64,000 nucleotides of DNA from Natronococcus sp. A-GB7 (GTDB lineage: Archaea > Halobacteriota > Halobacteria > Halobacteriales > Natrialbaceae): assembly GCF_029688865.1 (NCBI RefSeq), contig NZ_JARUKV010000013.1, positions 1 through 64,000 on the forward strand. The letters run 5' to 3'. The notes beneath the pieces were generated by a model, which did not search any database, had not been told where the DNA came from, and worked only from the letters and a program-made list of their open reading frames with translations. Below are positions 1-64,000 of this stretch, in pieces; positions within the stretch are counted from its first letter, which is position 1, and every line of letters starts with the position of its first letter. The translations under genes were made by a program, and so were the position numbers.

Positions 1-7
1 GTACAGC

Positions 8-117
8 GAACTTTTTTACCGAGGGCATCGGCTGGCGTCTGCGACGCCAGCCTCAACCCCCGGCAAAAAACTTCGATGAAAAAAGGCCGACGGCTCGCCC
101 ACAGGGCTCGCCGTCGG
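8..117. repeat. Structured inverted-repeat element
   Basis: Imperfect arms at 8-25 and 57-74, each with a run of six T or six A, enclose a perfect 10-bp stem (30-39 with 43-52, 3-nt loop). A second hairpin has arms CCGACGGC (87-94) and GCCGTCGG (110-117). The arrangement fits a bidirectional terminator or a dispersed intergenic repeat. No gene is visible in the first 200 bases. Confidence 0.6.
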
Positions 118-212
118 TGAAACACCTCGCTTCGCTTGGCGTATGCTTCTCCGTTCCATTCGCCTATCCTAATAACAGCCGTTTCACAAGATATTCTGAA
201 TAGCGAAACCTG

Positions 213-1133
213 TTACTCGAGTCGCGCTCGAGCCTCCTCGCGGCCCATTCCGAGACCGAGCTGGTGTTCGCCGTAGTAGAGCGCACCGCCGCCGCTGCCG
301 ACGATGTAGCCGAGCGGACCGACCGCCTCGATACGGTTGTCGTCGCTCGCGGTGAAGCGCATCGAGGTGTCCTCGAAGGCGAGCTCGCCGTTGACCCAGT
401 AGCGCATCGTCCCGTCGGCCTCGGCGGTTCCGCCGTCGTAGGAGTTCGTCTCGACGTAACACTCGATCTCGTTCCAGGCGTCCATCTCCACGACGGCGTC
501 GGTCATCTGGAAGTCGCCTGAGCCGTCCATGTGATAGCAGTACGAGAAGAACTTGTACCCCTCCGGCGCGGGCGAGCCGTTCCGGTTGGCGAAGCCGATC
601 GCGTTCGACCAGCCGTTCCGCCCGTCGGCCGCGCCGCCGCCCGAGGAGCCCCCGCCGTTAGTCAGCGGCGCCCAGAACATCCGGACCGTGTCGTCGGTGC
701 CCAGATCGAACCCCTCTGGGTAGACCGTAAAGCGCGTGTAGAGTTCGTCCTGCTGGTCGCCGACGTGGTCGGGGAGGCGGTACTCGCAGTTCGCGATCTT
801 CGAGTCGCCGGTGAACTCCGTTCGCAGCGAGCGCTCGTTGCCCGTTGCCCGATCCGCGCTGAACTCCGGCGTGTGCGACCCTCGAACGTCGTTGACGTCG
901 TACACCTCGTCCGGAGCCCCGTACTCGTCGTAGTCGACGTCGATCACCCGCGAGTCGGTTTCGGCGGCCGCACTCGAGGTCGCGCCCGCACCGGTACCAA
1001 CGCCGAGCGCGGCCAGTGCCCCGCCCGCGAGGCCGAGGTACGATCGCCGGCCGAGAACCTCGCCGTTACTCCCGCGAAATCCGTCGTTACGCGTCTCGTC
1101 GGTTCGGTCTCGAGCCGGGTGCTGTCGTTCCAT
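213..1133 (-). CDS. Tat-exported polysaccharide-lyase-like (PL14-type) protein
   Basis: The 306-residue product has a long charged N-terminus, then twin arginines (residues 29-30, RRSYLGL) and a hydrophobic Ala/Gly stretch, a typical haloarchaeal Tat signal with no lipobox. The mature part resembles a concanavalin-like beta-sandwich. The stretch WNEIECYVETNS...DGTMRYWVNGELAFE followed by a Gly-rich end resembles the pattern of PL14-type alginate/glucuronan lyases and of ligand-binding jelly-roll domains. The gene at 2652-3986 is a paralog with the same block. Likely role, by inference: binding or cleaving an extracellular acidic polysaccharide. I cannot assign catalytic residues. The start is chosen because it precedes the signal. 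Confidence 0.75.
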   Translation of the reverse strand: MERQHPARDRTDETRNDGFRGSNGEVLGRRSYLGLAGGALAALGVGTGAGATSSAAAETDSRVIDVDYDEYGAPDEVYDVNDVRGSHTPEFSADRATGNERSLRTEFTGDSKIANCEYRLPDHVGDQQDELYTRFTVYPEGFDLGTDDTVRMFWAPLTNGGGSSGGGAADGRNGWSNAIGFANRNGSPAPEGYKFFSYCYHMDGSGDFQMTDAVVEMDAWNEIECYVETNSYDGGTAEADGTMRYWVNGELAFEDTSMRFTASDDNRIEAVGPLGYIVGSGGGALYYGEHQLGLGMGREEARARLE

Positions 1134-1444
1134 GCGGTCGGGAAACGGGGAACGACGGTTATCAATTTTCCCTTTCGATAGACTGTAATAAAAGCCGAAA
1201 CTTATTCTGTCTGGCCGAATCCTGTGTTACGTTTGATCGAATCCGACGGCGTAGATAGTTCGGACCCAATCAGCTATTACGGCGAGCAACATGCTGTTCA
1301 CCGCGGTCAATCACGAGTTAGGCGCGGCGAAACGCGCACTCGCGACGGCTCGCCGAACCGACGACGGCGAGAAAAACGCTATTACTCGCCGATCGCGGCC
1401 GTGACGATCGGGATCGCTTTCCCCGTGGCCGTCGCCTTCGACCT
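1134..1444. other. Intergenic region, no gene
   Basis: This is the divergent region between the exported protein and the ATP-grasp gene. It holds AT-rich patches near 1160-1200 that could contain the leftward promoter. Short open frames here have no haloarchaeal coding character. Confidence 0.5.
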
Positions 1445-2665
1445 ATGCTACCGGGGCCGCGAGTGCTCGTCCTCGACGGGGACTACCCGACCTCGCTGAC
1501 GATCGCCGGCGAACTCTCGGCGGATCTCGAGGCGACGATCGTCGGTGCCGGGACCTCCCGGTACAGCCGCCTCCCCCGCTCGCGGTACTGCGACGTCGCG
1601 GTGACGATCCCCCCGCCGGACGATCCGGACTACCTCGACGCGCTGTGGGCGGTCCTCGAGGCAACCCGGCCGCAGCTCGTGCTCCCGGTCGGATACGAGT
1701 CAGCCGCCGCGCTCGAGTCCGTCCGCGACGAACTGCCCGACTCCACGGCGGTGTGTCTCCCCGATCCCGACGCCTTCGAGACCGCCGCTGACAAGGCGGC
1801 GACGATGGCGATGGCCGAACGCCTCGGGATCGACGTCCCGACCGACTACTCGAGTCTCGTCGAGACGCTCGACGCCGAGGGACGGGAGCGGGGCGCGCTC
1901 GAGGCCCTCGAGTTCCCGCTGTTTTGCAAAGCGCGTCGGGAGGCCGGCGGTGGCCACGAGACGACCGCCCGGGTCGTCGACCCCGCGCGGTTCTGGGAGG
2001 TCTACGACCGACTCCAGAGCGCGTCGCCGACCGGCGAGGTGCTCGTCCAGGAGTCGATCGACGGCTCGAGCGTGACCTACGGCTGCGGGCTGTTCTGCCG
2101 AAACGGAGAGATCGAACTGCGGATGGCTCACGAGGAGTTGCGGTCGGTCCCGCGTCGCGGCGGGAGCGGCACGCACCTTCGGCTGCGTCGGGACCCCGCC
2201 CTCGAGGCCGCGGCGAGCGACCTGCTCCGGGAACTCGAGTGGGACGGCGTCGCCCTCGTCGAGTGCAAGCGCCGCGCGAGCGGCGAGCTCGTCCTCATGG
2301 AGATCAACCCGAAGTTCTGGGCCTCCTACGCGCTGGCCAGCGCCCACGGCTACCGGTTCGCCTCGCGGCTGGTCGCGACGACGCTGGGGCTCGAGGACCG
2401 ACTGCCCGATCGTCCGCTCGAGACGACCGGGGAGATGACGTTCCCGCTCCGGGAGCTGTACTACTACGCGCGAAACCGGGAGGCGGAGCGACTGCTCGAG
2501 TGCGTGCGCGCGGTCGCGAGGCCGGGGGTCCCCTGGAACGTCGATCGCTCGGACCTCCGCGCGTGGCTGACGCCGCCGGCGGCCCTCCTCGAGGGACTCC
2601 CGACCGGGATCGCCGAGGCGGGCCGATCCGGCGACAGCGAGGTGGTCGCGTTCACGCGCCGGTAG
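1445..2665 (+). CDS. ATP-grasp ligase (CarB-like)
   Basis: The 406-residue protein has an N-terminal pre-ATP-grasp Rossmann-like domain (VLVLDGDYPTSLTIAGEL), then ATP-grasp motifs: FPLFCKARREAGGG (phosphate-binding loop), EVLVQESIDG, and the metal-binding MEINPKFW near residue 290. The family joins carboxylates to amines or thiols through an acyl phosphate; the substrate is unknown. It shows the same architecture as the protein at 61654-62865, which also lies in a glycosylation context, so both may attach amino acids to sugars or peptides. Its 3' end overlaps the convergent lipoprotein gene by 14 nt. Confidence 0.85.
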   Translation: MLPGPRVLVLDGDYPTSLTIAGELSADLEATIVGAGTSRYSRLPRSRYCDVAVTIPPPDDPDYLDALWAVLEATRPQLVLPVGYESAAALESVRDELPDSTAVCLPDPDAFETAADKAATMAMAERLGIDVPTDYSSLVETLDAEGRERGALEALEFPLFCKARREAGGGHETTARVVDPARFWEVYDRLQSASPTGEVLVQESIDGSSVTYGCGLFCRNGEIELRMAHEELRSVPRRGGSGTHLRLRRDPALEAAASDLLRELEWDGVALVECKRRASGELVLMEINPKFWASYALASAHGYRFASRLVATTLGLEDRLPDRPLETTGEMTFPLRELYYYARNREAERLLECVRAVARPGVPWNVDRSDLRAWLTPPAALLEGLPTGIAEAGRSGDSEVVAFTRR

Positions 2666-3986
2666 GCGAATCGGGATAATCGCCGGGGTCGACCTCGTCG
2701 CCACCGACCCAGAGCTCGTCGGGTTCGGGGTCGGCCTCGAGGGCGACGACCTCGCCGTCGAAGAGGTAGCCGTCGACGGTCTCGGGTTCGGCAGTCGCCT
2801 CGGCGGTCGCGTACCCGTGTTCGGACTCCTCGGCGGGCGTGATCTCGACGGTCGCGTTGTAGGTGGCCTGGTGGCCGTCGGCGTTGCTCCAGTCGGTGTG
2901 GACCACGGTGTCGTCGACGAACAGGCGGTAGGTCGCGCGCTCCGCGCCGTTAGCGTAGGTTACCCGGCCGTCGTAGGCGTCCATGTTCGCCGGATCCTCG
3001 AAGTACGGGTGCTGGTCGTACGGCGGGATCTCGGGGATCCCCGCCGCGAGCAGTTCGTGTTCGTCGTAGTAGATCGCCAGATCGCCGGGTGCGGTCTCGC
3101 TCCCGCCGTAGCGCACCAGCGGGCCGGCGTACTCGACGGCCTGCTCCTCGACCGTCGTCCAGCGGAAGTCCGTTCGCTCGTAGGCGAGGTCGCCGTCGAT
3201 CCAGCACCGAGCCTCGCCGTCGGCGAACGCCTCGCCGCCCGCGACCGTGTTCATCGCGACCTCGGTCTCGAGGGCGATCCACTCGCCGGCCGACAGCCGG
3301 GCGTCGGTCAGTTCGAACTCGCCGCTGGTCGAGGGCTGATCGAGGTGGTAGGTGTAGGCCGCGAGCTTGTACTCGTCGGCCGATCGCCCCTCACGGTTCG
3401 TGATCGCGAGCATGCTCGACCAGCCGTCGGTGCCCGAGGGCCGTCCGCGACCGCCCGAGCCCAGCCCGCCCGCCTCGGTGTTCAGTCCGAGCGTCCAGAA
3501 CCGGCAGACGTCGCCCGGCTCCATTGTCCAGTCCTCGCTCAGCCGGATCATCGCCCGCTGGCGGACCTCGAGTGGCTGGCCGTAGCCGTTCGCGGGAAAC
3601 CAGTAGGCGGCGTTGCTCCCGTTGCTCTCGCCGCGAGGGATCTCGCAGCGCAACGCCGTCTCCCCCTCGAAGGTGTGGTTGTCGACGAGCGAGAACGCCG
3701 TCGGCTCGCCCGACCAGACCCGGTAGCTTTCTGAGGGGTCCTCGAGGGCGTCGTACTCGACCCCGACGAATTCGACGGCCTCGTCGTCCCCGTCGGCGTG
3801 GTCCGCGAGCGAGTCCTCGAACCCGACCGACTCGTCCGGCACCTCGTCCTCGGGCGGTTCCTCCGGCACCGCCTCCTCCGGCTCCTCTGATTCGTCAGGC
3901 TCCTCGGGGTCATCGGTCGGACACCCCGCCAGCAGCACCGTCGCAGCGACGGCGCCGCTCGCCCGCAGAACGGTTCGCCGGTCCAT
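2652..3986 (-). CDS. Tat lipoprotein with PL14-like domain
   Basis: The 444-residue product begins MDRRTVLRASGAVAATVLLAGC, a Tat motif with lipobox LAGC (Cys 22), followed by an acidic Pro/Glu linker typical of haloarchaeal lipoproteins. The central domain is homologous to 213-1133 (WIALETEVAMNTVAGG, then DGEARCWIDGDLAYERTDF) and PL14-like. The C-terminal ~110 residues (from about NMDAYDGRVTYANG) look like an added beta domain. Predicted location: outer face of the membrane, acting on or binding polysaccharide. The activity is inferred from fold-level similarity only. Confidence 0.75.
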   Translation of the reverse strand: MDRRTVLRASGAVAATVLLAGCPTDDPEEPDESEEPEEAVPEEPPEDEVPDESVGFEDSLADHADGDDEAVEFVGVEYDALEDPSESYRVWSGEPTAFSLVDNHTFEGETALRCEIPRGESNGSNAAYWFPANGYGQPLEVRQRAMIRLSEDWTMEPGDVCRFWTLGLNTEAGGLGSGGRGRPSGTDGWSSMLAITNREGRSADEYKLAAYTYHLDQPSTSGEFELTDARLSAGEWIALETEVAMNTVAGGEAFADGEARCWIDGDLAYERTDFRWTTVEEQAVEYAGPLVRYGGSETAPGDLAIYYDEHELLAAGIPEIPPYDQHPYFEDPANMDAYDGRVTYANGAERATYRLFVDDTVVHTDWSNADGHQATYNATVEITPAEESEHGYATAEATAEPETVDGYLFDGEVVALEADPEPDELWVGGDEVDPGDYPDSPTGA

Positions 3987-4308
3987 CGCCGGTGAAACGC
4001 GTCGGCGGTCCTATAGCGTTCGGCACCGTCCCGACGGGAAGCGCGATATTGTCGCCGCTCGAGGGCGGTAACTGCGCCGGCTCGAGGGCGGTAACCACGA
4101 GTTATCGATCGACGAAGCCGGGACGCATTGCGCCGTTGGGTCGCGTCGACGGTCACGGGACAGCACTCGATTACGTCGCCACAAGCTGTCGATTCCGCCG
4201 AACGTCCTGTAACGTTTTTCGCGGTGGTTCGCGTAGCCGCCTCTCGACCGTGTACTACCGCCAGACGGGATCGTTCGGCCCGGTCTCCCGCCGGGATCGG
4301 AGGACGGG
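3987..4308. other. Intergenic region, no gene
   Basis: This region lies between the divergent lipoprotein and membrane-protein genes. It contains a short near-direct repeat, CTCGAGGGCGGTAAC, at about 4059 and 4081, and AT-rich patches (TATAGCG at about 4012, CTGTAACGTTTTTCGCG near 4208) that may be promoters for the two flanking genes. Confidence 0.4.
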
Positions 4309-6195
4309 ATGAGCCCGGGGGTTCTGGAGCCGGCTCGACTGCTCTCGGCCGCGCTCGTCGCAGCGGCCGTGCTGGGCGTCGGAATCCCGTTCGCACTCGG
4401 GCTGTCGAACCTGTCGATCCTGGGGCTGTACGTCGCCGTGCCGCTGCTCGCAGCGCCGCTGGTCGCCCGTCGACTTCGCCGCGAGCCGGCGGACGTCGCC
4501 GGGACGGCGGCGCCGATCCGGGTCGACTGGCGCCTCCTGTCGACGGCGTTTCACCTCCTGGTCGGCGCGCTCGTGGTCGTCCTCGTCGCGAGCGAGGTCC
4601 GACCCTACGGCTTCTACGCGGGCGTGGCCGTCCTCTACGGGCTTTGTTTCCTGCTGATCGTGACGACTCCGCCGGAGCGGGCGAGCCGTGCGATCGGGCT
4701 CTACCACCTGGTCGTCGCCCTCCTACTGGTCGTGTTCAGCGTCACGCTGTACTACGACTTCTTCGTCGGCCACACCGATCTCTCGGCCCACACCGCGATG
4801 ACCGAAACGATCCTCGAGACCGGGCGGACGTCGACCCTGCTACCGGGCTACGAGTCGTTCCAGCTCTGGCACGTCTACGCCGCGTTCGGTTCGCTTCTGT
4901 TGGGCGAGGGCGTCGCGGCCCACACGACCACCTACCTCCTCTCGGGCGGACTGTTCGCGGCGGGAGTCGGGCTCGTCTTTGGGCTAGCCCGTCGGCTCCA
5001 CCCCGACGAGACGTTCGGCCTGCTGGCCTCGCTGGTGGCGATCGCGTTCCCGCTGTACCTGTTCTACGGGATGTACTCGATCCCCCGCAGCGCGACGTCT
5101 ATTGTCCTGCTCGCCTTGCTGGTCGCGCTCGCGAGCCGGCCGACCGCCGGAACGAGGCTGCTGACCGTCGGACTCGTCGTCGCCATCGTCGTCGCCCACC
5201 CCGTGACGATCCCGTTCGTGCTGGCGATCCTCGCGCTCGTCGCGCTGGCCGAGCGCGCGACCGGTCGGGCCGACCCGCTCGTCGACGCCTACGTTCTGGC
5301 GGTGTCGGTGCTGGTGACGAGTCTCTACTGGCTGTACGCCGCGGAGGGACTCGTCGTCCGGCTCGCGGGGACGATCGAGTCGGTCCTGTTCGACCCCTCG
5401 GAGTCGGCGGTTCCGGAGGGCGTGGTCGCCAGCCCCTGGGTCGAGGTCGCGAACTACGTCCCCTACGGGTTCGCACTCTTCTTCGTCGTCCTCGGCTTCC
5501 TGTTCCTGCTCGAGCGCCGTTCTCGAGGAACCGACGCGATCGAGGACGCTCCCTCGAGTGCGGCCGTCGCGAGCGACGGTGGCCGACCGCGGAGCCCGCA
5601 CCTGCTGGCGATCGGACTCGTCACCGTCGCCCTCGTTCCCCTCGTCTTCCCCGGCCCGCTGCTCCTGCTCGACGCGCTCGCGGGGGTCAACGTCGACCGG
5701 TTCGGCCACTACGGGTTCGCGTTTGTCGCGCTGACGGGCGGGTACGGACTGTACGAACTCGTCCGCCGTGGCGGTCTCGTGACCCTGCTGGCTCTGCTGG
5801 TGATCCTCTCGCTGTTTACGTTCACCGCGGTCTCGAACGACTTCACCGCCTCCGACAACCCCGTCGTCGAGCGCCCGTTCTACACCTTCTACCTCGAGGA
5901 CGAGGAGCGCCAGTCGTTCGAAACGATCGACGACCGCTACCGGGGCGAGTTCGGCACCGATCGGGTCAGCTGTCGGTACGCGGGCGAACGCCTCGGGGCG
6001 CCGTGTGCGGTGGTCGACGCCGCCGAAGGCGGCGCCATGTTCGACGAGCACGACGCCGTCCTCCTGCGGGATGGCGAACTCGAGGACCGCCCGCTGCAGT
6101 TCTCGGCGTACGTCGACGAGGCGGAGCTTCCACGGGAGGGACTCGAGGACCGGGATCGAGTCTACGACTCCGGCTCGGTGTCGTTTCACGCCTGA
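4309..6195 (+). CDS. Polytopic membrane protein, possible GT-C-type glycosyltransferase or polymerase
   Basis: The 628 residues contain about a dozen or more hydrophobic helices and end in a soluble acidic tail of about 120 residues. An extracytoplasmic loop after an early helix reads FFVGHTDLSAHTAMTETI, with the acidic/His residues expected of GT-C enzymes. Further on, AHPVTIPFV and ETFGLLASL lie in helices. The protein at 38718-40514 has the same layout (GEGDALSHLGRTMDL, LHPQQAANLL), so the two form a family, here interpreted as lipid-linked glycan polymerases or transferases. A much longer frame covering the same DNA is an overlapping shadow: it lacks hydrophobic and acidic bias. Confidence 0.7.
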   Translation: MSPGVLEPARLLSAALVAAAVLGVGIPFALGLSNLSILGLYVAVPLLAAPLVARRLRREPADVAGTAAPIRVDWRLLSTAFHLLVGALVVVLVASEVRPYGFYAGVAVLYGLCFLLIVTTPPERASRAIGLYHLVVALLLVVFSVTLYYDFFVGHTDLSAHTAMTETILETGRTSTLLPGYESFQLWHVYAAFGSLLLGEGVAAHTTTYLLSGGLFAAGVGLVFGLARRLHPDETFGLLASLVAIAFPLYLFYGMYSIPRSATSIVLLALLVALASRPTAGTRLLTVGLVVAIVVAHPVTIPFVLAILALVALAERATGRADPLVDAYVLAVSVLVTSLYWLYAAEGLVVRLAGTIESVLFDPSESAVPEGVVASPWVEVANYVPYGFALFFVVLGFLFLLERRSRGTDAIEDAPSSAAVASDGGRPRSPHLLAIGLVTVALVPLVFPGPLLLLDALAGVNVDRFGHYGFAFVALTGGYGLYELVRRGGLVTLLALLVILSLFTFTAVSNDFTASDNPVVERPFYTFYLEDEERQSFETIDDRYRGEFGTDRVSCRYAGERLGAPCAVVDAAEGGAMFDEHDAVLLRDGELEDRPLQFSAYVDEAELPREGLEDRDRVYDSGSVSFHA

Positions 6196-6414
6196 GGACG
6201 CGTGGCCGCTCACGTCTCTCCGCCCCGAGGCAGCCGGAAAACCAGCAACGTCGTCTTTCCCGGACTGCAGGGTTCGCGTCGGAGGTGCTGCGTAAACCGC
6301 CGGATCGACCGCCGAAAGGGGACCTGCAATCGGGTTCGGTGGACTGCTTGTCCGTGGAGTACAGGTAGTGCAGCACGATCACGCCCCGTGTTACCCCCAC
6401 TCCGGGCGGGGAAG

Positions 6415-6894
6415 TCACTCCTCGGAAACCGGGTCTTGCGCCGATACCGCTGCGGTGACGTTCTGGACGTACCGCATGCTCGTCGCGATCGACATGATCC
6501 CGTCCGTCAGCGCCTGCTGGCTCGCGCCGTCCGGATAGAGCCGGTATTCGGTCCGAATCGTCTCCGCGTTCCGCAGTTCGCAAGACGCTCTCTCTTCGTC
6601 GAGAACCGTATAGAAGCCCGGCGTCGAGGCGAGCATCGGCCCGACGTACTTGAGCAACTCACCGCGGCGCTGATCGCCCCGGAGCAGCGTTTTGGCCGCG
6701 CCGGTGTCGAACCCGCTCTGTCCGACGAGCCGGATCGGTCCGAACTCGGTCTCCTTGATCACGTGTATCGGAAGCCGCGAGAGTTCGACCTGGTAGTTGA
6801 ACGCGGTCTCCTCGTCGGTGTGTCGGGTCGCGTTACTGATCTCCGTATCGTCCAACCACTTTCGTACCTGCGCTTCGCTCACGTGGGTCGACAT
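6415..6894 (-). CDS. Hypothetical soluble protein
   Basis: The product is 159 residues, acidic and soluble. It begins with a helical segment (EAQVRKWLDDTEISNATRHTD) followed by alternating beta strands (NYQVELSRLPIHVIKE, GPIRLVGQSGFD) and a C-terminal helix. The general order recalls small chaperone-like alpha/beta folds of archaeal DUF2299-type proteins, but I cannot confirm family membership. A TATA-like box 25-35 bp upstream places transcription initiation almost at the ATG, which supports this start and leaderless expression. Confidence 0.65.
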   Translation of the reverse strand: MSTHVSEAQVRKWLDDTEISNATRHTDEETAFNYQVELSRLPIHVIKETEFGPIRLVGQSGFDTGAAKTLLRGDQRRGELLKYVGPMLASTPGFYTVLDEERASCELRNAETIRTEYRLYPDGASQQALTDGIMSIATSMRYVQNVTAAVSAQDPVSEE

Positions 6895-6917
6895 GCAGGA
6901 ACGTCCACCGCCGTTCG

Positions 6918-6930
6918 ATCGAGAATAAGG
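6918..6930 (-). promoter_or_regulatory. Leaderless promoter of the 6415-6894 gene
   Basis: Read on the minus strand, CCTTATTCTCG is a TATA-like box centred about 27-30 nt upstream of the ATG at 6894. Confidence 0.5.
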
Positions 6931-7106
6931 CTTCAGCGTTCCGAGACCTGACCGACGACCGCTTCGACGAGGCCATCGACCGGCTAATCGAGGGGGTCTT
7001 CCGGGCGGATACCTACCTGCTCAGCCTCGACCCGGACGAGCTCGAGCCGGGATACACCTTCGACTCCGGAAGTTCGATCGATGAGACGGATCCGTTCGGA
7101 GACTGA
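6925..7106 (+). pseudogene. Orphan C-terminal coding fragment
   Basis: An open frame without a proper start runs to TGA at 7104-7106 and encodes AFRDLTDDRFDEAIDRLI, then GVFRADTYLLSLDPDELEPG and an acidic tail. Its Asp/Glu richness and codon use are haloarchaeal, unlike chance frames. The N-terminal part has been lost, and the frame now begins beside the promoter of the divergent gene. An IS200/IS605-like hairpin follows 5 nt after the stop. The original family is not recognised. Confidence 0.5.
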
Positions 7107-7110
7107 GCTA

Positions 7111-7130
7111 CCCACGACCGAAGCCGTGGG
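7111..7130. mobile_element. IS200/IS605-like terminal hairpin (solo)
   Basis: CCCACGACCGAAGCCGTGGG is an imperfect stem of the type found at the ends of haloarchaeal IS200/IS605 (TnpA/TnpB) elements. No transposase gene is nearby. It could be a relic end or a terminator for the preceding fragment. Confidence 0.5.
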
Positions 7131-7195
7131 CTTTCGCGCCGTTTCTCTGTAACTAACTTGTTGGGCCGGTCCTATTAATTCCTCTACTAGACTAG

Positions 7196-7205
7196 AATTA
7201 ATATA
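7196..7205 (+). promoter_or_regulatory. TATA box of the 7230 gene
   Basis: AATTAATATA lies in an unusually AT-rich stretch, just after two CTAG tetranucleotides (7187-7195). The distance to the ATG at 7230 fits leaderless transcription better than the ATG at 7212. Confidence 0.55.
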
Positions 7206-7229
7206 CCCCAGATGGAGGATGGTGATACT

Positions 7230-7682
7230 ATGCCGATCGATATTGAATCGGACCAGTGGGGCAAGAGCAAGCAGATCGATATTCTAGAAGTAGAGATAGA
7301 GAGGTATCTCCAAAAAAATTCGGAGACGGCTTATACGGCATCGGAAATCGCGGATGACCTTACGGTCGAAAAGCCGGAGGCGTTTCCCGAATCGGTGCTC
7401 GCTGAGCGAGACGCTGCCAGGTTATCTCGGACCGTATTGGTCACATCCCGCCTGGAAAAGTTAGCTTGGCACGACCGTGTCGAAGCCCGCACCCTCGACA
7501 ACGAATCGTATTATACTGATCGGGAAGACGGTCAGTTCCCGATAGCCGAAGTAGATCAGAACATCCCCAACCGGTTTATCGATCTCGAGCAGAAAATCGA
7601 AGAGATCGATGACCAACTGGGACGCATACGGATACTGCTTCGAGACCTTGACGAAGTTCCTTCGGACTTTGACCTGCAGTGA
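7230..7682 (+). CDS. Hypothetical winged-helix-like protein with C-terminal coiled coil
   Basis: The product is 150 residues from ATG 7230 (156 if ATG 7212 is used). A predicted helix-turn-helix region around ETAYTASEIADDLTV, followed by LSRTVLVTSRLEKLAWHDRV, resembles haloarchaeal winged-helix domains. The C-terminus IDLEQKIEEIDDQLGRIRI looks like a coiled coil for dimerisation. Base composition is clearly more AT-rich than the surroundings, a sign of transfer. No functional partner is evident. Confidence 0.65.
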   Translation: MPIDIESDQWGKSKQIDILEVEIERYLQKNSETAYTASEIADDLTVEKPEAFPESVLAERDAARLSRTVLVTSRLEKLAWHDRVEARTLDNESYYTDREDGQFPIAEVDQNIPNRFIDLEQKIEEIDDQLGRIRILLRDLDEVPSDFDLQ

Positions 7683-7703
7683 ACCGCCTCGAGGTCAAGT
7701 GGT

Positions 7704-7722
7704 CGAGACGCCCCCGGCGTCT
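7704..7722 (+). terminator. Stem-loop after the 7230-7682 gene
   Basis: GAGACGCCCCCGGCGTCTC is a near-perfect GC stem about 20 nt after the stop codon. No T run follows it, so a terminator role is tentative. Confidence 0.4.
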
Positions 7723-7741
7723 CGTCGTCGAGCGAAACCTT

Positions 7742-7790
7742 CGATTTTGCGCACCTCGCGGAACGAAGTTCCGTTCAGTCACGAAAATCT
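7742..7790. repeat. Nested inverted repeat in intergenic DNA
   Basis: The inner stem CGGAAC/GTTCCG (7759-7764 with 7768-7773, loop GAA) is bracketed by the outer arms GATTTTG (7743-7749) and CGAAAATC (7782-7789). It is probably a dispersed structured intergenic element. The rest of 7683-7984 has no gene. Confidence 0.45.
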
Positions 7791-7973
7791 TCGGTTCTCG
7801 ACCAGCCCCGAGACACTCGGCCTGCTCCGCCTGTAGATACACCCACCGGGGACCGAATCAGGCGCCCGATGGAAAGAGGCCGGCTGAGGCGGTTCCGGGA
7901 AGCAAAAATAGCCGGTGAACAAATACGTCTACGGTAAACTCTTCCGTGTCGGCAGAACGGCAGTCCACTGCCG

Positions 7974-7997
7974 CACCCACCGCTTCAGCGGTGGGTG
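7974..7997. mobile_element. IS200/IS605-like hairpin at the exporter gene 3' end
   Basis: This is a perfect 10-bp stem, CACCCACCGC TTCA GCGGTGGGTG. The stop codon of the ABC transporter gene (7985-7987) lies in its loop. A second inverted pair, GGCAG/CTGCC, lies just outside (about 7951-7972). It may be an insertion relic that now supplies the stop codon, or a terminator. Confidence 0.5.
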
Positions 7998-9796
7998 GCC
8001 GACGACCGGTATAGTGACGCGTAGGTTCGATCGGCAGCCAACAGTCGTTCGTGGTTCCCTCGTTCGACGATACGGCCGTCTTCCATCGCGTAGATCCGGT
8101 CGACGTCGGTCACGGAAGAGAGTCGATGAGTGATAACCACGAGGGTCCGGTCTGCGTTCCCGGTCGTGACGGCGTCGTACACGCGACGTTCCAGGTTCGC
8201 GTCGAGCTGACTCGACGCCTCGTCGAACACGAGCACGTCGGCGTCCTTGAGGAGCGCCCGCGCGATGGCGACGCGCTGGCGCTGACCGCCGGACAGTCGC
8301 ACCCCGTCGTCGCCGAGCACGGTCTCGTAGCCGTCGGGAAGCTCGTCGACGAACTCGGAGACCTGCGCGGCCGCACACGCTCGCTCGATCGCCGCCTCGC
8401 TGGCGTCGCGGTTGGCGACGGTGACGTTCCAGCGAAGGGTGGCGTCGAAGACGAACGGCTGCTGGCGAACGACCGCGACGCCGTCGCGCCAGCTCTCGAG
8501 ATCGTACGCATCCACCGGAACGGCGTCGGCCGTGACGCGTCCCTCGTCCGGGTCGTACACTCGAGCGAGCAACGCCGCGATCGTCGACTTGCCGGCGCCC
8601 GAGGGGCCGACGAACGCGACGAACTCGCCGCGCTCGATACGGAACGAGACGTCGCGGACCGCGGACGTAGCGGCCGTGTCGTAGGTGAACGTGACGCCGT
8701 CGAACTCGAGTCGTTCGATCGGGGTCGGAACGGCTCGGGATCCGGAGTCGCTCTCGCGGTGCTCCCGGAGTTCGTCGATGAACCGCTGCGTTCGAACCAG
8801 GTGCGGCAGGTTCCGTTCGATCGCGTACACCTCACTGTTGAGGCTGCTGATCTGCGGTGCGAGCCGAAATATCGCGAACAGAAACACCCCGAGGGCCGCA
8901 AGCGAGAGCCCAACGTGTGCCACCGCGACGTAGACGAGTCCGGAGACCACCGTTGCGGCGACGATGCGGTAGCCGTTCTTCAGCGCCGTTTCGTCCCTGT
9001 ATCCGCGAATCTGGGCGGTCTCGTACTCCCTGATAGCGTCGTCGAACCGGCGGCTGAACTCGCCCGCGAGGCCGTAGAGCTTCACGTCGCGAATTCCCTG
9101 CGTGCCGGCCTGGGCGTACCGCTGGATCCGCTCGTTCGCGTCCGCGACGCGCTCCCCGAGCTCGTAGCCGGGGGCGATACCGAACCGGAGGACGGCGGCG
9201 AGGGCCGCGAGGACGACGACCGTCCCGAGCGCGAGAACCGGCGCCAGATACAGCGCGACCGCGAGGTACATCGACACGAGGAGCAGTCGCTGGAAGAACG
9301 ACAGCAGCTGCCCGATCGCCGAGCTGGCGTAGGACGATTGGGTGACGAGGGCGTTCAGGATCTCGTCGGACCCCTCCCTGTCGAAGTACGCGACGTCGGC
9401 CTCGAGGGCCAGATCGTACGCCGTCGTCTGGAGATACGTAAAGTACCTGACCACCAGCGCGGCCTGCAGCCAGGCCACGAGGAAGCTCGCGGTGTAGCGA
9501 AGCGCCATGACCACGGCGACGCCGACGACGACGTATCCGAGGGAGAACGGAACGCCGAGGGCGGCGTAGATCTCGACGAACATCCCGAGCAGACCGTCGG
9601 CACCCCCGTTCGGCGACTCGTCGGTCTGTACCGTCTCCACGATCGGGACGATGAACGTCAACCCGATTCCCTCCAGCAGCGCCGTTGCGAAGCTGAAGAC
9701 GGCGAGCAGGGCGATAGTGAGCGGTCGATGAGCGGCGACTCTGCGGAGCGCTCGATACTGCTCCCCGACCGAAGCCGGCTCGTCGTTCTGGACCAT
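7985..9796 (-). CDS. ABC transporter, exporter type with fused membrane and ATPase domains (lasso D-like)
   Basis: The 603-residue protein has an N-terminal six-helix exporter domain (about residues 25-320) and a C-terminal nucleotide-binding domain with Walker A GPSGAGKST, signature LSGGQRQRVAIARALL, Walker B VLVFDEASSQLD and the switch His in ITHRLSS. It is divergent from the PqqD gene and shares a 120-bp promoter region with it; in lasso-peptide loci the D gene exports the mature peptide. The start at 9796 is chosen because a TATA-like box lies at 9831-9844. The longer upstream frame would begin before the promoter and inside the divergent gene. Confidence 0.9.
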   Translation of the reverse strand: MVQNDEPASVGEQYRALRRVAAHRPLTIALLAVFSFATALLEGIGLTFIVPIVETVQTDESPNGGADGLLGMFVEIYAALGVPFSLGYVVVGVAVVMALRYTASFLVAWLQAALVVRYFTYLQTTAYDLALEADVAYFDREGSDEILNALVTQSSYASSAIGQLLSFFQRLLLVSMYLAVALYLAPVLALGTVVVLAALAAVLRFGIAPGYELGERVADANERIQRYAQAGTQGIRDVKLYGLAGEFSRRFDDAIREYETAQIRGYRDETALKNGYRIVAATVVSGLVYVAVAHVGLSLAALGVFLFAIFRLAPQISSLNSEVYAIERNLPHLVRTQRFIDELREHRESDSGSRAVPTPIERLEFDGVTFTYDTAATSAVRDVSFRIERGEFVAFVGPSGAGKSTIAALLARVYDPDEGRVTADAVPVDAYDLESWRDGVAVVRQQPFVFDATLRWNVTVANRDASEAAIERACAAAQVSEFVDELPDGYETVLGDDGVRLSGGQRQRVAIARALLKDADVLVFDEASSQLDANLERRVYDAVTTGNADRTLVVITHRLSSVTDVDRIYAMEDGRIVERGNHERLLAADRTYASLYRSSATHR

Positions 9797-9830
9797 GGAT
9801 CTCCGGAGCGTCTGTAATCGGGCACTCGCC

Positions 9831-9844
9831 ACCGTTATAACGGT
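9831..9844 (-). promoter_or_regulatory. Palindromic TATA region of the exporter gene
   Basis: ACCGTTATAACGGT is a perfect 14-bp palindrome containing a TATA-like core, about 35-48 nt upstream of the exporter start. It may be both promoter and operator. Confidence 0.5.
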
Positions 9845-9880
9845 TTCCTGGCTTTTGGGAGCCACAGTGGCCGTACCCCT

Positions 9881-9890
9881 CGTTTTAAAC
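9881..9890 (+). promoter_or_regulatory. TATA box of the pqqD-like gene
   Basis: CGTTTTAAAC is centred about 30 nt upstream of ATG 9917, which fits a leaderless transcript and decides the start. Confidence 0.55.
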
Positions 9891-9916
9891 TGATAGCCGT
9901 GCTGATCCCGGTATCC

Positions 9917-10228
9917 ATGACGAAAGATCCGGCACGAATTCGAGACGAGACGGTCGTAACCCGGTCCGACGCGCCCCTCTCGACGACGATCGAGGACGAG
10001 ACGGTCCTCCTGAACCCCGACAGCGGCACGTACCACGGACTGAACGAGGTCGGGACGCGAGTCTGGACGCACCTCGAGTCCCCCGTTAGCGTCGGCGAAC
10101 TGGAGACGGTCGTCGCCGACGAACACGATGTCGCCGAGGCGGAGCTCGGTCCCGATATCAGGGCGTTCCTCGAGGACCTCCTCGAGGCCGACCTGATCGA
10201 ACTCCGGGGCGCTACCGATGATTCGTAG
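9917..10228 (+). CDS. PqqD-family RiPP recognition protein (lasso B1-like)
   Basis: The product is 103 residues. It has the compact PqqD/RRE layout: beta strands (DETVLLNPDSGTYHGLNEVG), then helices (TRVWTHLESPVSVGELETVV and IRAFLEDLLEADLIEL). RRE proteins bind the leader of a precursor peptide and present it to the peptidase; the YxxP motif seen in the three precursors here is the usual contact for lasso B1 proteins. It overlaps the next gene (B2) by 11 nt, so the pair is translated together. In-frame codons upstream of ATG 9917 would lie between the TATA box and the ATG. Confidence 0.9.
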   Translation: MTKDPARIRDETVVTRSDAPLSTTIEDETVLLNPDSGTYHGLNEVGTRVWTHLESPVSVGELETVVADEHDVAEAELGPDIRAFLEDLLEADLIELRGATDDS

Positions 10229-10649
10229 CGTCGTCCGTTACTGTCGTCGAGGCTACTCGCTACCGGTTCGTGACCAGTGGCTCCTCGTGGAGACCGTCCT
10301 CCTAGTGGTACTAGTCCGCGCCGGGCTGTTCGTCGCTTCGTACCCGTCGGTTCGTGACGGACTCGACGTCGCGTGTTCGGTCTTCGACGGGGCGTTTACA
10401 CCCGCTTGCCCGCGAGGGCGAGTGCCGTGGGCGGTCGAGCGGGTCGCGTCGGCTCTTCCGGGAACGCAGTCCTGTCTGGTCAGAGCGCTGGTCGCCGAAA
10501 CGCTTCTCGTTCGCCGCGGGTATCCGGCAGCTCTTCGGTTCGGCGTCGATCATTCTGACGAGGAGTTCGTCGCTCACGCGTGGGTCGAAAGCGGTAGCGA
10601 AGTGGTCGTCGGCGGCGAGGTGCGACCGGCGTTCACTCGACTTCGATGA
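10218..10649 (+). CDS. Transglutaminase-like leader peptidase (lasso B2-like)
   Basis: The 143-residue product matches lasso biosynthesis B2 proteins in length and motifs. It has a membrane-proximal N-terminus (SLPVRDQWLLVETVLLVVLV), the nucleophile Cys in GTQSCLVRALVAETLL, and the His in FVAHAWVE followed by an acidic residue, giving the Cys-His-Asp/Glu triad. Family role: cleavage of the precursor leader bound by the PqqD protein. Two CTAG tetranucleotides lie in its 5' part (10302-10314). A decayed copy lacking the Cys segment lies at 11598-11945. Confidence 0.88.
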   Translation: MIRSVVRYCRRGYSLPVRDQWLLVETVLLVVLVRAGLFVASYPSVRDGLDVACSVFDGAFTPACPRGRVPWAVERVASALPGTQSCLVRALVAETLLVRRGYPAALRFGVDHSDEEFVAHAWVESGSEVVVGGEVRPAFTRLR

Positions 10650-10672
10650 CGAGTAACTGAATCACACAGGTC

Positions 10673-10690
10673 TGTGAAATAGAATTATAT
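10673..10690 (+). promoter_or_regulatory. Promoter of precursor 1
   Basis: TGTGAAATAGAATTATAT combines BRE-like and TATA-like sequence. The same block is present upstream of precursors 2 and 3, at a similar distance (about 45 nt) from the ATG. Confidence 0.55.
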
Positions 10691-10731
10691 GCGGACGCGG
10701 CGTCGATTACCGTGCATCAGGTGACGATCCT

Positions 10732-10848
10732 ATGGGAGACGACTACGAGCCACCGCGGCTGACCACGTTCGGCAGCATCACGGAAGTAACGAAACAGGGG
10801 AAGTGCAACGGGAAAGGCTCGCCGAGCGAACTCTCCGTCGGCTACTGA
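10732..10848 (+). CDS. RiPP precursor peptide 1
   Basis: This gene encodes 38 residues. The leader MGDDYEPPRLTTFGSITEVT has the YxxP motif and the conserved Thr typical of lasso leaders; the likely core KQGKCNGKGSPSELSVGY includes a Cys and ends in GY. There is no Asp/Glu seven to nine residues after a plausible Gly-1, so a canonical macrolactam is not obvious. Precursor 2 reads on through the position of this stop codon (GGC in place of TGA), giving a longer C-terminus. The gene is directly downstream of B2 with its own promoter. Confidence 0.85.
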   Translation: MGDDYEPPRLTTFGSITEVTKQGKCNGKGSPSELSVGY

Positions 10849-10967
10849 CGGGGCCCGCGTGAGACGGGAGAAGTCCAGGGAGACGTTTGCGGTAGTAGAG
10901 CGAGCGGTGGCGAGGTGTGATCGGCGTTCGCCGACTTCGATGCTGGGCCGCTGAACTACACGGGTCT

Positions 10968-10985
10968 GTGAAATAGGATTATGTG
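10968..10985 (+). promoter_or_regulatory. Promoter of precursor 2
   Basis: TGTGAAATAGGATTATGT is the same element as upstream of precursor 1, with two substitutions in the TATA core. Confidence 0.5.
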
Positions 10986-11024
10986 CGGATGCGGCGTCGA
11001 CCCTGTATAACTGGTACCGATGAA

Positions 11025-11156
11025 ATGAGAGACGACTACGAGCCACCCCGGCTGACCACGTTCGGTAGCGTCACGGAGATAACAAAACGGGGGAAGGGCA
11101 AGGGTAGAGGCCCGCCGGACGAACTTCCTATCGGCTACGGCCGAGGGCCCCCGTGA
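11025..11156 (+). CDS. RiPP precursor peptide 2
   Basis: This gene encodes 43 residues. The leader MRDDYEPPRLTTFGSVTEIT is nearly identical to that of precursor 1; the putative core KRGKGKGRGPPDELPIGYGR plus GPP is basic and Gly/Pro-rich. The segment G-x-P-x-E-L-x-(V/I)-G-Y aligns with precursor 1, and PIGYG with precursor 3. Acidic residues lie too far from the core N-terminus for standard lasso ring closure. A start at 11022 would read into an in-frame stop, so ATG 11025 is used. Confidence 0.8.
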   Translation: MRDDYEPPRLTTFGSVTEITKRGKGKGRGPPDELPIGYGRGPP

Positions 11157-11159
11157 GAC

Positions 11160-11597
11160 AGTGAGCGGAACGTAGACACCGTTTCGATCGGCGATCGTAC
11201 CGTCGAGTCGTCGGTTTCGATCCCCGAGGTCGAGCGGGCTCGATCGACGTCGAGTATCACGACGAAGCCGGACGTCACGACCAGGTGCGGACGCGTCGAA
11301 ACCCGCCGGCACGGATCGGAGCGCCCCAGCGTATCGATGGGTGACCGAACCGTCTCGATGTCTCCCCCCGGAATCGGTCGATTCGAAATTCGAACGGGAA
11401 ACGAGACCGAATCGGTCCGGTCGGCCGCACCCGAAGCTCGCGGACGATCGGTTCGGTTTCGAGGTGCCGCCCTCGACTCAACCGCTCGAGACGACGAAGC
11501 AGTACTATCGCATCCCCGAGCCTCCCGCTCGAGTACCCGATCGGATCTGTGTGGTCTTCTCCCTCGAGCGCGAGTCGGTGCTCGCAGTCGGTTTCGT
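11160..11597 (+). pseudogene. Decayed HPr-kinase-like gene copy
   Basis: Nucleotide similarity to the intact kinase gene at 12202-13080 is visible in two blocks. The first (about 11200-11400, TTTCGATCCCCGAGGT and GATTCGAAATTCGAAC) matches its 5' part. The second (about 11425-11597) matches the segment encoding KLADDRFAFEVFPST and KQYYRVPEP. The intervening DNA that would encode the P-loop is missing and the frame is broken, so no active kinase can be made. It continues directly into a B2 remnant. Confidence 0.75.
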
Positions 11598-11945
11598 GAC
11601 CGGAGCAGCTCGCGGAACCCGTGCTACTAGTACTGGACTAGTCCGTGCGGGATGTTTCGTCGCTTCGTACTCGTCGGCTCACAACGGGTTCGACGTCTCG
11701 AGTTCGGTCCTCGATGGGGCGCTCACAGGAATTCGAGGAGGAAGCCCACGACTGAAGTCGTGAGTGACTTACACCCGCTTGGACGCGAGAACGAGTTCCG
11801 TGAGCGTCGAGCGAGTCGCGGGTATCCGGCAGCCCTGCGTTTCGGCGTCGATCTCCGAGAGGGAGCGTTCATCGTCCACGCGTTGATCGAAAGCGGTGCC
11901 GAGGGGGTGGCGGCGGTGAGGCGCGTCCGGCGTTCGCCCGACTCC
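11598..11945 (+). pseudogene. Decayed B2-like gene copy
   Basis: Two stretches match the intact B2 gene. One encodes VRAGCFVASYSSAHNGFDVS (compare VRAGLFVASYPSVRDGLDVA); the other encodes SRGYPAALRFGVDLREGAFI. The DNA for the catalytic Cys segment is deleted, and a 46-nt hairpin-bearing insertion (11725-11770) interrupts the first stretch. Frames shift between the parts. The 3' tail runs into the promoter of precursor 3. Confidence 0.75.
11725..11770. mobile_element. 46-nt hairpin-bearing insertion in the B2 pseudogene
   Basis: Compared with the intact B2 gene (GGGGCGTTTACACCCGCTT), the pseudogene reads GGGGCGCTC, then 46 extra nt, then ACACCCGCTT. The insert carries the hairpin CACGAC TGAA GTCGTG (11747-11762) of the IS200/IS605 end type and finishes with CTT next to AC, so a TTAC-like tetranucleotide marks the junction. 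It is either a solo end or an excision scar, without a transposase. Confidence 0.6.
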
Positions 11946-11973
11946 GGTAATGGATATCTGACCCACACCGATC

Positions 11974-11991
11974 CGTGAAGTAGCGTTATGT
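11974..11991 (+). promoter_or_regulatory. Promoter of precursor 3
   Basis: CCGTGAAGTAGCGTTATGT is a diverged copy of the block upstream of precursors 1 and 2. Confidence 0.45.
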
Positions 11992-12033
11992 ACTGACGGG
12001 GAGTCGATTGCCGTGTAGCAAGGTGACAATCAG

Positions 12034-12177
12034 ATGAGGGACGATTACGAGCCACCACGGCTGACCACGTTCGGAAACGTCGAGGAGATAACCAAACGAG
12101 GCGGAGGAGGCGGAGGCGGTGGCGGTGGAGGGGGCGGAGGCGGCGGAGGAGGAGGACCGATCGGCTACGGACAATAA
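12034..12177 (+). CDS. RiPP precursor peptide 3 with polyglycine core
   Basis: This gene encodes 47 residues. The leader MRDDYEPPRLTTFGNVEEIT matches the other two precursors, including YxxP and the conserved Thr. After KR come 19 consecutive Gly codons (12100-12156; GGA, GGC, GGT and GGG mixed, so not a simple homopolymer), then PIGYGQ. The Gly run has no acidic acceptor residue. Mixed codons and the preserved frame argue that it is translated. The kinase gene follows 24 nt downstream and lacks its own TATA box, suggesting cotranscription. Confidence 0.82.
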   Translation: MRDDYEPPRLTTFGNVEEITKRGGGGGGGGGGGGGGGGGGGPIGYGQ

Positions 12178-12201
12178 CGTTCCTTAGACAGCGAGAACCA
12201 C

Positions 12202-13080
12202 ATGGACCTCTTTTCGATTTACGATCTCACCGTCGAATCGTGCGTTTCGATCCCCGAGGTAGCGCGCGTTCGACCGGATCCGGGCGCCACGACGGAGCCG
12301 GACATCACGATCAGGTGCGAAAGCGTCGAGACGAACCGGGACGGGCCGGACCGTCTGGAGGTATCGGTCGACGACCGGGTCGTCTCGCTCTCCGTCCCCG
12401 AGGTCGGTTGGTTCGAAATCCGCGATGGAACGACGATCACCGTCGATTCCGTGACCGAGCTCTCGGACCAGCAGGTCCGTGCGGTTCTCACGGGTCCGGC
12501 GCTTGGCTACCTCCTCTATCAGCGCGGGCTACTGGTGCTCCACGGGAGCGCCGTCGCGCGCGACGGGGCGGGCTACCTCTTTCTCGGGACGAAAGGCGCG
12601 GGGAAATCGACGACGGCGGGCACGCTGGCTCGACAAGGATACGCCGTCCTCTCCGACGACGTTACCGTAATCGACGTTCGCGACGGAGCGCTCCGACTCC
12701 TCCCCGGACGACCGCATCTGAAACTCGCGGACGACCGCTTCGCCTTCGAGGTGTTTCCCTCGACGGCGTCGCTCGAGATGACCAAACAGTACTACCGCGT
12801 CCCGGAACCCGCGCCTCGAGCGCCCGAACGGATCGGCGCGGTCTTCCTCCTCGAGCGCGGGTCGGAGCTCGCAGTCGAGGAGCTGCCACCGAGCGCTGCC
12901 GTCTGGGGGGTGCTCGAGCAGCTGTACGTTCGCCAGTTCAGCGACGAACTGAACAGCGAACGCTGTTTCGAGCAGGCGACCGCCCTCGTCGATCGGACGT
13001 CGATTCGACGGCTCGTCCGACCCGACGATACCGATGCGCTATCCGAGATCCCATCACTCATCACCGATGTCGACAGCTGA
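12202..13080 (+). CDS. HPr-kinase-like protein (lasso K-like)
   Basis: The 292-residue product has an N-terminal beta-rich domain followed by a HprK/P-type kinase core. Walker A is GTKGAGKS (about residues 129-136), followed by LSDDVTVID (about 151-159) and the GRPHLKL segment. HPr-kinase homologues in paeninodin-type lasso loci phosphorylate the C-terminal Ser of the precursor; here two of the three precursors lack a suitable C-terminal Ser, so the target may be Tyr or another step. The gene overlaps the nucleotidyltransferase gene by 14 nt. A deleted copy lies upstream at 11160-11597. Confidence 0.85.
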   Translation: MDLFSIYDLTVESCVSIPEVARVRPDPGATTEPDITIRCESVETNRDGPDRLEVSVDDRVVSLSVPEVGWFEIRDGTTITVDSVTELSDQQVRAVLTGPALGYLLYQRGLLVLHGSAVARDGAGYLFLGTKGAGKSTTAGTLARQGYAVLSDDVTVIDVRDGALRLLPGRPHLKLADDRFAFEVFPSTASLEMTKQYYRVPEPAPRAPERIGAVFLLERGSELAVEELPPSAAVWGVLEQLYVRQFSDELNSERCFEQATALVDRTSIRRLVRPDDTDALSEIPSLITDVDS

Positions 13081-14266
13081 TATCGATACTCCGTTCGCCC
13101 GTCCGGAAGACGCCCTGCAACGGCCCGAACACCGGTTCCTCCTGCGGTGCGTGCGACAGACGACGCACGACGTCCCGCGGGTCGAACCGCCCGCGGCGGA
13201 CGAGTTCGACTGGGAGTACTTCCGCCGACTCGCGAACGACCACCGTCTCGCGTCGCTGGTCAACCGCTGTCTCACCGACGAGGCGAAAGCGGCCATCCCC
13301 GACGCGGTCGTCGCGGACTTCGAGTCGATCGCCGAGTGGGTGACGTACCGAAACCTCGGGATGATCGGGACGACTCGAGCGGTGCTCTCGCTCCTCGAGG
13401 CGCGCGGAATCAGCGCGCTTCCGTACAAGGGGCCGGTTCTCGCCGCCGTCGTTCACGGCGACCTCGCCTTTCGGGGGTCGAAGGACGTCGACGTCCTGCT
13501 CCCGAAGGCGGAGATCTCGGCCGCGAGGGAGACCCTGCTAGCGAACGGATTCCGACCGAAGGATCCGTCGGCGATCGGAACCGAACCCGGCGAGATGGGG
13601 AGTAACCGCCACTCGACGGTCGTCAGCGAGGACGACATCCGGGTCGAACTGCACTGGCGAATTACGGGAAATCGGTTCCCGTTCGCGGTCGACTTCGAGC
13701 GGTTGTGGCGGACCCGCGAAACGGCCGACGTCGGGGGCACGACGATGCCGATACCGTCGCTCGACGAACTCGTCGTCCCCCTCGCGGTACACGGGAACCG
13801 CCACTGCTGGTCGGAGCTGGCGTGGCTCTGTGACTTCGCCGGTACCGTCGACGCTCGCGACTTCGACTGGGGCGACCGACTCCGAGCGGCGTCCGATCTC
13901 GGGGCGAAACGAATGCTCCTGGTCGGATTGGGGCTGGTCGACCTCCTCACGGACGTCGAGTTACCTCCGATCGTTCGGCGCCACCTTCGATCCGATCGGG
14001 TGGCGAACGAGCTGTCGAAGGCGGTGGTGACGTCGTTTCTGTGGACCGCGGCCCCCTCGACACTCGCGACGGTCCGGTACATGCTCCGGGTTCGAGAACG
14101 TCCCACGGATACGCTCAGAGCGGTCGCGAGACTGGCGTTGCTTCCCGGGAGAAAGGACTTCGAACTCCTCCCGCCTCGCGCCCGATACTATCCGCTCGCG
14201 GTCGCCTGCCGACCGATTCGGATAGCGGGGACGGCCGGCACGAACGCGGCGGGTCGGTTCCGCTGA
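13067..14266 (+). CDS. Nucleotidyltransferase-family protein (NTP_transf_5 type)
   Basis: The protein is 399 residues from ATG 13067. The motif block LPYKGPVLAAVVHGDLAFRG followed by KDVDVLLP is the Pol-beta-like nucleotidyltransferase signature of this family (the DxD of the metal site is DVD). It is followed by VELHWRI and PSLDELVVPLAVHG. Genes of this family recur in lasso and related RiPP loci beside an HPr-kinase homologue, where they are thought to modify the peptide further. It is the last gene of the locus and is translationally coupled to the kinase by the overlap, which fixes the start. Confidence 0.82.
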   Translation: MSTADIDTPFARPEDALQRPEHRFLLRCVRQTTHDVPRVEPPAADEFDWEYFRRLANDHRLASLVNRCLTDEAKAAIPDAVVADFESIAEWVTYRNLGMIGTTRAVLSLLEARGISALPYKGPVLAAVVHGDLAFRGSKDVDVLLPKAEISAARETLLANGFRPKDPSAIGTEPGEMGSNRHSTVVSEDDIRVELHWRITGNRFPFAVDFERLWRTRETADVGGTTMPIPSLDELVVPLAVHGNRHCWSELAWLCDFAGTVDARDFDWGDRLRAASDLGAKRMLLVGLGLVDLLTDVELPPIVRRHLRSDRVANELSKAVVTSFLWTAAPSTLATVRYMLRVRERPTDTLRAVARLALLPGRKDFELLPPRARYYPLAVACRPIRIAGTAGTNAAGRFR

Positions 14267-14327
14267 GGGAGTCGAGACCGGAGCAACGTCGTATTACCGC
14301 ACCCTCAAGCCCGAAATCGTCGAGCGG

Positions 14328-14342
14328 ATTTACACCCCTCGG
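14328..14342 (+). promoter_or_regulatory. Leaderless promoter shared by paralogous loci
   Basis: ATTTACACCCCTCGG lies about 25 nt upstream of ATG 14359. A nearly identical sequence, TTTACACCCTCGGG, lies at 45411-45424 upstream of the paralogous small membrane gene, suggesting common regulation. Confidence 0.55.
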
Positions 14343-14358
14343 CGTGGACGGATGGCCG

Positions 14359-14631
14359 ATGACGACCCCGCGTCGACGTCGATACCTCCGGCTGCAGCTG
14401 GCCTGGCTGCTCGGAGCGTTGTTCGCCCTCCTTCTCGCGGGAGCCCTCTCCCTCGGCGCGTACGTCCTGCTTGCGGTGCTCGGAAGCGTCGTCCTCGACG
14501 GGCTGTTGACTCCCCACGAGGTCGAGCCGCGCTGGCGCCCGCGGTGGCTCGTTCCGGCCGGGCTCCTCGTAGCCGCGATCGTCGTCGCCGTCCGCACCCT
14601 CGAGCTGCTCGCGCCGGGGGTGATTCCGTGA
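14359..14631 (+). CDS. Small membrane protein, first gene of DUF4350 locus 1
   Basis: The 90-residue protein has a basic N-terminus (MTTPRRRRYLRLQLAW) and three hydrophobic segments. It is homologous in size, position and basic start to 45442-45744. The stop codon overlaps the GTG start of the DUF4350 gene (GTGA). Its role is unknown; the family always sits at the head of these haloarchaeal clusters in this window. Confidence 0.7.
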   Translation: MTTPRRRRYLRLQLAWLLGALFALLLAGALSLGAYVLLAVLGSVVLDGLLTPHEVEPRWRPRWLVPAGLLVAAIVVAVRTLELLAPGVIP

Positions 14632-15455
14632 CCGACACCCGATCACCCGAGCGGTCCCGATTCGCGCTGCTCGCGTTCGCCGCCGTCGTCGTCCTCGCGA
14701 TCGGCTGGTTCGGTGCGACCTCGAGCGGCGCCTACGACCCGTACAACCCCGGGAGCGATGGCACGAGCGACCTCCGTCAGTCGCTCGAGGCCGATCCCGA
14801 CCGCGAGTACGCGGCCGTCGATAGCTACGACGCCCTCGAGGCCGACGACGCCGCGCTCGTCGTCCCCGACTCCGAGGCCGACGATGAGGCGGCCGAGAGT
14901 GCGGCGACGTTCGTCGACGAGGGCGGAACCCTGATCGTCCTCGCCGACGACCCCGCGGCGAACGAGTTCCTCGCGGCGGTCGACGCCGAAGCCCGGCTCG
15001 AGGACGGGACCCTCCGCGACGACCGCCACCACTACCGCGGCCCCGCGATGGCAATCGCGACCGAGACGGCCGATCACGAGCTGACTGCGGGGGTCGAGCG
15101 ACTGGGCCTCGACCGGGCGACGGCCCTCGAGCCCGGGAACGCGACGGTCCTCGCGACGACGAGCGACTCGAGCTACCTCGCGGACGGCCCCGACTCGAGC
15201 CGCGGCGAGGACGACGTGCTCGGTCCGCGTCCCGTCGCGACCGTCGAGAGCGTCGGCGAGGGGACGGTGATCGTCGTCGGCGACGCGACGGTCGCGACCA
15301 ACGACGGGCTCGAGCGCGAGGACAACGCGGAGCTGCTCGCGAACGGGTACGGCGACGCCGATCGGGTCGCCGTCTTCGCGCCCGGGTTCGACGGGCCGCC
15401 GCCGCTCTCGTCGATCGATTCGAGTGCGGGAGACCGCCTCGGGTTCCCGCCGTGA
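14628..15455 (+). CDS. DUF4350 domain protein
   Basis: The product is 275 residues from GTG 14628 (overlap GTGA with the preceding gene). It has an N-terminal membrane helix (FALLAFAAVVVLAIGWFGAT) and an extracytoplasmic domain with SGAYDPYNPGSDGTSDLRQS, FVDEGGTLIVLADD and HYRGPAMAIATET, the layout of DUF4350 proteins. It is shorter than its paralog at 45741-46859, which has an extra C-terminal helix and a cytoplasmic tail. In the complete locus the next gene is MoxR; here it is missing. Confidence 0.8.
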   Translation: MTDTRSPERSRFALLAFAAVVVLAIGWFGATSSGAYDPYNPGSDGTSDLRQSLEADPDREYAAVDSYDALEADDAALVVPDSEADDEAAESAATFVDEGGTLIVLADDPAANEFLAAVDAEARLEDGTLRDDRHHYRGPAMAIATETADHELTAGVERLGLDRATALEPGNATVLATTSDSSYLADGPDSSRGEDDVLGPRPVATVESVGEGTVIVVGDATVATNDGLEREDNAELLANGYGDADRVAVFAPGFDGPPPLSSIDSSAGDRLGFPP

Positions 15456-15584
15456 CGTCGCTTGCGTCGGCACAACGAACTGTTACCGTCCCCGGCGGGG
15501 TCGAGAAACGCGACCGTGTTCGACGGACGCTCCGAAGCTACTTCCCGGCAGACGGTGGGATCGAACGAAAGCGCCGATGCTCGC

Positions 15585-16613
15585 ATGAGTCTCGAAGTCG
15601 AACACATAGACAGCATCGAGGAAGCGAACCGCAACCAGTGGAACCACGTCGTCGAGGGATCGGAGCTGGGCTGTGTCTTTCACCGCTACGAGTGGCTCCG
15701 GGCGATCGAGGAGGGGCTCGACTACGAGCCGAGACACCTCCTCGTCTCGAAGAAGGGCAACCCGATCGCCGTCCTCCCGAACTTCGTCACCCGCCTCGGC
15801 CCCGTCGCGCAGCTGACGTCGATCGAGCCGGGCTACGGCGGGCCGATCGCCGTCGCCGACGAGGAGTGGGCGCTCGAACTCCTGCTCGACGGCGTCGCCG
15901 AGCGCTGCGACGGACGGATCCTGTTCAACCGGTTCCGAACCTACGACGAGGGGTACGTGCGCTACCAGAACGTCCTCCGGGAGCGAGGGTACGACCTCAC
16001 CGTCCACTCCTGTCGGTTCGCGCTGGATCTCACCCGCGGCTGGGACGCGATCCTCGAGGGGATGGACGGCGAGCGCCGACGCGGTATCCGACGCGGCCGC
16101 GAGTCCGACCACGAGATCCGCGAGGAGCCCGTGACGCCCGCCGTGCTGGCCGACTTCTACGACGACTACGCGCGAGTGATGGATCGGGTCGGAATGGACG
16201 CCGTCCCCTACTCGTTTCTGTCCGCGCTCGAGGGGCTCGCGGATCGGATCACGATCCTCTCGCTGCGGGCCGACGGCGAGCGACGCGGGATGTACCTCTT
16301 TCTGGAGGACGACGAGCAGTCGGCGGTCCAGCACCTCTACACCGCCGTCACCAGGGACCACTTCGAGTACCACGCTCCCGAACTGCTCCACGAGCACGCG
16401 ATCGGACGGGCGATCGAGCGGGGGTACGAGACCTACGAGCTCCGCGGATCGACGCCCGACTTCAGGAACGGCGTCTTCGGTTTCAAGGAACGCTTCGGTG
16501 CCCGGCCGATCCCGCTGTTGCTGTGGGAACGGGGGCGGCCGTCCCCGGCGCTGTCGGCGCTGAATCTCGGGCGAACGCTCTACTGGCGGTTCGGGTCACC
16601 GACGTGGGACTGA
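15585..16613 (+). CDS. FemAB/GNAT-type acyltransferase
   Basis: The product is 342 residues from ATG 15585. The two-lobed GNAT layout of FemAB-like proteins is visible: NQWNHVVEGSELGCVFHRYE and LLVSKKGNPIAVLPNF in the first lobe, a charged RRGIRRGRESDHEI linker, then GMYLFLEDDEQSAVQHLYTA and YETYELRGSTPDFRNGVFGF KE-type motifs in the second. Members of this group transfer aminoacyl or acyl groups to glycans or cell-wall precursors. The flippase gene follows 54 nt downstream, suggesting modification of the exported glycan. The upstream extension of the frame lacks coding bias. Confidence 0.82.
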   Translation: MSLEVEHIDSIEEANRNQWNHVVEGSELGCVFHRYEWLRAIEEGLDYEPRHLLVSKKGNPIAVLPNFVTRLGPVAQLTSIEPGYGGPIAVADEEWALELLLDGVAERCDGRILFNRFRTYDEGYVRYQNVLRERGYDLTVHSCRFALDLTRGWDAILEGMDGERRRGIRRGRESDHEIREEPVTPAVLADFYDDYARVMDRVGMDAVPYSFLSALEGLADRITILSLRADGERRGMYLFLEDDEQSAVQHLYTAVTRDHFEYHAPELLHEHAIGRAIERGYETYELRGSTPDFRNGVFGFKERFGARPIPLLLWERGRPSPALSALNLGRTLYWRFGSPTWD

Positions 16614-16667
16614 TCCGGTGCGCCCCCGAACGACGCGCGTCGGCGACGTTCGTTCGGGCGGATCCGC

Positions 16668-18197
16668 ATGGCTGACTCGCTGTCCTCGGCGGTGCGGTCG
16701 GTCGTCGGTGCGAAGCTGTTCGTCGTCCTCGCGGGCTTTCTGTTCACGCCCGCGCTGGTTCGGCTGCTCGGCCCGACAGAGTACGGTCGGTACGCGCTCG
16801 CGCTCTCGATCTTCGGGATCGTCAACGTCGTGATCGTCGGGGGGACGAGCGACGCGGTTCGCAAGTACATCTCCGAGCGCTCGGATCCCGCCTGGCGGGC
16901 CGCGGTCTACGGCTACGTGTTCCGCCCGGCGCTGGCCCTCGGCGTCCTCGTCGGGGTCGCCTTCTGGTTAGCCGCGTGGTCCGGGCTCGCTGCCCGCCTG
17001 TTCGGCCCGCCGTTCACCTCGCTGTTCTATCTGCTCGGTGGGTATGCTCTCGCCAGCCAGCTCGCCTACCACAACCTGCGGACGCTGATGGGGCTCGAGC
17101 GCGAGTCCCAATCGGAGCCGCTGAAGGTCCTCGAGAAGACGCTGTTCGTCGTCGCGGCGCTGGGGCTCGTCTATCTGGGCTTCGGCGTGGAGGGCGTGCT
17201 CCTCGGACACATCCTCGCCAGCGTCGCGGTGTTCGTGTTGGCGCTTGCGGTCATCGCGCAGACGATCCCGCTGCGCTCGCTCGTCTCGCCGCCGAAGATC
17301 GACCTTCCCAGGCGCGGGATCGCCGCCTACCTGGGAAGTACGATCCTCTTCTTTCTCTTTTTGAACTCGCTGTACCACGTCGACGTCGTCCTCCTGCAGC
17401 TGTGGACGACCGACGAGACCGTCGGCTACTACCGGGGAGCACTCTCGATCGCCGAGTTCCTCTGGCTCGCCCCGACCGCGGTTCAACTCGTGCTCCTCCA
17501 GCGGATCTCGAGTCGGTGGGCCGCGGGCGACCTCGAGGCGATCCAGCGCCAGGCCGAACGAGCCACCCGGTACGTCCTCCTTCTGACGGCGCTGCTGGCG
17601 GTGGGGGTCGCCGCGCTGGCCGCCGACTTCGTCCCGCTCTACCTCGGTTCGGCGTTCGAGCCGTCGGTGCTGCCCCTATTGCTGTTGCTGCCTGGCGTCG
17701 TCGGCTTCGCCGTCGCGCGGCCGACGCTGGCGATCAACCAGGGGCGGCGCTCGCTGCGTCCCCTGCTGGCGGCGACGGGCGCCTGCTCGCTGGTCAACCT
17801 GGGGCTCAACCTGGCGCTGATCCCCGCCTACGGGATGGCGGGCGCGGCCGTCGCCACCTCGATCGGCTACGGCAGCCTCGTCGCGTTCCAGTCGCTCGCC
17901 GCCCGCCACGTCGGGTATCGCCCGCTCGAGGGCGTTCGATCGAAACCGATTCTCGTCTCGACCGTCGGGACGGCCGTCCTCATCGTTCCGCTTACGGTCG
18001 CCGTCCCCTCGTCGCTGCTGGCCCTCGCCGTGGTCCCGCCGCTGGGTGCCATCGCGTACGCGACGCTCGCGGTCGTCACCGGCGCGCTCACCCGCGAGGA
18101 GCTCGCGGAGATCGTCGACGGGATCGGCGTCTTCCCGCGGGGGCTCGAGCGGCGACTGTTCGTCGTGGTCGATCGGTTGCCGAAGCTCCAGGAGTGA
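16668..18197 (+). CDS. Polysaccharide flippase (Wzx/MATE-MOP superfamily)
   Basis: The 509-residue protein has about 14 transmembrane helices. It starts SLSSAVRSVVGAKLFVVLAG and contains LVRLLGPTEYGRYALALSIF, the hallmark N-terminal segment of Wzx/RfbX proteins. The helices in the second half include YGMAGAAVATSIGYG. It moves lipid-linked oligosaccharides across the membrane. A second flippase is encoded at 25650-27110. The neighbouring FemAB-like gene on the same strand probably belongs to the same transcript. Confidence 0.9.
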   Translation: MADSLSSAVRSVVGAKLFVVLAGFLFTPALVRLLGPTEYGRYALALSIFGIVNVVIVGGTSDAVRKYISERSDPAWRAAVYGYVFRPALALGVLVGVAFWLAAWSGLAARLFGPPFTSLFYLLGGYALASQLAYHNLRTLMGLERESQSEPLKVLEKTLFVVAALGLVYLGFGVEGVLLGHILASVAVFVLALAVIAQTIPLRSLVSPPKIDLPRRGIAAYLGSTILFFLFLNSLYHVDVVLLQLWTTDETVGYYRGALSIAEFLWLAPTAVQLVLLQRISSRWAAGDLEAIQRQAERATRYVLLLTALLAVGVAALAADFVPLYLGSAFEPSVLPLLLLLPGVVGFAVARPTLAINQGRRSLRPLLAATGACSLVNLGLNLALIPAYGMAGAAVATSIGYGSLVAFQSLAARHVGYRPLEGVRSKPILVSTVGTAVLIVPLTVAVPSSLLALAVVPPLGAIAYATLAVVTGALTREELAEIVDGIGVFPRGLERRLFVVVDRLPKLQE

Positions 18198-18203
18198 TTC
18201 AGG

Positions 18204-19082
18204 TTACAGACGTTTTGACGGCGCCTCGATCGGTCGAGCGGATCGATCGAGTAGCGCTCGCAGCCCGAACCGGAGGGTGTGCTTGTTCTCGGTCAGCCGG
18301 TTCAGGAAGTACCGCTTCCAGCGGGCGCCGTAGGGCACGTACTGGCTGACGTCGTACTCGGTCGCCAGCTCCCGCTGGACCGCGGGGCGAACGCCCATCA
18401 GCATCTGTATTTCCAGGGCCCTTCCGTGACGCTCGCTCAGTTCGACGGCGCGCTCGAGGATCGAGAGGTCGTGGGTCGCGACCGCGATCGATCCCTCGAG
18501 GGTCTCGAACGCCCGCTCGAGAACGTCCCGGTAGGCACGATCCATCCGCTCGGGGTCGCGGTAGGCGATCGACTGCGGTTCGTCGTAGGCCCCGCCCCGA
18601 ACGAGGCGAACCCGTCCCGGGACGTCGGCGAGTCGCTCGAGGTCGGCCGGGGTCCGCTTCAGGTTCGCCTGCAGGCAGACGCCCAGCTGCGCGTCGCCGT
18701 ACCGGGAAGCGAACGCCTCGAAGGCGTCGAGGGTCGCGTCCGTCGTCGTGTGCTCTTCCATATCCAGCCAGACGACGACGTCGCGCTCGCTCGCGCCCTC
18801 GAGGATCGACTCGAGCGAGCGCCGAAACCGCCCCTCGCCGAGATCGAGCCCGAGCTGGGAGGGTTTGACTGACACCGATCCCTCGAGTCCCGTGTCGCCG
18901 ATCGCCGCGACCAGCTCGCGGTACGCTGCCGTATCGGCGCGCACCCGGTCGGGATCGTCGTGGTGGGTTCCCAATTGATTGACCATCCCTCGAATTCCGC
19001 GCTCGTTCAGCCGACGGACGCGCTCGAGGGCCTCGGCGTCCGTCTCGCCGGCGACGAACCGCTGGGCGATGGGCGGAATCAT
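18204..19082 (-). CDS. Proline dehydrogenase
   Basis: The 292-residue protein has the PRODH TIM-barrel motifs: MIPPIAQRFVAGETDAEAL, EGSVSVKPSQLGLDL, VVWLDMEEHTTTDATLDAF, LGVCLQANLKRTPADL, RVRLVRGGAYDEP and the C-terminal YVPYGARWKRYFLNRL TE. It oxidises L-proline to pyrroline-5-carboxylate with FAD. Its start overlaps the stop of the upstream gene (ATGA, 19079-19082), so it is cotranscribed with a DUF4350-locus protein rather than with a pyrroline-5-carboxylate dehydrogenase. The partner enzyme is not in the window. Confidence 0.9.
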   Translation of the reverse strand: MIPPIAQRFVAGETDAEALERVRRLNERGIRGMVNQLGTHHDDPDRVRADTAAYRELVAAIGDTGLEGSVSVKPSQLGLDLGEGRFRRSLESILEGASERDVVVWLDMEEHTTTDATLDAFEAFASRYGDAQLGVCLQANLKRTPADLERLADVPGRVRLVRGGAYDEPQSIAYRDPERMDRAYRDVLERAFETLEGSIAVATHDLSILERAVELSERHGRALEIQMLMGVRPAVQRELATEYDVSQYVPYGARWKRYFLNRLTENKHTLRFGLRALLDRSARPIEAPSKRL

Positions 19083-19951
19083 CCGTCCGGATCGGCGGCG
19101 TCCGCTCGGTCCTCCGGCTCCCATCGGCAGGTCACGAGCCGCCTCCCGGACGTTCGCTCCTCGAGGACCGTCGCCTCGACCGGTCGCCCGAGGCCGACGG
19201 CGAGCCCGCAAGCCAGCGTCGAGACGACAGGGTGGTCGAACCGATCGACGGGACCGAAGACGTCGTCCGCGACCGCGACCTCGAGTCGTCCCTCCGCTGC
19301 GTCGACCGACGGCGCCGCGCCGGAGACGAACTCGAACCGGTGGACGAGCGCGTCGGTCAGCTGTTCGGCCAGTCGCTCGGGTTCGGTCGCGAGCCCGTCC
19401 TCGAGCGATCGCTCGAGTTCGGCCACGAACGGCGCGCCGACGGGCTCGAGCGACAGGGTGGGCTCGTCGGCGTCGGTTTCGCCTCCGTCTCCGGCGACCG
19501 GGTCCGCCCCTCGAGGAGGGTCGGCGAGGGGAACGACCAGCCGAACTCCGTCGGGGTCGCTCCCTACAACCGGTGCGTAGCGTCGCTCCGCGGTGGCGCC
19601 GACCGACTCCGCGAGTTGGGCGAGGTTGGTTGCGCTCGTCTCGTACACCCACGTCGCGTCCCGCGCTTCCACGGTGCGTTCCGGCTCCAGTCCGTACGCG
19701 AGCGCGGCGGCGAATCCGCCGACGCCGGCGAGCGCGAACAGCACCGCCCGCCCGTCCGGTATCGCGAGGCCGGCGACGAACGCGAGCGCCCCGACGAGGG
19801 CGAACCCGACGACGGCTCCGTTTCGACCGCGATGTCGGCCGTCGCCGGATTCGCGCCGAAGGGACGCCTCGAGCGGCCCCTCGTTCGCGGCGAGCGTCGT
19901 CGACGACTCCCGTCGAACCACCGAGGCGTCGTCGTCCAGATCGGTCGTCAC
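19079..19951 (-). CDS. Membrane protein of DUF4350 locus 1 (paralog of 47877-48755)
   Basis: The product is 290 residues from GTG 19951; a GTG 9 nt upstream is possible. Two adjacent hydrophobic helices (AVVGFALVGALAFVAGLAI and AVLFALAGVGGFAAALAYGL) are followed by a soluble domain. It ends with the same pattern as its paralog: DRFDHPVVSTLACGLAVGLG and LVTCRW, compare DRFDNPVASFLAVGIAVGLG and LVTCRY. The function of the family is unknown. It is transcribed with proline dehydrogenase, whereas its paralog follows DUF58. Confidence 0.75.
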   Translation of the reverse strand: MTTDLDDDASVVRRESSTTLAANEGPLEASLRRESGDGRHRGRNGAVVGFALVGALAFVAGLAIPDGRAVLFALAGVGGFAAALAYGLEPERTVEARDATWVYETSATNLAQLAESVGATAERRYAPVVGSDPDGVRLVVPLADPPRGADPVAGDGGETDADEPTLSLEPVGAPFVAELERSLEDGLATEPERLAEQLTDALVHRFEFVSGAAPSVDAAEGRLEVAVADDVFGPVDRFDHPVVSTLACGLAVGLGRPVEATVLEERTSGRRLVTCRWEPEDRADAADPDG

Positions 19952-20210
19952 GGCATTCACCCGTCCAACGTACGGCGAAGGGGTGTTTGAAACTGTGGGC
20001 TCGAAACGCGGTGTTTCCTCGAGTCGAACGGAACAATACGCGATTTCCCACCGTTCGGTCAGTCCTCGAGCGGCTGGCGGGTTGCCGTTAGCTCCCGTCG
20101 GCTGCAACCGGTTCCGTCACCCGCGAGAACCGGGGCAGCCGACGCGGTTCGGCCGCGTGCGAACGGGCGGATTCGTTCGCGGCTCAGTGACCGTTCGGAA
20201 CGACGACTGA

Positions 20211-20220
20211 CGGGCTTTAT
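20211..20220 (+). promoter_or_regulatory. Leaderless promoter of the DUF1616 gene (locus 1)
   Basis: CGGGCTTTAT is a TATA-like box centred about 29 nt upstream of ATG 20247. The equivalent at locus 2 is CTTTTTATC at 53386-53394. Confidence 0.5.
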
Positions 20221-20246
20221 GCGCCGACCGTGGGAGGGGACGAACG

Positions 20247-21188
20247 ATGGGTTCGAACGGTCCGCTCGGCTCGATTCGACGGCTTCCGGCCGATCTCGCC
20301 GTTGCGCTCGCGGTGACCGGACTGGTCAACGTCGCGGCGTTCACCCCCGTGATCCGCGAGACGCCGGCTCGAGTTCCGTTCGGGCTCGCCTTCCTGCTTC
20401 TCGTTCCCGGCTACGTCGTCGTCGCCGCGCTGTTTCCGGGGCGGGATGACGTCGACGGCGTCGATCGGCTCTCGCTGTCAGTCGTCTCGAGCGCGATCGT
20501 CGTCCCCGCCGTCGGACTGGCGCTGAACGCGACGCCGTGGGGGATTCGACTCGAGCCGATGCTGGTCGGGGTGTCGCTTCTCACCGTCGCGGTGACGGGC
20601 CTCGCGACGCGGCGACGGCTGGCCGTGCGACCCGACGAGCGGTTTCGGATTCCCCACCGGGAGTGGAGACGGCGAGGCGTCGCGGCGGTTCGGCCGAACG
20701 GGGCTCGCGACCTCGCGCTGACGCTCTCGCTGACGATCGCCGTCGCGGTCGCCGTCGGCGCGGTCGGGTTCGCGGTCGCCGATCATCACGGCTACGGGCC
20801 GGCGATCGGCGAGGACGACGACGCCGCGGCGATCTCGCTGCTCGACTCGAACGGGGAGCTGCTGACCGACGGAGCGGAACTCGAGCCCGGAACGACCGAG
20901 TCGATCGCGATCGGGGTCGACAACCACGCCGACGAGGAGCGGACGTACACGGTCGTCGCGCTCGAGCAGGAACTCGAGAACGGAACTGTCGACGGGGAGC
21001 GCGAACTCCACCGGTTCGGGGTCGAAGTCGGGCAAGGAGAGACGGCAGCTCTCGAACACGACCTCGAGCCGACGGTCTCCGGCGACGGACGACTCGTCTG
21101 GCTGCTGTACACGGGAGACGTTCCCGACGAGCCGTCGTCCGACACCGCGACGGCACACGTCACCCTGTCGGTCGCCGAGGAGGAGTAG
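20247..21188 (+). CDS. DUF1616 membrane protein (locus 1)
   Basis: The 313-residue protein begins with the DUF1616 signature: LPADLAVALAVTGLVNVAAF, then PARVPFGLAFLLLVPGYVVV, several helices, and an extracytoplasmic beta domain (SIAIGVDNHADEERTYTVVA, LVWLLYTGDVPDEPS). It is clearly paralogous to 53419-54462. DUF1616 proteins accompany haloarchaeal glycosylation and surface clusters; their activity is unknown. Confidence 0.85.
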   Translation: MGSNGPLGSIRRLPADLAVALAVTGLVNVAAFTPVIRETPARVPFGLAFLLLVPGYVVVAALFPGRDDVDGVDRLSLSVVSSAIVVPAVGLALNATPWGIRLEPMLVGVSLLTVAVTGLATRRRLAVRPDERFRIPHREWRRRGVAAVRPNGARDLALTLSLTIAVAVAVGAVGFAVADHHGYGPAIGEDDDAAAISLLDSNGELLTDGAELEPGTTESIAIGVDNHADEERTYTVVALEQELENGTVDGERELHRFGVEVGQGETAALEHDLEPTVSGDGRLVWLLYTGDVPDEPSSDTATAHVTLSVAEEE

Positions 21189-21771
21189 CCCGCGGTGGGG
21201 GAGACTCGAGGTTTTCGACGCCATCCGAATACAACTAATATCACACACATCGTACAGATAGACTAGAGATTGACAAATCTCGCGACCAGTAACTCACATG
21301 ATCTGTGATCGCGCACGTTCACTGAACACGTGATCTGCCGTAGAACAAACGCTAGGGGACCCGAATGAGAACTACGAAGATTGCTACCCCTGTACCGATC
21401 CATCTCACACGCCATCTCGGGGGACGAACGCTGATTCGACGATCTCTACTTTCGGGACCCGAGGAGACCGAAGGGGTTGCGCCGATGTCATTCGATAGTG
21501 AACTATCTGTCTATCTGGTAGCTAGGATTCGCTATCGGTGCTCGGTAGTCGGCGGTTCGGATAGTTGCGTATCGGACACCGGCGTGTATCGGACGGTCGT
21601 GCGAGAGGGAACTCCATCTCTCACGACAGATCGCTGCGACCGTCTCTCGGTAGCGGCACACGATCCGATGTTGCTGAACGCTGTGGATCCTCCACTAGGA
21701 CCACTAGTAGCGGGAGACCTAGTGTCTGCTAGGAAGAAGGATTGAACTCACCCTCGTCGTACGGGGAACGG
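21189..21771. other. AT-richer intergenic region with CTAG cluster
   Basis: There is no convincing gene here. A 126-codon frame at 21365-21745 is basic and has no family features. Four CTAG tetranucleotides lie within 38 nt (21695-21732) just upstream of the epimerase gene, and further ones lie upstream (for example 21351). It is likely a promoter/regulatory region. Confidence 0.5.
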
Positions 21772-22716
21772 ATGAAGCTGAACGATCGATACCTCCTCGT
21801 CACCGGCGGCGCGGGACTCGTCGGGTCGGAACTCGTCGGTCGGCTCCTCGAGGACAACAAGGTGGTCGTCGTCGACGACCTCTCGAACGGACGTCTCGAG
21901 TCCGTTCCGGACGGGGCCGAGTTCGTTCGAGGAGACGTCTCGAAGCCTGAGACGCTCGAGGAGGTGGTAACGGAGGATCTCGACGCCGTGTTCCACTGTG
22001 CGGCGGCGGACAAGTACGTCGACAGCCAGGATCCGCGAGCGCAGTTCGACGCTAACGTCGGCATGACCCAGCGTCTCCTCGATCGAATGGCCGCAGTCGG
22101 GGTCAGGAAGATCGGGTTCACCTCGACGTCGACGGTGTACGGCGACGCGCCCCGACCGACGCCGGAGGACTACGCGCCGCTCGAGCCGATCAGTACCTAC
22201 GGCGCCGCGAAGTTGGCCGAGGAATCGCTGCTCTCGGTGTCCGCACACTCCCGCGGGTTCACCGTCTGGAACTTCCGGTTCGCGAACGTGGTCGGACCGC
22301 GCTTCGGTGCGGGCGTCGTCCCGGACTTCGTCGCGAAGCTCACCGAGAATCAGGACACGCTGACGATCCTCGGGAACGGCCGACAGGAGAAGTCGTACAT
22401 GCACGTCCGAGATTGCGTCGAGGCGATGTCTCACGTCGTCGAACACGCGACGGCCGCTCCCGGCCCGATGCACACCTACAACCTCGGTACGGCGACGACG
22501 ACCTCCGTGGATCGGATCGCGGACATCGTCTGCGAGGAGATGGGCCTCGAGCCGCACTACGAGTACACCGGCGGCGACCGCGGGTGGACCGGTGACGTCC
22601 CGAAGATGCGACTGTCGATAGAGAAGCTCCGCGCGCTCGGCTGGGAGCCAACGACCGAGAGCGACGCGGCCGTTCGTGCCGTCGCGAGCGCGCTCGCAGG
22701 AGACGTTCGGGCTTGA
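21772..22716 (+). CDS. NAD-dependent sugar epimerase/dehydratase
   Basis: The protein is 314 residues from ATG 21772, an extended short-chain dehydrogenase of the UDP-glucose 4-epimerase type. The NAD-binding motif is TGGAGLVGS, VDDLSNG binds the adenine ribose, the catalytic pair is YGAAK preceded by STSTVYG, and FRFANVVGPR and GRQEKSYMHVRD complete the pattern. It would interconvert a nucleotide sugar (for example UDP-Glc/UDP-Gal or N-acetyl forms). ATG 21742, ten codons upstream, is possible but adds residues before the usual N-terminal strand. Confidence 0.9.
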   Translation: MKLNDRYLLVTGGAGLVGSELVGRLLEDNKVVVVDDLSNGRLESVPDGAEFVRGDVSKPETLEEVVTEDLDAVFHCAAADKYVDSQDPRAQFDANVGMTQRLLDRMAAVGVRKIGFTSTSTVYGDAPRPTPEDYAPLEPISTYGAAKLAEESLLSVSAHSRGFTVWNFRFANVVGPRFGAGVVPDFVAKLTENQDTLTILGNGRQEKSYMHVRDCVEAMSHVVEHATAAPGPMHTYNLGTATTTSVDRIADIVCEEMGLEPHYEYTGGDRGWTGDVPKMRLSIEKLRALGWEPTTESDAAVRAVASALAGDVRA

Positions 22717-22843
22717 TTGCGAGTTGCGAGGAGAACGACGTTTCGCCATGCCGCAGCGACCGGCGGCGTCGGATCGCAGGTGAACGGCGTCTCTCGACGG
22801 TCACCGGACCGAACGAACGCGGTGCTGCACCGACGGGAAGATC

Positions 22844-24721
22844 ATGAGAGAAGACGATTCGAACGCCGATGGTACCGACCCCGACGACCGCCTCGAGAGC
22901 CTCGCGGAGCGCGTCGACCGCCTCGAGAATCGGACGCTCTCGACGACGGCTCCGGACGGGACGCGGGTTTCACTGGACCGACTGCTCGCCGTCGGACTCA
23001 CGCGCCGGCAGGCGCTCGCGGCGCTCGGCTTCGTCGCCGCTGGCGCGACGACCGCCGCGGCGATCCGCCAAGCAGTCGGGACCGTCGGGACGGACGACGA
23101 GGGTATCGCCGAAGACCGGTTCGACGCTCGATCACTCTCCGGGGCGGTCGAGGGCGTCGTCTTCGCTCACGAGTACGACTCTTCGCAGGAAGCGGTCGAC
23201 GACACCGAGGACGGCAGCACCGTGGTCTTCCTCTCGGTACACGGCCCCTACGAGGAGTTCGTGATCCCGCCCCGCGATGACCTCACCCTCACGTCGGACG
23301 GCGCGCTCGTCGAGACGTCGCTCGAGACCGGGTCGGACAGGTATAACGAGATCATCGGGTCGCCGACCGACCACCCCGACTACGAGGACGGCCAGGAGCT
23401 CGGTTCGACGACCGACGTCGTGACGACGGATATCGACATCGGCGAGGAACGACTCGAGGTCGAGGATGCGTCCGTCCTCGAGGCCGGCGATCTCGTCTTG
23501 CTACACGACCTGGCCGACGAGTGGATCGCGTACCCCGCCAGCGATACCGATCCGCCGCACAGAGCCGAGTTCCTCCAGGTGGACGACGTCGATGAGGACG
23601 AACTGTTCTTCCGAAACGGGGTCTCCCTCGAGTTCGAGAATCGCGAGCTCCAGGTGTCGGCGTTCGATCCAGTCTGCTCGCATCTCATCATCGAGGGGTT
23701 TAGGCTGTTCGGAGCGTACGACGGCGGATCGGAGTACGAGGAGCGAGGAATCGTCACCGACTACTGCCGCGACGTGACGGTTCGCGACGTCTCGACGTCC
23801 AACGTCGGTCGACTCTCGGTAAGTGCCCGGAACTGTTACGGCGTGCGCGTACGCGACGTCGACGTGCGTAACTCCGGGCGGTACGGCGTTCAGGCGTCGG
23901 GAGCGTCGAAGAACGTCCGTCTGGACGGTATCTACGCCTCCCAAATGCGGTACGCGACCCAGTTCATCTCCTTCGGAAGCGAGTTCGGACCGACGAACGG
24001 GGTTACGGTCTCGAACTCCCTCGCTGCCAACTGCGACTACGGGTTCAACGTCCACCCGGGCGCGTACCGCGTTTCGTTCCACAACTGCAACACGCTCAAC
24101 TCGAGGGGATACCGGATTCGGTCGCCGAAGACGACCGTTCACGGCGGTCAGCTCGACACCGGTGGTGGCGGAGCGTTCGCGCTCGAACAGCGGTTCAGCG
24201 ATACGCGCATCTCCGGCGTCCACATCAGCGAACTCGACGACGTACGGGTGGCCAGCCTCGAACCGACCGGACCGGTATCGGGAGTGGTGTTCGAGAACCT
24301 CACGCTGAGTACCGATACGTTCGTCGGCTCGACGGCGTTCGCGATCGCCGCTCGAGGGTCGGAGGGGACGATCGGAGACGTCGTGGTCGCCGACTGTCGT
24401 CTCCCGAGCGTTCAGGAGTACCACTGTCTCGTGGGCGGCTCCGCCGCGGCGGTCACCGGTGATATTACCGTCGAGCGGTGTACGATGCGGGGAAACCGTG
24501 CGATACTCGAGTGCGAAGCGACCGAAGGGGCCGACGCGGACGACGCGATCTTCGTCGTTCGGGACTGTATCCAGCGCGATCTTGCCGACTCCGATCCGTT
24601 CCGCGACCACGCTTACCGGGACCGGCTGGTCGTTCTGGACAACGATTTCCTGGATGGCTCGGTCGACGAGGTCGAGGAGGCGCTTGCATGGGACGGAAAT
24701 AGGGAGATCGATACCTCTTGA
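22844..24721 (+). CDS. Exported right-handed beta-helix (pectin-lyase-like) protein with coiled-coil/RR N-terminus
   Basis: The product is 625 residues. Residues 15-35 form a coiled coil (RLESLAERVDRLENRT); then come TTAPDGTRVSLDRLLAVG and twin arginines with a hydrophobic stretch, LTRRQALAALGFVAAGATTA. This N-terminal module is shared with 28037-29107, 30473-30862 and 33101-33604. The rest has short imperfect beta repeats (RDVTVRDVSTSNVGRLSVSA, YGVRVRDVDVRNSGRYGVQA, VTVSNSLAANCDYGFNVHPG) typical of a parallel beta helix that binds or cleaves polysaccharide. Such helices can be trimeric, which fits the coiled coil. Catalytic residues cannot be assigned. Confidence 0.8.
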   Translation: MREDDSNADGTDPDDRLESLAERVDRLENRTLSTTAPDGTRVSLDRLLAVGLTRRQALAALGFVAAGATTAAAIRQAVGTVGTDDEGIAEDRFDARSLSGAVEGVVFAHEYDSSQEAVDDTEDGSTVVFLSVHGPYEEFVIPPRDDLTLTSDGALVETSLETGSDRYNEIIGSPTDHPDYEDGQELGSTTDVVTTDIDIGEERLEVEDASVLEAGDLVLLHDLADEWIAYPASDTDPPHRAEFLQVDDVDEDELFFRNGVSLEFENRELQVSAFDPVCSHLIIEGFRLFGAYDGGSEYEERGIVTDYCRDVTVRDVSTSNVGRLSVSARNCYGVRVRDVDVRNSGRYGVQASGASKNVRLDGIYASQMRYATQFISFGSEFGPTNGVTVSNSLAANCDYGFNVHPGAYRVSFHNCNTLNSRGYRIRSPKTTVHGGQLDTGGGGAFALEQRFSDTRISGVHISELDDVRVASLEPTGPVSGVVFENLTLSTDTFVGSTAFAIAARGSEGTIGDVVVADCRLPSVQEYHCLVGGSAAAVTGDITVERCTMRGNRAILECEATEGADADDAIFVVRDCIQRDLADSDPFRDHAYRDRLVVLDNDFLDGSVDEVEEALAWDGNREIDTS

Positions 24722-24788
24722 GCACCGGAATTATCAAAACTACCCGAGTAGCGTTAAGTGAGCGCTGCTGTACAGCATTCGGTGAGCA

Positions 24789-25622
24789 ATGAGTAAGCTC
24801 CGCTCGGCTCGAGCGATCTACGCACGCGGCGGACTCCGCTCGCTGCTCGTTGCCTCGGAAAGCCACACGAGGGAACTATTCCGGCAGTCCGTGCTCTCTC
24901 ACGGGGAGCGAAGACTTCGATATCTCCAACACAGACGACGGTACGGTGATGCGGCACCCTGTCCGGGACGACTCGTCCACGTCGACCCGAGCGCGATCGA
25001 GTACGTGCTGTTTCCGCCGCTTCACAGGGATCACGCGGTGACCAGGTACGATACACACGTGCTCGCCGGCGAATGGGATAGATCTCCGATTCGTGACGAA
25101 TCGTGGTTCTCGACGCGGATGCTGACCGAGTCCGATGTCGACCGCCGTCACCGCTTCCGACTCGAGGAGTATGCATTTTACCGGGCACTCGAACGTGGCC
25201 GTGACAGCTACGAGGCGTACCTCGAGGCGTGGCAGGAACAGCTCTCGGAGTTTCCCAAGGGGCGGTCGACGAAGTACGGCGACACGGAGTACGTCGCGAA
25301 CCACTACGACCTCTACGTCGATATCGACGAGAACGGATACAAGTCGGGGCGAGAACTCGGTAGACGCCTTCTGTATCCGGAGTTTTACGACGTCCCGGTG
25401 TACATCGGTCGCCATGGAGAGTTCATTTCGGCCGGGTTCGGAAAGCACAGGATCGTGATCGCACAGCTCCTCGAACTGGATTCGATCCCGGTTCGTGTAA
25501 ACGTCCGTCACTCTCGCTGGCAGAAGCGACGGAACGCCGCGGTCCGCACGGGCGACGGCGAGTTCCAGAGGGATCTTCCGGCAGAGCATCCCGATTTGCG
25601 ACCTCTGATGGCTACCGACTGA
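24789..25622 (+). CDS. ParB/sulfiredoxin-fold-like protein, copy 1
   Basis: The product is 277 residues. The N-terminal half is basic and helical. The C-terminal half reads VYIGRHGEFISAGFGKHRIV IAQLLELDSIPVRVNVRHSRWQKRR, resembling the ParB box (GxHRxxxAxxLGxxxIPV) of the ParB/Srx fold. Two paralogs lie at 37177-37950 and 37937-38728. In this copy the usual DGRHR is FGKHR. No ParA, DNA-binding helix-turn-helix or partition site is nearby. Known relatives in the fold include sulfiredoxin and free-amino-acid kinases, so an ATP-dependent modification in glycan biosynthesis is possible; this is inference only. Confidence 0.6.
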   Translation: MSKLRSARAIYARGGLRSLLVASESHTRELFRQSVLSHGERRLRYLQHRRRYGDAAPCPGRLVHVDPSAIEYVLFPPLHRDHAVTRYDTHVLAGEWDRSPIRDESWFSTRMLTESDVDRRHRFRLEEYAFYRALERGRDSYEAYLEAWQEQLSEFPKGRSTKYGDTEYVANHYDLYVDIDENGYKSGRELGRRLLYPEFYDVPVYIGRHGEFISAGFGKHRIVIAQLLELDSIPVRVNVRHSRWQKRRNAAVRTGDGEFQRDLPAEHPDLRPLMATD

Positions 25623-25649
25623 CCAACTGGCGATCGGCGCTCGTCGTCA

Positions 25650-27110
25650 TCAGTTCAGTATAGCCAGCGCGTCACGAGGTTCAACCAGCCCGATCGCGAC
25701 CGAGCATCCAAGCCAGAGTGCGAATCCGATTCCAACGACGAGAAACAACGTAATCCAGCCGGTCACGTACCCGACGAGAACGAACACGACGAGGGACATC
25801 GATGCGGTTACACCCAGTATTCGCCCGAGCCGTTTCGTTATCTTTCCGACGTCGAGACCGAACTCGTAATGAATGAGCAGAACGCACGCCAGCGTATACG
25901 CCCCGTGGGTCACGACGGTCGATATCGCCGCACCGACGACACCAACCGTCGGGATGAGGACGATGTTGAGAAGGAGGTTACAGACCGCGGCCACGCCCCG
26001 GATTACCGCTCTGGTTCGTGCACGTCCCAGGTAGTCGAGACTGTGGCTCGTGATTTCGAGGACGGCGACGAAGACGGCGTACACGGCCAGAACCTGCAGA
26101 ACGGGAACCGCGCCCCTGTACTCGGACCCGAACAGGAGCTCGACCACCGGACCCGCGACGAGAATCAGTCCGGCCGTCGCGGGAATGTAGAACGTCAACG
26201 CCGTGAGCAGCGTGTACTCGTATATCCGTCCGGCGCGCTCGGTGTTCTGTTTCGCCTTTTCGGCGCCGAACGTCGGCGAGAGCGTAAAGCCCGCGGCGCT
26301 CATCGGCTTGTCGATGAACGTCGTTATCTGATTGGCGACGACATAGAAACTCACGGCCGCCGGGTTGAGAAAGAATCCGATGAGAACGATGTCCATCCCC
26401 TTGTCGAGGTTGGCCATCGTGCTTGTCGCGGTTATCGGGACGGAGTACTCCGCGATCCGACGCCGGAGTCCGTCCTCCATGACGTGACTGATCGACTCAG
26501 TGTAGTTGTCGCGAACGAGGACGGCACCGACCACCGTCGAAAGAAAGGAAGCGAAGATATAGCCGCCGAGAGCGCCGAAGGCACCGAATCCGAGTAGCAC
26601 GAACGCGACGGCGAAGACGGCGGTGCCGGCGTTCCTGGTGACTTTGACGAGAACGCTGTGTTCGATCCGTTCGAACCCCTGTAGCATGTACTTGAAGTAG
26701 ACGAACAGCGTCTCGAAGATCAGATACAGCACACCGAGCAGCAGGAACGGAGCGAGGTTCGGTTCGCCAACCCGAACCGCGATCGCCCGGTGGCTGAACA
26801 GCAACACCAGACAGGTGATCGCGATCGTCAGCGCGTTCATCCAGAACGACGAGCGAACGATGTGGGGTACCTGTCCCGGATTCGTCTCCTTGTACTCCGA
26901 GATGTACCGGGCCGCGGATCGGGCAATTCCGAGCTTCGAGAAGGTCAGAAAGATGCTCAGTATCGATAACGCGAGAAAGAGCAGTCCGTAGTCCGTCGGT
27001 CCGAGAAGCCGCGCGAGAACGACCGCAACGACGACTCCGGAGGCTGCTACGACGGCCTGGCCGCCCAGGGCGACTCGAAACCGCGAAACCAATGTCGATG
27101 TCTTCGTCAT
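25650..27110 (-). CDS. Polysaccharide flippase (Wzx-like), second copy
   Basis: The protein is 486 residues from ATG 27110, with about 14 helices. The N-terminal motif GGQAVVAASGVVVAVVLARL LGPTDYGLLFLAL is characteristic of the MOP superfamily; MDIVLIGFFLNPAAVSFYVV and VVGAAISTVVTHGAYTLACV are in the later helices. A TATA-like box at about 27203-27212 (minus strand) lies downstream of the alternative start at 27272, supporting ATG 27110. It is convergent with the ParB-like gene, with a 27-nt gap. Confidence 0.9.
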   Translation of the reverse strand: MTKTSTLVSRFRVALGGQAVVAASGVVVAVVLARLLGPTDYGLLFLALSILSIFLTFSKLGIARSAARYISEYKETNPGQVPHIVRSSFWMNALTIAITCLVLLFSHRAIAVRVGEPNLAPFLLLGVLYLIFETLFVYFKYMLQGFERIEHSVLVKVTRNAGTAVFAVAFVLLGFGAFGALGGYIFASFLSTVVGAVLVRDNYTESISHVMEDGLRRRIAEYSVPITATSTMANLDKGMDIVLIGFFLNPAAVSFYVVANQITTFIDKPMSAAGFTLSPTFGAEKAKQNTERAGRIYEYTLLTALTFYIPATAGLILVAGPVVELLFGSEYRGAVPVLQVLAVYAVFVAVLEITSHSLDYLGRARTRAVIRGVAAVCNLLLNIVLIPTVGVVGAAISTVVTHGAYTLACVLLIHYEFGLDVGKITKRLGRILGVTASMSLVVFVLVGYVTGWITLFLVVGIGFALWLGCSVAIGLVEPRDALAILN

Positions 27111-28036
27111 GATGGAAGCTCGGGACACCCGATCGAGACCGATCGGACGCGGAGCCATCCGGGCGTCCGTGCGCCACGACAGTTGGAGAACGTGCTCTCC
27201 TCGATAAAGATTGTGACCGTCTAGAGCGGCTCGATCGTCGGTTTCGTCCGGCGTGAACCTGGACCGAAGCATCGACGAACGACGATTGAGAGAACGACCG
27301 ACTCCGTAACACGCAGGAGTCGTGGCGCGAGCGACGGTGTCGTTTCCCTACAGTCGCCGGGATCGCCACGAGTGGTTGGTGCCCCGCTGTGGTTCCCGAG
27401 CTCGTCACGGATAGCGTCCCTAGACTAGGCGACTAGTACCACGAAAGACGTCGTTCGGTAACGGAGAGCCGAGTGCCGAACTGCGTTTTGTCGGTTCTCG
27501 TCGTTGATGCCAGAAGGCGAAAAGACCAACGCGCGAAGCCAACCGGGGACTTCGGGCGGACGAATCCGGGATTGAGTCCTCAGACTCGAGGTCGCTACCA
27601 ATAGATTCGCCGAAGGAAGGCGTCGAGCAATCGGTCGACTCGATCGCGACCTGACCGCCCGGGGATAGCTCGATCGGATATCGAGTCCCTGCGATCGAAA
27701 CGAGCGCGGGAAATGTCGAACGTCAATCGACGAACGTCGTGCGCTGTAAACGGAAGATCCGAGAAGTCGGCGACGCCACAACCTTCTGCAACTACCAGAT
27801 GAGCCGGTTCGGGACGGCGCGGTCCGACGAGACGTCGTCCAAAGTCTGATTCTCCGCCGAACGGCGACAATAGCTTTGTGAGGTCACGGTTCATGGAGGA
27901 CTGTTCCGATGAGTTCTCACGCTCGCACGGTCGACCGTCCGCCTCGAAGCTCCTGTCGTTCGTCCGCGACGTTCGGTGGGATGTACCGATCGCATCGTCG
28001 AAACCGCCTCCTCGCGTCGCTCCTCGAGGTACTCTC
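27111..28036. other. Long intergenic region, no gene
   Basis: This region is about 0.9 kb between divergent genes. Open frames here lack acidic composition and families. CTAG occurs three times in 17 nt (27420-27436). It probably contains promoters for the flippase (minus) and the surface-protein operon (plus). It may also contain decayed coding DNA that I cannot recognise. Confidence 0.45.
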
Positions 28037-29107
28037 ATGAGTCCGAGAGACGACTCGGACTCGAGCGACGACGACCGAGTCACGGAGCTCGCCGAGCGGG
28101 TCGAACGCCTCGAGGAGCGGCGCGGCCTTTCGACGACGGCTCCGGACGGCTCCCGGATCTCGTTCGACAAACTGCTCGCGCTCGGCCTCACGCGTCGACA
28201 GGCGCTCGCGGCGCTCGGCTTCGTCGCCGCCGGCGCGACGACCGCCACGGCGATCGGTCGGTCGCTGACGGCCGTCGAGGCCGACGACGGGGACGAGAAC
28301 GACCTCGACGTGCGCTCGATCAGATCGGAGGAGCAACGGATCGTCGACGGCGACGGGGACGGCGAGTTCGCGTGGCGAGTCGAGGACGGCAACCTCGTCC
28401 TCGAGGGGCTCGAGGGAGAGTTCGCCGTTCGAAACCCCCGGGCCGACGTCGACGGCGAAAGTCGGGCGATCGTCTACGAGGGAGGAACGTTCGAGGGAGC
28501 TCGGTTCATCGAACTGGAGTACGAGAGCACGGAGCCAGCGCTCGGGGACGCAGCCGAGGCGGGGGAACGTTCCGTCTCGTACGGGCGCCAGGCCGGGCGT
28601 GATAACGATGACCGACAGAACGTCGCCGTCGGTGACCGTGCCGGCGACGGATCGGCGGGTGAACGGAACGTCTACGTCGGTCGGGAGGCCGGCCGGGAGG
28701 CCGAGGGGGAGGAGAACGTCTACGTCGGACAGGCGGCCGGCCAGGAGGTCGCGGCGGATCAGAACGCATTGGTCGGCTCACGGGCGGGGGTCGAATCCGC
28801 CGTCGAAGAGTCAACGGGAGTCGGCCAGGGGGCGCTGAGCGAGGCGGACACACGGCGAGTTCAAGCCCTCGGCAGACAGGCGGGCCGAGAGGCGTCCTCC
28901 GAGAACAGCATCTTCGTCGGTCGCAGAGCGGGACAGAACTGCGAGGGGGACGTCGTCTACGCCTTCGGCAACGAGGTGGCCAGCGACTGGGACGAGGATT
29001 ACACTATGCTGGTCGGCGACGACGAGGGGAACGTGTTTCTCCGGCTCGACCTCGAGGAGGGGAATCTCGAGATCGCGGGCGAACTCACCGAGAACGCCGA
29101 TCTATGA
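28037..29107 (+). CDS. Surface fibre-like protein: coiled coil, RR segment, VGxxAG repeats
   Basis: The product is 356 residues from ATG 28037. A coiled coil (VTELAERVERLEERRG), TTAPDGSRISFDKLLALG and LTRRQALAALGFVAAGATTA form the shared N-terminal module. From about residue 175 there are tandem repeats of 14-21 residues: NVAVGDRAGDGSAGER, NVYVGREAGREAEGEE, NVYVGQAAGQEVAADQ, NALVGSRAGVES and others. They resemble YadA-type trimeric adhesin heads and phage or bacterial tail fibres. The C-terminus LEIAGELTENADL is repeated in 31928-32776. The stop overlaps the PHP-like gene (ATGA). Likely a trimeric cell-surface fibre. Confidence 0.75.
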   Translation: MSPRDDSDSSDDDRVTELAERVERLEERRGLSTTAPDGSRISFDKLLALGLTRRQALAALGFVAAGATTATAIGRSLTAVEADDGDENDLDVRSIRSEEQRIVDGDGDGEFAWRVEDGNLVLEGLEGEFAVRNPRADVDGESRAIVYEGGTFEGARFIELEYESTEPALGDAAEAGERSVSYGRQAGRDNDDRQNVAVGDRAGDGSAGERNVYVGREAGREAEGEENVYVGQAAGQEVAADQNALVGSRAGVESAVEESTGVGQGALSEADTRRVQALGRQAGREASSENSIFVGRRAGQNCEGDVVYAFGNEVASDWDEDYTMLVGDDEGNVFLRLDLEEGNLEIAGELTENADL

Positions 29108-30240
29108 GGGTCGTCGATCCCTACGAGCGCGTCGACTGGACGGCGGACGACCACCACCTCGCACAGCTTCACGTGCATCCGAACTACGGCGACAAGGGAA
29201 CGCCCGCCGAGGTCATCGACGCGTACCACGAGCTCGGTTATACGATCCTTCCCGTTCAGTCGAAGAGCGATCTCCTGACGACCGACGGCGAGCACGCGAC
29301 GGCGTACCCGTGGACGGAGCTGGCGGGGACGGAGATCGATCCCGAATCGTCCAATCAGGACGATCCGCCCGACTGGACGGAGAACCGCGATCCCGAGGAG
29401 CTGGGTATGGTGGCGATCGAGAGCGTCGAGATCGATCGGGTGGAACACATGACGCACTTCTTCGGCTCGTTCGACGAGGCCGATCCCGAGAGCCAGGGTA
29501 CCCAGTTCCACCGGGCGCGAGCGTCCATCGAAACGACCGAGCGCGGAATCACGGGACTTGCCCACCCCGGACGGTACCTGGAACACGACGTACGGGGCGA
29601 CTGGCATCGCGGCGAGTGGGAGCGATACGACGTCCTCTACCGCAACCGACCGCGGTTCTTCGGCCTCGAGGTGTTCAACGGCGCGTTCCATCCCGACGAC
29701 CGAATCCTCTGGGACGACCTCCTGACGAAGTTCGCGCCACAGAGACAGATTCTCGGCACTGCAGTCGACGACGCCACGACAGTCGATGTCGACGACGAGT
29801 CTGTCGACAGGGGCCGCACCGTCTTCCTTATGTCCGACGAGGAGTTCGAACCGGGCCACGAATCCGGAGCCATCTACGACGTGTGGCTTCGAGGACAGTC
29901 CTACTTCTCGCAGGTTCAGAACAGCCAGGAGGACGACCACCTGCGGATCGAGCGCGTGGAACACGACGAACGAGCGGGTACGCTGACGGTCGAGCCCGAC
30001 GACTGGGAGTGGATCAACTGGGTCGCCGACGGCGAGCCGATCCACGCGGACGACGAGACGCTCGAGTACGACGACTACGCCGACGAGATCGACGGCTACG
30101 TGCGGTTCGAAGCCGGCGAAGGGGACAACAGCTACCCCAGCGACGAGACCTGGACCGGCAGCGGCGACGGTCCGCGGTCGGTCGTCTGTACCCAGCCGTT
30201 TCTCACGACGGGAACGCTCGCTCGGGTGGAACGGAGCTGA
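29104..30240 (+). CDS. PHP-domain-like protein, copy 1
   Basis: The 378-residue protein begins with ADDHHLAQLHVHPNYGDKGT, where the HxH matches PHP motif I of metal-dependent phosphoesterases. It is followed by PAEVIDAYHELGYTILPVQS, GLAHPGRYLEHD (motif with HPG) and FFGLEVFNGAFHPDDRIL. The expected TDH-type motif II is not conserved, so metal binding may be partial. The C-terminal third is a beta-rich appendage (DDWEWINWVADGEPI ending in VVCTQPF). No signal peptide is visible; it is translationally coupled to the fibre gene. Two paralogs follow (30859-31926, 34203-35264). Confidence 0.7.
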   Translation: MRVVDPYERVDWTADDHHLAQLHVHPNYGDKGTPAEVIDAYHELGYTILPVQSKSDLLTTDGEHATAYPWTELAGTEIDPESSNQDDPPDWTENRDPEELGMVAIESVEIDRVEHMTHFFGSFDEADPESQGTQFHRARASIETTERGITGLAHPGRYLEHDVRGDWHRGEWERYDVLYRNRPRFFGLEVFNGAFHPDDRILWDDLLTKFAPQRQILGTAVDDATTVDVDDESVDRGRTVFLMSDEEFEPGHESGAIYDVWLRGQSYFSQVQNSQEDDHLRIERVEHDERAGTLTVEPDDWEWINWVADGEPIHADDETLEYDDYADEIDGYVRFEAGEGDNSYPSDETWTGSGDGPRSVVCTQPFLTTGTLARVERS

Positions 30241-30472
30241 CTGCGAGTCCCACCCGTGACGGTCCCGCCAGTGAACGTACTCCAGAGTTGGTCAGTGTTC
30301 GCGGGCGGACTGTACGGGACGCTTCGGAAACGTCTTTGTAAACCCACAGTGCAGGATGGAGACGGGACGCGAAAGCGGCCGATATTTGCCCGGGAGCCGC
30401 TCGAGGGACGGAGCGCTCGCTCTCCCCGCTACGGTCGGACGAGCATCTATCGTGGCCGCTTGCGAGTAGACC

Positions 30473-30862
30473 ATGAGTTCACGACGAAACCCACCGAATC
30501 CGGACGAGATCAACGACCGACTCGAGGCGATCCTCGAGCGAGTCGAACGGCTCGAAGAACGAACCGGCCTTTCGACGACGGCACCCGACGGCACTCGAGT
30601 GTCGTTTAGCCAGTTGCTCGCAGTCGGGCTCACGCGACGGCAGGCCCTCGCCGCACTCGGCTTCGTCGCCGCCGGTGCGACGACCGCCGCGGCGATCGGT
30701 CGCTCCGTCGCGACCGTCGAGGCCGACGACGAGGACGGCGAACCGGACGAACTCGACGTTCCCTCGATACACGTCGACGAATCGATCGGCATCGGTGAGT
30801 ATCGGTGGGAACTCGACGATGGAAACGGGGATGACGTCCTCTCGTTAGTGTACGAACCATGA
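30473..30862 (+). CDS. Short protein with coiled-coil/RR N-terminal module
   Basis: The product is 129 residues. The shared module is complete: coiled coil NDRLEAILERVERLEERTG, then LSTTAPDGTRVSFSQLLAVG and LTRRQALAALGFVAAGATTA. It is followed by an acidic linker (ATVEADDEDGEPDELD) and only about 30 further residues. It is thus a module without a large passenger. At DNA level the module is very close to the copy at 33101-33604. The stop overlaps the next gene (ATGA). A TATA-like box, CATCTATCG, lies near 30445, fitting a leaderless start. Confidence 0.7.
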   Translation: MSSRRNPPNPDEINDRLEAILERVERLEERTGLSTTAPDGTRVSFSQLLAVGLTRRQALAALGFVAAGATTAAAIGRSVATVEADDEDGEPDELDVPSIHVDESIGIGEYRWELDDGNGDDVLSLVYEP

Positions 30863-31926
30863 CCGTCGAAGTCGGACCGAGCCAGTACGAGGCGCTCGAC
30901 TGGTCCACCGTCGAGCACAACTGGGCCGCGTGGCACCTCCACCGGCGCGGGACCGACGGCTGGCACGAGATCGTCGACGCGCTGGTCTCCCAGGGGTACT
31001 CGATAATCAGTATCGGCGAGAAGCAGGGTAGCCAGCCGTGGCCGTGGACCGACTGGGACGACGTCGAAGACGACGAGTACGACCACGAGAGCCGCGACCC
31101 CGAGGAGGAGGGGGTGATCGGACTGCCCGGGCTCGAGTGGAACGACTCCGAGCACGTCGTCTGGATCGGCTCGACGCTCTACCAGGACGAGATCGACGAA
31201 CCGATCTATCGGTTCCGCGACGCGGTCAGGGAGGTTCGAACCAGGGAGGATCACCACTTCCCGCGCAGCAGGAACGGGGTCACGTTCCTCGCTCACATCG
31301 GACGGTACAGCGACGACCCGGACGAGTGGGAGCGCTGGGAGGCAGTACACAACCTCTGGTCGCCGGAACGACACGGTTTCCTCGGCGTCGCGTTCGGCGG
31401 CCGAAACCAGACCGTCGTCGACGTCTGGGATCGCCTCCTCGAGGAGATCGTCCCGAACCACCCCGTCTACGGCTTCTACGAGATGGACAACAGCGACTCC
31501 GAGGTCGGCGAGGATTTCGACGTCCGGCTCACTACCGTCCTCACCGAGTCATCGCTCGACCCGACGGATCAGACCGACGGCCGAGAGCGCGTCATCGATC
31601 GCCTCCGGAGCGGACAGTTCCTCGCCCACTTCCGCGGTGAGTGGGACCCAGACGAGGAGGACCGACCGCGACTCCCCAGAGTCACCGAAATCGCGGTCAG
31701 CGACGATCGACGAACGATCTCTATCGAGGCCGAAGCGTACGACGAGATCACGTGGATCAGCCGTGGCGAAGAGGTCGAAACCGGGAGTAGTATCGACGTC
31801 GACGAGGAGATGGTTCCCTACGTCCGGGCGGAACTCTCCGGCGTCGACCACGACGACACCGTCACGTTCGTCCAGCCGTTTTACGTGCGGACCGAAACGA
31901 CCGTGGCCAGCTTCGGAGGTGAATAG
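30859..31926 (+). CDS. PHP-domain-like protein, copy 2
   Basis: The product is 355 residues. The HxH survives in NWAAWHLHRRGTDGWHEIVD; then GVTFLAHIGRYSDDPDEWER aligns with the AHPGRY block of copy 1, and HGFLGVAFGGRNQTVVDVWD with its LEVFNG block. Motif II and the last metal ligand are not evident. A C-terminal domain (DEITWISRGEEVETGSSIDV) ends in VTFVQPFYV, parallel to VVCTQPF in copy 1 and LTLTQPWGI in copy 3. It lies between the short module protein and the repeat protein. Divergence suggests a separate substrate or a binding role. Confidence 0.65.
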   Translation: MTVEVGPSQYEALDWSTVEHNWAAWHLHRRGTDGWHEIVDALVSQGYSIISIGEKQGSQPWPWTDWDDVEDDEYDHESRDPEEEGVIGLPGLEWNDSEHVVWIGSTLYQDEIDEPIYRFRDAVREVRTREDHHFPRSRNGVTFLAHIGRYSDDPDEWERWEAVHNLWSPERHGFLGVAFGGRNQTVVDVWDRLLEEIVPNHPVYGFYEMDNSDSEVGEDFDVRLTTVLTESSLDPTDQTDGRERVIDRLRSGQFLAHFRGEWDPDEEDRPRLPRVTEIAVSDDRRTISIEAEAYDEITWISRGEEVETGSSIDVDEEMVPYVRAELSGVDHDDTVTFVQPFYVRTETTVASFGGE

Positions 31927-31927
31927 G

Positions 31928-32776
31928 ATGCAGGTGTTCCCGGACCGAATTCGGTGGAACAGCCGAACCGAGTGGACCGAGCCCGCGAGGTTCGAATCGC
32001 AGTCGACGTTCGAGCGGGAGATCAGCCTGCAGGACGACGTCGATCTCGAGTCGGGACGCATATTCACTCCGACGTCGTTCGTCATCGGAAACGATTTCGG
32101 CGGCGAGGACCCGTTCGACCTCGAGGACCTCCCGCAGAGTACGATCCTGATCGGCGATCTAACCGGCGTCGACGTCGACGACGGTGGGGAGTGCGTTCAC
32201 ATCGGTGTCGGATCGGGTCTCCAACAGGCGGGGGAGCGAACGGTGTTCGTCGGGTACCGAAGCGGTCAGGAGTCGGACGGTCGACGAACGACCGGGGTCG
32301 GGTACGACGCGGCGAGGGGTGCAGCGTCCGCCGAAGGAACGCTCATCGGATACGAGGCGGGCCAGGACGCCGTCGGCGAAGGGAACGTGGCCGTCGGCTG
32401 TCGTGCGGGTCGGGACTACGAGGGAGAGTACGGGGCGGTGCTGGGACACGAAGCCGCCCAGGAGGCCGAGGGAGAGCGGATCGTCGCGGTCGGCGCACAG
32501 GCTGGGGGGGATGCAGACGACGACAGATCGGTCCACGTCGGTTACTGGTCCGGACTGAGCAGCGAGGGAGAGCGAAGCGTGTTCGTCGGCTATCAGGCGG
32601 GTCGCGACAACACGGGCGACGGCGTCATCGGGTTGGGATACGAGGCCGGTCGCGAGAACGACGACGACAACGTCCTGTTGTTGACGGACAACGAGGGGAC
32701 GCTCCGCGGACGGATGGACCTCGAAAGCGGCGATCTCGAGATCGCCGGTGAACTAATGGAGAACACAGAGCTATGA
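31928..32776 (+). CDS. VGxxAG-repeat fibre-like protein without RR module
   Basis: The product is 282 residues from ATG 31928. Residues 1-90 form a unique acidic N-terminal domain. Then come about eleven repeats such as RTVFVGYRSGQESDGR, GTLIGYEAGQDAVGEG, NVAVGCRAGRDYEGEY, RSVHVGYWSGLSSEGE and RSVFVGYQAGRDNTGD, ending in NVLLLTDNEGTLRGRMDLES and LEIAGELMENTEL. The closing block matches 28037-29107. The repeats resemble YadA heads and the NVFLGYQAG repeats of bacterial and phage fibres. With no signal of its own, it may trimerise with, or be exported by, the neighbouring module protein. Confidence 0.72.
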   Translation: MQVFPDRIRWNSRTEWTEPARFESQSTFEREISLQDDVDLESGRIFTPTSFVIGNDFGGEDPFDLEDLPQSTILIGDLTGVDVDDGGECVHIGVGSGLQQAGERTVFVGYRSGQESDGRRTTGVGYDAARGAASAEGTLIGYEAGQDAVGEGNVAVGCRAGRDYEGEYGAVLGHEAAQEAEGERIVAVGAQAGGDADDDRSVHVGYWSGLSSEGERSVFVGYQAGRDNTGDGVIGLGYEAGRENDDDNVLLLTDNEGTLRGRMDLESGDLEIAGELMENTEL

Positions 32777-32940
32777 GAGTCGAAATCGAGCTGTCGGACC
32801 ACCACGAGGCGATGCTCGAGGAGCTGTCGGAACTTCCCGACGCAGATCCGCAAGCGGAACTCGGGGAAATCCTCGAGCCACACGCCGAACGAGCGATTCA
32901 CGACGCCTACCAGCACCACCGTCGAAACGGAACCCTTTGA
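32773..32940 (+). CDS. Small acidic hypothetical protein
   Basis: A 55-residue protein whose ATG overlaps the previous stop (ATGA). The sequence MRVEIELSDHHEAMLEELSE and the His-rich C-terminus (YQHHRRNGTL) suggest a short strand followed by helices. No family is recognised. Its retention in the coupled operon and its haloarchaeal composition argue that it is real. Confidence 0.65.
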   Translation: MRVEIELSDHHEAMLEELSELPDADPQAELGEILEPHAERAIHDAYQHHRRNGTL

Positions 32941-32951
32941 ACACAGCTAGC

Positions 32952-33104
32952 ATGAGTACAACAATCCACTTGCGCAAGAACCGATATTCGGTGACGGAAG
33001 TCCGCCCCTTCGCGATCGACAGTCCCGAGACACGGACGAAACCGACGGCCCAGACGCTGGCGGTCCAGTCGTCTCGCTCGAAGCCGACCGAGGAGGACGC
33101 ATGA
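32952..33104 (+). CDS. Small hypothetical protein
   Basis: A 50-residue frame, MSTTIHLRKNRYSVTEVRPF, then a Ser/Thr/Lys-rich tail; basic to neutral rather than acidic. Its stop overlaps the ATG of the next gene (ATGA, 33101-33104), the same coupling as the rest of the operon, which is the main evidence that it is translated. No function is apparent. Confidence 0.55.
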   Translation: MSTTIHLRKNRYSVTEVRPFAIDSPETRTKPTAQTLAVQSSRSKPTEEDA

Positions 33105-33604
33105 GCCCGCGCCGAACTCCATCAGCTCCCGATAGCGACGACGATCGCTTCGACGAACTCCGCCAGCGGGTCGAACGGCTCGAAGAACGAACCGGTCTCT
33201 CGACGACGACACCGGACGGCTCCCGGATCTCGTTCGGCCAGCTGCTCGCGGTTGGACTCACGCGTCGACAGGCGCTCGCGGCGCTCGGGTTCGTCGCCGC
33301 CGGCGCGACGACCGCCGCGGCGATCGATCGCTCCGTCGCGACCGTCGAGGCCGACGACGAGGACGGCGAGGAGTTCGACGAGCAGACCGAACTTGAGTCG
33401 GTGAGCACGGCGTACGCGGAGATCGAGGAACTCGTCGCCGACGACGGCGAGGTTCGACGGTTCGAAGCGATCGATGCGTCGGTCGTTCCGCGCTACGAGA
33501 CCGAGGACGAGATGCTCGACCTTACCGATAGCGCTGGTAGTCTCGGGCTGATCGAAACCCAGGGCGGGAGACACAAGCTGAAGTGGCGGACGGAGGACGT
33601 ATGA
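33101..33604 (+). CDS. Coiled-coil/RR module protein, short passenger
   Basis: The product is 167 residues. The shared module FDELRQRVERLEERTGLSTT, then DGSRISFGQLLAVG and LTRRQALAALGFVAAGATTA, is followed by ATVEADDEDGEEFDEQTELE and about 70 residues ending in LGLIETQGGRHKLKWRTEDV. The gene overlaps the next by four nt (ATGA). The module sequence is nearly identical at nucleotide level to that at 30620-30745, indicating recent duplication or gene conversion. Confidence 0.7.
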   Translation: MSPRRTPSAPDSDDDRFDELRQRVERLEERTGLSTTTPDGSRISFGQLLAVGLTRRQALAALGFVAAGATTAAAIDRSVATVEADDEDGEEFDEQTELESVSTAYAEIEELVADDGEVRRFEAIDASVVPRYETEDEMLDLTDSAGSLGLIETQGGRHKLKWRTEDV

Positions 33605-34200
33605 CCGAACTCAGCGGCCCCGCGACGTTTACCGAACTGAATCTGGCATCGCTTCCGTTCGCGCTCGACTTCGCGTATCGCGACGAGGACGACGAAAGCG
33701 GCTTCGTCGCGGAGACGTCCGGAGACGGCGAGATCGACCTCGGCAACGGCGACGGGGCTCGATTGAGCGGGTCCGGCGAGGGTGACGTGGCGCGGATTCG
33801 AGCGGCCGATACCCAGGGCGGCAGCCTCCGCCGCGTCGACTTCTTCCGCTGGGAGCATCGGGGCGACAACGATGGCGATGCCGCGATCGTCGGTCTCACG
33901 GATAGCGAGGGAGACGGGCCGACGGGTTGGGATGCGATCGCCGAGGAGTTCGTCGTCGGCGACAGTTCAGTGTCGTCGGAGACCGAGTTCGAGACCGGTC
34001 GCCACTACCAGCTGTGGATGCTCTCCGACGACGTGCCGGGGCGAACGACGTTCGTCCTCTATCACGACGGCGAAGTCGAGGTCGAGGAGATCGACGATAC
34101 GCTCAGCGAGAACTACGAGAACATCGTCTATCTCGAGAACACGGACGTCGAGATCAGACTGCACGCCCACGCCTGGGGACCGCTCCCGCCCGAACTGTAA
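33601..34200 (+). CDS. Beta-rich acidic hypothetical protein
   Basis: The product is 199 residues, mostly predicted beta strands: SLPFALDFAYRDEDDESGFV, GEGDVARIRAADTQGGSLRR, RHYQLWMLSDDVPGRTTFVL and NTDVEIRLHAHAW near the C-terminus. There is no signal peptide. The gene is coupled to the module protein upstream and lies 2 nt from the PHP-like gene. Probably a passenger or ligand-binding subunit of a surface complex; this rests on context only. Confidence 0.6.
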   Translation: MTELSGPATFTELNLASLPFALDFAYRDEDDESGFVAETSGDGEIDLGNGDGARLSGSGEGDVARIRAADTQGGSLRRVDFFRWEHRGDNDGDAAIVGLTDSEGDGPTGWDAIAEEFVVGDSSVSSETEFETGRHYQLWMLSDDVPGRTTFVLYHDGEVEVEEIDDTLSENYENIVYLENTDVEIRLHAHAWGPLPPEL

Positions 34201-34202
34201 CC

Positions 34203-35264
34203 ATGGCAGAGATAGTGGACGACTGGACCGATTCAGCCGACTTCGACGACCCGAGGAAGACGGGGGACCACCACCACGCGAGGACGGACGAGCCGATCGA
34301 TACCCCCTACGGCGTCCTCGACTACGCGGTCGGCGACGGTCCCGACACGGACGGAAACGCGATCACCGAGTCGTACGACCTCTTCTACATGATGAACTCG
34401 AGCGGGCCGACCCACTGGCCGTGGGACGATCCGCCGACGGGCGAATCCAGGGATCCGGTCGAACTCGGCGTCGTCGCGATCCCGGCCTACGAGCTTCACT
34501 TCGGGACCCACACGTACGGCCTGTTTTCGACGGTCGATCAGGCGAGCTCGAAGATCGGCGGCGTGCCCGAAAAACACCAGAGCACGCTCGACAACCGAAA
34601 GCACGCGAACGGTTACCCCGAACCGATCGTCGGGTTCGCCCACGTCGGTCGGTACGTCGGCGAAGAGACGATCACAGATCGCGAGTACGAGCGGTTTCGA
34701 TTCAACGTCGAACGGCTCGCTCGACAGGACGTCCCGTCGGTCGTCGGAACTGGCCGCAACTCGGAGTATCCCCACGAGGAGACCCGGCTGCTGTGGGACC
34801 GCCTGCTGACGGAGTTCGCACCCGCGTACCTCCCGATCAAGATCGCTCACAACGATCCGCGGGGTGACGAGGACGGCGTCGTCGGCGACGGACTCGACAG
34901 GCGGTGGTACTCTACGCTCATGAGCGCCGACGAGTACGACGTCGACGACCAGGCAGCGACCAGAGTAGCGGCCCGCGAAGCGATCGGACGGCGAGCCGTT
35001 CTCGCGCACTTTCGCGATTCGTTCGACCCCGATGGATCGATTCCCGAGCCTCCAGTCGTCGAGGACGCGGGAGTCGACGGAGCTACCGTCTACGTCGAGT
35101 CCGATGCGGACGAACAGGTCTGGATCACGGCCGGAGGAGAGGGGGTCGAAACCGGCACGAGCGTCGATGTTTCCGAAGGCGAGCGGTATCTCCGGTGTGA
35201 GCTGTGGAACGACGACGAATCGGCGCTCACTCTGACTCAGCCGTGGGGGATCCGCTCCGAGTGA
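34203..35264 (+). CDS. PHP-domain-like protein, copy 3
   Basis: The product is 353 residues. The N-terminus has DHHHARTDEPIDTPYGVLDY, with His residues at the place of motif I. IVGFAHVGRYVGEETITDRE aligns with the AHPGRY block, VPSVVGTGRNSEYPHEETRL and LPIKIAHNDPRGDED follow, and the C-terminal domain reads VYVESDADEQVWITAGGEGV and ends in ALTLTQPWGI. Several PHP metal ligands appear replaced. The gene is 2 nt from both neighbours' ends, so it belongs to the operon that ends with the methyltransferase-kinase gene. Confidence 0.65.
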   Translation: MAEIVDDWTDSADFDDPRKTGDHHHARTDEPIDTPYGVLDYAVGDGPDTDGNAITESYDLFYMMNSSGPTHWPWDDPPTGESRDPVELGVVAIPAYELHFGTHTYGLFSTVDQASSKIGGVPEKHQSTLDNRKHANGYPEPIVGFAHVGRYVGEETITDREYERFRFNVERLARQDVPSVVGTGRNSEYPHEETRLLWDRLLTEFAPAYLPIKIAHNDPRGDEDGVVGDGLDRRWYSTLMSADEYDVDDQAATRVAAREAIGRRAVLAHFRDSFDPDGSIPEPPVVEDAGVDGATVYVESDADEQVWITAGGEGVETGTSVDVSEGERYLRCELWNDDESALTLTQPWGIRSE

Positions 35265-35265
35265 G

Positions 35266-37137
35266 ATGAGCGTGTTAGCCTGTCCCGAGTGTTTCGGTAC
35301 CCTGGAGTCCCGAGAGGACGTGACCTGTGGGTCGTGTGGCACCTCGTTCCGAACAAGGTACGGAATCCCCAGCTTCCTCCCCACAGAGAGCAGTGACAGC
35401 GGGCTACTGTCGGACGACGAGTTAGCGGAGTTCGCGAACCGTGCGGAAGAACAGTCCGTTCGCCGGGCGATAGCAGCCGTCGACAACGAAAAGCGACGAC
35501 AAGCGATCAGCAACGAACTCAACTCGGTCAACAGGGACAACTGGCGGATTCTGGCCTCAAGCTACCTCGGTGGTCGATGTCTCGACCTGAACGCGGGGTT
35601 CGGACGACGGGCCGGGCAACTCGCACCGCTGGTGGACGAGGTGTACGCGCTCGATTCGAACGTTCACAAGCTCCGGGTGCTATCGGCACGCGACGAGTTC
35701 CGAGACGCCGGTCCGGTGTATCCGGTACATGCCACCGCCGACGCCCTTCCGTTCGGTCCGAACGTTTTCGATACGGTGGTTCTCGAGTACTTCGACGGAT
35801 CACTCGCCGATCTCCGTACGACGCTGCGAGCGGTTGTGACGCGTCTCGAGCCGGGGTCGTCGGTCGTCGTGTTCACGAGCGGGGGGTTCGGGGTCGGTAA
35901 AGCCCTCGACGACGTCCTTGGCGGAGGACGACCGTCCGTCTCCAGTTGCAGACCGATGACACACGGGCGTCTGAGGAGTGCGTTGCGATCGCTGGGGTTT
36001 TGGGATCTCGAAACGCTCAGCTTTCTCCCTACGTATTCCGCGACTAAGTACGTCTTCGACGGAGGGAACGTCCACAACTACGACGTCGCGTTGAGTTCGG
36101 AACTCGATGGACGGTTTCGAGACGTGTCGAAACTCACCACGGCGGCGTTCGATCGAGCAGCGGTGCTTTCGGAGCTCTCGCCTATCTCCTGTATTTTGGC
36201 TCGTTACGAGCCGGACGAGTGGAGTCGTCGCTCGCACCGGACCACCGGGCATGTAGTTGAACCGCAAACTGACTCAAGAGTCGTCGTTTCAGGAAGGGCG
36301 AGGGCGATCGTCCTGGATTACTTGGAGGAGGGTCTCCAGCGGATTCACAAGGTTCCGAACCGGAGACGACACGGGTCGATAAATCGAAACGAGGGGAGAG
36401 TCGTCGACCACCTGCGATGGAACGGTGACGAGCTCTCCGATACGTTTCCGAGAGGCGACGTCGTCACATCTTCGATGGGACCCATTAGACGAGAGGAACC
36501 CGTCTCGGGAACGCAGCTCTCCGAGTGCCTCTCGAACGGTACTGTCTCGTTCGAGGCGTGTATCGACACGGTGTTGGAATGGGTGATCCAGTTTCAGCGG
36601 CGGTACCGACGGAGTTGCGACGAACGTGTCCGGACCGAAGTACGGGGAGCAGCTTCGGAGTACTGGCCGGACGAGTCGTTTCAGGGGGACGTTACGTTGT
36701 TCGGCGTGCCCGTTCACGGCGATCTGGTTTCTGGAAACGTATTCGTCGAGGCCGACCGCGTCTCCGCCGTGATCGACTGGGAGTACGGTCGGCTGAACGG
36801 GAACCCGATCGTCGATTCGGGATACTTCCTGCTGCGCCTGGGCAAGGAGTTGTTCGGGACGTTCGACGAGGGGTTTGAAACCCTGTTCGTCCGGGACAAC
36901 GGTTACAGTGTCGCTCTGAGTGCGGCCATAGATCGGTACTGCGAGCAACTAGAGATATCGAAGGAGGCGTTCTATTACTACCTGCCGCTGGCGTACGCAC
37001 ACAGAATCGAGATCGAACGGGAACACGGGATACGCGTATCGGAGCGGACGATCGACAAGCGGCTCGGTCGGATCGATCTCGTACGGAGTTACGAAATGGA
37101 TGAACTTCGAGCGCTGCGGTCATCGACCCGTGGCTGA
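35266..37137 (+). CDS. Zinc-ribbon / methyltransferase / APH-like kinase fusion (WbdD-like architecture)
   Basis: The product is 623 residues. A zinc ribbon has CxxC pairs at 6/9 and 21/24 (ACPECF, TCGSCG). The SAM-dependent methyltransferase core includes RCLDLNAGFGRRAGQLAPLV, EVYALDSN, VHATADALPFGPNVFDTVVL EYFDG. The C-terminal third is an aminoglycoside-phosphotransferase/kinase fold with VPVHGDLVSGNVFVE (catalytic HGD...N) and AVIDWEYGRLNGNPIVDSGY. Methyltransferase plus kinase in one chain is the layout of WbdD, which caps O-antigen with methyl phosphate and so sets chain length. Last gene of the coupled operon. The stop codon lies in an IS200/IS605-like hairpin, so the C-terminus may have been altered. 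Confidence 0.8.
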   Translation: MSVLACPECFGTLESREDVTCGSCGTSFRTRYGIPSFLPTESSDSGLLSDDELAEFANRAEEQSVRRAIAAVDNEKRRQAISNELNSVNRDNWRILASSYLGGRCLDLNAGFGRRAGQLAPLVDEVYALDSNVHKLRVLSARDEFRDAGPVYPVHATADALPFGPNVFDTVVLEYFDGSLADLRTTLRAVVTRLEPGSSVVVFTSGGFGVGKALDDVLGGGRPSVSSCRPMTHGRLRSALRSLGFWDLETLSFLPTYSATKYVFDGGNVHNYDVALSSELDGRFRDVSKLTTAAFDRAAVLSELSPISCILARYEPDEWSRRSHRTTGHVVEPQTDSRVVVSGRARAIVLDYLEEGLQRIHKVPNRRRHGSINRNEGRVVDHLRWNGDELSDTFPRGDVVTSSMGPIRREEPVSGTQLSECLSNGTVSFEACIDTVLEWVIQFQRRYRRSCDERVRTEVRGAASEYWPDESFQGDVTLFGVPVHGDLVSGNVFVEADRVSAVIDWEYGRLNGNPIVDSGYFLLRLGKELFGTFDEGFETLFVRDNGYSVALSAAIDRYCEQLEISKEAFYYYLPLAYAHRIEIEREHGIRVSERTIDKRLGRIDLVRSYEMDELRALRSSTRG

Positions 37138-37146
37138 AGCCGTGGG
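37127..37146. mobile_element. IS200/IS605-like hairpin at the operon end
   Basis: CCCGTGGCTGAAGCCGTGGG is an imperfect version of the CCCACGGCTGAAGCCGTGGG type. It contains the TGA stop of the preceding gene. No transposase is nearby; it may now serve as terminator. Confidence 0.45.
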
Positions 37147-37176
37147 CCTTCTCCTCGCATCTCTGTGAGCCGCGTG

Positions 37177-37950
37177 CTACGGGTCGATGTCCGGGTGTTC
37201 CTCGAGGTGGCTCGGAACACCGTCGGCTGCTCCGCGTAAAATTTCGTCCCTCGTTCGTTGCCAGCGACGGTGTCTCACCAGAACAACGACGGGGATCGTA
37301 TCCACACCGACGATCTTGGCGAGCGCCAATCGATGGCGCCCGTCGTAGAAAATGAACTCCCCGTTTCGGTCGATATTGACGGCTACTTCGCCGTTTATTT
37401 TCCGGTACGATTCTCGCCTCGGACGAGACGCCATCGGGTCCTTCCACCGTTCCGTTAGCAGCTCGGCCTGTGATTTATAGCCGAACTCGCTCATAGCTTC
37501 GAACATCGAATCCAACTTCTCACACCGATCCCGGAGATCGGCTTCGGTCGTGTGCCCCCACATCGCAGAGGGGTCCTCGCCGTTCCGAATCCGTCGAAGC
37601 AACGACTGGTAGTACCTCGTCTCCTCCCACTCTCTCCCCTCGACGAAGCGTTGTTCGAACGACTCGAGCACATACATGTGGAACTCACCGTCGCGTTCAC
37701 CGAAGTCGTACGTCTCCCGATCCCACGAACCACCGACAACTGTTCCGGCGACCTTCCGGTTCGGTTTGTCGAACGGTATCATTGATCTGGTGACGGTCGT
37801 TGGATCGACCGTGACGAGTTCGTACGGGTCGATGCGCGAGTGGTATCGAACGTCGTTGTAGAGCTTTCTCGCTCGAAGCCGCTTGTCGACGTAGCAGTCA
37901 CGCGCCTCGAGCAACCACCTCGAAGTTACTGCGCCGTTACGAACTCTCAT
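37177..37950 (-). CDS. ParB/sulfiredoxin-fold-like protein, copy 2
   Basis: The product is 257 residues from ATG 37950. The N-terminal half includes IDPYELVTVDPTTVTRSMIP; the core GEVAVNIDRNGEFIFYDGRH RLALAKIVGVDTIPVVVLVR matches the ParB box motif and the two paralogs. It overlaps the upstream copy 3 by 14 nt. The shared end (HRRWQRTRDE, then HLEEHPDIDP) parallels copy 1 (EHPDLRPL). Suggested role: ATP- or phosphate-binding enzyme in glycan synthesis. A DNA role is unlikely without a helix-turn-helix. Confidence 0.6.
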   Translation of the reverse strand: MRVRNGAVTSRWLLEARDCYVDKRLRARKLYNDVRYHSRIDPYELVTVDPTTVTRSMIPFDKPNRKVAGTVVGGSWDRETYDFGERDGEFHMYVLESFEQRFVEGREWEETRYYQSLLRRIRNGEDPSAMWGHTTEADLRDRCEKLDSMFEAMSEFGYKSQAELLTERWKDPMASRPRRESYRKINGEVAVNIDRNGEFIFYDGRHRLALAKIVGVDTIPVVVLVRHRRWQRTRDEILRGAADGVPSHLEEHPDIDP

Positions 37951-38728
37951 GTCCCGGTAAATTGCCGGCGTACGGTTTGTAGCCTGGACAGAGCGGGTGT
38001 CCGTACTCCGTCTCTGCGAACTCGTACTCCAGCGTCCGTTTGCTCTCAAGGAACCCCTCGTGAACGGCGACTACCCTCACCGGGATCCGATCGACGTCCA
38101 GAATTTTCGCCAGCGAGAGACGGTGGCGACCGTCGACGAAGAGCAACTCACCGTTCCGTCCGATATCGACCGCCACCTCGTGGTAGTGTTTTTTGTACGG
38201 AAGGATCTTCTCGTACGGCGTTCCTCGTCCCTGCGCGAGCAGTTCCGGCTGCGTCTGATAGCCGTGGTCTTTCATATTCGTATAGAGCCGATCGAGGTAT
38301 CGACAGCGCTCGAACACTCCGGTTTCTGACGTTCGGTTGTCCATCACGCGCTCACCGTTTCGCACCCGTACGACCCGTGACTGGATCGCCGACATCTCCG
38401 ACCACGCGATATCGTCGACGTGGCGCTCGAGCAGGCAGCGATACCACTCGGACGAATCGACGAACCGCTCGTCGTTTCGATCCCAGTCTCCGTCTAGTAC
38501 GAGGCCGGCCATCGTCCAGGCGTTTTTGTGTGCGTTCGGCCGGCCGGTGACGCGCTCGATCTCGCTCGGTGGTGCCCAGAGTACTACGAACGGGTCGAAG
38601 TAGCTGGACGTGTACTTCAGCAGACCGAGATCGCTCAAGAGTACCAGACATATCGGGCGAAGCTGTACGATAGCTGACCGCAACAGTCCCGCGAAACGGA
38701 GTGTGCGGTCGAGTGGTTTAGGAGTCAT
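37937..38728 (-). CDS. ParB/sulfiredoxin-fold-like protein, copy 3
   Basis: The product is 263 residues. The region before the core has FDPFVVLWAPPSEIERVTGR and WYRCLLERHVDDIAWSEM. The core reads HEVAVDIGRNGELLFVDGRH RLSLAKILDVDRIPVRVVAV, very close to copy 2. Its start overlaps the 3' end of the membrane-protein gene by 11 nt and its end overlaps copy 2, so the three genes form one coupled operon read leftward. Confidence 0.6.
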   Translation of the reverse strand: MTPKPLDRTLRFAGLLRSAIVQLRPICLVLLSDLGLLKYTSSYFDPFVVLWAPPSEIERVTGRPNAHKNAWTMAGLVLDGDWDRNDERFVDSSEWYRCLLERHVDDIAWSEMSAIQSRVVRVRNGERVMDNRTSETGVFERCRYLDRLYTNMKDHGYQTQPELLAQGRGTPYEKILPYKKHYHEVAVDIGRNGELLFVDGRHRLSLAKILDVDRIPVRVVAVHEGFLESKRTLEYEFAETEYGHPLCPGYKPYAGNLPGHESS

Positions 38729-40514
38729 TCGAACCCGGATCGATCAGGTAGAGCGTAACCCCTCCGTTGGAGACGACTCTGTTGGATCCGTCGGTGGTAT
38801 CGATATACCGGTAGTCGTCGGCCTCGAACCGTAATCCTTCCCAGACGATAGTGTCCTGGATTCGACTCGATTCCGTGATCGGTACGTACGTCTGCTCGTC
38901 GTACTCGTTTCTGATGTCCTGGTCGGCAAAGTGAGACGGAACGCCCGACAACAGGTTTCTTGCCTCCGGCGGTCCTTCCCTCACGTCGGCGTATCGGCTC
39001 GGATTGGATCGAAGACGATCGTACGCAATCGAGTCGTCGTCGTACTCGTAGACGGCATCGAATCCCGCTACTTGTACCTCCGTGACGTGGCTCGACGACT
39101 GATAAAAATAGGGAGAGGGAAAAACGACGAGCAGCGTCAGTGCCAGCAACACGACGGAAACGACTACGAAAGCGTTCCTCGCACGCGTCTTGCCGAGCCC
39201 CAGACCCAGAATCAGCTTGCCGAGACCGATCGCCCCGACGATCGTAACAAGGACCATAATGAACGCGTGGTGGCGAAAGTACTGATCGCTTCCAGTCCCG
39301 TGTTGGAGGTAGATGAGAAAGAGTACGAACAGCGGGATGATGCTGGCAGAGAGAACGGCCACGGTGTATTTCTCTCGATGTGAACAGTCGGAGAACGGAT
39401 TGAGAACGGACTGTTCTCGACTCGGCGAGAGCAGCGTGATCACGACGATTAACGCGAGAACAGCAGTGAGCATCGAGAACAGCGAGGGAACGAAAAACAG
39501 TTTGAAAAACACCTCCAGAACGGATCCACCGATCGCCTCGAGCGAGGACGCTCGAGCGGCAGTCGGGCGTCCGACCTCCGTGTCCATGAAGATCCGCTCG
39601 ACTCGCCCGGCCAGGTGGCTTTCGAAGCGTCCGAGCCGGTAGATCCATACCCAGAAGATCGCGGCTGCCAGGCCGAACGTGTAGACGACGTTCGGTCCGG
39701 TTACTATCCCCTTCAGGCGGGGCCAGTGCTGGAACAGATAGTGTATCGCCACGAGCGAGGAGAGGACGATCAGGAGGTTGGCGGCCTGCTGAGGGTGAAG
39801 GATGATGAGCGTCCCGAACGAGACGAGAAACAGGACGAACGTTCGAACGCTCCGTCTCATATAAAAAACGATCAGCGAGAAAAGGACGAACGGAACGAAC
39901 ATGTGGGCCTGACTGGTCGGATGGACGAACAGCCCACCCGAGTTGTGGTTGACCGGCAAGAGGAGGAACCCGGCGAAGACGCCGAACAACACGACGCTTC
40001 GCTCCGTAGCTATCGCACGCACCGTCAGCGGAACGAAGACGAAAAACATCGAGAGAAAGACGATGACTGTTACGAGAAGCGCCGTATTGAGCGGCATGTC
40101 CGTTACGAACACCGTCACTGTTCCGAACAGATGTACCGCGGGATAGACGAATTCGTTTCCGTCGACGTTTCCGGCCATCAGATCCATCGTCCGACCGAGG
40201 TGGGAGAGCGCGTCGCCTTCTCCCTTGTAGTAGTAGCCCCGAAGCACGGGGAGTGAGACGACGGTGAGCATGGCCGTTCCCGATAGAAACACTCCCGCGT
40301 ACCGTACCCGATCGAGCTCGGTAGAGAAGAGTACGACGCTGGCGACGACGAAGGCGATACCGAGCGCGACCCAGACCGCCGGCGGCGTCTGCGTGTAGAT
40401 CGAGTACTCGTATCCGCGAACCGGGTTCGTGTAGGCGAGGAGGACGCTCAGCGTGACGAGCGCGAATCCCAGCGAGAGAAGGATCTTGAACGCGCTCTCC
40501 CGGCGGTGTTCCAT
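38718..40514 (-). CDS. Polytopic membrane protein, possible GT-C-type glycosyltransferase or polymerase
   Basis: The 598-residue protein has about 12-14 helices in its first 450 residues and an exported acidic C-terminal domain of about 130 residues. An early loop carries YYKGEGDALSHLGRTMDLMA, with acidic and His residues in the position of the GT-C motif; LHPQQAANLLIVLSSLVAI and FWVWIYRLGRFESHLAGRVE follow, aligned with AHPVTIPF and LVVRLAGTIES in 4309-6195. First gene of a leftward operon with two ParB-like proteins. Three CTAGs lie in the divergent promoter region (40551-40631). The 680-codon frame covering the same region is a shadow. Confidence 0.72.
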   Translation of the reverse strand: MEHRRESAFKILLSLGFALVTLSVLLAYTNPVRGYEYSIYTQTPPAVWVALGIAFVVASVVLFSTELDRVRYAGVFLSGTAMLTVVSLPVLRGYYYKGEGDALSHLGRTMDLMAGNVDGNEFVYPAVHLFGTVTVFVTDMPLNTALLVTVIVFLSMFFVFVPLTVRAIATERSVVLFGVFAGFLLLPVNHNSGGLFVHPTSQAHMFVPFVLFSLIVFYMRRSVRTFVLFLVSFGTLIILHPQQAANLLIVLSSLVAIHYLFQHWPRLKGIVTGPNVVYTFGLAAAIFWVWIYRLGRFESHLAGRVERIFMDTEVGRPTAARASSLEAIGGSVLEVFFKLFFVPSLFSMLTAVLALIVVITLLSPSREQSVLNPFSDCSHREKYTVAVLSASIIPLFVLFLIYLQHGTGSDQYFRHHAFIMVLVTIVGAIGLGKLILGLGLGKTRARNAFVVVSVVLLALTLLVVFPSPYFYQSSSHVTEVQVAGFDAVYEYDDDSIAYDRLRSNPSRYADVREGPPEARNLLSGVPSHFADQDIRNEYDEQTYVPITESSRIQDTIVWEGLRFEADDYRYIDTTDGSNRVVSNGGVTLYLIDPGSNDS

Positions 40515-40550
40515 GCCAGTACCTCTCGAGTCGATCGGATAAAGATGCCT

Positions 40551-40631
40551 CTAGGGCCGTCAGCGAGCCGAAAACGCAACGATTGCCGGACGGTCCGGGA
40601 CCGCCTACTAGTCCGGCCGGTCCCGTACTAG
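40551..40631. promoter_or_regulatory. CTAG-containing divergent promoter region
   Basis: CTAG occurs at 40551, 40608 and 40628 between the divergent membrane-protein and GT4 genes. The tetranucleotide is normally rare in haloarchaeal DNA. The spacing and the palindromic ACTAGTCC suggest an operator or methylation site. Confidence 0.4.
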
Positions 40632-40680
40632 GGGGGTCGACGTATTTCACGGCTCGAGTCCTCGTGTGGTATCGTTCACC

Positions 40681-41769
40681 ATGAGTAGCTCCGAAGTGCT
40701 GATCGTCGGCTCGAACAACAAACCGACGGGCGGGATCCCCCGCTACATCCCCGAACAGCTCCGACACCTGCCCGAGGACGTCGAGGGCCGGGTGTACGAC
40801 ATCGGTGCCGCGGACGGAGCCGGGGCGTCGTGGTTCGTCACCGCGCTGTGTCTCGCCCTAGCCGACGCACTCGCGTTTCCGTTCCAGCGGCGTCCCGACG
40901 TCGTCCACGTCCACACCTCACAGCGACTCTCGTTCTACCGGGCGTCCGCGTACGTACTGTTCGCGAGGTACGTCTGGCGGGTTCCGGTCCTGTTGCACAT
41001 CCACGGCTCGTCGTTCGACGAGTTCGTCGCCACGGAGTCGGTACCCGTGCGCACGCTGCAGCGGCTCGTCTACGACGCGAGCTCGGAGATCGTCGTCCTC
41101 TCCGAGTACTGGAAGCGACAGCTCGAGCCCCACGCCGACCGGGAGAAAATCATCGTCCTCCCGAACGCGGTGAACCCGGCAGACTACGAGCCGCGGTACG
41201 ACGCGGAGCCACCCCACCTGGTCTTCGTCTCGAACCTCATCGAGCGAAAGGGCGTACTCGAGTTGATCGACGCCCTCGAGACGGTGCTCGACGACGGTCC
41301 GGAGATCCGCGTCAGTATCGCGGGGAAGGGGCCGCTCTCGCCGGCGGTCGAACGGCTGGCCGATCGTCACGACTCGGTGACGTCCCTCGGCTACGTCAGC
41401 GAGGATCGGAAGCGCGAACTCCTCGAGGAGGGGTCGATCTACGTCCTGCCGGCCCACGCCGAGGGGCTCCCGATCGCGATCCTCGAGGCGATGGCCGGCG
41501 GGAACGCGATCGTATCGACGACGGTCGGCAGTATTCCGGAGGTGATCGGCGACGAGAACGGTCGGCTGCTGTCGCCGGGCGACGAGCGGGCGCTCGCACG
41601 CCGACTCGAAGAGCTGGCGAAAGATCCCGAAACCGTCAGAGCGATGGGGCGGCGAAACCGCCGGTTCGTCGAGGAGCGGTACTGCTGGGACGTCGTGGTC
41701 ACCCGACTCGTGGACCGATACGAACGGCTCGCCGACCCTGGCCCCGACGGACAGACGACGCGGGTTTAG
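40681..41769 (+). CDS. Glycosyltransferase family 4
   Basis: The protein is 362 residues from ATG 40681, with a GT-B fold. The N-terminal motif NNKPTGGIPRY binds the acceptor side; VVHVHTSQRLSFYRASAY and LLHIHGSSFDEFV follow, then the hinge LVFVSNLIERKGVLELIDAL and the donor-binding EAMAGGNAIVSTTVGSIPEV with the conserved Glu. It transfers a sugar from an NDP donor to a growing lipid-linked glycan at the cytoplasmic face. It meets the convergent deacetylase gene with a 4-nt overlap. Confidence 0.9.
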   Translation: MSSSEVLIVGSNNKPTGGIPRYIPEQLRHLPEDVEGRVYDIGAADGAGASWFVTALCLALADALAFPFQRRPDVVHVHTSQRLSFYRASAYVLFARYVWRVPVLLHIHGSSFDEFVATESVPVRTLQRLVYDASSEIVVLSEYWKRQLEPHADREKIIVLPNAVNPADYEPRYDAEPPHLVFVSNLIERKGVLELIDALETVLDDGPEIRVSIAGKGPLSPAVERLADRHDSVTSLGYVSEDRKRELLEEGSIYVLPAHAEGLPIAILEAMAGGNAIVSTTVGSIPEVIGDENGRLLSPGDERALARRLEELAKDPETVRAMGRRNRRFVEERYCWDVVVTRLVDRYERLADPGPDGQTTRV

Positions 41770-42728
41770 CGGTCCCCGTAGGCGTCGTAGATCCCGTTCA
41801 TCGTCGTCAGCTCGTACCCGCGAGAGACGAGCGTCGAGAGGTTCCGTTCGAGGATCGCCGTGGATCGCTCGAGGTTCCGTTTCATGATCCAGCGTTTGGG
41901 CGCGGCGAGCTTATCGTGCGATGCGGTTCGGTACAGATCCTGCAGGTGGACGTTGTAGACGACCACGTTCGGGAGCGGCGAGACGCCGAGATACGACGAC
42001 AGCGGCCGACCGAAGAGCTTGAAGTAGCTCTGTGATACCGGGATCCTGATCCCCCGGTGGACGCCGAGGGGAATCTCGAGCAGCGACGACGCGGTGCTCG
42101 GCGTGTACGGTTCGGTCGGCGCGGTCAGGTTGTTGTACACGCCCGGTCGGTACGACGGGAACACGCTCGAGTCGAATTTGAAGCCGAGCCGTTCCAGCAC
42201 GCGGAACCCGTCCGGATCGATGTTTCCCTGCTGGGCGCGGTACCCGACGGGATCCGTGCCGAAGTGGTTCCGATAGGCCCGCATCCCTCTTCGAACCTCC
42301 TCCTCGAAGTCGAACTCGTTGCTGACGTCGTGTTGGTACGTGTGGAGGTGAAACTCCGTCCCCAGCGCCGACCGCAGTTGCTCGACCTTCTCGGGGTATG
42401 CCTCGAGCGTCTTGCCGACGACGAACGCGGTGAGCGGGACGCCGAGCCCGTCGATCAGTTCGACGAAGTCGTCGAGGTACTCGAGGGTGAGGTGATCGTA
42501 CCGCGGGTCGTCGAAGTACCAGTCGTCCTCGAGGTCGATCGTGAGGCAGGCGAGGCGGTCGTCGGGTCCGAACGGGCGGTCGGGCTCGCCCCTCGCCGTC
42601 GGGGGTTCTAGTTGCGGCTCGGGAGCGAACGCGTCGTCACCGATCGTCGGGGATCGGGAGGCGGACTCGGCTTCGGCACGCGCGTTCGGAGGATGGGCGT
42701 GACCCCCACTCTGGGCGTCTTTACTCAC
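41766..42728 (-). CDS. Polysaccharide deacetylase (NodB-like)
   Basis: The 320-residue protein has a disordered acidic N-terminus of about 50 residues, then the NodB barrel: LACLTIDLEDDWYF (metal-binding Asp/Glu in place of the usual TFDDG), EFHLHTYQHD (HxxxH metal ligands), PVGYRAQQGNID (RxxxG motif) and a C-terminal VVVYNVHLQDL. It removes N- or O-acetyl groups from a glycan. The start overlaps the GT2 gene stop by 8 nt, so it is the third gene of the leftward operon 45185-41766. Confidence 0.85.
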   Translation of the reverse strand: MSKDAQSGGHAHPPNARAEAESASRSPTIGDDAFAPEPQLEPPTARGEPDRPFGPDDRLACLTIDLEDDWYFDDPRYDHLTLEYLDDFVELIDGLGVPLTAFVVGKTLEAYPEKVEQLRSALGTEFHLHTYQHDVSNEFDFEEEVRRGMRAYRNHFGTDPVGYRAQQGNIDPDGFRVLERLGFKFDSSVFPSYRPGVYNNLTAPTEPYTPSTASSLLEIPLGVHRGIRIPVSQSYFKLFGRPLSSYLGVSPLPNVVVYNVHLQDLYRTASHDKLAAPKRWIMKRNLERSTAILERNLSTLVSRGYELTTMNGIYDAYGDR

Positions 42729-43866
42729 GGATCTGCACCTCCGCGTGCTCGTTTACCTGCATGTCGAACAGCATCGCGAACATGAGGAACATACTCCCCA
42801 TAATGAACAGCATCGAACTGAGCGACGCCCGGACGAACAGCCCGTTGTCGAGCAGGAGGTAGCCGACGATCGTCCACAGGCCGCCAGCGATCCCGAACGC
42901 TGCCGTGAGGGCTCCGAACAGGTAAAACAGCGCGAGCGGGTGAAAGTCGAGCACGAGGTACTTCACCTTCAGCCGCCAGAGGAAGTTCCGGAGCAGCATT
43001 CCAGAGACCCGTCGGATGTACGTCGTGTAGCTGATCGACGACTGCTCCTCGCCGTACTTCGCGGGAATCGCGACGTCGGCGACGCGCATCCCCTTCGCGT
43101 TCAGCTTCACGAGCAGATCGTTGCAGTAGCCGTAGTACTCGTACATCTCCTCGATCCCGCTGTTCGCCAGCGCGTAGTGTGAGATCGCGGTGTACCCGTT
43201 CTGGGGGTCCATCGTCTTCCAGTACCCGCTGGCGATCTTCGTCAGCAGCGTGAGTATCGAGTTACCGAAAAACCGAAACCCCGGCATGTCGGCGCGGTAC
43301 TCCCGGTAGAGGAGCCTGTTCCCTTTCGCGTAGTCGGCTTCGTCGTCGACGAGCGGATCGAGGAGCTTCGGAAGCTGGGAGAGGTCCATCTGTCCGTCGC
43401 CGTCGACCGTGGAAACGATATCGACCGCCTCCTCGAGCGCGGCCAGGTATCCCGTCTTGATCGCGCCGCCGGCGCCCAGGTTCTCGCGGTGTCGGATCGG
43501 GACGACCCGCCCGACTGGCGATCCGATCTCCGCGCGCTCGAGCAGGAGGTCGTTCGGATCGTCGGGCGGCACGAACTCGGCGCCGAACAGGCCGGCGTCC
43601 CCGCCGCCGTCCGCGATGGTTCCCGATCCGTCGGCGGCGGCGGGCCCGTCGGCGTCGAGCGCTGTTTCGGTCGCGACGGCCGACGGACGCTCCGTCGCGT
43701 CCTCTCGGCCGGCCTCGAGGATCTCGGCCCAGGTTCCGTCGGACGAGCAGTCGTCGACGACGTAGAGTCGATCAACGTACTGTGGCATCTCACGGATGAC
43801 ATCGCCGACGAACCCCGCTTCGTTGTACGCCGGGACGACGACCCCGACGGTGTGGTCGCGGTACAT
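42721..43866 (-). CDS. Glycosyltransferase family 2 (dolichyl-phosphate sugar synthase-like)
   Basis: The product is 381 residues. The GT-A motifs are VGVVVPAYNEAGFVGDVIRE, YVVDDCSSDGTW, RHRENLGAGGAIKTGYLAAL and STVDGDGQMDLSQLPKL, with EEQSSISYTTY and two C-terminal helices (LFYLFGALTAAFGIAGGL and ASLSSMLFIMGSMFLMFAML). The DPM1/DPG-type layout with C-terminal membrane helices suggests transfer of a sugar to a dolichyl-phosphate carrier. An insert of about 60 acidic Ala/Gly-rich residues after the DDCSSDG motif is unusual. TGATG overlap with the dehydrogenase gene fixes the start. Confidence 0.87.
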   Translation of the reverse strand: MYRDHTVGVVVPAYNEAGFVGDVIREMPQYVDRLYVVDDCSSDGTWAEILEAGREDATERPSAVATETALDADGPAAADGSGTIADGGGDAGLFGAEFVPPDDPNDLLLERAEIGSPVGRVVPIRHRENLGAGGAIKTGYLAALEEAVDIVSTVDGDGQMDLSQLPKLLDPLVDDEADYAKGNRLLYREYRADMPGFRFFGNSILTLLTKIASGYWKTMDPQNGYTAISHYALANSGIEEMYEYYGYCNDLLVKLNAKGMRVADVAIPAKYGEEQSSISYTTYIRRVSGMLLRNFLWRLKVKYLVLDFHPLALFYLFGALTAAFGIAGGLWTIVGYLLLDNGLFVRASLSSMLFIMGSMFLMFAMLFDMQVNEHAEVQIRE

Positions 43867-45185
43867 CAGAGCCTCCGGTAGATGACGTCGCGTCCGCGAA
43901 CTCGGTCCTCGAACGTTCCGTCGACGTCGATCACGACCGGAACGGAGCCGTTCCCGCCGCCCAGCTCGTCGAGTTGCAGCCGGGAGAACGCGCTGTGGGG
44001 CGTTCCGACGACGTAGCCGTCGAACCCTCGAAGGGAGAGTTCGGACTGAACCTCGAGTTCGAGTTCGGCGCGTATCGTCTCGTCGTCGGCGCAGGGATCG
44101 AAGCCGACGACGTCGATCCCGTACTCCCGGAGCGTCTCGACGACGCCGCCGATGGCCGACGTCCGCACGTCGTTGACGTCCGGTTTGTACGTCAACCCTA
44201 GTACTAGCACGCGACTCTCGGCGAGGACGTTTCTGGCCTCGTTCAGGGCCTTTATCGTCAGCTCCGCGACGTGCTTGGGGACGTACTCGTTGACCGCTCG
44301 AGCCTTCTCGATCAGTTCGGGCTGAAACCCGTTTCGCTCGGACTCGAAGATGAGGTAGAACGGGTCGACCGGGATGCAGTGACCGCCGACGAGTCCCGGC
44401 CGGTACTCGTGGAAGTTCCACTTCGTCCCCGCCGCCTCGAGCACCGCCTGCGTATCGACGCCGATGTGATCGCACGTGACGGCGAGTTCGTTCATCAGCG
44501 CGATGTTGATATCGCGCTGGGTGTTCTCGACGCACTTCGCGGTCTCGGCGACCTCGATCGATGGAGCGAGGTGGACGCCCGCGTCGACGATCGACTCGTA
44601 CAGTACGGCCAGTTCCGCCGCCGTCTCACCGGTGAGTCCGCTGACGATCTTGACGACGTTGCGCAGGCCGTGTCGGTCGTCGCCCGGAACCGTTCGCTCG
44701 GGCGAGTAACCGACACCGAACTCCTCGCCGGCGGTCAGCCCCGACGTTCGCTCGAGTGCGGGAACGAACACCTCGTTGGTCGCACCGGGATACACGGTCG
44801 ACTCGAGGACCACGGTCGTTCCCGGCCGCAGCCCCGTGCCGATACTATCGCCGGCCCGTTCGACCAGTCGAAGGTCGGGCGTCTCGAGGTCGTCGACCGG
44901 TGTCGGGACGGCGACGATGACGTAGTCGGACGACGCGACGGGAGTCGGTTCGGTGACGAAGTCGATGCCGCTCGCTGCGATCGCGTCGTCGCCGACGTCG
45001 CCAGTCGGATCGATTCCCGCCTCCAGCGTCGCGATCTTGCTCGAGTCGACGTCGATTCCCCGGACGGTGTAGCCCGCATCGTCGAAGGCGTGTGCCAGCG
45101 GCAGACCGACGTACCCGAGTCCGACCACGGAGACGGAGACCGACCGTCTCGATAACTGTCGTTGCTTGTAGTTGCGTTCGCTCAT
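43866..45185 (-). CDS. Nucleotide-sugar dehydrogenase (UDP-GlcNAc/ManNAc 6-dehydrogenase type)
   Basis: The protein is 439 residues from ATG 45185. The NAD-binding motif is VSVVGLGYVGLPLAHAF; STVYPGATNEVF, GYSPERTVPGD and AETAKCVENTQRDINIALMN follow; the catalytic Cys is in GLVGGHCIPVDPFYL; and LGLTYKPDVNDVRTSAI belongs to the C-terminal domain. This pattern is nearer WecC/VipA than glucose 6-dehydrogenases. Product: UDP-hexuronic acid for the acidic surface glycan. A TATA-like box near 45270 (minus strand) places the start at 45185 rather than 45257. Confidence 0.9.
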   Translation of the reverse strand: MSERNYKQRQLSRRSVSVSVVGLGYVGLPLAHAFDDAGYTVRGIDVDSSKIATLEAGIDPTGDVGDDAIAASGIDFVTEPTPVASSDYVIVAVPTPVDDLETPDLRLVERAGDSIGTGLRPGTTVVLESTVYPGATNEVFVPALERTSGLTAGEEFGVGYSPERTVPGDDRHGLRNVVKIVSGLTGETAAELAVLYESIVDAGVHLAPSIEVAETAKCVENTQRDINIALMNELAVTCDHIGVDTQAVLEAAGTKWNFHEYRPGLVGGHCIPVDPFYLIFESERNGFQPELIEKARAVNEYVPKHVAELTIKALNEARNVLAESRVLVLGLTYKPDVNDVRTSAIGGVVETLREYGIDVVGFDPCADDETIRAELELEVQSELSLRGFDGYVVGTPHSAFSRLQLDELGGGNGSVPVVIDVDGTFEDRVRGRDVIYRRL

Positions 45186-45441
45186 GTCTCGGAGTGGTCT
45201 CGTTCGCTTCACCTCGGCGCGGGTGGGACGGACCCCCCTCGTCTCTCCTCCGACCACCGGTGCCGATTAATAAGTGTCGGACTAGCGAACGAGCGAGCGA
45301 CACCCTAGAACCGCCGTTAACGGGCGAAGCTGACGAGTCGAGTTCCGCGTTCGAAACGGCAAGGGCGAGGAGGGACATCGTGATCCTAGTCGACGCCGCG
45401 GCCACAAGGGTTTACACCCTCGGGAGCGCCTGGACAGGGTG
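45186..45441. promoter_or_regulatory. Divergent promoter region with CTAGs
   Basis: This 256-bp region holds a leftward TATA-like ATTAATAAG (about 45266-45274) and a rightward TTTACACCCTCGGG (45411-45424) matching the promoter at 14328. CTAG occurs at 45282, 45305 and 45386. No gene is visible. Confidence 0.5.
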
Positions 45442-45744
45442 ATGCCGACGCAGCGACGGATACGGTTCGTCCACGGTCAGTGTGGGTGGATGCTAGCCAC
45501 GGTGCTCGTCCTCGTTTCGATCGACGCGCTCACCTACGAGCTGTTCTTTATCCTCGCGCTGATCGGTCTGCTGACGATCACGGTACTGACCGCACCGTTT
45601 GCCGTCGTACCAGACTGGCGTCGTCGGCTTCGGTGGATCGTCGCTGTCGGTGGGGGTGTCTTTATCGCGATCGTCGTTTACCGACTCGTCAGGATCGTCT
45701 CACCGGTCGTCGGGATCATCTCACCGGAGGTGTTTCCGTGGTGA
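45442..45744 (+). CDS. Small membrane protein, first gene of DUF4350/MoxR locus 2
   Basis: The product is 100 residues from ATG 45442 (GTG 45439 possible). The basic N-terminus MPTQRRIRFVHGQCGWML and three hydrophobic stretches match the paralog at 14359-14631. The stop overlaps GTG of the next gene. The promoter lies at the distance expected for a leaderless start. Confidence 0.7.
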   Translation: MPTQRRIRFVHGQCGWMLATVLVLVSIDALTYELFFILALIGLLTITVLTAPFAVVPDWRRRLRWIVAVGGGVFIAIVVYRLVRIVSPVVGIISPEVFPW

Positions 45745-46859
45745 CCGCCGACGGGGGAACCGACGAAAACGACCTCTCCCGGCTCTGGATCCGCGCTCGC
45801 CGTCACTGGGCGATCGCTCTCGTGGGCGGGCTTGCGGTGAGTCTCCTCCTGGTCGTGATCGTCGCCGGTATGACGTCGACCGCGGCGTTCGAACCGTACA
45901 ATCCAGACTGGGACGGAACGAGCGAGTTCCGTACCGACGTCGACGCCGATCCGAACGTCGACGCGGAGATCGTCACGGACACGAACCAGTACGACGTGAC
46001 CGATCCCCACGAAACGGTCGCGTTCGTTATCGCGCCCGAGGCGCCGTACACCGGGGCGGACGCCGACCGGGTTCGGACGTTCGTCGAGCGCGGCGGGACG
46101 CTCGTCGTGCTCGAGGACGCCGACGGGTACGGCGGCGACCTGCTCGAGCGGACGGGTGCAGAGGCGCGTCTGGGCGATCGGTTCGTGCTCGACGAACGCG
46201 AGCGCGTTCGTGGGCCGGCGATGCCGATCGCGTCCGAAACAGCGACACACGCCCTGACCGACGACGTGGATCAGCTGGTGTTGTACCACGCGACGACCGT
46301 TGAACCGAACGGCGCAACGGTGCTCGTCGGGACGAGCGAGTACAGCTACCTCGGCGAGAACGCGACCGCCGTCCCCAGCGAGGGAACCGAACTCGAGTCC
46401 CACCCGGTCGCGACGACCGAGTCGGTCGGCGACGGGACCGTCGTCGCGATCGCCGACCCGAGTGTGGCGACGAACGCGATGTACGGCCAACCGGACAACG
46501 CACAGTTCCTCGCGAACCAGTACGCCGGGGCAGACCGCGTCGTCTTCGATCGGAGCCACGGCCCGGAACCACCGCCGATCACGGCTGCCGTGCTGGCGAT
46601 TCGCACGTCGCCGGAACTCCAGTTCCTCGTCGGCTCGGTCGGGATCGCCGCCGTCGTCGCGGCGCCTCGCGTCGCCGCGGCGCTGAGCGGCTCCGGGCGT
46701 CGGTCGGACGCCGCGGGCGTCGAGGGCGACGATCGCCAGATCCTGTCCGACGAGGACCTCGTCGCGGCCGTCTGTCGCCGGCACCCCGACTGGGACCCCG
46801 ACCGCGTCAGAACCATGATAACGTCACACAACCGAGACCAGGAGAGAACCTACCGATGA
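45741..46859 (+). CDS. DUF4350 domain protein
   Basis: The product is 372 residues from GTG 45741 (GTGA overlap with the preceding stop). It has an N-terminal helix, ALVGGLAVSLLLVVIVAGMT, then the extracytoplasmic DUF4350 domain (FEPYNPDWDGTSEFRTDVDA, FVERGGTLVVLEDADGYGG, RVRGPAMPIASETATHALTD). A second helix (LQFLVGSVGIAAVVAAPRVA) and a short cytoplasmic tail (DEDLVAAVCRRHPDWDPDRV) are absent from the paralog at 14628. The stop overlaps MoxR's ATG (ATGA). Confidence 0.82.
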   Translation: MTADGGTDENDLSRLWIRARRHWAIALVGGLAVSLLLVVIVAGMTSTAAFEPYNPDWDGTSEFRTDVDADPNVDAEIVTDTNQYDVTDPHETVAFVIAPEAPYTGADADRVRTFVERGGTLVVLEDADGYGGDLLERTGAEARLGDRFVLDERERVRGPAMPIASETATHALTDDVDQLVLYHATTVEPNGATVLVGTSEYSYLGENATAVPSEGTELESHPVATTESVGDGTVVAIADPSVATNAMYGQPDNAQFLANQYAGADRVVFDRSHGPEPPPITAAVLAIRTSPELQFLVGSVGIAAVVAAPRVAAALSGSGRRSDAAGVEGDDRQILSDEDLVAAVCRRHPDWDPDRVRTMITSHNRDQERTYR

Positions 46860-47860
46860 GCGAGCAATACCACGACGAAGGCACGACGGCACAGACACTC
46901 GCGGACGATATCACCGCGGAAGTGAGTCAGGTGGTGGTCGGCACCGAATCGGCGACCGAGCTCCTGATCATCGGGCTGTTGACCCGGGGACACGTTCTTC
47001 TCGAGGGAATTCCGGGGATCGCGAAGACGACGCTCGCGACCAGCGTCGCGCGGGCGGTCGGACTCGAGTACAGTCGGGCACAGATGACGCCGGATACGCT
47101 CCCGGCTGACATCACCGGAACCCGTATCTACCGTGAACGGACAGGCGAGTTCGACCTCCACCGCGGGCCGATATTCACGAACGTCCTGCTGGTCGACGAG
47201 ATCAACCGCGCGACGCCGAACACCCAGAGCGCGCTGCTCGAGGCGATGCAAGAGGCCCAGGTCAGCATCGAGGGCGAGACGTTGCCGCTCCCGGATCCGT
47301 TTCTCGTGCTCGCGACCCAGAACCCAATCGAGACGGACGGCGTCTTCGAGCTCCCCGAGGGCCAGCGGGATCGGTTTCAGCTCAAGCTCAGACTCGAGCT
47401 TCCCGAACGACGGGTCGAGGCGGAGATCCTCGACCGGTTCAACGCCGACCCACAGCACGGACCGCGAACGATCGAGCAGGTGGTTTCGGTGGCCGACGTC
47501 CGCGCCGCACGAGCCGGCGTCGCGAAGGTGTACGTCGCACCGGGAGTCCGCGACTACATCCTCGATCTCGTCGCGGAAATCCGTTCACACGCGGCCGTTG
47601 CTCACGGGACGTCGACGCGAGCGAGCATCGCGTTTCTCAACGCTGCAAAGGCCCGGGCGGCGATTCACGGACGAACGTACGTCGTTCCCGACGACGTCAA
47701 GGCCCTGGCCGAGCCCGTTCTCGCACACCGGCTCGTTCTCGACGTCGACGCCGAGCTGAGCGGAACCGAGCCGGTCGATGTCGTCGGCGACGCGCTGGAG
47801 CGGACGGAGGTTCCGGACACGAACGGGACCGAGTGGGCGCTCGCCGCGAAGGAAGACTGA
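46856..47860 (+). CDS. MoxR-family AAA+ ATPase
   Basis: The 334-residue protein has Walker A EGIPGIAKTTLATSVARAVG, the pore/MoxR segment DTLPADITGTRIY, Walker B NVLLVDEINRATPNTQSALL, LVLATQNPIETDGVFELPEG (sensor 1), DRFQLKLRLELP (Arg finger) and the C-terminal lid ASIAFLNAAKARAAIHGRTY. MoxR ATPases act as chaperones that load cofactors or assemble complexes with DUF58/VWA partners; the DUF58 partner is encoded at 49261-50739. Coupled to DUF4350 by ATGA. Confidence 0.92.
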   Translation: MSEQYHDEGTTAQTLADDITAEVSQVVVGTESATELLIIGLLTRGHVLLEGIPGIAKTTLATSVARAVGLEYSRAQMTPDTLPADITGTRIYRERTGEFDLHRGPIFTNVLLVDEINRATPNTQSALLEAMQEAQVSIEGETLPLPDPFLVLATQNPIETDGVFELPEGQRDRFQLKLRLELPERRVEAEILDRFNADPQHGPRTIEQVVSVADVRAARAGVAKVYVAPGVRDYILDLVAEIRSHAAVAHGTSTRASIAFLNAAKARAAIHGRTYVVPDDVKALAEPVLAHRLVLDVDAELSGTEPVDVVGDALERTEVPDTNGTEWALAAKED

Positions 47861-47876
47861 CGACGGAGTCGATCGG

Positions 47877-48755
47877 CTACTCGAGCGAGTACCGACACGT
47901 AACCAGCCACGTCGCGCGGTCGTCGCCCGGAACCGCGTCGACGCTCACGGGTTCTCCGAGTCCGACGGCGATCCCGACCGCGAGAAACGAGGCGACCGGG
48001 TTGTCGAACCGATCGACGTCGCCGAAGGCGGCGCCGGTGATCGCGACCGTGATTCGTCCGTCGGTGGCGTCGACGTCGGCGGCGGCGCTCGTGGCGAGTT
48101 CGAACACCTCGACGAGGCCGTCACAGAGCTGCGAGGCGACTCCGCCCGGGGTTTCGGCGACGGGTGTGGTTCGCATCCGATCGAACTCCCGATAGAGTGA
48201 CATCCCGGTCGGTTCGAGCAGGAGGCCCCGTTCGTCACCGTCGACGACGATCGGTCCGGAGTCGGGCGACGGGAGCCGGTACTCGCGGAGCAACGGAACG
48301 AACAGGCGAGCCGATCGGGGCCGGTCCTCGGGAACGGGAACGTAGACCGCGTCGGCGTGCAGGCCCAGGTCCGCCCCGATCGCGGCCATGTTCGACGCCA
48401 GGGCCGCGTACACTCGCTCGCCGACTGCCGCTGAGACGACCCGTTCGGGTGTGAGGTAGTAGATCGACACGCCCGCGAAGATCCCGATCCCGCCGAGGAC
48501 GAGGAACACCGCCCGTTCGGCCGGGAGGACGAGCCCGGCGAGCAATGCCAGGACGCCGATCCCACTCAGGGAGAGCGCAGTTCGGCGGTACTTACTCCGG
48601 TGTACTCGCGCGTACTCCGTCCGAAGCGCACTGTTCTCTGCCTCGAGCACTGCGATCCTGGCCGCGAGGTCACCAGCGTGCGAGGAGGCTCCTTTCTCCG
48701 CCGTTTCGATAGTCGGTGTCGTCTCGGTCGCGTCGTCGTGTCTCTGTGTCGTCAT
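47877..48755 (-). CDS. Membrane protein of DUF4350/MoxR locus 2 (paralog of 19079-19951)
   Basis: The product is 292 residues from ATG 48755. An N-terminal coiled coil (DLAARIAVLEAENSALRTEY) precedes two hydrophobic helices (ALSLSGIGVLALLAGLVL and FLVLGGIGIFAGVSIYYL), then a soluble domain ending in DRFDNPVASFLAVGIAVGLG and WLVTCRYSLE. Last gene of the leftward part of the locus, 2 nt after the 168-residue membrane protein. Function unknown. Confidence 0.72.
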   Translation of the reverse strand: MTTQRHDDATETTPTIETAEKGASSHAGDLAARIAVLEAENSALRTEYARVHRSKYRRTALSLSGIGVLALLAGLVLPAERAVFLVLGGIGIFAGVSIYYLTPERVVSAAVGERVYAALASNMAAIGADLGLHADAVYVPVPEDRPRSARLFVPLLREYRLPSPDSGPIVVDGDERGLLLEPTGMSLYREFDRMRTTPVAETPGGVASQLCDGLVEVFELATSAAADVDATDGRITVAITGAAFGDVDRFDNPVASFLAVGIAVGLGEPVSVDAVPGDDRATWLVTCRYSLE

Positions 48756-48757
48756 GG

Positions 48758-49264
48758 CTATCTCGTTGCGCTCGCGTCTTCGGTTTCGCTCGACTGCTCG
48801 ATACCGTCGCCCACCTCGAGGCAGGCGACCCCGTGGAGAACGTATCCGACCAGTCCGATCCCACCGAGAATCGCGGCGGCGGTGAGCCAAACCCGTCCTC
48901 GGGTAGCCCCGACCGACGCCAGCCCGCCGAACGCGAGCGACGCGAACACGCTCATCGCGATCACGCGCGCCGAACCGCCCCAGGTGACGGTCGTCGAAAC
49001 GACGAGGATACCCAGGAGAACGGCGACGCCGACGACCGCCGGTTCGAACTCCGGGACGAGGACGACGAGACAGATCGTCGCCGCGGCGACGGCGTACGGC
49101 ACGTCCGAGACGTACCAGACGCCGGCCACGAGGATCCCGAGTCCGACCCCGACCGCACCTCCGACGAGGCCGAACGCGGCGACCAACGCGGCGACGACGG
49201 TCGCCTCGAGCCAGCGCCGTCGGAGCGGGCGTCGATTCCGAATCGACTCTCGAACGGCGATCAC
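48758..49264 (-). CDS. Membrane protein, DUF4350/MoxR locus 2
   Basis: The product is 168 residues with five or six transmembrane helices (WLEATVVAALVAAFGLVGGA, VGLGILVAGVWYVSDVPYAV, VVLLGILVVSTTVTW-type segments). Its ATG overlaps the stop of the DUF58 gene by four nt. No family beyond 'haloarchaeal membrane protein next to DUF58' can be stated. No paralog is present at locus 1. Confidence 0.65.
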   Translation of the reverse strand: MIAVRESIRNRRPLRRRWLEATVVAALVAAFGLVGGAVGVGLGILVAGVWYVSDVPYAVAAATICLVVLVPEFEPAVVGVAVLLGILVVSTTVTWGGSARVIAMSVFASLAFGGLASVGATRGRVWLTAAAILGGIGLVGYVLHGVACLEVGDGIEQSSETEDASATR

Positions 49265-50739
49265 CGTCGATCACCCCGCGAGCGATCGCGACCGGTCGCG
49301 AGGACGGTCGACAGCCGATCGTCGGGTGCGACCTCCAGCGCGCGCACACCGCCACACCGGTCGAGGTCGCGGCGTAGCTCCTCGAAGGCGACGTAACGGT
49401 CGTACGTCCCCTCGAGATCGGCGAGTCCGTCGCCCTCGAACAGCACCGTCGGCGCGAGCAACACGAGCACGCGGCGGTCCCGCGCACGGAGCGTCGTTAC
49501 CGACTTCCAGAGCGACCGCGGCGACGAGTCGTCCGTACAGAGCACGGCCAGACGAACGTCTCCCAGGGTGCGGAGGACACCGTTTAGCTCCCCCTCGCGG
49601 GAGTCGGCCGCGGTCGCTCGGTCGGCGTGGACCCGCGAGAACGACCGCAGCGATTCGACGAACGCTCCGGTCGGTTCCGTCGCCGGATCGTCCGACGGTG
49701 AGTAGTCGGCGGGAATCCGCGACCGGGCGACCGTGGGGAGGCCGTATCCCGCTGCCGAGCGGCCGAACGGATCGTAGTTCGACGACCGACGGACGGGCGG
49801 GGGGTCCGTCGTTCCCAACTCGAGCAACCGTCGGCGAACTCGCCGGTGCACTCGCGCCGACGCCGCCGGGTCGATACGGGTGCCGACGCCGTCGTCGTCG
49901 AGCGTCACGAGCCCGATCGGGTCGCCGAACCGCCGGGCGTCCGTCGACACCGACAGCGCGGCCTCCCGTAGATACTCCTGCGGTGTCGACCCGATCCCGG
50001 CGGTCCGACAGCTCGTGCGGAGATCGACGACGAGCAGGGTCGGTCGGTTCGAGTTCCGCTCGAGATCGCGGACGTACGTTCTCGAGAGTCGCGCCGTCGC
50101 GTTCCAGTCGATCAGCCCGACCGAATCGCCCGGAGAGTACTCTCGAACGGAGTCGAACTCCGGTCCCGATCCGACCCACCTCGAGGGACGGCCCCCGCGG
50201 GTCGTCGTCGCTCGCGTCCCTCCGGTCCCGACGTGAACTGCCGGCGGACCTCGGGGTTCGACCGTCACCGAGAGCGACGATGCCACCGCGATCGTCTCCC
50301 GAAACCAGCCGTCCGTGAGTTCGACCGTCACCGGTCCGAACCGGTGTCGACCCGCGACCGGCCACGTCGCCTCGATCGCCCGTTCGGTCCGGCGGTCGCC
50401 CCGCTCGAGCGACGCGACCAGCGGACCGTCGCGTCGGACGCCGGGCGGGACCCGTCCCTCGGCGGACACCGCCAGTGGAACCGGCTCGGCGGCACGGACG
50501 GTGAGCGCGGCCGAAGCGCGATCCCCCGCTCGAACTCGAGCGTCTTCGGTCGAGTACGAAACCGTCAGCGAGGAGGTCGTCGCGGTACACAGTTCCGAAA
50601 ACCGGTACTGCCGGGCCAGGATCCACGCTCCGATCAGGGCCGTTCCGAACAGCAGCTCCGGTCGGGCGAAGACGATCGCGCAGGCGGCGAGAACCGTCGC
50701 GAGGAGGGCCGTCGCCCACAGCGTGGGTGTCGGACGCAT
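49261..50739 (-). CDS. DUF58 protein
   Basis: The product is 492 residues from ATG 50739. Two N-terminal helices (LWATALLATVLAACAIVFA, LLFGTALIGAWILARQYRF) are followed by a beta domain and the DUF58 signature EFDSVREYSPGDSVGLIDWN ATARLSRTYVRDLE. A VWA-like part (TLLVVDLRTSC, then LVTLDDDGVGTRI) follows. DUF58 proteins work with MoxR ATPases; MoxR is encoded convergently just downstream. The first gene of the leftward set DUF58 / membrane / coiled-coil membrane. Confidence 0.88.
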   Translation of the reverse strand: MRPTPTLWATALLATVLAACAIVFARPELLFGTALIGAWILARQYRFSELCTATTSSLTVSYSTEDARVRAGDRASAALTVRAAEPVPLAVSAEGRVPPGVRRDGPLVASLERGDRRTERAIEATWPVAGRHRFGPVTVELTDGWFRETIAVASSLSVTVEPRGPPAVHVGTGGTRATTTRGGRPSRWVGSGPEFDSVREYSPGDSVGLIDWNATARLSRTYVRDLERNSNRPTLLVVDLRTSCRTAGIGSTPQEYLREAALSVSTDARRFGDPIGLVTLDDDGVGTRIDPAASARVHRRVRRRLLELGTTDPPPVRRSSNYDPFGRSAAGYGLPTVARSRIPADYSPSDDPATEPTGAFVESLRSFSRVHADRATAADSREGELNGVLRTLGDVRLAVLCTDDSSPRSLWKSVTTLRARDRRVLVLLAPTVLFEGDGLADLEGTYDRYVAFEELRRDLDRCGGVRALEVAPDDRLSTVLATGRDRSRGDRR

Positions 50740-50870
50740 ACCGGGTACAGTGTCCCAGCAGGGTGTTGAACCTACTGGTCGGGCGGCCGGAGACGCCGCT
50801 GTGAGACCGGCGACGCGGCGATGAGGCGTCGAGAGCATACCTTTTTGGTCCGATCGGCGGAGGTAGGCGT

Positions 50871-53366
50871 GTGCCACGGAACGTTCGCCACCGTGCAGTA
50901 CTAGCGATCCTAGTCGCGTGTCTGTTCCTAGCGACGGCCGGGAGCGTCGGTCCGGCAGTCGGCGATGGATCGGTCGCCGCGTCGGCATCGACCGGGACGA
51001 CCGCGAGCGACGCGGATCTCCGCGCTCCTCCCGACGCGTACGAGGACGATCGCAGTCAGCGGGAGACGCTGTCCTGGCTGTCGAACCACCTCGGGGATCG
51101 GCTGGGCACCAGCGCCGAGTCGACCGCCGAGGGAGAGTTCGACCGGGCGCTCGAGCCGATCGACGAGGGGTACGACGCTCGCCTCGAGCAGTTTACGACG
51201 GTGAACGACGAGCTCACCACCGAGGAGATCGCGTCCGACGCGGCCGACAACGCGTCCGCGCGCACCGACGTCCGGGTTTACGTCCCGCTGTCGACGGTGC
51301 TCGGCGAGGAGGTGGCAGTCACCGCTATGATCACCAACTACGACGCCGACCCCGTCGAGACGACGGTGACCTACGAGGTCGGTGACGAGACCGCCGAGGA
51401 GACGGTCTCGGTCGACAGCCTGCAGACCGAGGAAATCTCGGTCTCGCTCGACGCGACCGAACTGGGCGAGGGGGAGCACCCGTGGGCGGTTACGGCGGAC
51501 GGCCACACCGAGCGAGGCGAGCTGACGATCTACGCTCCGGAGGAGCGCGCGGGCAACGGGACGGAAGCCGACGCCGAAAAGGGTCCGACCGAGGCGTTCG
51601 AGGATGCTGCGGCCGACCAGGAGGCGTTCGTCGAGCACGTCCGGGAGTACCAGCGGACGCTCTCGGCGTACGAAACGGCTCGCCAGGAGGGCGACGCGGA
51701 GCGGACGCGGGAATCCGCCAGAGCGCTCGACGCGCTCGCCGAGCGGATCGACGAACTCGGCGGCGCCGTCCTGGGCAACTACGACGTCATCGAGTACCAA
51801 ACCGACGCCTCGCTGTCGGAGGCCGCCGGAAGCATCAACGGGATCGTCGCCGAGATCCGGGAGGAACAGGCGGAGATCTCCGACGACGTCCCGTTCGCCG
51901 AGACGTCCCTCGAGATCGAGGCCGACGGCGGGACGGCGTCGATCGTCGATCCGGTCGAGTTCACCGGGCGGCTGACGACGACCGACTCGGCCGTCGCGAA
52001 CGAGGAGCTCCGACTGCAGGTCGACGAACAGGATATCGAGGTCGAGACGGACGACGACGGGGAGTTCTCCGTCGAGTACCGACCGACGGCGACGACGACT
52101 GCGGGGCCGGCGACGATGACGGTCACGTACGTCCCGGATCCCGGAACCGATCGCCTGCAAAGCGAGACGACGGTAGACGTCGTCATCGAGCCGGTCGACG
52201 CGACGATTCCGACCCTCGAGACGTCCGACGCCGTCGCGTACGGGGACGACCTCGAGGTGGCGGGTGAGGTGACGATCCCGGACGCCGACGGGGACGTTCC
52301 CGCGGCAGTCTTCGACTCCGTTCCGATCCGGGTCAGCGCAGGCGACGAACCGCTCGGCGAGATCGACGCCGAGGACGGGAGCTTCGACGGCTCGGTACCC
52401 GTTCCCGCGTCGGTGGCTGCCGGAGAGCAGCCCCTTACCGTCCGACTGGCGCTCGAGGAGCGTGCGCTGACGCCGGCCGAGGCGACCGCTCCGATCGACG
52501 TCGCGGAGACCGCGACCGACATCGAGTTCGAAGCGGTGGCCCGTGGCGACGAGGTCGCTCTGAACGGGGCGCTCGAGACGACGACGGGCGATCCCGTCGA
52601 GAACCAGTCGGTGACGATCGACGCCGAGGACGGGGGAACGGCGACGGTCACGACCGACGTCGACGGCGCGTTCTCGGTGTCGGGCCCGGAGCTAACTGAC
52701 GGGTCGGCGGACGGGAGCCGAATAGCCGCCAGCTACGATGGAACCGGGACGAACCTCGGCGACGCGACGTTCGTCGCGACGGTCACGGCTCCCGGGACCG
52801 AGGCCAGTGGCACCAGCCCCTTCACAGCGCCCGTTCCGGCGGGTATCTCCGTCCTCGAGATCGTCTCGGGTATCGGGCTGTTGGTCGTCGTCGTCGGCGT
52901 GCTCTGGTTCTGGGGAGGACGAAATCGACGGGCGCTCGCGGCGGTCGGCGACGCGTTGACCGGGGGACGTGTGCGCGACTCGAGCGCGCGATCGACCCGA
53001 CGGCCGAACCCGTCTCTCGACGGGAACGTCTCGGCGTCGACGCTGCTCTCGCTGGCCCGAACCAGACGCGAGCGCGGTGATCCGGATCTTGCAACCAGAA
53101 TCGCCTACGCAGCCGTTCGCCGGGCGTACGACTCGTCGTTCGAGAACGCGAGGGGACTCACCCACCGGGAGTTCTACCGCGTCGCGAGCGAGCGCGCCGG
53201 CGACGAGCGGATCGACGAACGCCTCCGGACGGTGACCGAAGCGTACGAACGGGCCGCGTTCGGTACCGAACCGGTCTCCGACGCGCTCGCCGAGCGGGTC
53301 CTGTCGTACGTCGCCGACCTCTGTCGGCAGTTCGACGCCGACCGACGAATCGACGCGGACGACTAA
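50871..53366 (+). CDS. Large exported/anchored protein with C-terminal DUF4129
   Basis: The product is 831 residues from GTG 50871. A Sec-type signal (RAVLAILVACLFLATAGSVG) is followed by an extracytoplasmic helical region (about residues 200-300) and Ig-like beta repeats (VEFTGRLTTTDSAVANEELR LQV, DLEVAGEVTIPDADGDVPAA, VALNGALETTTGDPVENQSV). One membrane helix (ISVLEIVSGIGLLVVVVGVL) precedes a cytoplasmic DUF4129 domain (TLLSLARTRRERGDPDLATR, GLTHREFYRVASERAGD). A TATA-like CCTTTTTGG near 50843 supports leaderless GTG. Three CTAGs lie in the signal-peptide codons. Confidence 0.82.
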   Translation: MPRNVRHRAVLAILVACLFLATAGSVGPAVGDGSVAASASTGTTASDADLRAPPDAYEDDRSQRETLSWLSNHLGDRLGTSAESTAEGEFDRALEPIDEGYDARLEQFTTVNDELTTEEIASDAADNASARTDVRVYVPLSTVLGEEVAVTAMITNYDADPVETTVTYEVGDETAEETVSVDSLQTEEISVSLDATELGEGEHPWAVTADGHTERGELTIYAPEERAGNGTEADAEKGPTEAFEDAAADQEAFVEHVREYQRTLSAYETARQEGDAERTRESARALDALAERIDELGGAVLGNYDVIEYQTDASLSEAAGSINGIVAEIREEQAEISDDVPFAETSLEIEADGGTASIVDPVEFTGRLTTTDSAVANEELRLQVDEQDIEVETDDDGEFSVEYRPTATTTAGPATMTVTYVPDPGTDRLQSETTVDVVIEPVDATIPTLETSDAVAYGDDLEVAGEVTIPDADGDVPAAVFDSVPIRVSAGDEPLGEIDAEDGSFDGSVPVPASVAAGEQPLTVRLALEERALTPAEATAPIDVAETATDIEFEAVARGDEVALNGALETTTGDPVENQSVTIDAEDGGTATVTTDVDGAFSVSGPELTDGSADGSRIAASYDGTGTNLGDATFVATVTAPGTEASGTSPFTAPVPAGISVLEIVSGIGLLVVVVGVLWFWGGRNRRALAAVGDALTGGRVRDSSARSTRRPNPSLDGNVSASTLLSLARTRRERGDPDLATRIAYAAVRRAYDSSFENARGLTHREFYRVASERAGDERIDERLRTVTEAYERAAFGTEPVSDALAERVLSYVADLCRQFDADRRIDADD

Positions 53367-53383
53367 ACTCTTTGTTCGCGACC

Positions 53384-53395
53384 AGCTTTTTATCG
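53384..53395 (+). promoter_or_regulatory. Leaderless promoter of the DUF1616 gene (locus 2)
   Basis: AGCTTTTTATCG is centred about 28 nt upstream of ATG 53419. Confidence 0.5.
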
Positions 53396-53418
53396 TCTAG
53401 CGGCGAACGGAGCGGTGC

Positions 53419-54462
53419 ATGGGGATCCGAGAGTCGTTTGGAGCGCTTCGTTCGGGACAACGTCGGCGGCTGCCGGCCGATCTGGCGGTCGTACTGGCGG
53501 TTACGGTGCTCATCAACGCCTTCGTCTTCGTCCCGGTCGTTCGGGAGACACCGCTTCGCCGCCCGCTGGGGCTCGCGTTTCTCCTGTTCGTTCCGGGATA
53601 CGCCCTGATCGCCGCACTGTTTCCGGAAGCCGACGGCTCGCTCGCCGGCGGGGAACCGTCGGAGGAGACGGCCACGGGATTCCTCCCGACGTCGATGCCG
53701 TCGGGAATCGACTGGATCGAACGCCTCGCGCTCTCGTTCGGCTCGAGCGTCGCGCTCGTCCCGCTGATCGCCCTCGGACTGAACCTTACGGTCGGGACCC
53801 TCGGTCTCGAGTCGGTCGTACTGGCGCTCACCGGGTTCACGGTCGTCGCGGCCGCGGTCGCAAACGAACGCCGTCTCGAACTCCCGCCCGACGAGCGGTT
53901 CGCCGTTCCGTACCGCGAGTGGTACCGGCTCGGGCGGCAATCCGTGTTCGAACCCGAAACGCGCTTCGACGGCGTTCTGAACGTCGCTCTCGCCCTCTCG
54001 CTCGTGCTTGCGGCCGCGACGCTCTCGTTCGGAATCGCGTTTCCGCCGCAGGGCGAGCAGTTCTCGTCGATCGCTCTCCTCGCGGAGGACGACGACGGCG
54101 AGTACGTCGCTGCCGGATACCAGACGGCGTTTACCGAGGGCGAGAGCGCGGAGTTCGTGATCGATATCGGGAACCACGAGCGCGAGACGACCGACTACAC
54201 CGTCGTCGTCCTCGAGCAGGCGACCGACACCGCGGACGGCGAGACGGTGGTCACGGAGCAACGGGAGCTCGATCGGCTCGAGACGACGATCGCTCACGGC
54301 GACTCGGCGGCTCTTCCCTTCGAACTCGCCCCGACGCTGACCGGCGACGACGTTCGTATCGTCTGGTTGCTGTACGGCGGCGACGTCCCCGACCAGCCGT
54401 CGACAGGGACCACCGACTACTACGTCCACCTCTGGATCGACGTTGCGGAGACCGACGGCTGA
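53419..54462 (+). CDS. DUF1616 membrane protein (locus 2)
   Basis: The 347-residue protein starts with RLPADLAVVLAVTVLINAFV and PLRRPLGLAFLLFVPGYALI AALFPEADG, the DUF1616 signature, then several helices and an extracytoplasmic beta domain (VIDIGNHERETTDYTVVVLE, IVWLLYGGDVPDQPS). The paralog at 20247-21188 is shorter between the second and third helices. It closes the DUF4350/MoxR/DUF58/DUF4129 block. Confidence 0.86.
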   Translation: MGIRESFGALRSGQRRRLPADLAVVLAVTVLINAFVFVPVVRETPLRRPLGLAFLLFVPGYALIAALFPEADGSLAGGEPSEETATGFLPTSMPSGIDWIERLALSFGSSVALVPLIALGLNLTVGTLGLESVVLALTGFTVVAAAVANERRLELPPDERFAVPYREWYRLGRQSVFEPETRFDGVLNVALALSLVLAAATLSFGIAFPPQGEQFSSIALLAEDDDGEYVAAGYQTAFTEGESAEFVIDIGNHERETTDYTVVVLEQATDTADGETVVTEQRELDRLETTIAHGDSAALPFELAPTLTGDDVRIVWLLYGGDVPDQPSTGTTDYYVHLWIDVAETDG

Positions 54463-54524
54463 ACGCGCTCGAGGCCGACGGTTCGAGTACGCGGCCGACG
54501 AACGGTCGCCCTCGAGGTGGGCGG

Positions 54525-55259
54525 CTACAGCTCGTTGAGGACCTCCGGGCCGTTCACGAGGAACTCCTCGGCTCGCTCGCGGTCGGCCGGATAGCCGACG
54601 TCGACCCGCCAGCCGTCCATCCGGATCGCGTCGATCGTCCGCCCGGACTGGAGCAACAGGTCGATCGCGTCCGGGAGCTCGTACTCCCCTCGGTCGGAGG
54701 GCTGAACGAGCTTACAGGCGTGGAAGATCGCGGGGGAGAACGTGTAGAACCCCGTCATCACGAGGTTCGACGGCGGCTCGTCGGGCTTCTCGACGACTTC
54801 GACGATCTCGCCGTAGCGGTTCGTGTCGAGGACGCCGTACCGCGAGGCCTCGTCGTAGGGAACCTGCTCGACGAGGAAGGCGGCGTCGGCCCGGTCCTCC
54901 CGCTGGCGGTTGACGACGTCTCGCAAGTTGGCCCGGAAGACGTTGTCGCCGAGCATCAGCGCGAAGTCCCCCTCGACGTACGGTTCCGCCCGAAGGATCG
55001 CGTGTGCGAGCCCCAGCTGCTCGCGCTGGTGGGCGTACACGATCGGGACGTCCTCGTAGGAATCGCCGTACCGTTCGATGATCTGCTGTTTGCGGTAGCC
55101 GACGACGACGACCAGCTTCGTCGCGCCGACCTCGAGCAGGTTGTCGAACACGTCCTCGATCAGCGGCTTGCCGTCGACTTCGACGAGCGCCTTCGGTTTC
55201 GTCTCGGTGAGCGGTCGCAGGCGACTCCCCGTACCCGCCGCGAGTACAACTGCGTGCAT
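54525..55259 (-). CDS. Sugar-1-phosphate nucleotidyltransferase (RmlA/AglF-like)
   Basis: The 244-residue protein has the NTP-binding motif LAAGTGSRLRPLTETKPKALV, then VDGKPLIEDVF, LMLGDNVFRANLRDVV (metal Asp), EKPDEPPSNLVMTGFYTFS and GWRVDVGYPADRE. It makes NDP-glucose or a related activated sugar from sugar-1-phosphate. It is shorter than full RmlA, as are the haloarchaeal AglF-type enzymes. Transcribed leftward, divergent from the winged-helix gene. Sub-type assignment is uncertain. Confidence 0.88.
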   Translation of the reverse strand: MHAVVLAAGTGSRLRPLTETKPKALVEVDGKPLIEDVFDNLLEVGATKLVVVVGYRKQQIIERYGDSYEDVPIVYAHQREQLGLAHAILRAEPYVEGDFALMLGDNVFRANLRDVVNRQREDRADAAFLVEQVPYDEASRYGVLDTNRYGEIVEVVEKPDEPPSNLVMTGFYTFSPAIFHACKLVQPSDRGEYELPDAIDLLLQSGRTIDAIRMDGWRVDVGYPADRERAEEFLVNGPEVLNEL

Positions 55260-55695
55260 GACTACGTCCTTCCTCGAGCGAGTATATCAGCGTTTTCTGC
55301 CCGCTATCCGTTCGTCGTTCGAACAGCCTCGATACCGATCCGACGTGGGTCGGTCCGCCTCGGTCCTAGTCGGCCTAGTGCCCTGCAGCTCGGCTCTCCG
55401 GTCTAGTCCTAGAACGTCGGCGACGAGCGGGGCGGGCGACGACCGATCCGGGCGTCGACACGGCAAGTTCCGCGGTTCCGATCGGATTTCGACGTCGGCC
55501 TCGACGGGTCGTTTCCCTCAGCAGCTAGAGATAACGGAATCGGTATAAAAATAAAGATGTATTACACGAAATCGAATCTCGGAACGGACAACGCAACCAA
55601 GAGATATTCTACCCCCACACTGTACGGTACAGCCGAAAAAAGTATAACTTCCAGGTCGGTGACCTACCAGTCGATGTTACAGGGTAGGTGTGACA
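55260..55695. promoter_or_regulatory. Divergent regulatory region
   Basis: No gene is present. There are five CTAGs (55366, 55375, 55403, 55409, 55525), a TATAAAAATA stretch at 55544, a second TATA box AGTATAACTT (55641-55650) and an inverted repeat AGGTC GGT GACCT (55653-55665) just downstream, which could be an autoregulatory operator for the winged-helix gene. Confidence 0.55.
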
Positions 55696-56802
55696 ATGAG
55701 CAACTCGTCTAACGCGACCGAAGTACCGAGCGGGAGTCAGCCGAACGTTCCGCGGGCGATCATCCACAAGAAGGTCCTCGACGCTGCCGAGTCGAACCCG
55801 AACGCCTCGATGGAGCAGCTCGCGGAGCAGATCTCCGGGGCGTCGCTGTCTATCGTCGAGCGCGTCCTCGCCGAGTACGGCGATCCCGCAGCCCCGGACG
55901 ACGAGGGCGGCGAGAACCTCGAGAAGGAAACGGATGACGCCAGCACCGAACTCGAATCGGATCTCACGATCCACCAGCAGTCGATCGGGGTCGACCCCGG
56001 TAGCAAGCAGGGACCGTTCGAGGCGATCGCGGACGGAGACGGCTCGAAGACGGACACGAATACGGGCGAGGAGATGATACCAGAACCGGAGACCCGGAAG
56101 GAAGACGGAATCGACGAGGAGAACGGGGAGCCGCCGGCAGTCTCGCCGTCGGATCTCACCGAGAAGCAGCTAGAGACGATGCAGGTCATCGCTACGCGGC
56201 CGGATGCGACTCAGGTGGAACTCGGGGAGCGTCTCGGCGTAACGAGTGCGACGATCAACCAGCGGATCAACGCGATCGACGGCTTCCAGTGGTCGAAGCG
56301 CCACGAGTTCGTCGACGACCTGTTCGAGGAGACTCCCGTCGTCGAAATGGAGGAGGCATCGAACGAGACCGATTCCGCATCGGCCGCGGATTCGGTCGAC
56401 ATCCCTATCCAGGCCCAGCTCGAGTCGGGGCGCTCCGCGGACGCGGCCGCCCGGGACTCGAGGGAAGCCCTGGTTCGGCTTCAACACGACGGGGGTGAGA
56501 ACTCCCCCGAGCGGTCGAATTCGGAGACGGACGCCGACCGCTCCTGTGTCGACGAGGAACTCGCCCGTGCAACCACCGACTCGCTCGAGGAGCTCACGGA
56601 TCGGTTGATCGAGCTTTCGCGCCGGATCGAGACGCTGGAGCGACGTTCCGAGGAGCCCCGACCCGGGTCGGTTCCCGCCCGCGCCGATCCGGAGCTGACC
56701 CACAAGATCGTCCACGCCTGCCTCAACGCCGACAACATCTCCGAGTCGGAGGAGTTGCAGATCCTCAAAACGATCTTACCCTCCGAAACGACCGAGCAGT
56801 AG
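55696..56802 (+). CDS. Winged-helix transcriptional regulator-like protein
   Basis: The product is 368 residues from ATG 55696. Two helix-turn-helix-like regions are seen: ASMEQLAEQISGASLSIVER near the N-terminus and TEKQLETMQVIATRPDATQV ELGERLGVTSATINQRI in the middle. Acidic low-complexity linkers separate them, and a C-terminal coiled coil (LEELTDRLIELSRRIETLER) precedes a short helical end. Probably a DNA-binding regulator of the surrounding glycosylation genes or of itself, given the inverted repeat upstream. GTG 55690 is a possible alternative start. Confidence 0.78.
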   Translation: MSNSSNATEVPSGSQPNVPRAIIHKKVLDAAESNPNASMEQLAEQISGASLSIVERVLAEYGDPAAPDDEGGENLEKETDDASTELESDLTIHQQSIGVDPGSKQGPFEAIADGDGSKTDTNTGEEMIPEPETRKEDGIDEENGEPPAVSPSDLTEKQLETMQVIATRPDATQVELGERLGVTSATINQRINAIDGFQWSKRHEFVDDLFEETPVVEMEEASNETDSASAADSVDIPIQAQLESGRSADAAARDSREALVRLQHDGGENSPERSNSETDADRSCVDEELARATTDSLEELTDRLIELSRRIETLERRSEEPRPGSVPARADPELTHKIVHACLNADNISESEELQILKTILPSETTEQ

Positions 56803-58207
56803 CGTCCGGTCGCGTCCCCCTTCGATCGGCGGCGCCGACACGGCGTCGGCGATTCGTCTCTCTCCCCTCGTCGCGAGGACGGAACCTGCGAACGTCGTCC
56901 CGCCTCGAGCGGATCGACCGCCGGAGGACAACTAGGGGTGGTTTTCCTCGGATCTCTCGCTACGTTCGGCATCCGTTGCAGGGTGAAACGGCGGATTTTG
57001 TACGCGATGGCGAGCAGACGCCCGGCGGCGGTTCGGGTGAACGTCTCGCTGTCCCACGTGAGGGGGTCGAAACTACGATCGGCAGCATTCGCCCGACCGT
57101 GCCCCGGATCTGTAGCGGCTCGAGTCCGTTCGCGAGACTGACAGCCGCTTACCTTCGATTATAGCCGGCTCGAACTCGGCGTAACTCCCAGTTACCACCA
57201 CCTCGATTCTATTACGACAGTATGGATGTAAACCAACTCCGAGGCGGCGTCGTTGTATGAGTTACCTTACCACGGGAATCGTTCGGGCGCTCGGGTACAC
57301 GGCGAGTTTATCGGTGAAAAGGTTTCTTCACGGCGGAAACGGCTCGCCCACCGGGTCTCTCGAGGGGTGAAACCGATCGGTCGCAGCACGTCGGCGGTTT
57401 CGTGCCGTCGTCCACGGGTTTCACGACGGACGCCGTCGCCTCCGTCGAACGGGAGAGTCGGCGTCGATTTCCGTCCGCGAAACCGTCGTCAGCGGCGGTC
57501 TGGTCGAATACATCACTTGTTACTGACTATCGCCTCAGGCTATCTCGAGGGAAAATCACAAACGCGGCTCGATACCCCGACCTCACACTATCCGGACTGA
57601 TTCGGTCCAGCGTTGCAGCCCGGGGGATAGCTCTCGAGGGCCGCTCCGGACACAACTCCGATCGAAGACGACTGGGGAGTTTCCGAGAGGGGACACTGCT
57701 CGCTCGGCGAATCCTCCCTGGAAAAAGGACCGTTGACGGGCGCCAGCGGTCGGCGAACTCGACCAACGGCCCGAGCAGAGCGGAGTCACACCGGTCGCCG
57801 GACGGGAGCGATAGCACTCGGTCGGCGGCTCGTCGAGCCGTTGCCCGGGGTAGCCGGCGTGCAGCACGGACACTATCGCTGAGTGCCCCCAGGAAGCACG
57901 CTGTCCCGTAGCGACGAGGTGGGTCTCGGCTCCCGACCCCGCCTTACCGGTAGCCGCAGAGAGAGGGACGGTCCGCTCGAGCGGGAGCGGTCGGCCGCGC
58001 TCGCAGACCTCGCCGCTCCGCCGCGGTCGGTCCGTCCGGCACGACCGGTCATTGGCCGAGAACCTTTTCGGACTATGCGTACGACAACTATTAGTCGTCG
58101 CTGCTGGTGGAAGGATCCGTGAGAGCCGATCGTCGATTCGGAGGTCGATCGCACCGCCAGCTGTGCCGACAAGAGCGTCCCCGTGTTCGGAGCTCCAGGT
58201 GGTGACG
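56803..58207. other. Long gene-free region
   Basis: This 1.4-kb region has no frame of acidic, haloarchaeal character on either strand. A pair of tiny overlapping frames (57222-57260 and 57257-57370, the latter MSYLTTGIVRALGYTASLSV plus 17 more) is joined by ATGA, but the composition is basic and there is no family support. The DNA may be decayed coding sequence or an extended regulatory region. Confidence 0.5.
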
Positions 58208-59239
58208 ATGCGAGTCCTCGTACAGGTGAACCATCCCGCCCACGTCCACTTCTTCCGTCCGTTCGTCGAGGGAGCCCGATCGGAGGGACACCCGGTCCAC
58301 GTCATCTCGACGAACCGTGGTATCACCCCGACGCTGCTCGATGCCTACGGGATCGACCACGAGGTCGTACTCGACCCCCTCCGATCGAACTTCGCGGCGC
58401 TTGTCAACCAGCCCCAGCTCACGCTTCGTACGTACAGGAGCGTGCGACGGTTCGACGCGGACGTCCTCACGGCGATCGGCGGAACGTCCGTCGCTCACGT
58501 CTCGACGATCGCCAGCGCGAAGTCGGTCGTGTTCTACGATACGGAGCACGCGACGATCCAGAACGCGGTAACGTACCCGTTCGCCGATCGGGTTTACACG
58601 CCGACGTGTTACCAGGGAGAGATCGGCTCGAACCACGTTCGCTACCCCGGCTACCAGGAGCTTGCGTACTTGCACCCGAATCGGTTCACTCCCGACCGAA
58701 CCGCGGTTTCGGAGGCGGGGCTCGACGAGGACGAGCGGTTCGTCATCCTCCGGTTGGTCTCCTGGGACTCGCTTCACGATGTCGGCGACAGCGGCTTCGC
58801 GAACGTCGCCGACGTCGTCTCGGCGCTCGAGGACACCGGCGTTCGCGTGTTGATCACCTCCGAGGCGCCCCTTCCGGCGTCCCTCGAGGACCGTCGAGCC
58901 GCCGTCCCGCCCCACCGGATGCACCACCTGCAGTACTACGCCGACGCGTACATTGGCGAGAGCGCGACGATGGCGACCGAGAGCGCCGTTCTGGGCACGC
59001 CTGCGGTCTTCATCTCCTCGAGTCGACGTGGATACACCGACGAGCTCGAATCGAAGTACGGGCTCGTCTTCAACTACGACGACGAGCGGCGAGAGGAACG
59101 CGGCCTTCGGAAGGCCCTCGAACTGCTGGACGACTACGACGACGAGGAGTGGGCGGCGAAGCGAGCGCGACTCCTGGACGAGAAGATCGACACGACGGCA
59201 CTCCTGTTCACGGTGCTGCTCGGGACGCCCGAACCCTAA
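58208..59239 (+). CDS. DUF354-family glycosyltransferase-like protein
   Basis: The protein is 343 residues from ATG 58208. The DUF354 pattern is clear: MRVLVQVNHPAHVHFFRPFV, then HVISTNRGITPTLLDAYGI, DADVLTAIGGTSVAHVSTIA, VFYDTEHATIQNAVTYPFAD and YIGESATMATESAVLGTPAV. It has a GT-B-like fold related to UDP-GlcNAc 2-epimerase and MurG, and it is frequent in archaeal glycosylation loci. The 3' end overlaps the convergent AglQ-like gene by 32 nt. Confidence 0.85.
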   Translation: MRVLVQVNHPAHVHFFRPFVEGARSEGHPVHVISTNRGITPTLLDAYGIDHEVVLDPLRSNFAALVNQPQLTLRTYRSVRRFDADVLTAIGGTSVAHVSTIASAKSVVFYDTEHATIQNAVTYPFADRVYTPTCYQGEIGSNHVRYPGYQELAYLHPNRFTPDRTAVSEAGLDEDERFVILRLVSWDSLHDVGDSGFANVADVVSALEDTGVRVLITSEAPLPASLEDRRAAVPPHRMHHLQYYADAYIGESATMATESAVLGTPAVFISSSRRGYTDELESKYGLVFNYDDERREERGLRKALELLDDYDDEEWAAKRARLLDEKIDTTALLFTVLLGTPEP

Positions 59240-60419
59240 GGTTCGGGAGTCGTGTCGCCTGGTACAGCCTGGCGGTCATCGTGGTCGGATCCGGCGTGTT
59301 CCGGGCCAGCCGCGACGACGCCGGATCGTAACAGCGGGTCAGCTGCCGGGACACCCACCGCGCCTGCTCCTCGCGGGACGGATCTCCGTCGAACACCTCG
59401 AGGACGTACGGCACCTCGAACCCGGGCGGGTTGTAGGGGTAGCCGTACTCGTTGTCCTCGAGCGCGGCCGCGTACGTCTCCGAGCGCATGTACGACAGCG
59501 CCGCCTCGAACGTCTCGCTGCTCCAGAACGGATCCTCGGGGTAGACCTCCCCGAGAAGGGCGAACGCGTACATGTTGAAGGAGTGGTAGCCGATCGCCTT
59601 CTCGCGCATCGCCGATCGACGCAGTGGCGCCCGACGGACGGGAAACGCCGGATGATCGACGATATCTCGGAGGAGCTGAACCTCGGTGAGTCCGCTCCGG
59701 CCGATCGTCATCAGGAAAAAGAGGCGTCCGCGTTCGTCGACCCGGAGCACCCGGAGACGCCGGGCGAGCGACTGGTTGGCGTCGACCGCGTGAGTAATCA
59801 GACCGTCGGGGTAGAGTCCGACGTTCCGCGGGACGTTGTCGAGGAACCGTCGCACCCTGCGATCCACTTCGGGCACGTTTCCGCACGAGCGCGAGAGGAG
59901 CGCTCCGGCGGCGGCGAACCATAGCTGGTGGTTGAACGTTCCGTCGAGCGACAGCACCGTTCCGTCGATCTCGACGCGCTTCCAGAGTCCCAGTTCGTCG
60001 TCGAACGGGTGCGCGAGAAACACCGTACGTGCGACCTCGGCGGGCCTCGGGTCCTCGAGCGCCGCGGCGGCGGCCGCCAGCGCCTCGATCGTCCACGCCT
60101 GTCCGATGAGGCCGTTACAGCCGTTCTTTTTCGGTTCGGTTCGGTGGTGAAAGGTTGCCGATCCGGGACGAGCCTCCTCGCCGAGCAGGTAGCCCGTCGC
60201 GTCGGTCGCGGCCTCGAGGTATCGGTCGTCGTCGGTAGTGTCGTAGGCGTGCAGGAACGTCACCAGCCAGTGGCTGGTGTTCCGGACCGGCGTCTCGGGG
60301 TCGTGGTAGGGACCGTTGTGTCCCGGCGGCATCGAGCCGTCGGGACGCTGCGTTTCGACCGCGCGGCGGGCGGCTCCTTCGATAACGTCGTAGAGGTCTA
60401 TGTGATCGTTCGAACTCAT
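59208..60419 (-). CDS. AglQ-like (alpha/alpha) toroid protein
   Basis: The product is 403 residues. Repeated helical pairs with aromatic loops (NTSHWLVTFLHAYDTTDDDR, GCNGLIGQAWTIEALAAAAA, LDGTFNHQLWFAAAGALLSR, GYHSFNMYAFALLGEVYPED) give the alpha/alpha-barrel layout of glycoside hydrolases and of the haloarchaeal agl cluster protein AglQ. In Haloferax AglQ takes part in N-glycan assembly. The catalytic residues are not assigned. CTAGs lie upstream. Confidence 0.8.
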   Translation of the reverse strand: MSSNDHIDLYDVIEGAARRAVETQRPDGSMPPGHNGPYHDPETPVRNTSHWLVTFLHAYDTTDDDRYLEAATDATGYLLGEEARPGSATFHHRTEPKKNGCNGLIGQAWTIEALAAAAAALEDPRPAEVARTVFLAHPFDDELGLWKRVEIDGTVLSLDGTFNHQLWFAAAGALLSRSCGNVPEVDRRVRRFLDNVPRNVGLYPDGLITHAVDANQSLARRLRVLRVDERGRLFFLMTIGRSGLTEVQLLRDIVDHPAFPVRRAPLRRSAMREKAIGYHSFNMYAFALLGEVYPEDPFWSSETFEAALSYMRSETYAAALEDNEYGYPYNPPGFEVPYVLEVFDGDPSREEQARWVSRQLTRCYDPASSRLARNTPDPTTMTARLYQATRLPNLRVRASRAAP

Positions 60420-60721
60420 GGATTGAGCGAGAACCTGACGTCGACCCGCGCGTCCATAAGTGGTCGTAGCCGCTAGTAGCGAGTTCGGACAACGGATCTC
60501 AGGCCAGCCACCCGGATCCGAGCGCTAGTACTAGGAAGCTGCTCGACTCGCCGGAATCGCTTCGATCGGAAGCGCACGAGTCGCAGCTTCGATCGGAACT
60601 CCCCGGAAAATCCCCGTCGGTCGCCGACTCGAGTGACCGTTCGACGATCCACTCCATCGCTCGGTACTCGGACACTAGGAAAACGCTTTTGCGCTCCAGT
60701 CGCCCACACGATAGAACCGTC
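60420..60721. promoter_or_regulatory. Divergent regulatory region with CTAGs
   Basis: This region is 302 bp between the divergent AglQ-like and DUF457 genes. CTAG occurs at 60473, 60525, 60531 and 60675, including the tandem GCTAGTACTAGG. A partial inverted repeat (CTTCGATCGGAAG, then CTTCGATCGGAAC) lies around 60560-60605. No gene is visible. Confidence 0.45.
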
Positions 60722-61351
60722 ATGATGCCCTGGGAACACGCGATCGTGGGCTATCTCGGTTACTCGGTTTTCGTTCACGTCATCTATCGAGATACTCCGA
60801 CGAGCAGGGAGACGCTCGTCGTCGTCTTCGCTTCGGTGCTGCCCGATCTGATCGACAAACCGTTGGCCTGGGAGTTCGGCGTGTTTTCCAGCGGCTACGC
60901 GATCGGACACTCGATTTTCTTCGCGGTCCCGCTCTCGATCGCCGCCGGTTTGGTCGCCTCGGCTCGAGGTCGGCCCCGATACGGGTTGGCGTTCGGGATC
61001 GGCTATCTTCTCCATCTTCCGGCCGACGTGTTGCCGACCCAGCTGCGTACCGGTCGGTCTCCGGTTTATCGAATCATCTGGCCGTTTCAACCGGACGAGA
61101 ACGACGGAGAGACGGGAACCACGGGAGAAAGCGACGACTCCGGGTTCGCGGAGACGTTCTTCGAGAACATCACGGAGTACGCACTCTACGTCAGCCAGTC
61201 GCCCGAGTCACCGTACACGTGGCTCGTCGTGGGGCTGCCGATACTCGGCGTACTGCTGTGGATCTACGACGGAATGCCGGTCGGGCGCGAGATCTATCTC
61301 CTCCTCCGTCGGACGACGCGGATCGTCTCGCGGTTCGTTCACCGCGAGTAA
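60722..61351 (+). CDS. DUF457/YdjM-type membrane-bound metal-dependent hydrolase
   Basis: The product is 209 residues (the ATG at 60725 is equally possible). It has the family pattern PWEHAIVGYLGYSVFVHVIY, SVLPDLIDKPLAWEFGVFSS GYAIGHSIFFAVPL and YGLAFGIGYLLHLPADVLPT: conserved Glu/His/Asp residues at the ends of helices. About four transmembrane segments are seen. The substrate is unknown; relatives occur in archaeal glycosylation islands. Confidence 0.82.
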   Translation: MMPWEHAIVGYLGYSVFVHVIYRDTPTSRETLVVVFASVLPDLIDKPLAWEFGVFSSGYAIGHSIFFAVPLSIAAGLVASARGRPRYGLAFGIGYLLHLPADVLPTQLRTGRSPVYRIIWPFQPDENDGETGTTGESDDSGFAETFFENITEYALYVSQSPESPYTWLVVGLPILGVLLWIYDGMPVGREIYLLLRRTTRIVSRFVHRE

Positions 61352-61480
61352 GAAGAGGAGTCGTCACAGTTCGTCGTTCGACGGCCGATCCGTCCGGCTC
61401 GGGGTCCGGGACAGGTAGACGAACGAACGGGTGGCAAAACGCTGAAGTAGATTGACGGACTCCTCCACGAGTAACCGTGA

Positions 61481-61657
61481 CAACGGGGCGCAACGTACCA
61501 CCGCCGATCGACTAGCTCGGATCCGCTGGTCGGGATCGACGGCGGCCCAACGCCGATACCGTCCGGAGTCGGCGAAACGGGTACCGCTGTGCTCGTCGAT
61601 GACGCCGCCACCGAAGAGATGCCCTCGAAAATCACGACGAAAGGAACTAACAGATGA
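61481..61657 (+). pseudogene. Startless coding-like fragment before the ATP-grasp gene
   Basis: An open stretch of 58 codons without an ATG in the usual place encodes STSSDPLVGIDGGPTPIPSG, then VGETGTAVLVDDAATEEMPS and KITTKGTNR. Its stop overlaps the ATG of the ATP-grasp gene (ATGA, 61654-61657), as between true coupled genes. A GTG in AVLVDD could start a 22-residue peptide. It is either the decayed end of a gene or a small carrier peptide. Confidence 0.35.
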
Positions 61658-62865
61658 AACGAGCACTGGTCCTGGACGGACGGACGCTATCGAGTCTCGC
61701 GGTGTGCAGGTCGCTGGGCCGACGAGGGTACTCGGTTCACTGCGGTGATACCTTCGACTGGAACCTCACGAGGTTTTCCAAGTACGTCGCTGAATCGATC
61801 ACCTACCCGTCGGCCCAAGACCGACCGACCGATTTCATCGAGGTACTGCTCGAGCGGGTGCGCAGTGTCGACTACGACGTCCTGATACCGACTCGGGACG
61901 CGACGACCCAACGGATAGCCGAACACCGGGAGCAGTTCGAACGCTTCACGAACCTGTACGTGGCGGAGCCCGACGTGATGGATCGGTTTATGGACAAGGG
62001 CGAGACGATCAAACTCGCCTCTACCATAGGGACGCCGGTTCCACCGACGTACTTTCCGGAACGGATCGACGTCGATTCGATAGCATCCGAGGTTTCCTAC
62101 CCCGCACTGATCAGACCTCGGCGAAGTTCCGGTTCGCGGGGCATCAGACGGGTCGACTCTCCCGACGAACTCCGCAGCGAGTACCCCTCGATAGCGTCCG
62201 AGTACGGCACGCCCATCATTCAGGAGTTCATCGAAAAAACCGGCTACACTACCGCGTGTGTCCTGTTAGATGACAACCAGAACGAAATCGCATCCTTCTC
62301 GTACGAACGGGTGAAGGAGTACCCGCTCAGTGGCGGTCCGACGGTCGTCGGAGTGAGTACGGACGATGCTCGAGCGAAGCAGTTCGCAATCGACCTTCTC
62401 GAGGAAGCGGGGTGGAAGGGTCCCGCCGAAGTCGAGTTCATCATCGACGAGGACGGACGACCACGTCTCCTCGAGGTGAACCCGAGGTTCTGGATGCCGG
62501 TTCACCTCGCGGTCGTTTCCGGCGTCGACTTTCCGTATCTCGTCGCGGAACTGGCTCAGAACAATCCGGTAAATCGCCACGAGAGGTACGACACCGGAGT
62601 CACGTACCGATGGGTGCTTCCGAACGAGATACTCCGTCTCATCGATTCCGGCGACAGGGTTCCCGACTTCGTCGACATGGTCCGGTTTTGGGACGGGACG
62701 GTCTGCTACGGTGTTCTCTCGGCTACCGACCCCTCTCCCGTGGTCGGAACCGCCGTACAGAGCGTCCAGTTCTTGCTGGATAGGGACAAAAGGGACGCGG
62801 TCTTGAATCGTGACACGAGCGGAGGTACCGCCGAGGCCGCGAGAGCCCCGTCGAGAAAGCAGTAG
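61654..62865 (+). CDS. ATP-grasp ligase (CarB-like), second copy
   Basis: The 403-residue protein has a pre-ATP-grasp domain (MKRALVLDGRTLSSLAVCRS) and ATP-grasp motifs: YPALIRPRRSSGSRGIRRV, YGTPIIQEFIEKTGYTTACV, KGPAEVEFIIDEDGRPRLLE and VNPRFWMPVHLAV. It has the same size and order as 1445-2665. It forms an acyl phosphate and joins it to an amine or thiol. Its neighbours are a DUF457 protein and a formyltransferase-like protein, so an aminoacyl or acyl modification of an amino sugar is a reasonable inference. Confidence 0.87.
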   Translation: MKRALVLDGRTLSSLAVCRSLGRRGYSVHCGDTFDWNLTRFSKYVAESITYPSAQDRPTDFIEVLLERVRSVDYDVLIPTRDATTQRIAEHREQFERFTNLYVAEPDVMDRFMDKGETIKLASTIGTPVPPTYFPERIDVDSIASEVSYPALIRPRRSSGSRGIRRVDSPDELRSEYPSIASEYGTPIIQEFIEKTGYTTACVLLDDNQNEIASFSYERVKEYPLSGGPTVVGVSTDDARAKQFAIDLLEEAGWKGPAEVEFIIDEDGRPRLLEVNPRFWMPVHLAVVSGVDFPYLVAELAQNNPVNRHERYDTGVTYRWVLPNEILRLIDSGDRVPDFVDMVRFWDGTVCYGVLSATDPSPVVGTAVQSVQFLLDRDKRDAVLNRDTSGGTAEAARAPSRKQ

Positions 62866-63003
62866 TCTCCACGAGTGGAGCGTGAGGAACCCCGTTCGAG
62901 TTCCGCATTCGGCACACGTGCGCTTCCTCCGACCTTCCATCGAAGCGTCTCAGCGTTGGTAGACGGGAGGCGTGCGGTGTCGGAACCCCCCGTGCTCGAG
63001 CGA

Positions 63004-63876
63004 TCAACGCGTCGAGAGGCTCGAGCCGGCTCTCCCCTTCACGTTCTTGAGGAGCGTCCGACCGGCAAACGAGATGCTCTGACGGGACTGTGTCGGATAG
63101 TACGGTCCGAGCGAGTCGGGCTCTACCGGTTCGAACGACGGGTCGCGGAGGTTCTCGAGGCCTTCGACGAGGACCGTCGGAAACAGATCGTAGACGTTCT
63201 CGTAGGCCTCCCAGAGCGTCGGACACTCCGTGACGTCGGTTTCGCCGCAGGCGACGATCCTTCCGCCGTCGATCTCTTCGGTCAGCTGCTGGAGCGTGAC
63301 GCCGATGGTGTCGCGGTCGTCGATCCAGGCCTGGGGTGTTCCGAGCCCGCGGTATCGTCTGATATCTGCCGGGTGGAAGCTCAAAACACCGTACTCGGGT
63401 GCGCTGAGAACGTCACCCGCGATCAATCCGAACCCGAATCTGACGGCTACGTCGCAGTTTGCCTCGATCAGATCGACCGTCGGAGAGGGGAGCTCGATCC
63501 AGTTCCCATCCGTGATCGGCGTTACGTGGCGAATCTCTGCATCCGAAAAGCAGGAGACGGCCTCTACGGGAACGCGGTTCGTGGACGGAAAGTCGGCCCC
63601 GAACTGTTCGGTGATCTTCTTTTCGGCGTACACGAGCGCCCACGCTCGTTCGCGGAGAAGGTAGTTGGTGAAAGCCCGAACAGTTGCGAAGCCGATTCGC
63701 CCGTTCGCCGCGCTCGCCTTCAACTCAGGGTCGATATCGGGAGCGTCCGGGTTACTGACGACAACGAGGGAGATGTCGATCCCGAGTTCGGCAACTGCGT
63801 TCTCGAGGGATCGAACCTGATACGCTCTCAGATACGGATCGGCAAGCACACAGAGGTCGTTTGGGGCAGAGGTCAT
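63004..63876 (-). CDS. Formyltransferase-family protein (sugar N-formyltransferase-like)
   Basis: The product is 290 residues from ATG 63876 (a GTG at 63900 is possible). The formyltransferase domain is recognisable: GVLSFHPADIRRYRGLGTPQ AWIDDRDTIGVTLQQLTEEI DGGRIVA, with the HP...RYRG block and the Asp of EIDGG. The family usually has Asn two residues before the His (NxHPS); here it is Ser (SFH), so activity may be altered. Sugar formyltransferases use 10-formyl-THF to formylate amino sugars. CTAG occurs at 63935 upstream. Confidence 0.78.
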   Translation of the reverse strand: MTSAPNDLCVLADPYLRAYQVRSLENAVAELGIDISLVVVSNPDAPDIDPELKASAANGRIGFATVRAFTNYLLRERAWALVYAEKKITEQFGADFPSTNRVPVEAVSCFSDAEIRHVTPITDGNWIELPSPTVDLIEANCDVAVRFGFGLIAGDVLSAPEYGVLSFHPADIRRYRGLGTPQAWIDDRDTIGVTLQQLTEEIDGGRIVACGETDVTECPTLWEAYENVYDLFPTVLVEGLENLRDPSFEPVEPDSLGPYYPTQSRQSISFAGRTLLKNVKGRAGSSLSTR

Positions 63877-64000
63877 GCGTCGTGCAACTCGCTGGTTCAC
63901 CGCTGCGTATATAGAGATTGCAGCGTCCGCACGACTAGTACCGACGAAAGCGAATTACCGGATCGCAGGACAGCTGCCCCGGTACGTTGCAGTTATAAAT
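63877..64000. other. Window edge, upstream region
   Basis: This is the 5' region of the formyltransferase-like gene. It contains CGACTAGTACCGACG (63931-63945) and an AT-rich GTATATAGAG at about 63907-63916, a possible TATA box for the leftward gene. The window ends in GTTATAAAT. Confidence 0.4.

What the first reader, a model, noticed from the sequence alone, without database searches (positions are those of the whole stretch)
7985..14266. Lasso-like RiPP locus in a haloarchaeon without a cyclase gene
The sequence shows an ABC exporter, a PqqD-type B1, a B2 peptidase with Cys and His, three precursors with YxxP leaders, an HPr-kinase-like protein and a nucleotidyltransferase. Established: this is the set found in paeninodin-type lasso loci, where an asparagine-synthetase-like C protein closes the ring. 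No such gene is in the window, and the cores lack an acidic residue at ring position 7-9. Inference: the locus makes a linear or differently modified peptide, a new class using lasso-type leader handling.
Basis: partly seen in the sequence, partly recalled or inferred. Interest (0 to 1): 0.93.

Follow-up and report, generated by a model that had tools for sequence, protein, structure and literature searches.

The report
Cyclase-free lasso-like peptide locus, haloarchaeon
A salt-loving archaeon carries a complete gene set for making and exporting small, probably phosphorylated peptides that looks like a lasso-peptide pathway but has no ring-closing enzyme, and the same cyclase-free set recurs in 16 haloarchaeal genomes, so it is probably a separate pathway making linear peptides rather than a broken one.

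Summary
At 7985-14266 lie an ABC exporter, a PqqD/B1 leader-binding protein, a B2 leader peptidase, three YxxPxL precursors, an HprK-like kinase with the His-Lys-Asp-Asp residues, and a nucleotidyltransferase. The genome has no other B1 or B2, and nothing resembling the haloarchaeal lasso cyclase (best hit 87 bits, partial; true cyclases score over 500). The main result is comparative. Of 36 B2 loci found in Halobacteria, 17 (16 genomes, 5 genera, 3 families) have no cyclase; the only gene families these share are B1, B2, kinase, nucleotidyltransferase and nearly always the exporter. Their cores are short (median 12 aa against 26) and mostly lack a ring acid (2/16 have one, against 25/27). Their exporters branch apart. 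I conclude that this is a cyclase-free, B2-processed sibling of phosphorylated lasso loci whose product is most likely a linear phosphopeptide. It works like the LPP family of Bacillota published in 2026, but with B2 instead of a signal peptidase. Unexplained: six cores have Tyr but no Ser or Thr, although known kinases of this type act on Ser. The window itself is a long branch with decayed duplicates, so secondary loss of a cyclase in this lineage remains possible.

The parts
7985..9796 (-). ABC exporter (permease + ATPase, no peptidase domain), about 603 aa; the longest ORF runs from 10126 but the likely start is ATG at 9796
   Evidence: PF00664 + PF00005; exporters of loci with and without a cyclase lie on opposite sides of one branch (SH-aLRT 96), with the window on the cyclase-free side
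9899..10228 (+). B1: PqqD-like RiPP recognition element, about 103-109 aa (ATG 9917 or GTG 9899)
   Evidence: PF05402 2.5e-16; NF033536 lasso PqqD 5e-14; only PqqD in the genome above cut-off
10218..10649 (+). B2: transglutaminase-fold leader peptidase, 143 aa; Cys86 and His120 kept, acidic third residue probably Glu in GGE
   Evidence: PF13471 4.9e-21; NF033537 81.7 bits over cut-off 33; only B2 in the genome; invariant C86/H120
10732..10848 (+). precursor 1: MGDDYEPPRLTTFGSITEVTK | QGKCNGKGSPSELSVGY
   Evidence: NF033521 lasso_leader_L3 21.0 bits, cut-off 19; core start inferred from Thr at -2
11025..11156 (+). precursor 2: MRDDYEPPRLTTFGSVTEITK | RGKGKGRGPPDELPIGYGRGPP
   Evidence: NF033521 21.0 bits; promoter and leader region 83% mean column identity with the other two copies
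11157..11978 (+). decayed tandem copy: remnant of HprK (about 11157-11625) followed by remnant of B2 (about 11630-11945)
   Evidence: ORF 11341-11763 matches HprK 71.5 bits and B2 27.2 bits; ORF 11652-11978 matches B2 31.7 bits; sequence
12034..12177 (+). precursor 3: MRDDYEPPRLTTFGNVEEITK | R(G)19PIGYGQ; mixed glycine codons, no acidic residue in the core
   Evidence: NF033521 22.4 bits; codons
12202..13080 (+). HprK-like kinase, 292 aa, Walker A and H-K-D-D intact
   Evidence: PF07475 2.2e-5, below the Pfam cut-off; TIGR04352 4e-11; HprK structures in the PDB by profile; H114 K135 D152 D153 invariant
13034..14266 (+). nucleotidyltransferase NTP_transf_5, 399-410 aa (starts 13034 or 13067), D140xD142 kept
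   Evidence: PF14907 6.9e-51; R136, D140, D142 invariant

Best explanation
The locus is a cyclase-free sibling of phosphorylated (paeninodin-type) lasso-peptide loci. Proposed working: the YxxPxL leader is held by B1; the HprK-like kinase phosphorylates the precursor; B2 cuts after the residue that follows Thr(-2); the nucleotidyltransferase adds a further group (nucleotide or sugar) to the phosphate; and the ABC protein exports a linear peptide. No macrolactam is made because no enzyme for it is encoded and the cores lack a suitable ring acid and tail. Shown here: gene content, intact catalytic residues, genome-wide absence of a lasso-type cyclase, recurrence of the same cyclase-free set, short cores mostly without a ring acid, and a separate exporter branch. 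Inferred from studied relatives: leader binding, cleavage site, phosphorylation, further decoration. Not known: the acceptor residue and the biological role.
For: The only B1 and B2 of the genome are in this locus. A profile of 18 haloarchaeal cyclases scores 535-1035 bits on true cyclases but at most 87 bits (partial) in this genome, and finds nothing at 1e-10 in three genomes that carry cyclase-free loci. The best own-genome hit has a counterpart of similar score in a same-genus genome that lacks B2. 17 loci in 16 genomes lack C; among 8 diverged ones the only families shared are NT, B1, HprK, B2 (8/8) and ABC (7/8). Cores differ: length median 12 against 26 aa (p 9e-7); ring acid with tail in 2/16 against 25/27 under a flexible start (p 2e-7). 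Exporters of loci with and without C split on one branch (96). In ten species of one genus the precursor is identical except for one terminal S to D, with only silent changes otherwise. LPP shows that kinase + RRE + exporter without cyclase is a working pathway (PMC13381572).
Against: In the kinase and NTase trees the window does not join the main cyclase-free clade; it is a long branch near loci with C (L064, L110), so its cyclase may have been lost separately. L064 has a cyclase together with a Gly/Arg core like the window's. The window's duplicated units are partly decayed. With a shifted core start, precursor 2 could place an acid at ring position 7-9. Two of the three cores have no Ser or Thr for a Ser-type kinase. 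No product has been seen.
Confidence: 0.66

Rival explanations
1. The window is a degenerating lasso locus: an L064- or L110-like lasso cluster that lost its cyclase and is on the way out.
For: Decayed B2/HprK copies between the precursors; window kinase and NTase fall near L064/L110, which have C; the core of L064 (KGKGRGRGRG) resembles that of precursor 2; poly-Gly core of precursor 3.
Against: All biosynthetic and export genes are intact with catalytic residues. Leaders of the three paralogues differ by silent changes more often than the 24% expected by chance (small numbers). Promoter and start regions of all three copies are kept. The exporter falls with the cyclase-free group. A same-genus genome has another cyclase-free locus, L111.
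Confidence: 0.17
2. A cyclase encoded elsewhere in the genome acts in trans and the product is a lasso or other macrolactam.
For: The genome has several Asn_synthase-family proteins of about 600 aa; one genome, G002, has a split lasso locus with C 20 kb from B1-B2.
Against: None of the own-genome proteins matches the haloarchaeal cyclase profile over full length (87 bits or less); none has B1, B2 or a YxxP precursor nearby; cyclase-free genomes G154, G055 and G036 have no hit at all; precursor 3 has no acidic residue in its core.
Confidence: 0.07
3. The product is cyclised or otherwise cross-linked by an unrecognised activity of the NTase, kinase or B2 (for example B2 as a transpeptidase), giving a ring not based on the lasso isopeptide bond.
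For: B2 belongs to a transglutaminase-type family (PF13471); the function of the NTase in LPP could not be shown (PMC13381572).
Against: The same B2, kinase and NTase families are present in loci that do have a cyclase, so no extra activity is needed to explain them; no enzyme specific to the cyclase-free loci was found.
Confidence: 0.06

Closest known systems
Linear polyphosphorylated peptides (LPP), Paenibacillus alginolyticus lpp cluster and relatives in Bacillota (PMC13381572)
   Same: No macrolactam cyclase; discrete RRE with YxxP leaders; HprK-like kinase; NTP transferase; MsbA-like exporter; often near polysaccharide genes; close kin of paeninodin loci
   Different: LPP uses an archaeal-type signal peptidase (SpI/LppS) for leader removal, here it is B2 and no SpI lies in the locus; LPP leader motif YxxPxVLxHQxIxFETxxS is absent; LPP core studied is 45 aa with phospho-Ser3, here 17-26 aa and two cores without Ser/Thr; LPP reported as restricted to Bacillota
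Paeninodin / pseudomycoidin-type phosphorylated lasso peptides
   Same: B1, B2, HprK-like kinase with H-K-D-D, ABC exporter, [Y/W]xxP leader, Thr at -2; NTase as in pseudomycoidin
   Different: No cyclase C, no ring acid at 7-9 in the window cores, no conserved C-terminal Ser
Haloarchaeal lasso-like loci with a cyclase (e.g. Halopiger xanaduensis plasmid, L048)
   Same: Same class of archaea, same B1/B2/HprK/NTase/ABC families and leaders
   Different: They encode an AsnB-like C; cores of mostly 22-32 aa with a ring Asp and mostly a GS near the C-terminus
HPr-rel-A system of NCBIfam (TIGR04352/TIGR04353)
   Same: PqqD-like chaperone plus HprK-related kinase
   Different: Window kinase and B1 match below the cut-offs (42.5 of 200 bits; 28.5 of 35 bits), and the window has B2

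Membership tests
Lasso peptide locus | Precursor with RRE-binding leader and Thr at -2 | tested here: met
   lasso_leader_L3 over cut-off for all three; YEPPRL and T(-2)
Lasso peptide locus | B1 (RRE) and B2 leader peptidase | tested here: met
Lasso peptide locus | AsnB-like macrolactam cyclase C, in the locus or in the genome | tested here: not met
   No hit in window; best genome hit 87 bits partial against over 500 for true C
Lasso peptide locus | Asp/Glu at core position 7-9 followed by a tail | tested here: not met
   None of the three cores with the core start set by Thr(-2); only precursor 2 if the start is shifted by 2-3 residues
Lasso peptide locus | Threaded macrolactam in the product | not testable with these tools
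   needs MS/NMR
LPP (linear polyphosphorylated peptides) | No cyclase; RRE + HprK kinase + NTP transferase + MsbA-like exporter | tested here: met
LPP (linear polyphosphorylated peptides) | SpI/SipW-like leader peptidase in the cluster | tested here: not met
   TIGR02228 hits on contigs C1, C8, C23, none on the window's contig C5; B2 present instead
LPP (linear polyphosphorylated peptides) | Leader motif YxxPxVLxHQxIxFETxxS | tested here: not met
   Leaders read YEPPRLTTFGxxxExTK
LPP (linear polyphosphorylated peptides) | Phosphorylation of a core Ser | tested here: inconclusive
   Cores 2 and 3 contain no Ser/Thr; modification itself not testable here
HPr-rel-A system (NCBIfam) | TIGR04352 and TIGR04353 over cut-off | tested here: not met
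   42.5 bits of 200 and 28.5 of 35

The most novel reading that the evidence does not exclude
Haloarchaea hold a distinct RiPP family in which B1/B2 processing is uncoupled from cyclisation and the HprK-like kinase (with the NTase) modifies a conserved tyrosine in a short linear peptide, giving exported phospho- or nucleotidyl-tyrosine peptides that may act as signals; within one genus the 12-residue core (WWDHDDGYGKW[S/D]) is almost invariant.
Probability: 0.25. Interest if true: 0.8.

Novelty: new variant of a known kind. Interest (0 to 1): 0.62.

Why it matters
It shows that leader handling by B1/B2, thought of as a lasso hallmark, also occurs as a standing pathway without the ring-closing enzyme, in archaea, next to sister loci that keep the cyclase. 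That gives a natural comparison of what the cyclase adds. Genome-mining tools will mislabel these loci as lasso or as generic RRE clusters. The cores without Ser/Thr make a direct test possible of whether HprK-type peptide kinases can use tyrosine. If the products are signals, the near-invariant core in one genus is a ready candidate for an archaeal peptide messenger.

Tried and rejected
Ordinary AsnB paralogues in the own genome as lasso cyclase: rejected (low partial scores, no B1/B2/precursor nearby, counterpart in a same-genus genome without B2). G002 as a cyclase-free case: rejected, its cyclase with a D8 precursor lies 20 kb away. The weaker cyclase-like proteins of genus g33 (about 190 bits): not required, since G154 and G055 have the same locus and no such hit. 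A single origin of all cyclase-free loci: neither shown nor rejected (p-AU 0.068). PDB profile search for B2 and the NTase: no solved relative. The named-genome scan with B2 returned only one planctomycete lasso locus. Structure prediction was not used: its rules name only window proteins and loci from certain other tools, and single-sequence models would be weak. Whether cyclase-free B2 loci also exist in bacteria was not surveyed.
Full report
OBSERVATION. Searches show, left to right: an ABC exporter on the minus strand (likely start 9796), a PqqD-type B1 (PF05402, 2.5e-16), a B2 peptidase (NF033537, 81.7 bits against a cut-off of 33), three short precursors with YEPPRL leaders that all pass the curated lasso_leader_L3 cut-off, an HprK-like kinase and an NTP_transf_5 protein. 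Catalytic positions are intact: Cys86 and His120 of B2; H114, K135, D152, D153 of the kinase, matching the His-Lys-Asp-Asp set described for lasso kinases (PMC9266682); the DxD of the nucleotidyltransferase. The acidic third residue of B2 is probably Glu in GGE rather than the Asp of most relatives; whether this matters is not known.

DUPLICATION. Between precursors 1 and 3 the DNA repeats a unit made of the B2 3' end, the promoter region, a precursor and the start of HprK. The extra HprK and B2 pieces are decayed, but the promoter-leader stretch of all three copies is well kept (83% mean column identity), and the leaders differ by silent changes more often than chance would give (small numbers). 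No trace of a cyclase was recognised in the duplicated unit.

CYCLASE. The genome (4.88 Mb, 99% complete) has one B2 and one PqqD above cut-off, both here. It has several Asn_synthase-family proteins. To judge them I built a profile from 18 cyclases that sit beside B1-B2 in other haloarchaea. True cyclases score 535-1035 bits; the best in this genome is 87 bits over part of the profile, and a same-genus genome without B2 has a counterpart of similar score. So the missing cyclase is missing from the genome, within its completeness.

RELATIVES. Of 391 Halobacteria genomes sampled, 31 carry B2; family and genus searches added three more, G404, G410 and G419, for 36 loci in all. I read the neighbourhoods. 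Two kinds of locus appear. Eighteen have an AsnB-like cyclase within a few kilobases of B1-B2, including that on the Halopiger xanaduensis plasmid (contig length 436,718 identifies it; since that genome is in the window's family, the family is Natrialbaceae); a nineteenth, G002, is split. Seventeen, in 16 genomes and 5 genera of 3 families, have none. Across eight diverged cyclase-free loci the only shared families are B1, B2, kinase, NTase (8/8) and exporter (7/8); no replacement modifying enzyme recurs.

CORES. With the core set to begin after the residue following Thr(-2), cyclase loci have cores of median 26 aa, and 25 of 27 offer an acid at ring position 7-9 with a tail if the start may shift by up to three residues; cyclase-free loci have median 12 aa and 2 of 16 do. 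With a fixed start the counts are 14 of 27 against 1 of 16. The counts treat related sequences as independent, so the p-values overstate the case, but the split is clear. In ten species of genus g33 the 32-residue precursor is identical except for one terminal S-to-D change, with scattered silent changes; a more distant species keeps the core nearly unchanged.

TREES. Exporters of the two kinds of locus fall on opposite sides of one branch (SH-aLRT 96), with the window on the cyclase-free side. The kinases of the main cyclase-free group form a supported clade (99/93), but the window's kinase sits by the cyclase side on a long branch, and its NTase sits near L110, a cyclase locus of the same genus. 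A single cyclase-free clade is not rejected (p-AU 0.068). So the general class is well founded, while the window may be a separate, perhaps later, loss.

MECHANISM. Reported for relatives: B1 presents the leader, B2 cuts, HprK-like kinases put one or more phosphates on a core Ser, and the NTase of pseudomycoidin is needed for hexoses on the phosphate (PMC9266682, PMC10368454, PMC13381572). By inference the window makes a leader-free, phosphorylated, further decorated, exported linear peptide. A tension remains: precursors 2 and 3, and four cores elsewhere, have no Ser or Thr, but every one has Tyr (15 of 16 cyclase-free cores have Tyr; all 27 cyclase-locus cores have Ser or Thr). LppK does not accept Tyr at its site. 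Either these kinases use Tyr, or they act on the leader, or some are idle. This is left open.

COMPARISON AND VERDICT. The nearest described system is LPP of Bacillota, cyclase-free with RRE, kinase, NTase and exporter but with a signal-peptidase-like protease; the window has B2 and no such protease in the locus, and the LPP leader motif is absent. It works like LPP and like paeninodin without the ring, but is a member of neither by their defining features. A Haloarcula hispanica cluster with B1, B2 and a kinase was listed earlier as an RRE-dependent RiPP (PMC10093198); I found no paper in the held library that describes cyclase-free B2 loci as a type. Literature outside that library was not seen.

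Noticed in passing
window 10849-12033: Tandem, partly decayed copies of a [B2 3' end - promoter - precursor - HprK start] unit; each precursor keeps its own conserved upstream element (GTGAARTAGnnTTATrT).
   Followed up: yes
window 12100-12156: Nineteen consecutive Gly codons of mixed type in the core of precursor 3; not a pure slippage run at codon level.
   Followed up: partly
L042 13726-17429 (G323): Six precursors in tandem with cores of 8-12 aa, mostly sharing GSEP; a second cyclase-free locus (L045) lies in the same genome with a Trp/Arg core.
   Followed up: partly
L068 and L100 (G002): Split lasso locus: B1-B2-NTase and, 20 kb away, cyclase-precursor-kinase with a D8 core.
   Followed up: partly
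L064 5418-9331 (G086): Cyclase present, but the core GSKGKGRGRGRGRGRGASRGDGLGGGR has no acid at 7-9 under any near start; resembles the window's cores.
   Followed up: partly
L102 and L103 (G106, G051): Cyclase-like AsnB proteins (about 190 bits to the lasso profile) away from B1/B2 in some genus g33 genomes; role unknown.
   Followed up: no
window 15462-18197, 25653-27272, 42724-44535: FemAB-like protein, two Wzx-type flippases and a GT2 glycosyltransferase around the locus: a cell-surface glycan region, as reported for LPP and paeninodin loci in Bacilli.
   Followed up: partly

Follow-up and report, generated by a model that had tools for sequence, protein, structure and literature searches.

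A polyglycine-core RiPP precursor in a cyclase-less, lasso-derived gene cluster of Natronococcus sp. A-GB7

Lasso peptides require an Asn-synthase-like cyclase, and an exporter is also part of the lasso clusters of the paeninodin/pseudomycoidin type. The cluster of the linear polyphosphorylated peptides (LPP) of Bacillota lacks a cyclase and was demonstrated experimentally to give linear phosphorylated peptides; the passages of the report drawn on here describe it as restricted to Bacillota (PMC13381572). According to the same passages, LppK needs Ser, as neither S3Y nor S3T was phosphorylated, the residues N33 and D70 of LppB hold Tyr-type leaders, and both LPP and paeninodin clusters of Bacilli are located near polysaccharide genes (PMC13381572). 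The HprK-like kinase of paeninodin acts on Ser as well, as stated in the corresponding section of its report (PMC9266682). As for archaea, the consulted part of a survey of archaeal RiPPs names lassopeptides once and holds nothing on a cyclase-less type (PMC12144867), and our literature search, with preprints and most subscription papers outside its reach, found no title or abstract describing a haloarchaeal cyclase-less family.

The DNA analyzed here, hereafter the window, is a stretch of 64,000 nucleotides from Natronococcus sp. A-GB7 (contig NZ_JARUKV010000013.1, positions 1 to 64,000), which carries on its forward strand, at 12034-12177, the gene of a precursor named A3, whose 48 codons read MRDDYEPPRLTTFGNVEEITKRGGGGGGGGGGGGGGGGGGGPIGYGQ and then stop. 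The initial annotation had claimed an ORF with 19 glycines and a PIGYGQ end at this place, and the translation agrees, the layout being MRDDYEPPRLTTFGNVEEITKR-G19-PIGYGQ. Its further claim of a RiPP precursor with a leader is borne out by the match of the A3 leader to the model NF033521 lasso_leader_L3 (22.4 bits, cut-off 19), while a match to lasso_cyano stayed under the cut-off. Both features of lasso-type leaders, the motif YxxPxLxxxG, which falls in the stretch YEPPRLTTFGNVEEIT, and a penultimate Thr, are present in A3. The boundary formerly placed before KR has to be shifted, however, since the last Thr (once Ser) of a leader was set at position -2, as in lasso peptides; the predicted leader (12034-12096) thus ends in EITK, and the predicted core (12097-12174) is R-G19-PIGYGQ.

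When the own genome was searched for the A3 peptide, exactly three such genes came up, all at the 10732-12177 locus, namely A3 and two upstream paralogs (E 2.6e-10 and 4.8e-8), A1 (10732-10848, forward strand, MGDDYEPPRLTTFGSITEVTKQGKCNGKGSPSELSVGY) and A2 (11025-11156, forward strand, MRDDYEPPRLTTFGSVTEITKRGKGKGRGPPDELPIGYGRGPP). The NF033521 scan of the window precursors covered A2 and A3, and A2 scored 22 bits (cut-off 19). The leader dN/dS was 0.12 for A2/A3 (six synonymous and three non-synonymous differences), 0.22 for A1/A3 and 0.27 for A1/A2, and against an orphan precursor of Natronococcus amylolyticus it was 0.10 (A1), 0.18 (A2) and 0.33 (A3); the sequences are short, and Fisher's p was below 0.05 in four of the six comparisons, the exceptions being A1/A2 (0.09) and A3/orphan (0.096). 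Judged from these codon comparisons, the leaders are under purifying selection (dN/dS 0.10-0.33), and the A2/orphan core, again short, gave 0.125. Because of the two upstream paralogs, the NF033521 match and the mainly synonymous leader differences, the A3 ORF is no chance reading. We conclude that 12034-12177 is a genuine precursor gene with an unusual core of polyglycine, and that the RiPP cluster to which it belongs is derived from the lasso type and has no cyclase.

A promoter-like direct repeat, D4, lies upstream of A1 (10638-10706, forward strand), with copies at 10932-11000 and 11939-12007 (83% and 71% identity), and a similar stretch is found upstream of the N. amylolyticus orphan; we infer that the repeat upstream of the precursors would serve as a promoter. 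One may argue that A1, perhaps with A2, is the sole working precursor, and that A3 merely came along with the tandem duplication and has no active peptide, even if one is produced. Among the three window precursors only A1 has Ser in the core, and the A3 core is the most divergent. However, it is A3 rather than A1 that stands immediately before the intact kinase and nucleotidyltransferase genes; moreover, A3 has its own upstream repeat copy, differs from A2 in the leader mostly by synonymous changes, and keeps the C-terminal PIGYG. We regard a byproduct as decidedly unlikely.

Divergent from the operon, an MsbA-like ABC exporter is encoded at 7985-9796 (reverse strand; Pfam ABC_tran and ABC_membrane, best NCBIfam model HepA/MsbA-type), and homologous ABC genes are located close to B2 in most related loci. 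It is followed by a discrete RRE, a PqqD-like B1 protein (9917-10228, forward strand; Pfam PqqD, 60.4 bits), which matches TbiB1 (5v1u, E 2.9e-11) as well as 9x90 and 9x8z, and keeps N and D where N33 and D70 of LppB align, the numbering offset being derived from the alignment and the published residue list. The B2 leader peptidase, a transglutaminase-like Cys protease (10218-10649, forward strand; NF033537 lasso_biosyn_B2, 81.7 bits, cut-off 33), is the sole PF13471 match in the own genome; its Cys and His are conserved, and the third triad residue varies through the whole set and is not clearly placed. Starting 25 bases past the A3 stop, an HprK-like peptide kinase (12202-13080, forward strand; TIGR04352 HprK_rel_A, 42.5 bits, under the model's own cut-off of 200) possesses all of H, K (in GAGKST), D and D, and next to it is an NTP_transf_5 nucleotidyltransferase (13067-14266, forward strand; Pfam NTP_transf_5, 173.8 bits, scanned from 13070). 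Rfam gave no match over 9800-14400. Further out there are genes for a polysaccharide flippase-like protein, an epimerase, DUF1616, DUF4350 and FemAB/GNAT proteins, with a glycosyltransferase, a polysaccharide deacetylase and a UDP-sugar dehydrogenase also in the surroundings, a gene content that points to a cell-surface polysaccharide locus. The FemAB/GNAT-type protein is encoded near the cluster, at 15588-16613, which may be chance; bacterial FemAB enzymes add glycine to peptides.

Compared with LPP, as portrayed in the passages used here, the window is alike in its RRE, HprK-like kinase, NTP transferase, MsbA-like exporter and missing cyclase, in the YxxP leader motif, the variable core and the polysaccharide genes nearby, and a linear product would be expected from it (PMC13381572). 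It differs in the leader peptidase, which is of the SpI type in LPP and B2 in the window; no match to signal peptidase models was found among 29 window proteins, a part of the window's ORFs, and B2 occupies the place of SpI (SipW-like). The LPP leader reads YxxPxVLxHQxIxFETxxS and agrees with the window's YEPPRLTTFGNVEEIT in YxxPx only, and the LPP core Ser is polyphosphorylated, whereas Ser is absent from the cores of A2 and A3 and occurs three times in that of A1 (PMC13381572). By leader consensus and core Ser, A3 is not an LPP. With the paeninodin/pseudomycoidin lasso clusters, as far as the section cited describes them, the window shares the lasso leader, B1, B2, the H-K-D-D kinase and the nucleotidyltransferase; unlike them, it has neither cyclase nor ring acid, and A2 and A3 lack a C-terminal Ser (PMC9266682).

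The absence of the cyclase was examined at several levels. None was found on the contig (C5), and a search of the window with 21 lasso cyclases revealed no cyclase or remnant (best E 0.041). Nor was a lasso-type cyclase detected in the own genome (G000; 77 contigs, 99.12% completeness), where Asn_synthase matches reach at most 79.4 bits, compared with 144-186 bits for the B2-adjacent cyclases of relatives. In addition, positions 7-9 of the A1, A2 and A3 cores contain no ring acid (Asp or Glu); the same split placed the acid at 7-9 in 18 of 28 cyclase-bearing precursors and at 10-12 or 6 in the other ten, which may reflect a shifted leader end. A3 therefore stands outside the lasso family as tested, having the leader, RRE and B2 and lacking both cyclase and ring acid, as the early remark that it could be no classical lasso had held. 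We also considered that a true lasso peptide is made here with the help of a cyclase encoded at a distant site. A cyclase in G126 is located about 20 kb from B2, an assembly in 77 contigs with 99.12% completeness could hide a gap, and a 622-aa Asn_synthase on contig C17 is the closest own-genome protein, with 83.6 bits to a lasso cyclase. However, true lasso cyclases score 595-833 bits against each other in the same test, proteins of C17-like length and score also occur in G087, which has no B2, the three window precursors lack Asp and Glu at core 7-9, and a ring of glycines alone offers no side chain for the macrolactam. A distant cyclase is thus highly improbable.

Between A2 and A3 lie two degraded gene copies. 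One is a kinase copy (11172-11589, forward strand; tblastn 82 bits; repeats D1 and D3 at 70-78%), in whose fragments the H-K-D-D residues were not found, and the other is a B2 copy that has lost its Cys region (11638-11947, forward strand; tblastn 42.7 bits; repeats D5-D7 and D9; alignment). Because of these two copies, the locus has partly been decaying, and its gene order would be explained most simply if a B2-A-kinase unit was duplicated in tandem and one of the two copies then decayed. A palindrome, CACGACT-GA-AGTCGTG (11741-11762), single in the window, is inserted in the degraded B2 copy and presumably resembles the ends of haloarchaeal IS200/IS605-type elements. The degraded copies speak for the main rival explanation, namely that a lasso cluster is in decay here, with the cyclase lost, one kinase and one B2 copy rotted, and the polyglycine a repeat expansion in a core that has lost its importance. 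We take this as rather unlikely, as the frames of RRE, B2, kinase and nucleotidyltransferase are intact with their catalytic motifs, and the leader dN/dS values and the A2/orphan core value given above argue against it.

The glycine tract itself (12100-12156, forward strand) consists of 9 GGA, 7 GGC, 2 GGT and 1 GGG codons, and by codon reading and TRF it is an imperfect GGAGGC array (8.5 copies, 82% match, with readings of period 9 and 3 as well). Runs of at least 16 GGN codons occur in 13 of the 125 family genomes, A3 being the sole place in the own genome. The other 12 runs (L111-L121, L123) count 17-29 Gly, all with mixed codons, and are in a linker-like setting within longer frames, 11 of them of 346-696 aa, with L118 at 63 aa as read; acidic stretches come after several of the 12. 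The initial annotation had argued from its mixed GGN codons against slippage, an argument that fails in view of the GGAGGC array and the 12 equally mixed runs. In the sister cores G alternates with K or R (RGKGKGRGPP in A2, QGRGRGPP in the orphan), and AGA to GGA changes together with hexamer expansion of such a Gly-rich core could have led to the 19-Gly run. Because of the TRF array, the G-K/R sister cores and the mixed runs elsewhere, GGAGGC expansion of a Gly-rich core is the most likely source of the run length. Such a hexamer expansion would suit a decaying cluster, whereas the constancy of GG at positions 1 and 2 in 19/19 Gly codons, the third base being mixed, speaks against decay, if weakly, because expansion copies variants.

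To place the window among haloarchaeal loci, B2 was searched in 125 family genomes (12 over cut-off, own included) and 391 class genomes, where at least about 45 matched positions below 59 bits, nearly all in frames longer than 660 aa, were left out. For 34 of the B2 loci (12 + 22), a stretch of about 18 kb was taken and its genes were mapped by tblastn, which together with the window gives 35 loci. Among these matches listed, a lasso cyclase is present in 18 loci and absent from 17. It is inside the ~18-kb stretch in 17 loci (L042, L044-L053, L091, L094, L096-L098, L104) and about 20 kb off in L106; the cyclase-less loci are the window, L043, L089, L090, L092, L093, L095, L099-L103, L105 and L107-L110. 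The window's gene order, with the ABC gene diverging from PqqD-B2-A-kinase-nucleotidyltransferase, recurs in 11 of the 17 (L093, L099-L103, L105, L107-L110). No Asn_synthase match above 80 bits was found in the whole genomes G000, G263, G240, G166, G152, G361 and G364. In eight further genomes of genus g36 there are matches of 317-322 bits, located on a different contig or at a great distance from the cluster, which were taken as ordinary asparagine synthetases because they match the model more strongly than any lasso cyclase does; G090 (L043) possesses a second cluster, and this one includes a lasso cyclase. Given the 17 of 35 loci and these whole-genome checks, clusters without cyclase recur among haloarchaea and are no single accident. 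In one other genus such clusters are maintained at ten similar loci, which speaks against decay.

With the other cyclase-less loci the window has B2, RRE and kinase in common, and with most of them the nucleotidyltransferase and ABC genes; the polyglycine core is found in the window alone and in none of the other 16. The haloarchaeal lasso clusters of this set have the same leader motif and, for the most part, homologous RRE, B2, kinase, nucleotidyltransferase and ABC genes; they differ from the window in that the cyclase is kept and the cores are longer, all with Ser. ORFs that fit a loose leader pattern but appeared leaderless by eye were excluded from the precursor set, and no precursor was found at L094 and L106. 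The 28 cyclase-bearing precursors have a median core of 26.5 aa, with Ser in 28/28, Tyr in 13/28 and [LIVTK]GS in the C-terminal half in 21/28. The median is 12 aa for the 17 distinct cyclase-less precursors, which include the window's three and the orphan and count nine loci with an identical precursor as one; Tyr occurs in 16/17, Ser in 10/17, and neither Ser nor Thr in seven (A2, A3, the orphan, L043, L092, L093, L110). The identical precursor, MKEYETPSVETYGTVEEKTNWWDHDDGYGKWS, belongs to genus g36 (L099-L103, L105, L107-L109), an unusual conservation for a RiPP core, and the L110 precursor deviates from it solely by a final D. Locus L089 (13726-17429, reverse strand; G364) possesses an array of six short precursors, whose cores measure 8-12 aa and contain GS in five cases; the array lies upstream of a single kinase/nucleotidyltransferase/ABC/RRE/B2 set without cyclase. 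At L104 (3868-4935, reverse strand), a second kinase, with Ser before its catalytic DD, and a precursor, MNSYKKPKISRIGDVEDITESGGTNDNAQCFSRAGKSDDYNPNC, adjoin a full lasso cluster.

Phylogenetically, the B2 tree grouped the window with cyclase-less loci (95/84), in a 17-row set that includes cyclase-bearing L042, whereas the kinase tree grouped it with cyclase-bearing loci (97/90); neither the PqqD tree nor a four-protein concatenated tree settled its placement, and long branches were present throughout. Loss of the cyclase may have occurred repeatedly.

The orphan, MAKDYEPPQVTTFGSITEITKQGRGRGPPENLPIGYGRGPP, is located in Natronococcus amylolyticus DSM 10524 (L073:8647-8772, reverse strand; G087:C30) and shares 74% identity with A2. 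This genome has no B2, no RRE over the cut-off and no NTP_transf_5, and no kinase is present within 18 kb, suggesting gene loss around a still intact precursor, which supports decay and runs partly against a simple story of a working cluster. Its neighbors are a short TFIIB-repeat protein (154 aa) and repeated gene fragments. N. amylolyticus was the only match in a precursor-alignment search of the genome contigs, and a kinase-alone search of them gave no relative. Outside the own genome and G087, a precursor profile met only weak matches in the 391 class genomes (best 9.4e-6, G191), which were set aside, and the regions at weak matches in G018, G027, G044 and G004 contained no cluster.

A further question concerns the residue to be modified. 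The C-termini of the window family show hGY (ELSVGY, ELPIGYG, GPIGYGQ) in place of the hGS of lasso precursors, and the two may be homologous positions. The A1 core has three Ser, including a GS. In the cores of A2 and A3, which lack both Ser and Thr, the site normally phosphorylated is missing and Tyr is the sole remaining hydroxyl. As known HprK-like kinases act on Ser, A3 would be either unphosphorylated or the substrate of a kinase accepting Tyr. A Ser before the catalytic DD of the kinase occurs in the window, L092, L093, L095, L099-L103, L105, L107-L110 and the second kinase of L104 (L104_2), with E, A, G or T elsewhere. This Ser is present in 15/17 rows with Tyr and no GS and in 0/14 GS rows, a pattern coded after seeing the data, with 6/37 kinases uncoded, and resting on three independent pairs without statistical power; L043 and L090 are contrary to it, and window A1 holds a GS. 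It was speculated that in haloarchaeal cyclase-less, B2-processed linear RiPPs the Ser of hGS has given way to the Tyr of hGY, which kinase and nucleotidyltransferase would modify, so that here Tyr ends a 19-Gly rod in a surface or secreted peptide with a Tyr-linked head group. We think this unlikely.

The explanation we favor, with a confidence only somewhat better than even, is that A3 yields a leader-guided, B2-cleaved and exported linear RiPP, a haloarchaeal counterpart of LPP with a polyglycine core. What the sequence itself provides for it is the leader with its signs of purifying selection, the paralogs, the enzymes with their motifs, the missing cyclase and the recurrence of this cyclase-less gene set in other haloarchaea; the degraded kinase and B2 copies, the conflicting trees, the lack of Ser and Thr in A2 and A3 and the poorly placed third residue of the B2 triad stand against an LPP-like working. 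The RRE would bind the YxxPxL leader, B2 would cut after EITK, modification of the core may be the task of the HprK-like kinase and the NTP_transf_5 protein, and the ABC protein would export linear R-G19-PIGYGQ. If so, ring-enzyme-free, leader-guided peptides would exist in archaea as in Bacillota, with another leader peptidase, and it would become testable whether what stays constant in these pathways is the kinase and nucleotidyltransferase rather than the lasso knot. The natural homopolymeric core would offer a handle on what RRE and B2 demand of any core, and the cluster suggests that archaea make straight-chain relatives of lasso peptides.

Follow-up and report, generated by a model that had tools for sequence, protein, structure and literature searches.

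A coiled-coil-bearing twin-arginine leader on predicted surface spikes and fibers in a glycan locus of Natronococcus sp. A-GB7

The window analyzed in the present study is a stretch of 64,000 nucleotides of Natronococcus sp. A-GB7 (positions 1 to 64,000 of contig NZ_JARUKV010000013.1, forward strand). It carries genes for two flippases, a glycosyltransferase, a sugar dehydrogenase, and an epimerase, and is, as judged from its sequence, a surface-glycan cluster. An initial annotation reported an N-terminal block shared by a beta-helix protein, a repeat-fiber protein, and two short proteins. Exactly four open reading frames (ORFs) with this block were found, starting at 22844, 28037, 30473, and 33101, all on the plus strand (bh, fib, s1, and s2 in Table 1), and a search of the whole genome for the module returned the same four ORFs and no further copies. 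fib starts at the ATG at 28037 rather than at the GTG at 27878. An NCBIfam scan of the module-bearing proteins yielded no family above the cut-off.

Table 1. Leader-bearing genes, module copies, and cassette genes in the window
Feature	Coordinates	Strand	Remarks
bh	22844..24721	+	625 aa; coil-Tat leader (about aa 1-85) on right-handed beta-helix, tailspike/depolymerase type
Shared module in bh (RVDRLE...ATTAAAI)	22910..23065	+	RR at aa 54-55
fib	28037..29107	+	356 aa; coil-Tat leader on 16-residue-repeat fiber
Shared module in fib	28097..28255	+	RR at aa 53-54
PHP1, signal-less PHP-like	29104..30240	+	ATGA 4-nt overlap with fib
s1	30473..30862	+	129 aa; short coil-Tat protein; proposed escort
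Shared module in s1	30539..30697	+	RR at aa 55-56
PHP2, signal-less PHP-like	30859..31926	+	ATGA overlap with s1
fib2, fib-like repeat fiber without coil-Tat leader	31928..32776	+	OP630576 ORF_00037, E 5e-23
55-aa ORF (MRVEIELSDHHEAMLEELSE...)	32773..32940	+	4-nt overlap with fib2
s2	33101..33604	+	167 aa; short coil-Tat protein; proposed escort
Shared module in s2	33167..33325	+	RR at aa 55-56
Signal-less protein, lectin-like beta sandwich guessed	33601..34200	+	ATGA overlap with s2
PHP3, signal-less PHP-like	34203..35264	+	2 nt past preceding gene
Methyltransferase + APH-type phosphotransferase fusion	35266..37137	+	Last gene of the run; Pfam APH 5e-9, Methyltransf_11 7.5e-6

The shared leader comprises 80 residues and consists, in order, of a short coiled coil, a linker (PDG-x-R-[VI]S-x3-LLA-x-GL), TRRQALAALG, and a weakly hydrophobic stretch. 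Although the block is real, the strings by which it was originally described, RVERLEERTG and TTAPDGTRVSF, are not constant: bh has RVDRLENRT and VSL, and s2 has TTTPDGSRISF. The "very high" DNA identity attributed to the copies was an overstatement, the values obtained being 79-89% over 159 nt. The amino acid identity among the four leaders is 83-92%, and a 270-nt direct-repeat family was detected independently. Fourfold-degenerate sites agree between copies at only 51-84% (chance 40%). This drift, taken with the residue identity, shows that the protein sequence of the leader is under selection. A recent DNA duplication as the cause of the similarity is ruled out by the same silent-site drift.

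The RR and the hydrophobic stretch had been likened to a Tat signal, and this likeness was borne out. The twin arginine is invariant in all nine leaders of the LTRRQ type; such leaders were also present in other genomes, including the Natrinema sp. DC36 plasmid, G299, and G388. The h-region in the window (ALAALGFVAAGATT) is uncharged. Three matches to TatC were found in the same genome (contig C4), and haloarchaea export proteins mainly by Tat (PMC2910488). Cleavage sites lie at the same alignment columns among the LTRRQ-type leaders (ANA/Q, AQA/Q, VRA/Q, and VEA/D; the slash marks the cut), and VEA/D of s1, s2, and fib is in register with the A-x-A signal-peptidase site of the relatives. Because the leaders of the relatives end at A-x-A and VEA/D is in register with it, we read the leader as a cleavable Tat signal. 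Its identity as a coil-bearing Tat signal appears well supported. A non-functional RR, for example as part of an HTH, is ruled out by the h-region and the cleavage register.

Export and anchoring by Tat had both been suggested. An uncleaved signal anchor would keep the coil in the cytosol, with one h-region per chain, three in each trimer, crossing the membrane, and the fiber fixed on the cell surface. This arrangement would suit bh, which has V-G-T/D at the cleavage position rather than a clean A-x-A site and is weaker there than VEA/D, and in the window proteins the h-region gives way to a charged residue, behind which more apolar residues lie. However, most relatives have A-x-A or V-x-A in these columns, DPxGQ or DAxGQ follows A-x-A in beta-roll fibers, and the h-region is a short stretch rich in Ala and Gly. 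Since the cleavage site aligns across the family, anchoring is less likely than export, and we regard an uncleaved anchor as quite improbable.

The n-region had been interpreted as a coiled coil. This holds for about residues 14-31, whereas the rest is not coil and includes the conserved linker before the RR at residues 53-56. The motif RhxxhE (RVERLE or RVDRLE) lies within the heptads of all four window coils. It recurs in the Natrinema sp. DC36 plasmid (NZ_CP084478; G074), G299, G388, and Natronomonas pharaonis PL23, while the relatives G099 and G201 are without it, and G201 also lacks clear heptads. Across the sampled proteins, RhxxhE is present in only 2 of 60 charged two-heptad windows (chance about 3% per window). 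RhxxhE stabilizes parallel trimers (PMC5940361), and its presence supports, short of proof, a trimeric state of the window coils.

The linker is recognizable in all nine LTRRQ-type leaders, among them the two without RhxxhE, and chaperones that proofread Tat substrates are known (PMC4273604). Both points would fit an ordinary Tat signal whose extended n-region offers a site for a chaperone or for quality control rather than a trimerizer, the linker (DG..VS...LL..GL) docking a dedicated cytosolic factor. We consider this unlikely: it leaves unexplained why the unrelated leaders of the beta-roll fibers and PL23 keep the RhxxhE coil while the linker is absent, and no candidate factor was identified.

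RhxxhE precedes the RR in 9 of 14 distinct haloarchaeal Tat beta-roll fibers and in none of 37 sampled Tat-like n-regions (p 7e-7), a comparison that relies on a gene caller and a Tat rule of our own making, in which the sequences are not fully independent and the set of 37 takes in some multi-pass membrane proteins; the background statistics cover about 1.2 Mb of sampled stretches from four other haloarchaeal genomes and the contig of the window itself. In the body-only matched subset of these fibers, the motif precedes the RR in five of nine (p 9e-5), and it occurs in none of eight beta-roll loci without Tat. The coil is not obligatory because several beta-roll Tat proteins (G319a, G060, G215, and G245) do without it. 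The weak matches in G122, G344, and G408 were rejected as chance matches or ordinary proteins, as were those read at E about 0.005 in the module search. Several scans of genome-contig and viral-contig collections with the module, PL23, or fib gave no match, nor did tblastn of the module against plasmids.

The bodies that follow the leader match tail spikes, tail fibers, or virion structural proteins. bh matched Pfam Beta_helix (3.9e-9), the PHROG tail spike family phrog_7458 (3.5e-12), and the capsule K1 depolymerase 9k4a in the PDB (3.5e-6). fib matched a PHROG tail spike (9.3e-9), and its distal half and C-terminus matched ORF_00037 of the Halorubrum tailed virus OP630576. Tailspike and tail-fiber folds are usually homotrimeric. 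The virus versions of two bodies (OP630576 ORF_00037 and BLv36 ORF52) have neither coil nor Tat signal. Indirect support for the formation of trimers before export comes from the RhxxhE motif, the bodies of tailspike type, and the repeated occurrence of a coil with a Tat signal on unrelated fiber heads.

A coil-Tat gene lies just upstream of the gene for an LSV-48N CDS0012-type protein in the Natrinema DC36 plasmid, G299, and N. pharaonis PL23. LSV-48N is a lemon-shaped virus. The window proteins may be virion fibers of a hidden or decayed provirus, with a leader that matters only for virus assembly at the membrane; this gene neighborhood and the matches to viral tail proteins would agree with such an origin. 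However, the window carries glycan genes, no capsid, terminase, or integrase gene was noticed in it on casual inspection, and the leader copies in G099 and G388 are likewise located among glycan genes. We consider a provirus highly improbable.

fib, s1, and s2 each open a cassette, and the three cassettes show ATGA overlaps and internal gaps of -4 to +2 nt. A profile of the three paralogues PHP1-3 against the PDB retrieved only 2anu (TM0559; chain 2anu_A, E 5e-4), and there was no Pfam match. The AlphaFold model of PHP1 was of low confidence (pLDDT 35), and the AF2 model of the 33601..34200 product was all-beta but not usable (pLDDT 41). PHP homologues in G104, G275, and G022 have their own N-terminal signal, and a signal-less homologue in G107 lies 2 nt after a Tat gene. 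Many further PHP-like homologues lack a signal and stand alone, and those of the window may therefore be cytosolic. Hitchhiker Tat export exists (PMC4273604), and the gene order suggests that s1, with about 45 residues beyond the predicted cleavage site, and s2 are better read as escorts heading cassettes of signal-less proteins.

We think it rather probable that the module is a leader with which homotrimeric surface spikes and fibers are assembled and exported. In the cytosol, the short parallel RhxxhE coiled coil would gather three chains and aid the register and folding of the trimeric body, and the adjoining twin-arginine signal would route the folded trimer through Tat. Signal peptidase would cut after the A-x-A type site (V-E-A/D in s1, s2, and fib) and leave the coil behind, so that the coil would have no role once export is complete. 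In bh and fib, the predicted cargo is the body fused directly to the leader. s1 and s2, with almost no body, may be trimeric escorts with which the signal-less cassette partners (PHP-like, fiber, and probable beta-sandwich proteins) leave the cell as hitchhikers. The probable role of the cargo in this genome is to bind or trim the surface glycan of the cell itself. More tentatively, we speculate that haloarchaea widely use disposable leaders of this type: a trimerizing coil would precede a Tat signal on its cytosolic side, trimeric spikes and escorted signal-less proteins would be assembled ahead of export, and cleavage would then remove the device. Domains of the tail-spike type might move between virus and host by exchanging the particle-binding end for such a leader.

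Whether Tat moves homo-oligomers before or after their assembly has been called a long-standing question in a 2026 structural study, the dimer data of which favor assembly first (PMC13323110). With a putative trimerizer next to the RR, the order of assembly may be addressed through two residues, R and E of RhxxhE, while the exported body is left untouched. The sequence of the leader may also serve as a signature in searches for exported trimeric spikes of archaea, and the locus points to the use of tail-spike modules outside virus particles, in surface-glycan loci.

YadA-type trimeric autotransporter adhesins of bacteria combine a trimeric head with a coiled coil and carry a signal peptide of unusual length; they are exported by Sec and end in a C-terminal outer-membrane beta-barrel. 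The proteins described herein are similar in their predicted trimeric head, coiled coil, and long signal peptide. However, they have a Tat leader and an N-terminal coil, and no anchor domain was found: Pfam scans of the module-bearing proteins and of one beta-roll fiber yielded no YadA-type C-terminal membrane anchor. Hitchhiker Tat substrates, such as HybOC and PaoABC, also pair a small subunit that bears the signal with signal-less partners encoded next to it (PMC4273604). In contrast to these redox subunits, the partners in the window are PHP-like, fiber, and beta-rich proteins, and the proposed escort would be a homotrimer formed through a coil in its own n-region. The leader shares the RR, the weakly hydrophobic Ala/Gly-rich h-region, and the signal-peptidase site with haloarchaeal Tat signal peptides, but its n-region is approximately 50 residues long and contains a conserved linker as well as an RhxxhE coil; the n-regions of the sampled Tat-like set had a median of 14 residues, and RhxxhE occurred in none of them. 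Similarly, the beta-helix or repeat-fiber body is that of tailed-virus tailspikes and tail fibers (PHROG 7458 and 4636; 9k4a), and fib has its C-terminal end in common with ORF_00037 of the Halorubrum tailed virus. The viral proteins begin with a particle-binding N-terminus and have no export signal, whereas a coil-Tat leader takes this place in the glycan locus.

That four open reading frames of the window share one coiled-coil, Tat-like leader was confirmed, and the initial interpretation of this leader was partly supported and extended. The sequence data establish the leader itself, its conservation, the RhxxhE motif, the cleavage register, the body families, recurrence, and cassette order. 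The carriers are a beta-helix protein (bh), a repeat fibre (fib), and two short proteins (s1 and s2). The leader comprises an acidic start, two to three heptads (e.g. DRLEAILERVERLEER), the linker STTAPDG-x-R-[VI]S-x3-LLA-x-GL, and TRRQALAALG, followed by a weakly hydrophobic stretch up to ATTAAAI and then VATVEADD or similar. When this 4.88-Mb haloarchaeal draft genome, in which the window lies on contig C5, was searched throughout, these four copies alone were found. The initial annotation overstated their DNA identity as very high; we measured 79–89%. Since 83–92% of residues are identical, whereas fourfold-degenerate sites agree at just 51–84% (chance, 40%), the protein sequence has been maintained by selection while the DNA has drifted.

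Profile searches of related genomes detected the leader in five more, giving a nine-sequence alignment. G074 carries it on a 150-aa protein (Natrinema sp. DC36 plasmid NZ_CP084478); the other bodies, typed by eye and without Pfam matches, are beta-helix-like in G099, G388, and G201 and short and fibre-like in G299. Both arginines of the RR are invariant, signal-peptidase sites align column for column (ANA↓Q, AQA↓Q, and VRA↓Q; VEA↓D in s1, s2, and fib), and the genome has three TatC matches. Therefore, the RR is no sequence accident, and cleavage of this apparent Tat leader is more likely than the anchoring also envisaged initially, although bh has only V-G-T at these columns. Leader-bearing proteins would be Tat-dependent. 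No coiled-coil Tat n-region was found described in the literature searched, which took in few subscription journals.

An exact RhxxhE (RVERLE or RVDRLE) is present in all four window copies. The motif also occurs in the G074, G299, and G388 leaders, is absent from those of G099 and G201, and was found in only 2 of 60 charged two-heptad windows from sampled haloarchaeal proteins. It recurs in the differing leader of NP_RS13910 (N. pharaonis plasmid PL23), arranged as coil, SRR, AAA↓Q, and a knob that resembles C1q by eye and has matches among virion structural proteins. According to PMC5940361, citing Kammerer 2005, RhxxhE stabilizes parallel trimeric coiled coils. We infer that the leader coil forms trimers and that assembly precedes export, as initially proposed.

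A weak profile match in G033 proved to be of a third type, in which a long coil and SRR precede a GGGxxN beta-roll head. Searching with the whole protein, own leader included, and then reading N-termini yielded 14 distinct Tat-bearing beta-roll proteins, with n-region RhxxhE in nine and heptads in ten. RhxxhE occurred in 0/37 Tat-like signals from ~1.2 Mb of sampled DNA (Fisher p 7e-7), a comparison based on a home-made gene caller and Tat rule, with some membrane proteins among the 37 and with sequences related to one another. Because the query contained its own leader, we recounted hits matching on the body (5/9; p 9e-5 against the same 37). Since RhxxhE was near the N-terminus in 0/8 beta-roll loci without a Tat signal, the coil accompanies the Tat signal, not the head.

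The body of bh gave matches to Pfam Beta_helix, to a tail-spike PHROG (3.5e-12), and, in PDB, to capsule K1 depolymerases. Bodies of the tail-spike or fibre kind are homotrimeric where known. The 16-residue repeats and the C-terminal end of fib and its leaderless counterpart fib2 recur in ORF_00037 of a Halorubrum tailed virus. The N-terminus of ORF_00037 carries no signal and instead matches viral families, one being a minor tail protein; a leaderless relative of the PL23 knob is ORF52 of tailed virus BLv36. Tail-spike modules are thus seen either joined to a particle-binding end, in viruses, or behind a coil-Tat leader, in the window.

The window contains glycan genes (two flippases, a glycosyltransferase, an epimerase, a nucleotide-sugar dehydrogenase, and a polysaccharide deacetylase), and the G099 and G388 copies, judged from neighbour sequences, likewise lie in glycan loci; glycan may be the target of leader-bearing proteins. 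The DC36 and PL23 copies adjoin a relative of CDS0012 of lemon-shaped virus LSV-48N (PMC12714723), and G299 and G201 neighbours look similar by eye. NZ_CP084478, Halobaculum pCBA1158-3, and PL23 may be lemon-shaped-virus-like elements.

Coordinates of leader-bearing proteins and associated features
Feature	Location	Strand	Remark
bh	22844-24721	+	leader at N-terminus
fib	28037-29107	+	leader at N-terminus
s1	30473-30862	+	leader at N-terminus
s2	33101-33604	+	leader at N-terminus
fib2	31928-32776		leaderless fibre
55-aa ORF	32773-32940		acidic, probably helical; 4-nt overlap with fib2
Fusion protein	35266-37137		methyltransferase + APH-type phosphotransferase; ends third run
Similar-sized protein	24789-25622		common ending VDxxRxGxFxFxDGRHRLxLAKxLxxDxIPVRVxVRHxxW; no Pfam match
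Similar-sized protein	37177-38049	-	same ending
Similar-sized protein	37937-38728	-	same ending
PHP-like relative, own genome	G000:C5:67768-68724	-	~4 kb past window
PHP-like relative, own genome	G000:C25:5770-6591	-	
PHP-like protein, outside locus	L092 7783-8874		neighbours resemble tail-fibre genes
PHP-like protein, outside locus	L093 6698-8089		neighbours resemble tail-fibre genes
CDS0012 relative	L108 8136-9989 (NZ_CP084478)		35% identity over 492 residues; TauE/SafE sulfite exporter annotation looks wrong

By spacing, 28037-37137 splits into three compact runs of genes that each open with a coil-Tat gene: fib and PHP1; s1, PHP2, fib2, and the 55-aa ORF; and s2, a 199-aa protein, PHP3, and the fusion. 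Gaps are -4 to +2 nt within runs and 232 and 160 nt between them. The window's PHP-like proteins lack a signal, whereas relatives encoded in G104, G275, and G022 carry an N-terminal signal themselves. In G107, a signal-less PHP-like protein lies 2 nt downstream of a Tat protein, and on the Natrinema plasmid, the short coil-Tat protein lies 2 nt upstream of a signal-less LamG protein. The L092 and L093 members of the PHP-like family sit among apparent tail-fibre genes, and one L092 neighbour weakly matches a tail PHROG; the family may therefore have a role in viruses as well. Since signal-less genes tightly follow coil-Tat genes and PHP-like relatives elsewhere bear signals, this arrangement suggests that the leading coil-Tat proteins are escorts exporting signal-less partners. 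However, many PHP-like relatives are solitary and without any signal, which counts against escorts. The proposed escorts would act like HybO and PaoA, Tat escorts that carry partners out (PMC4273604).
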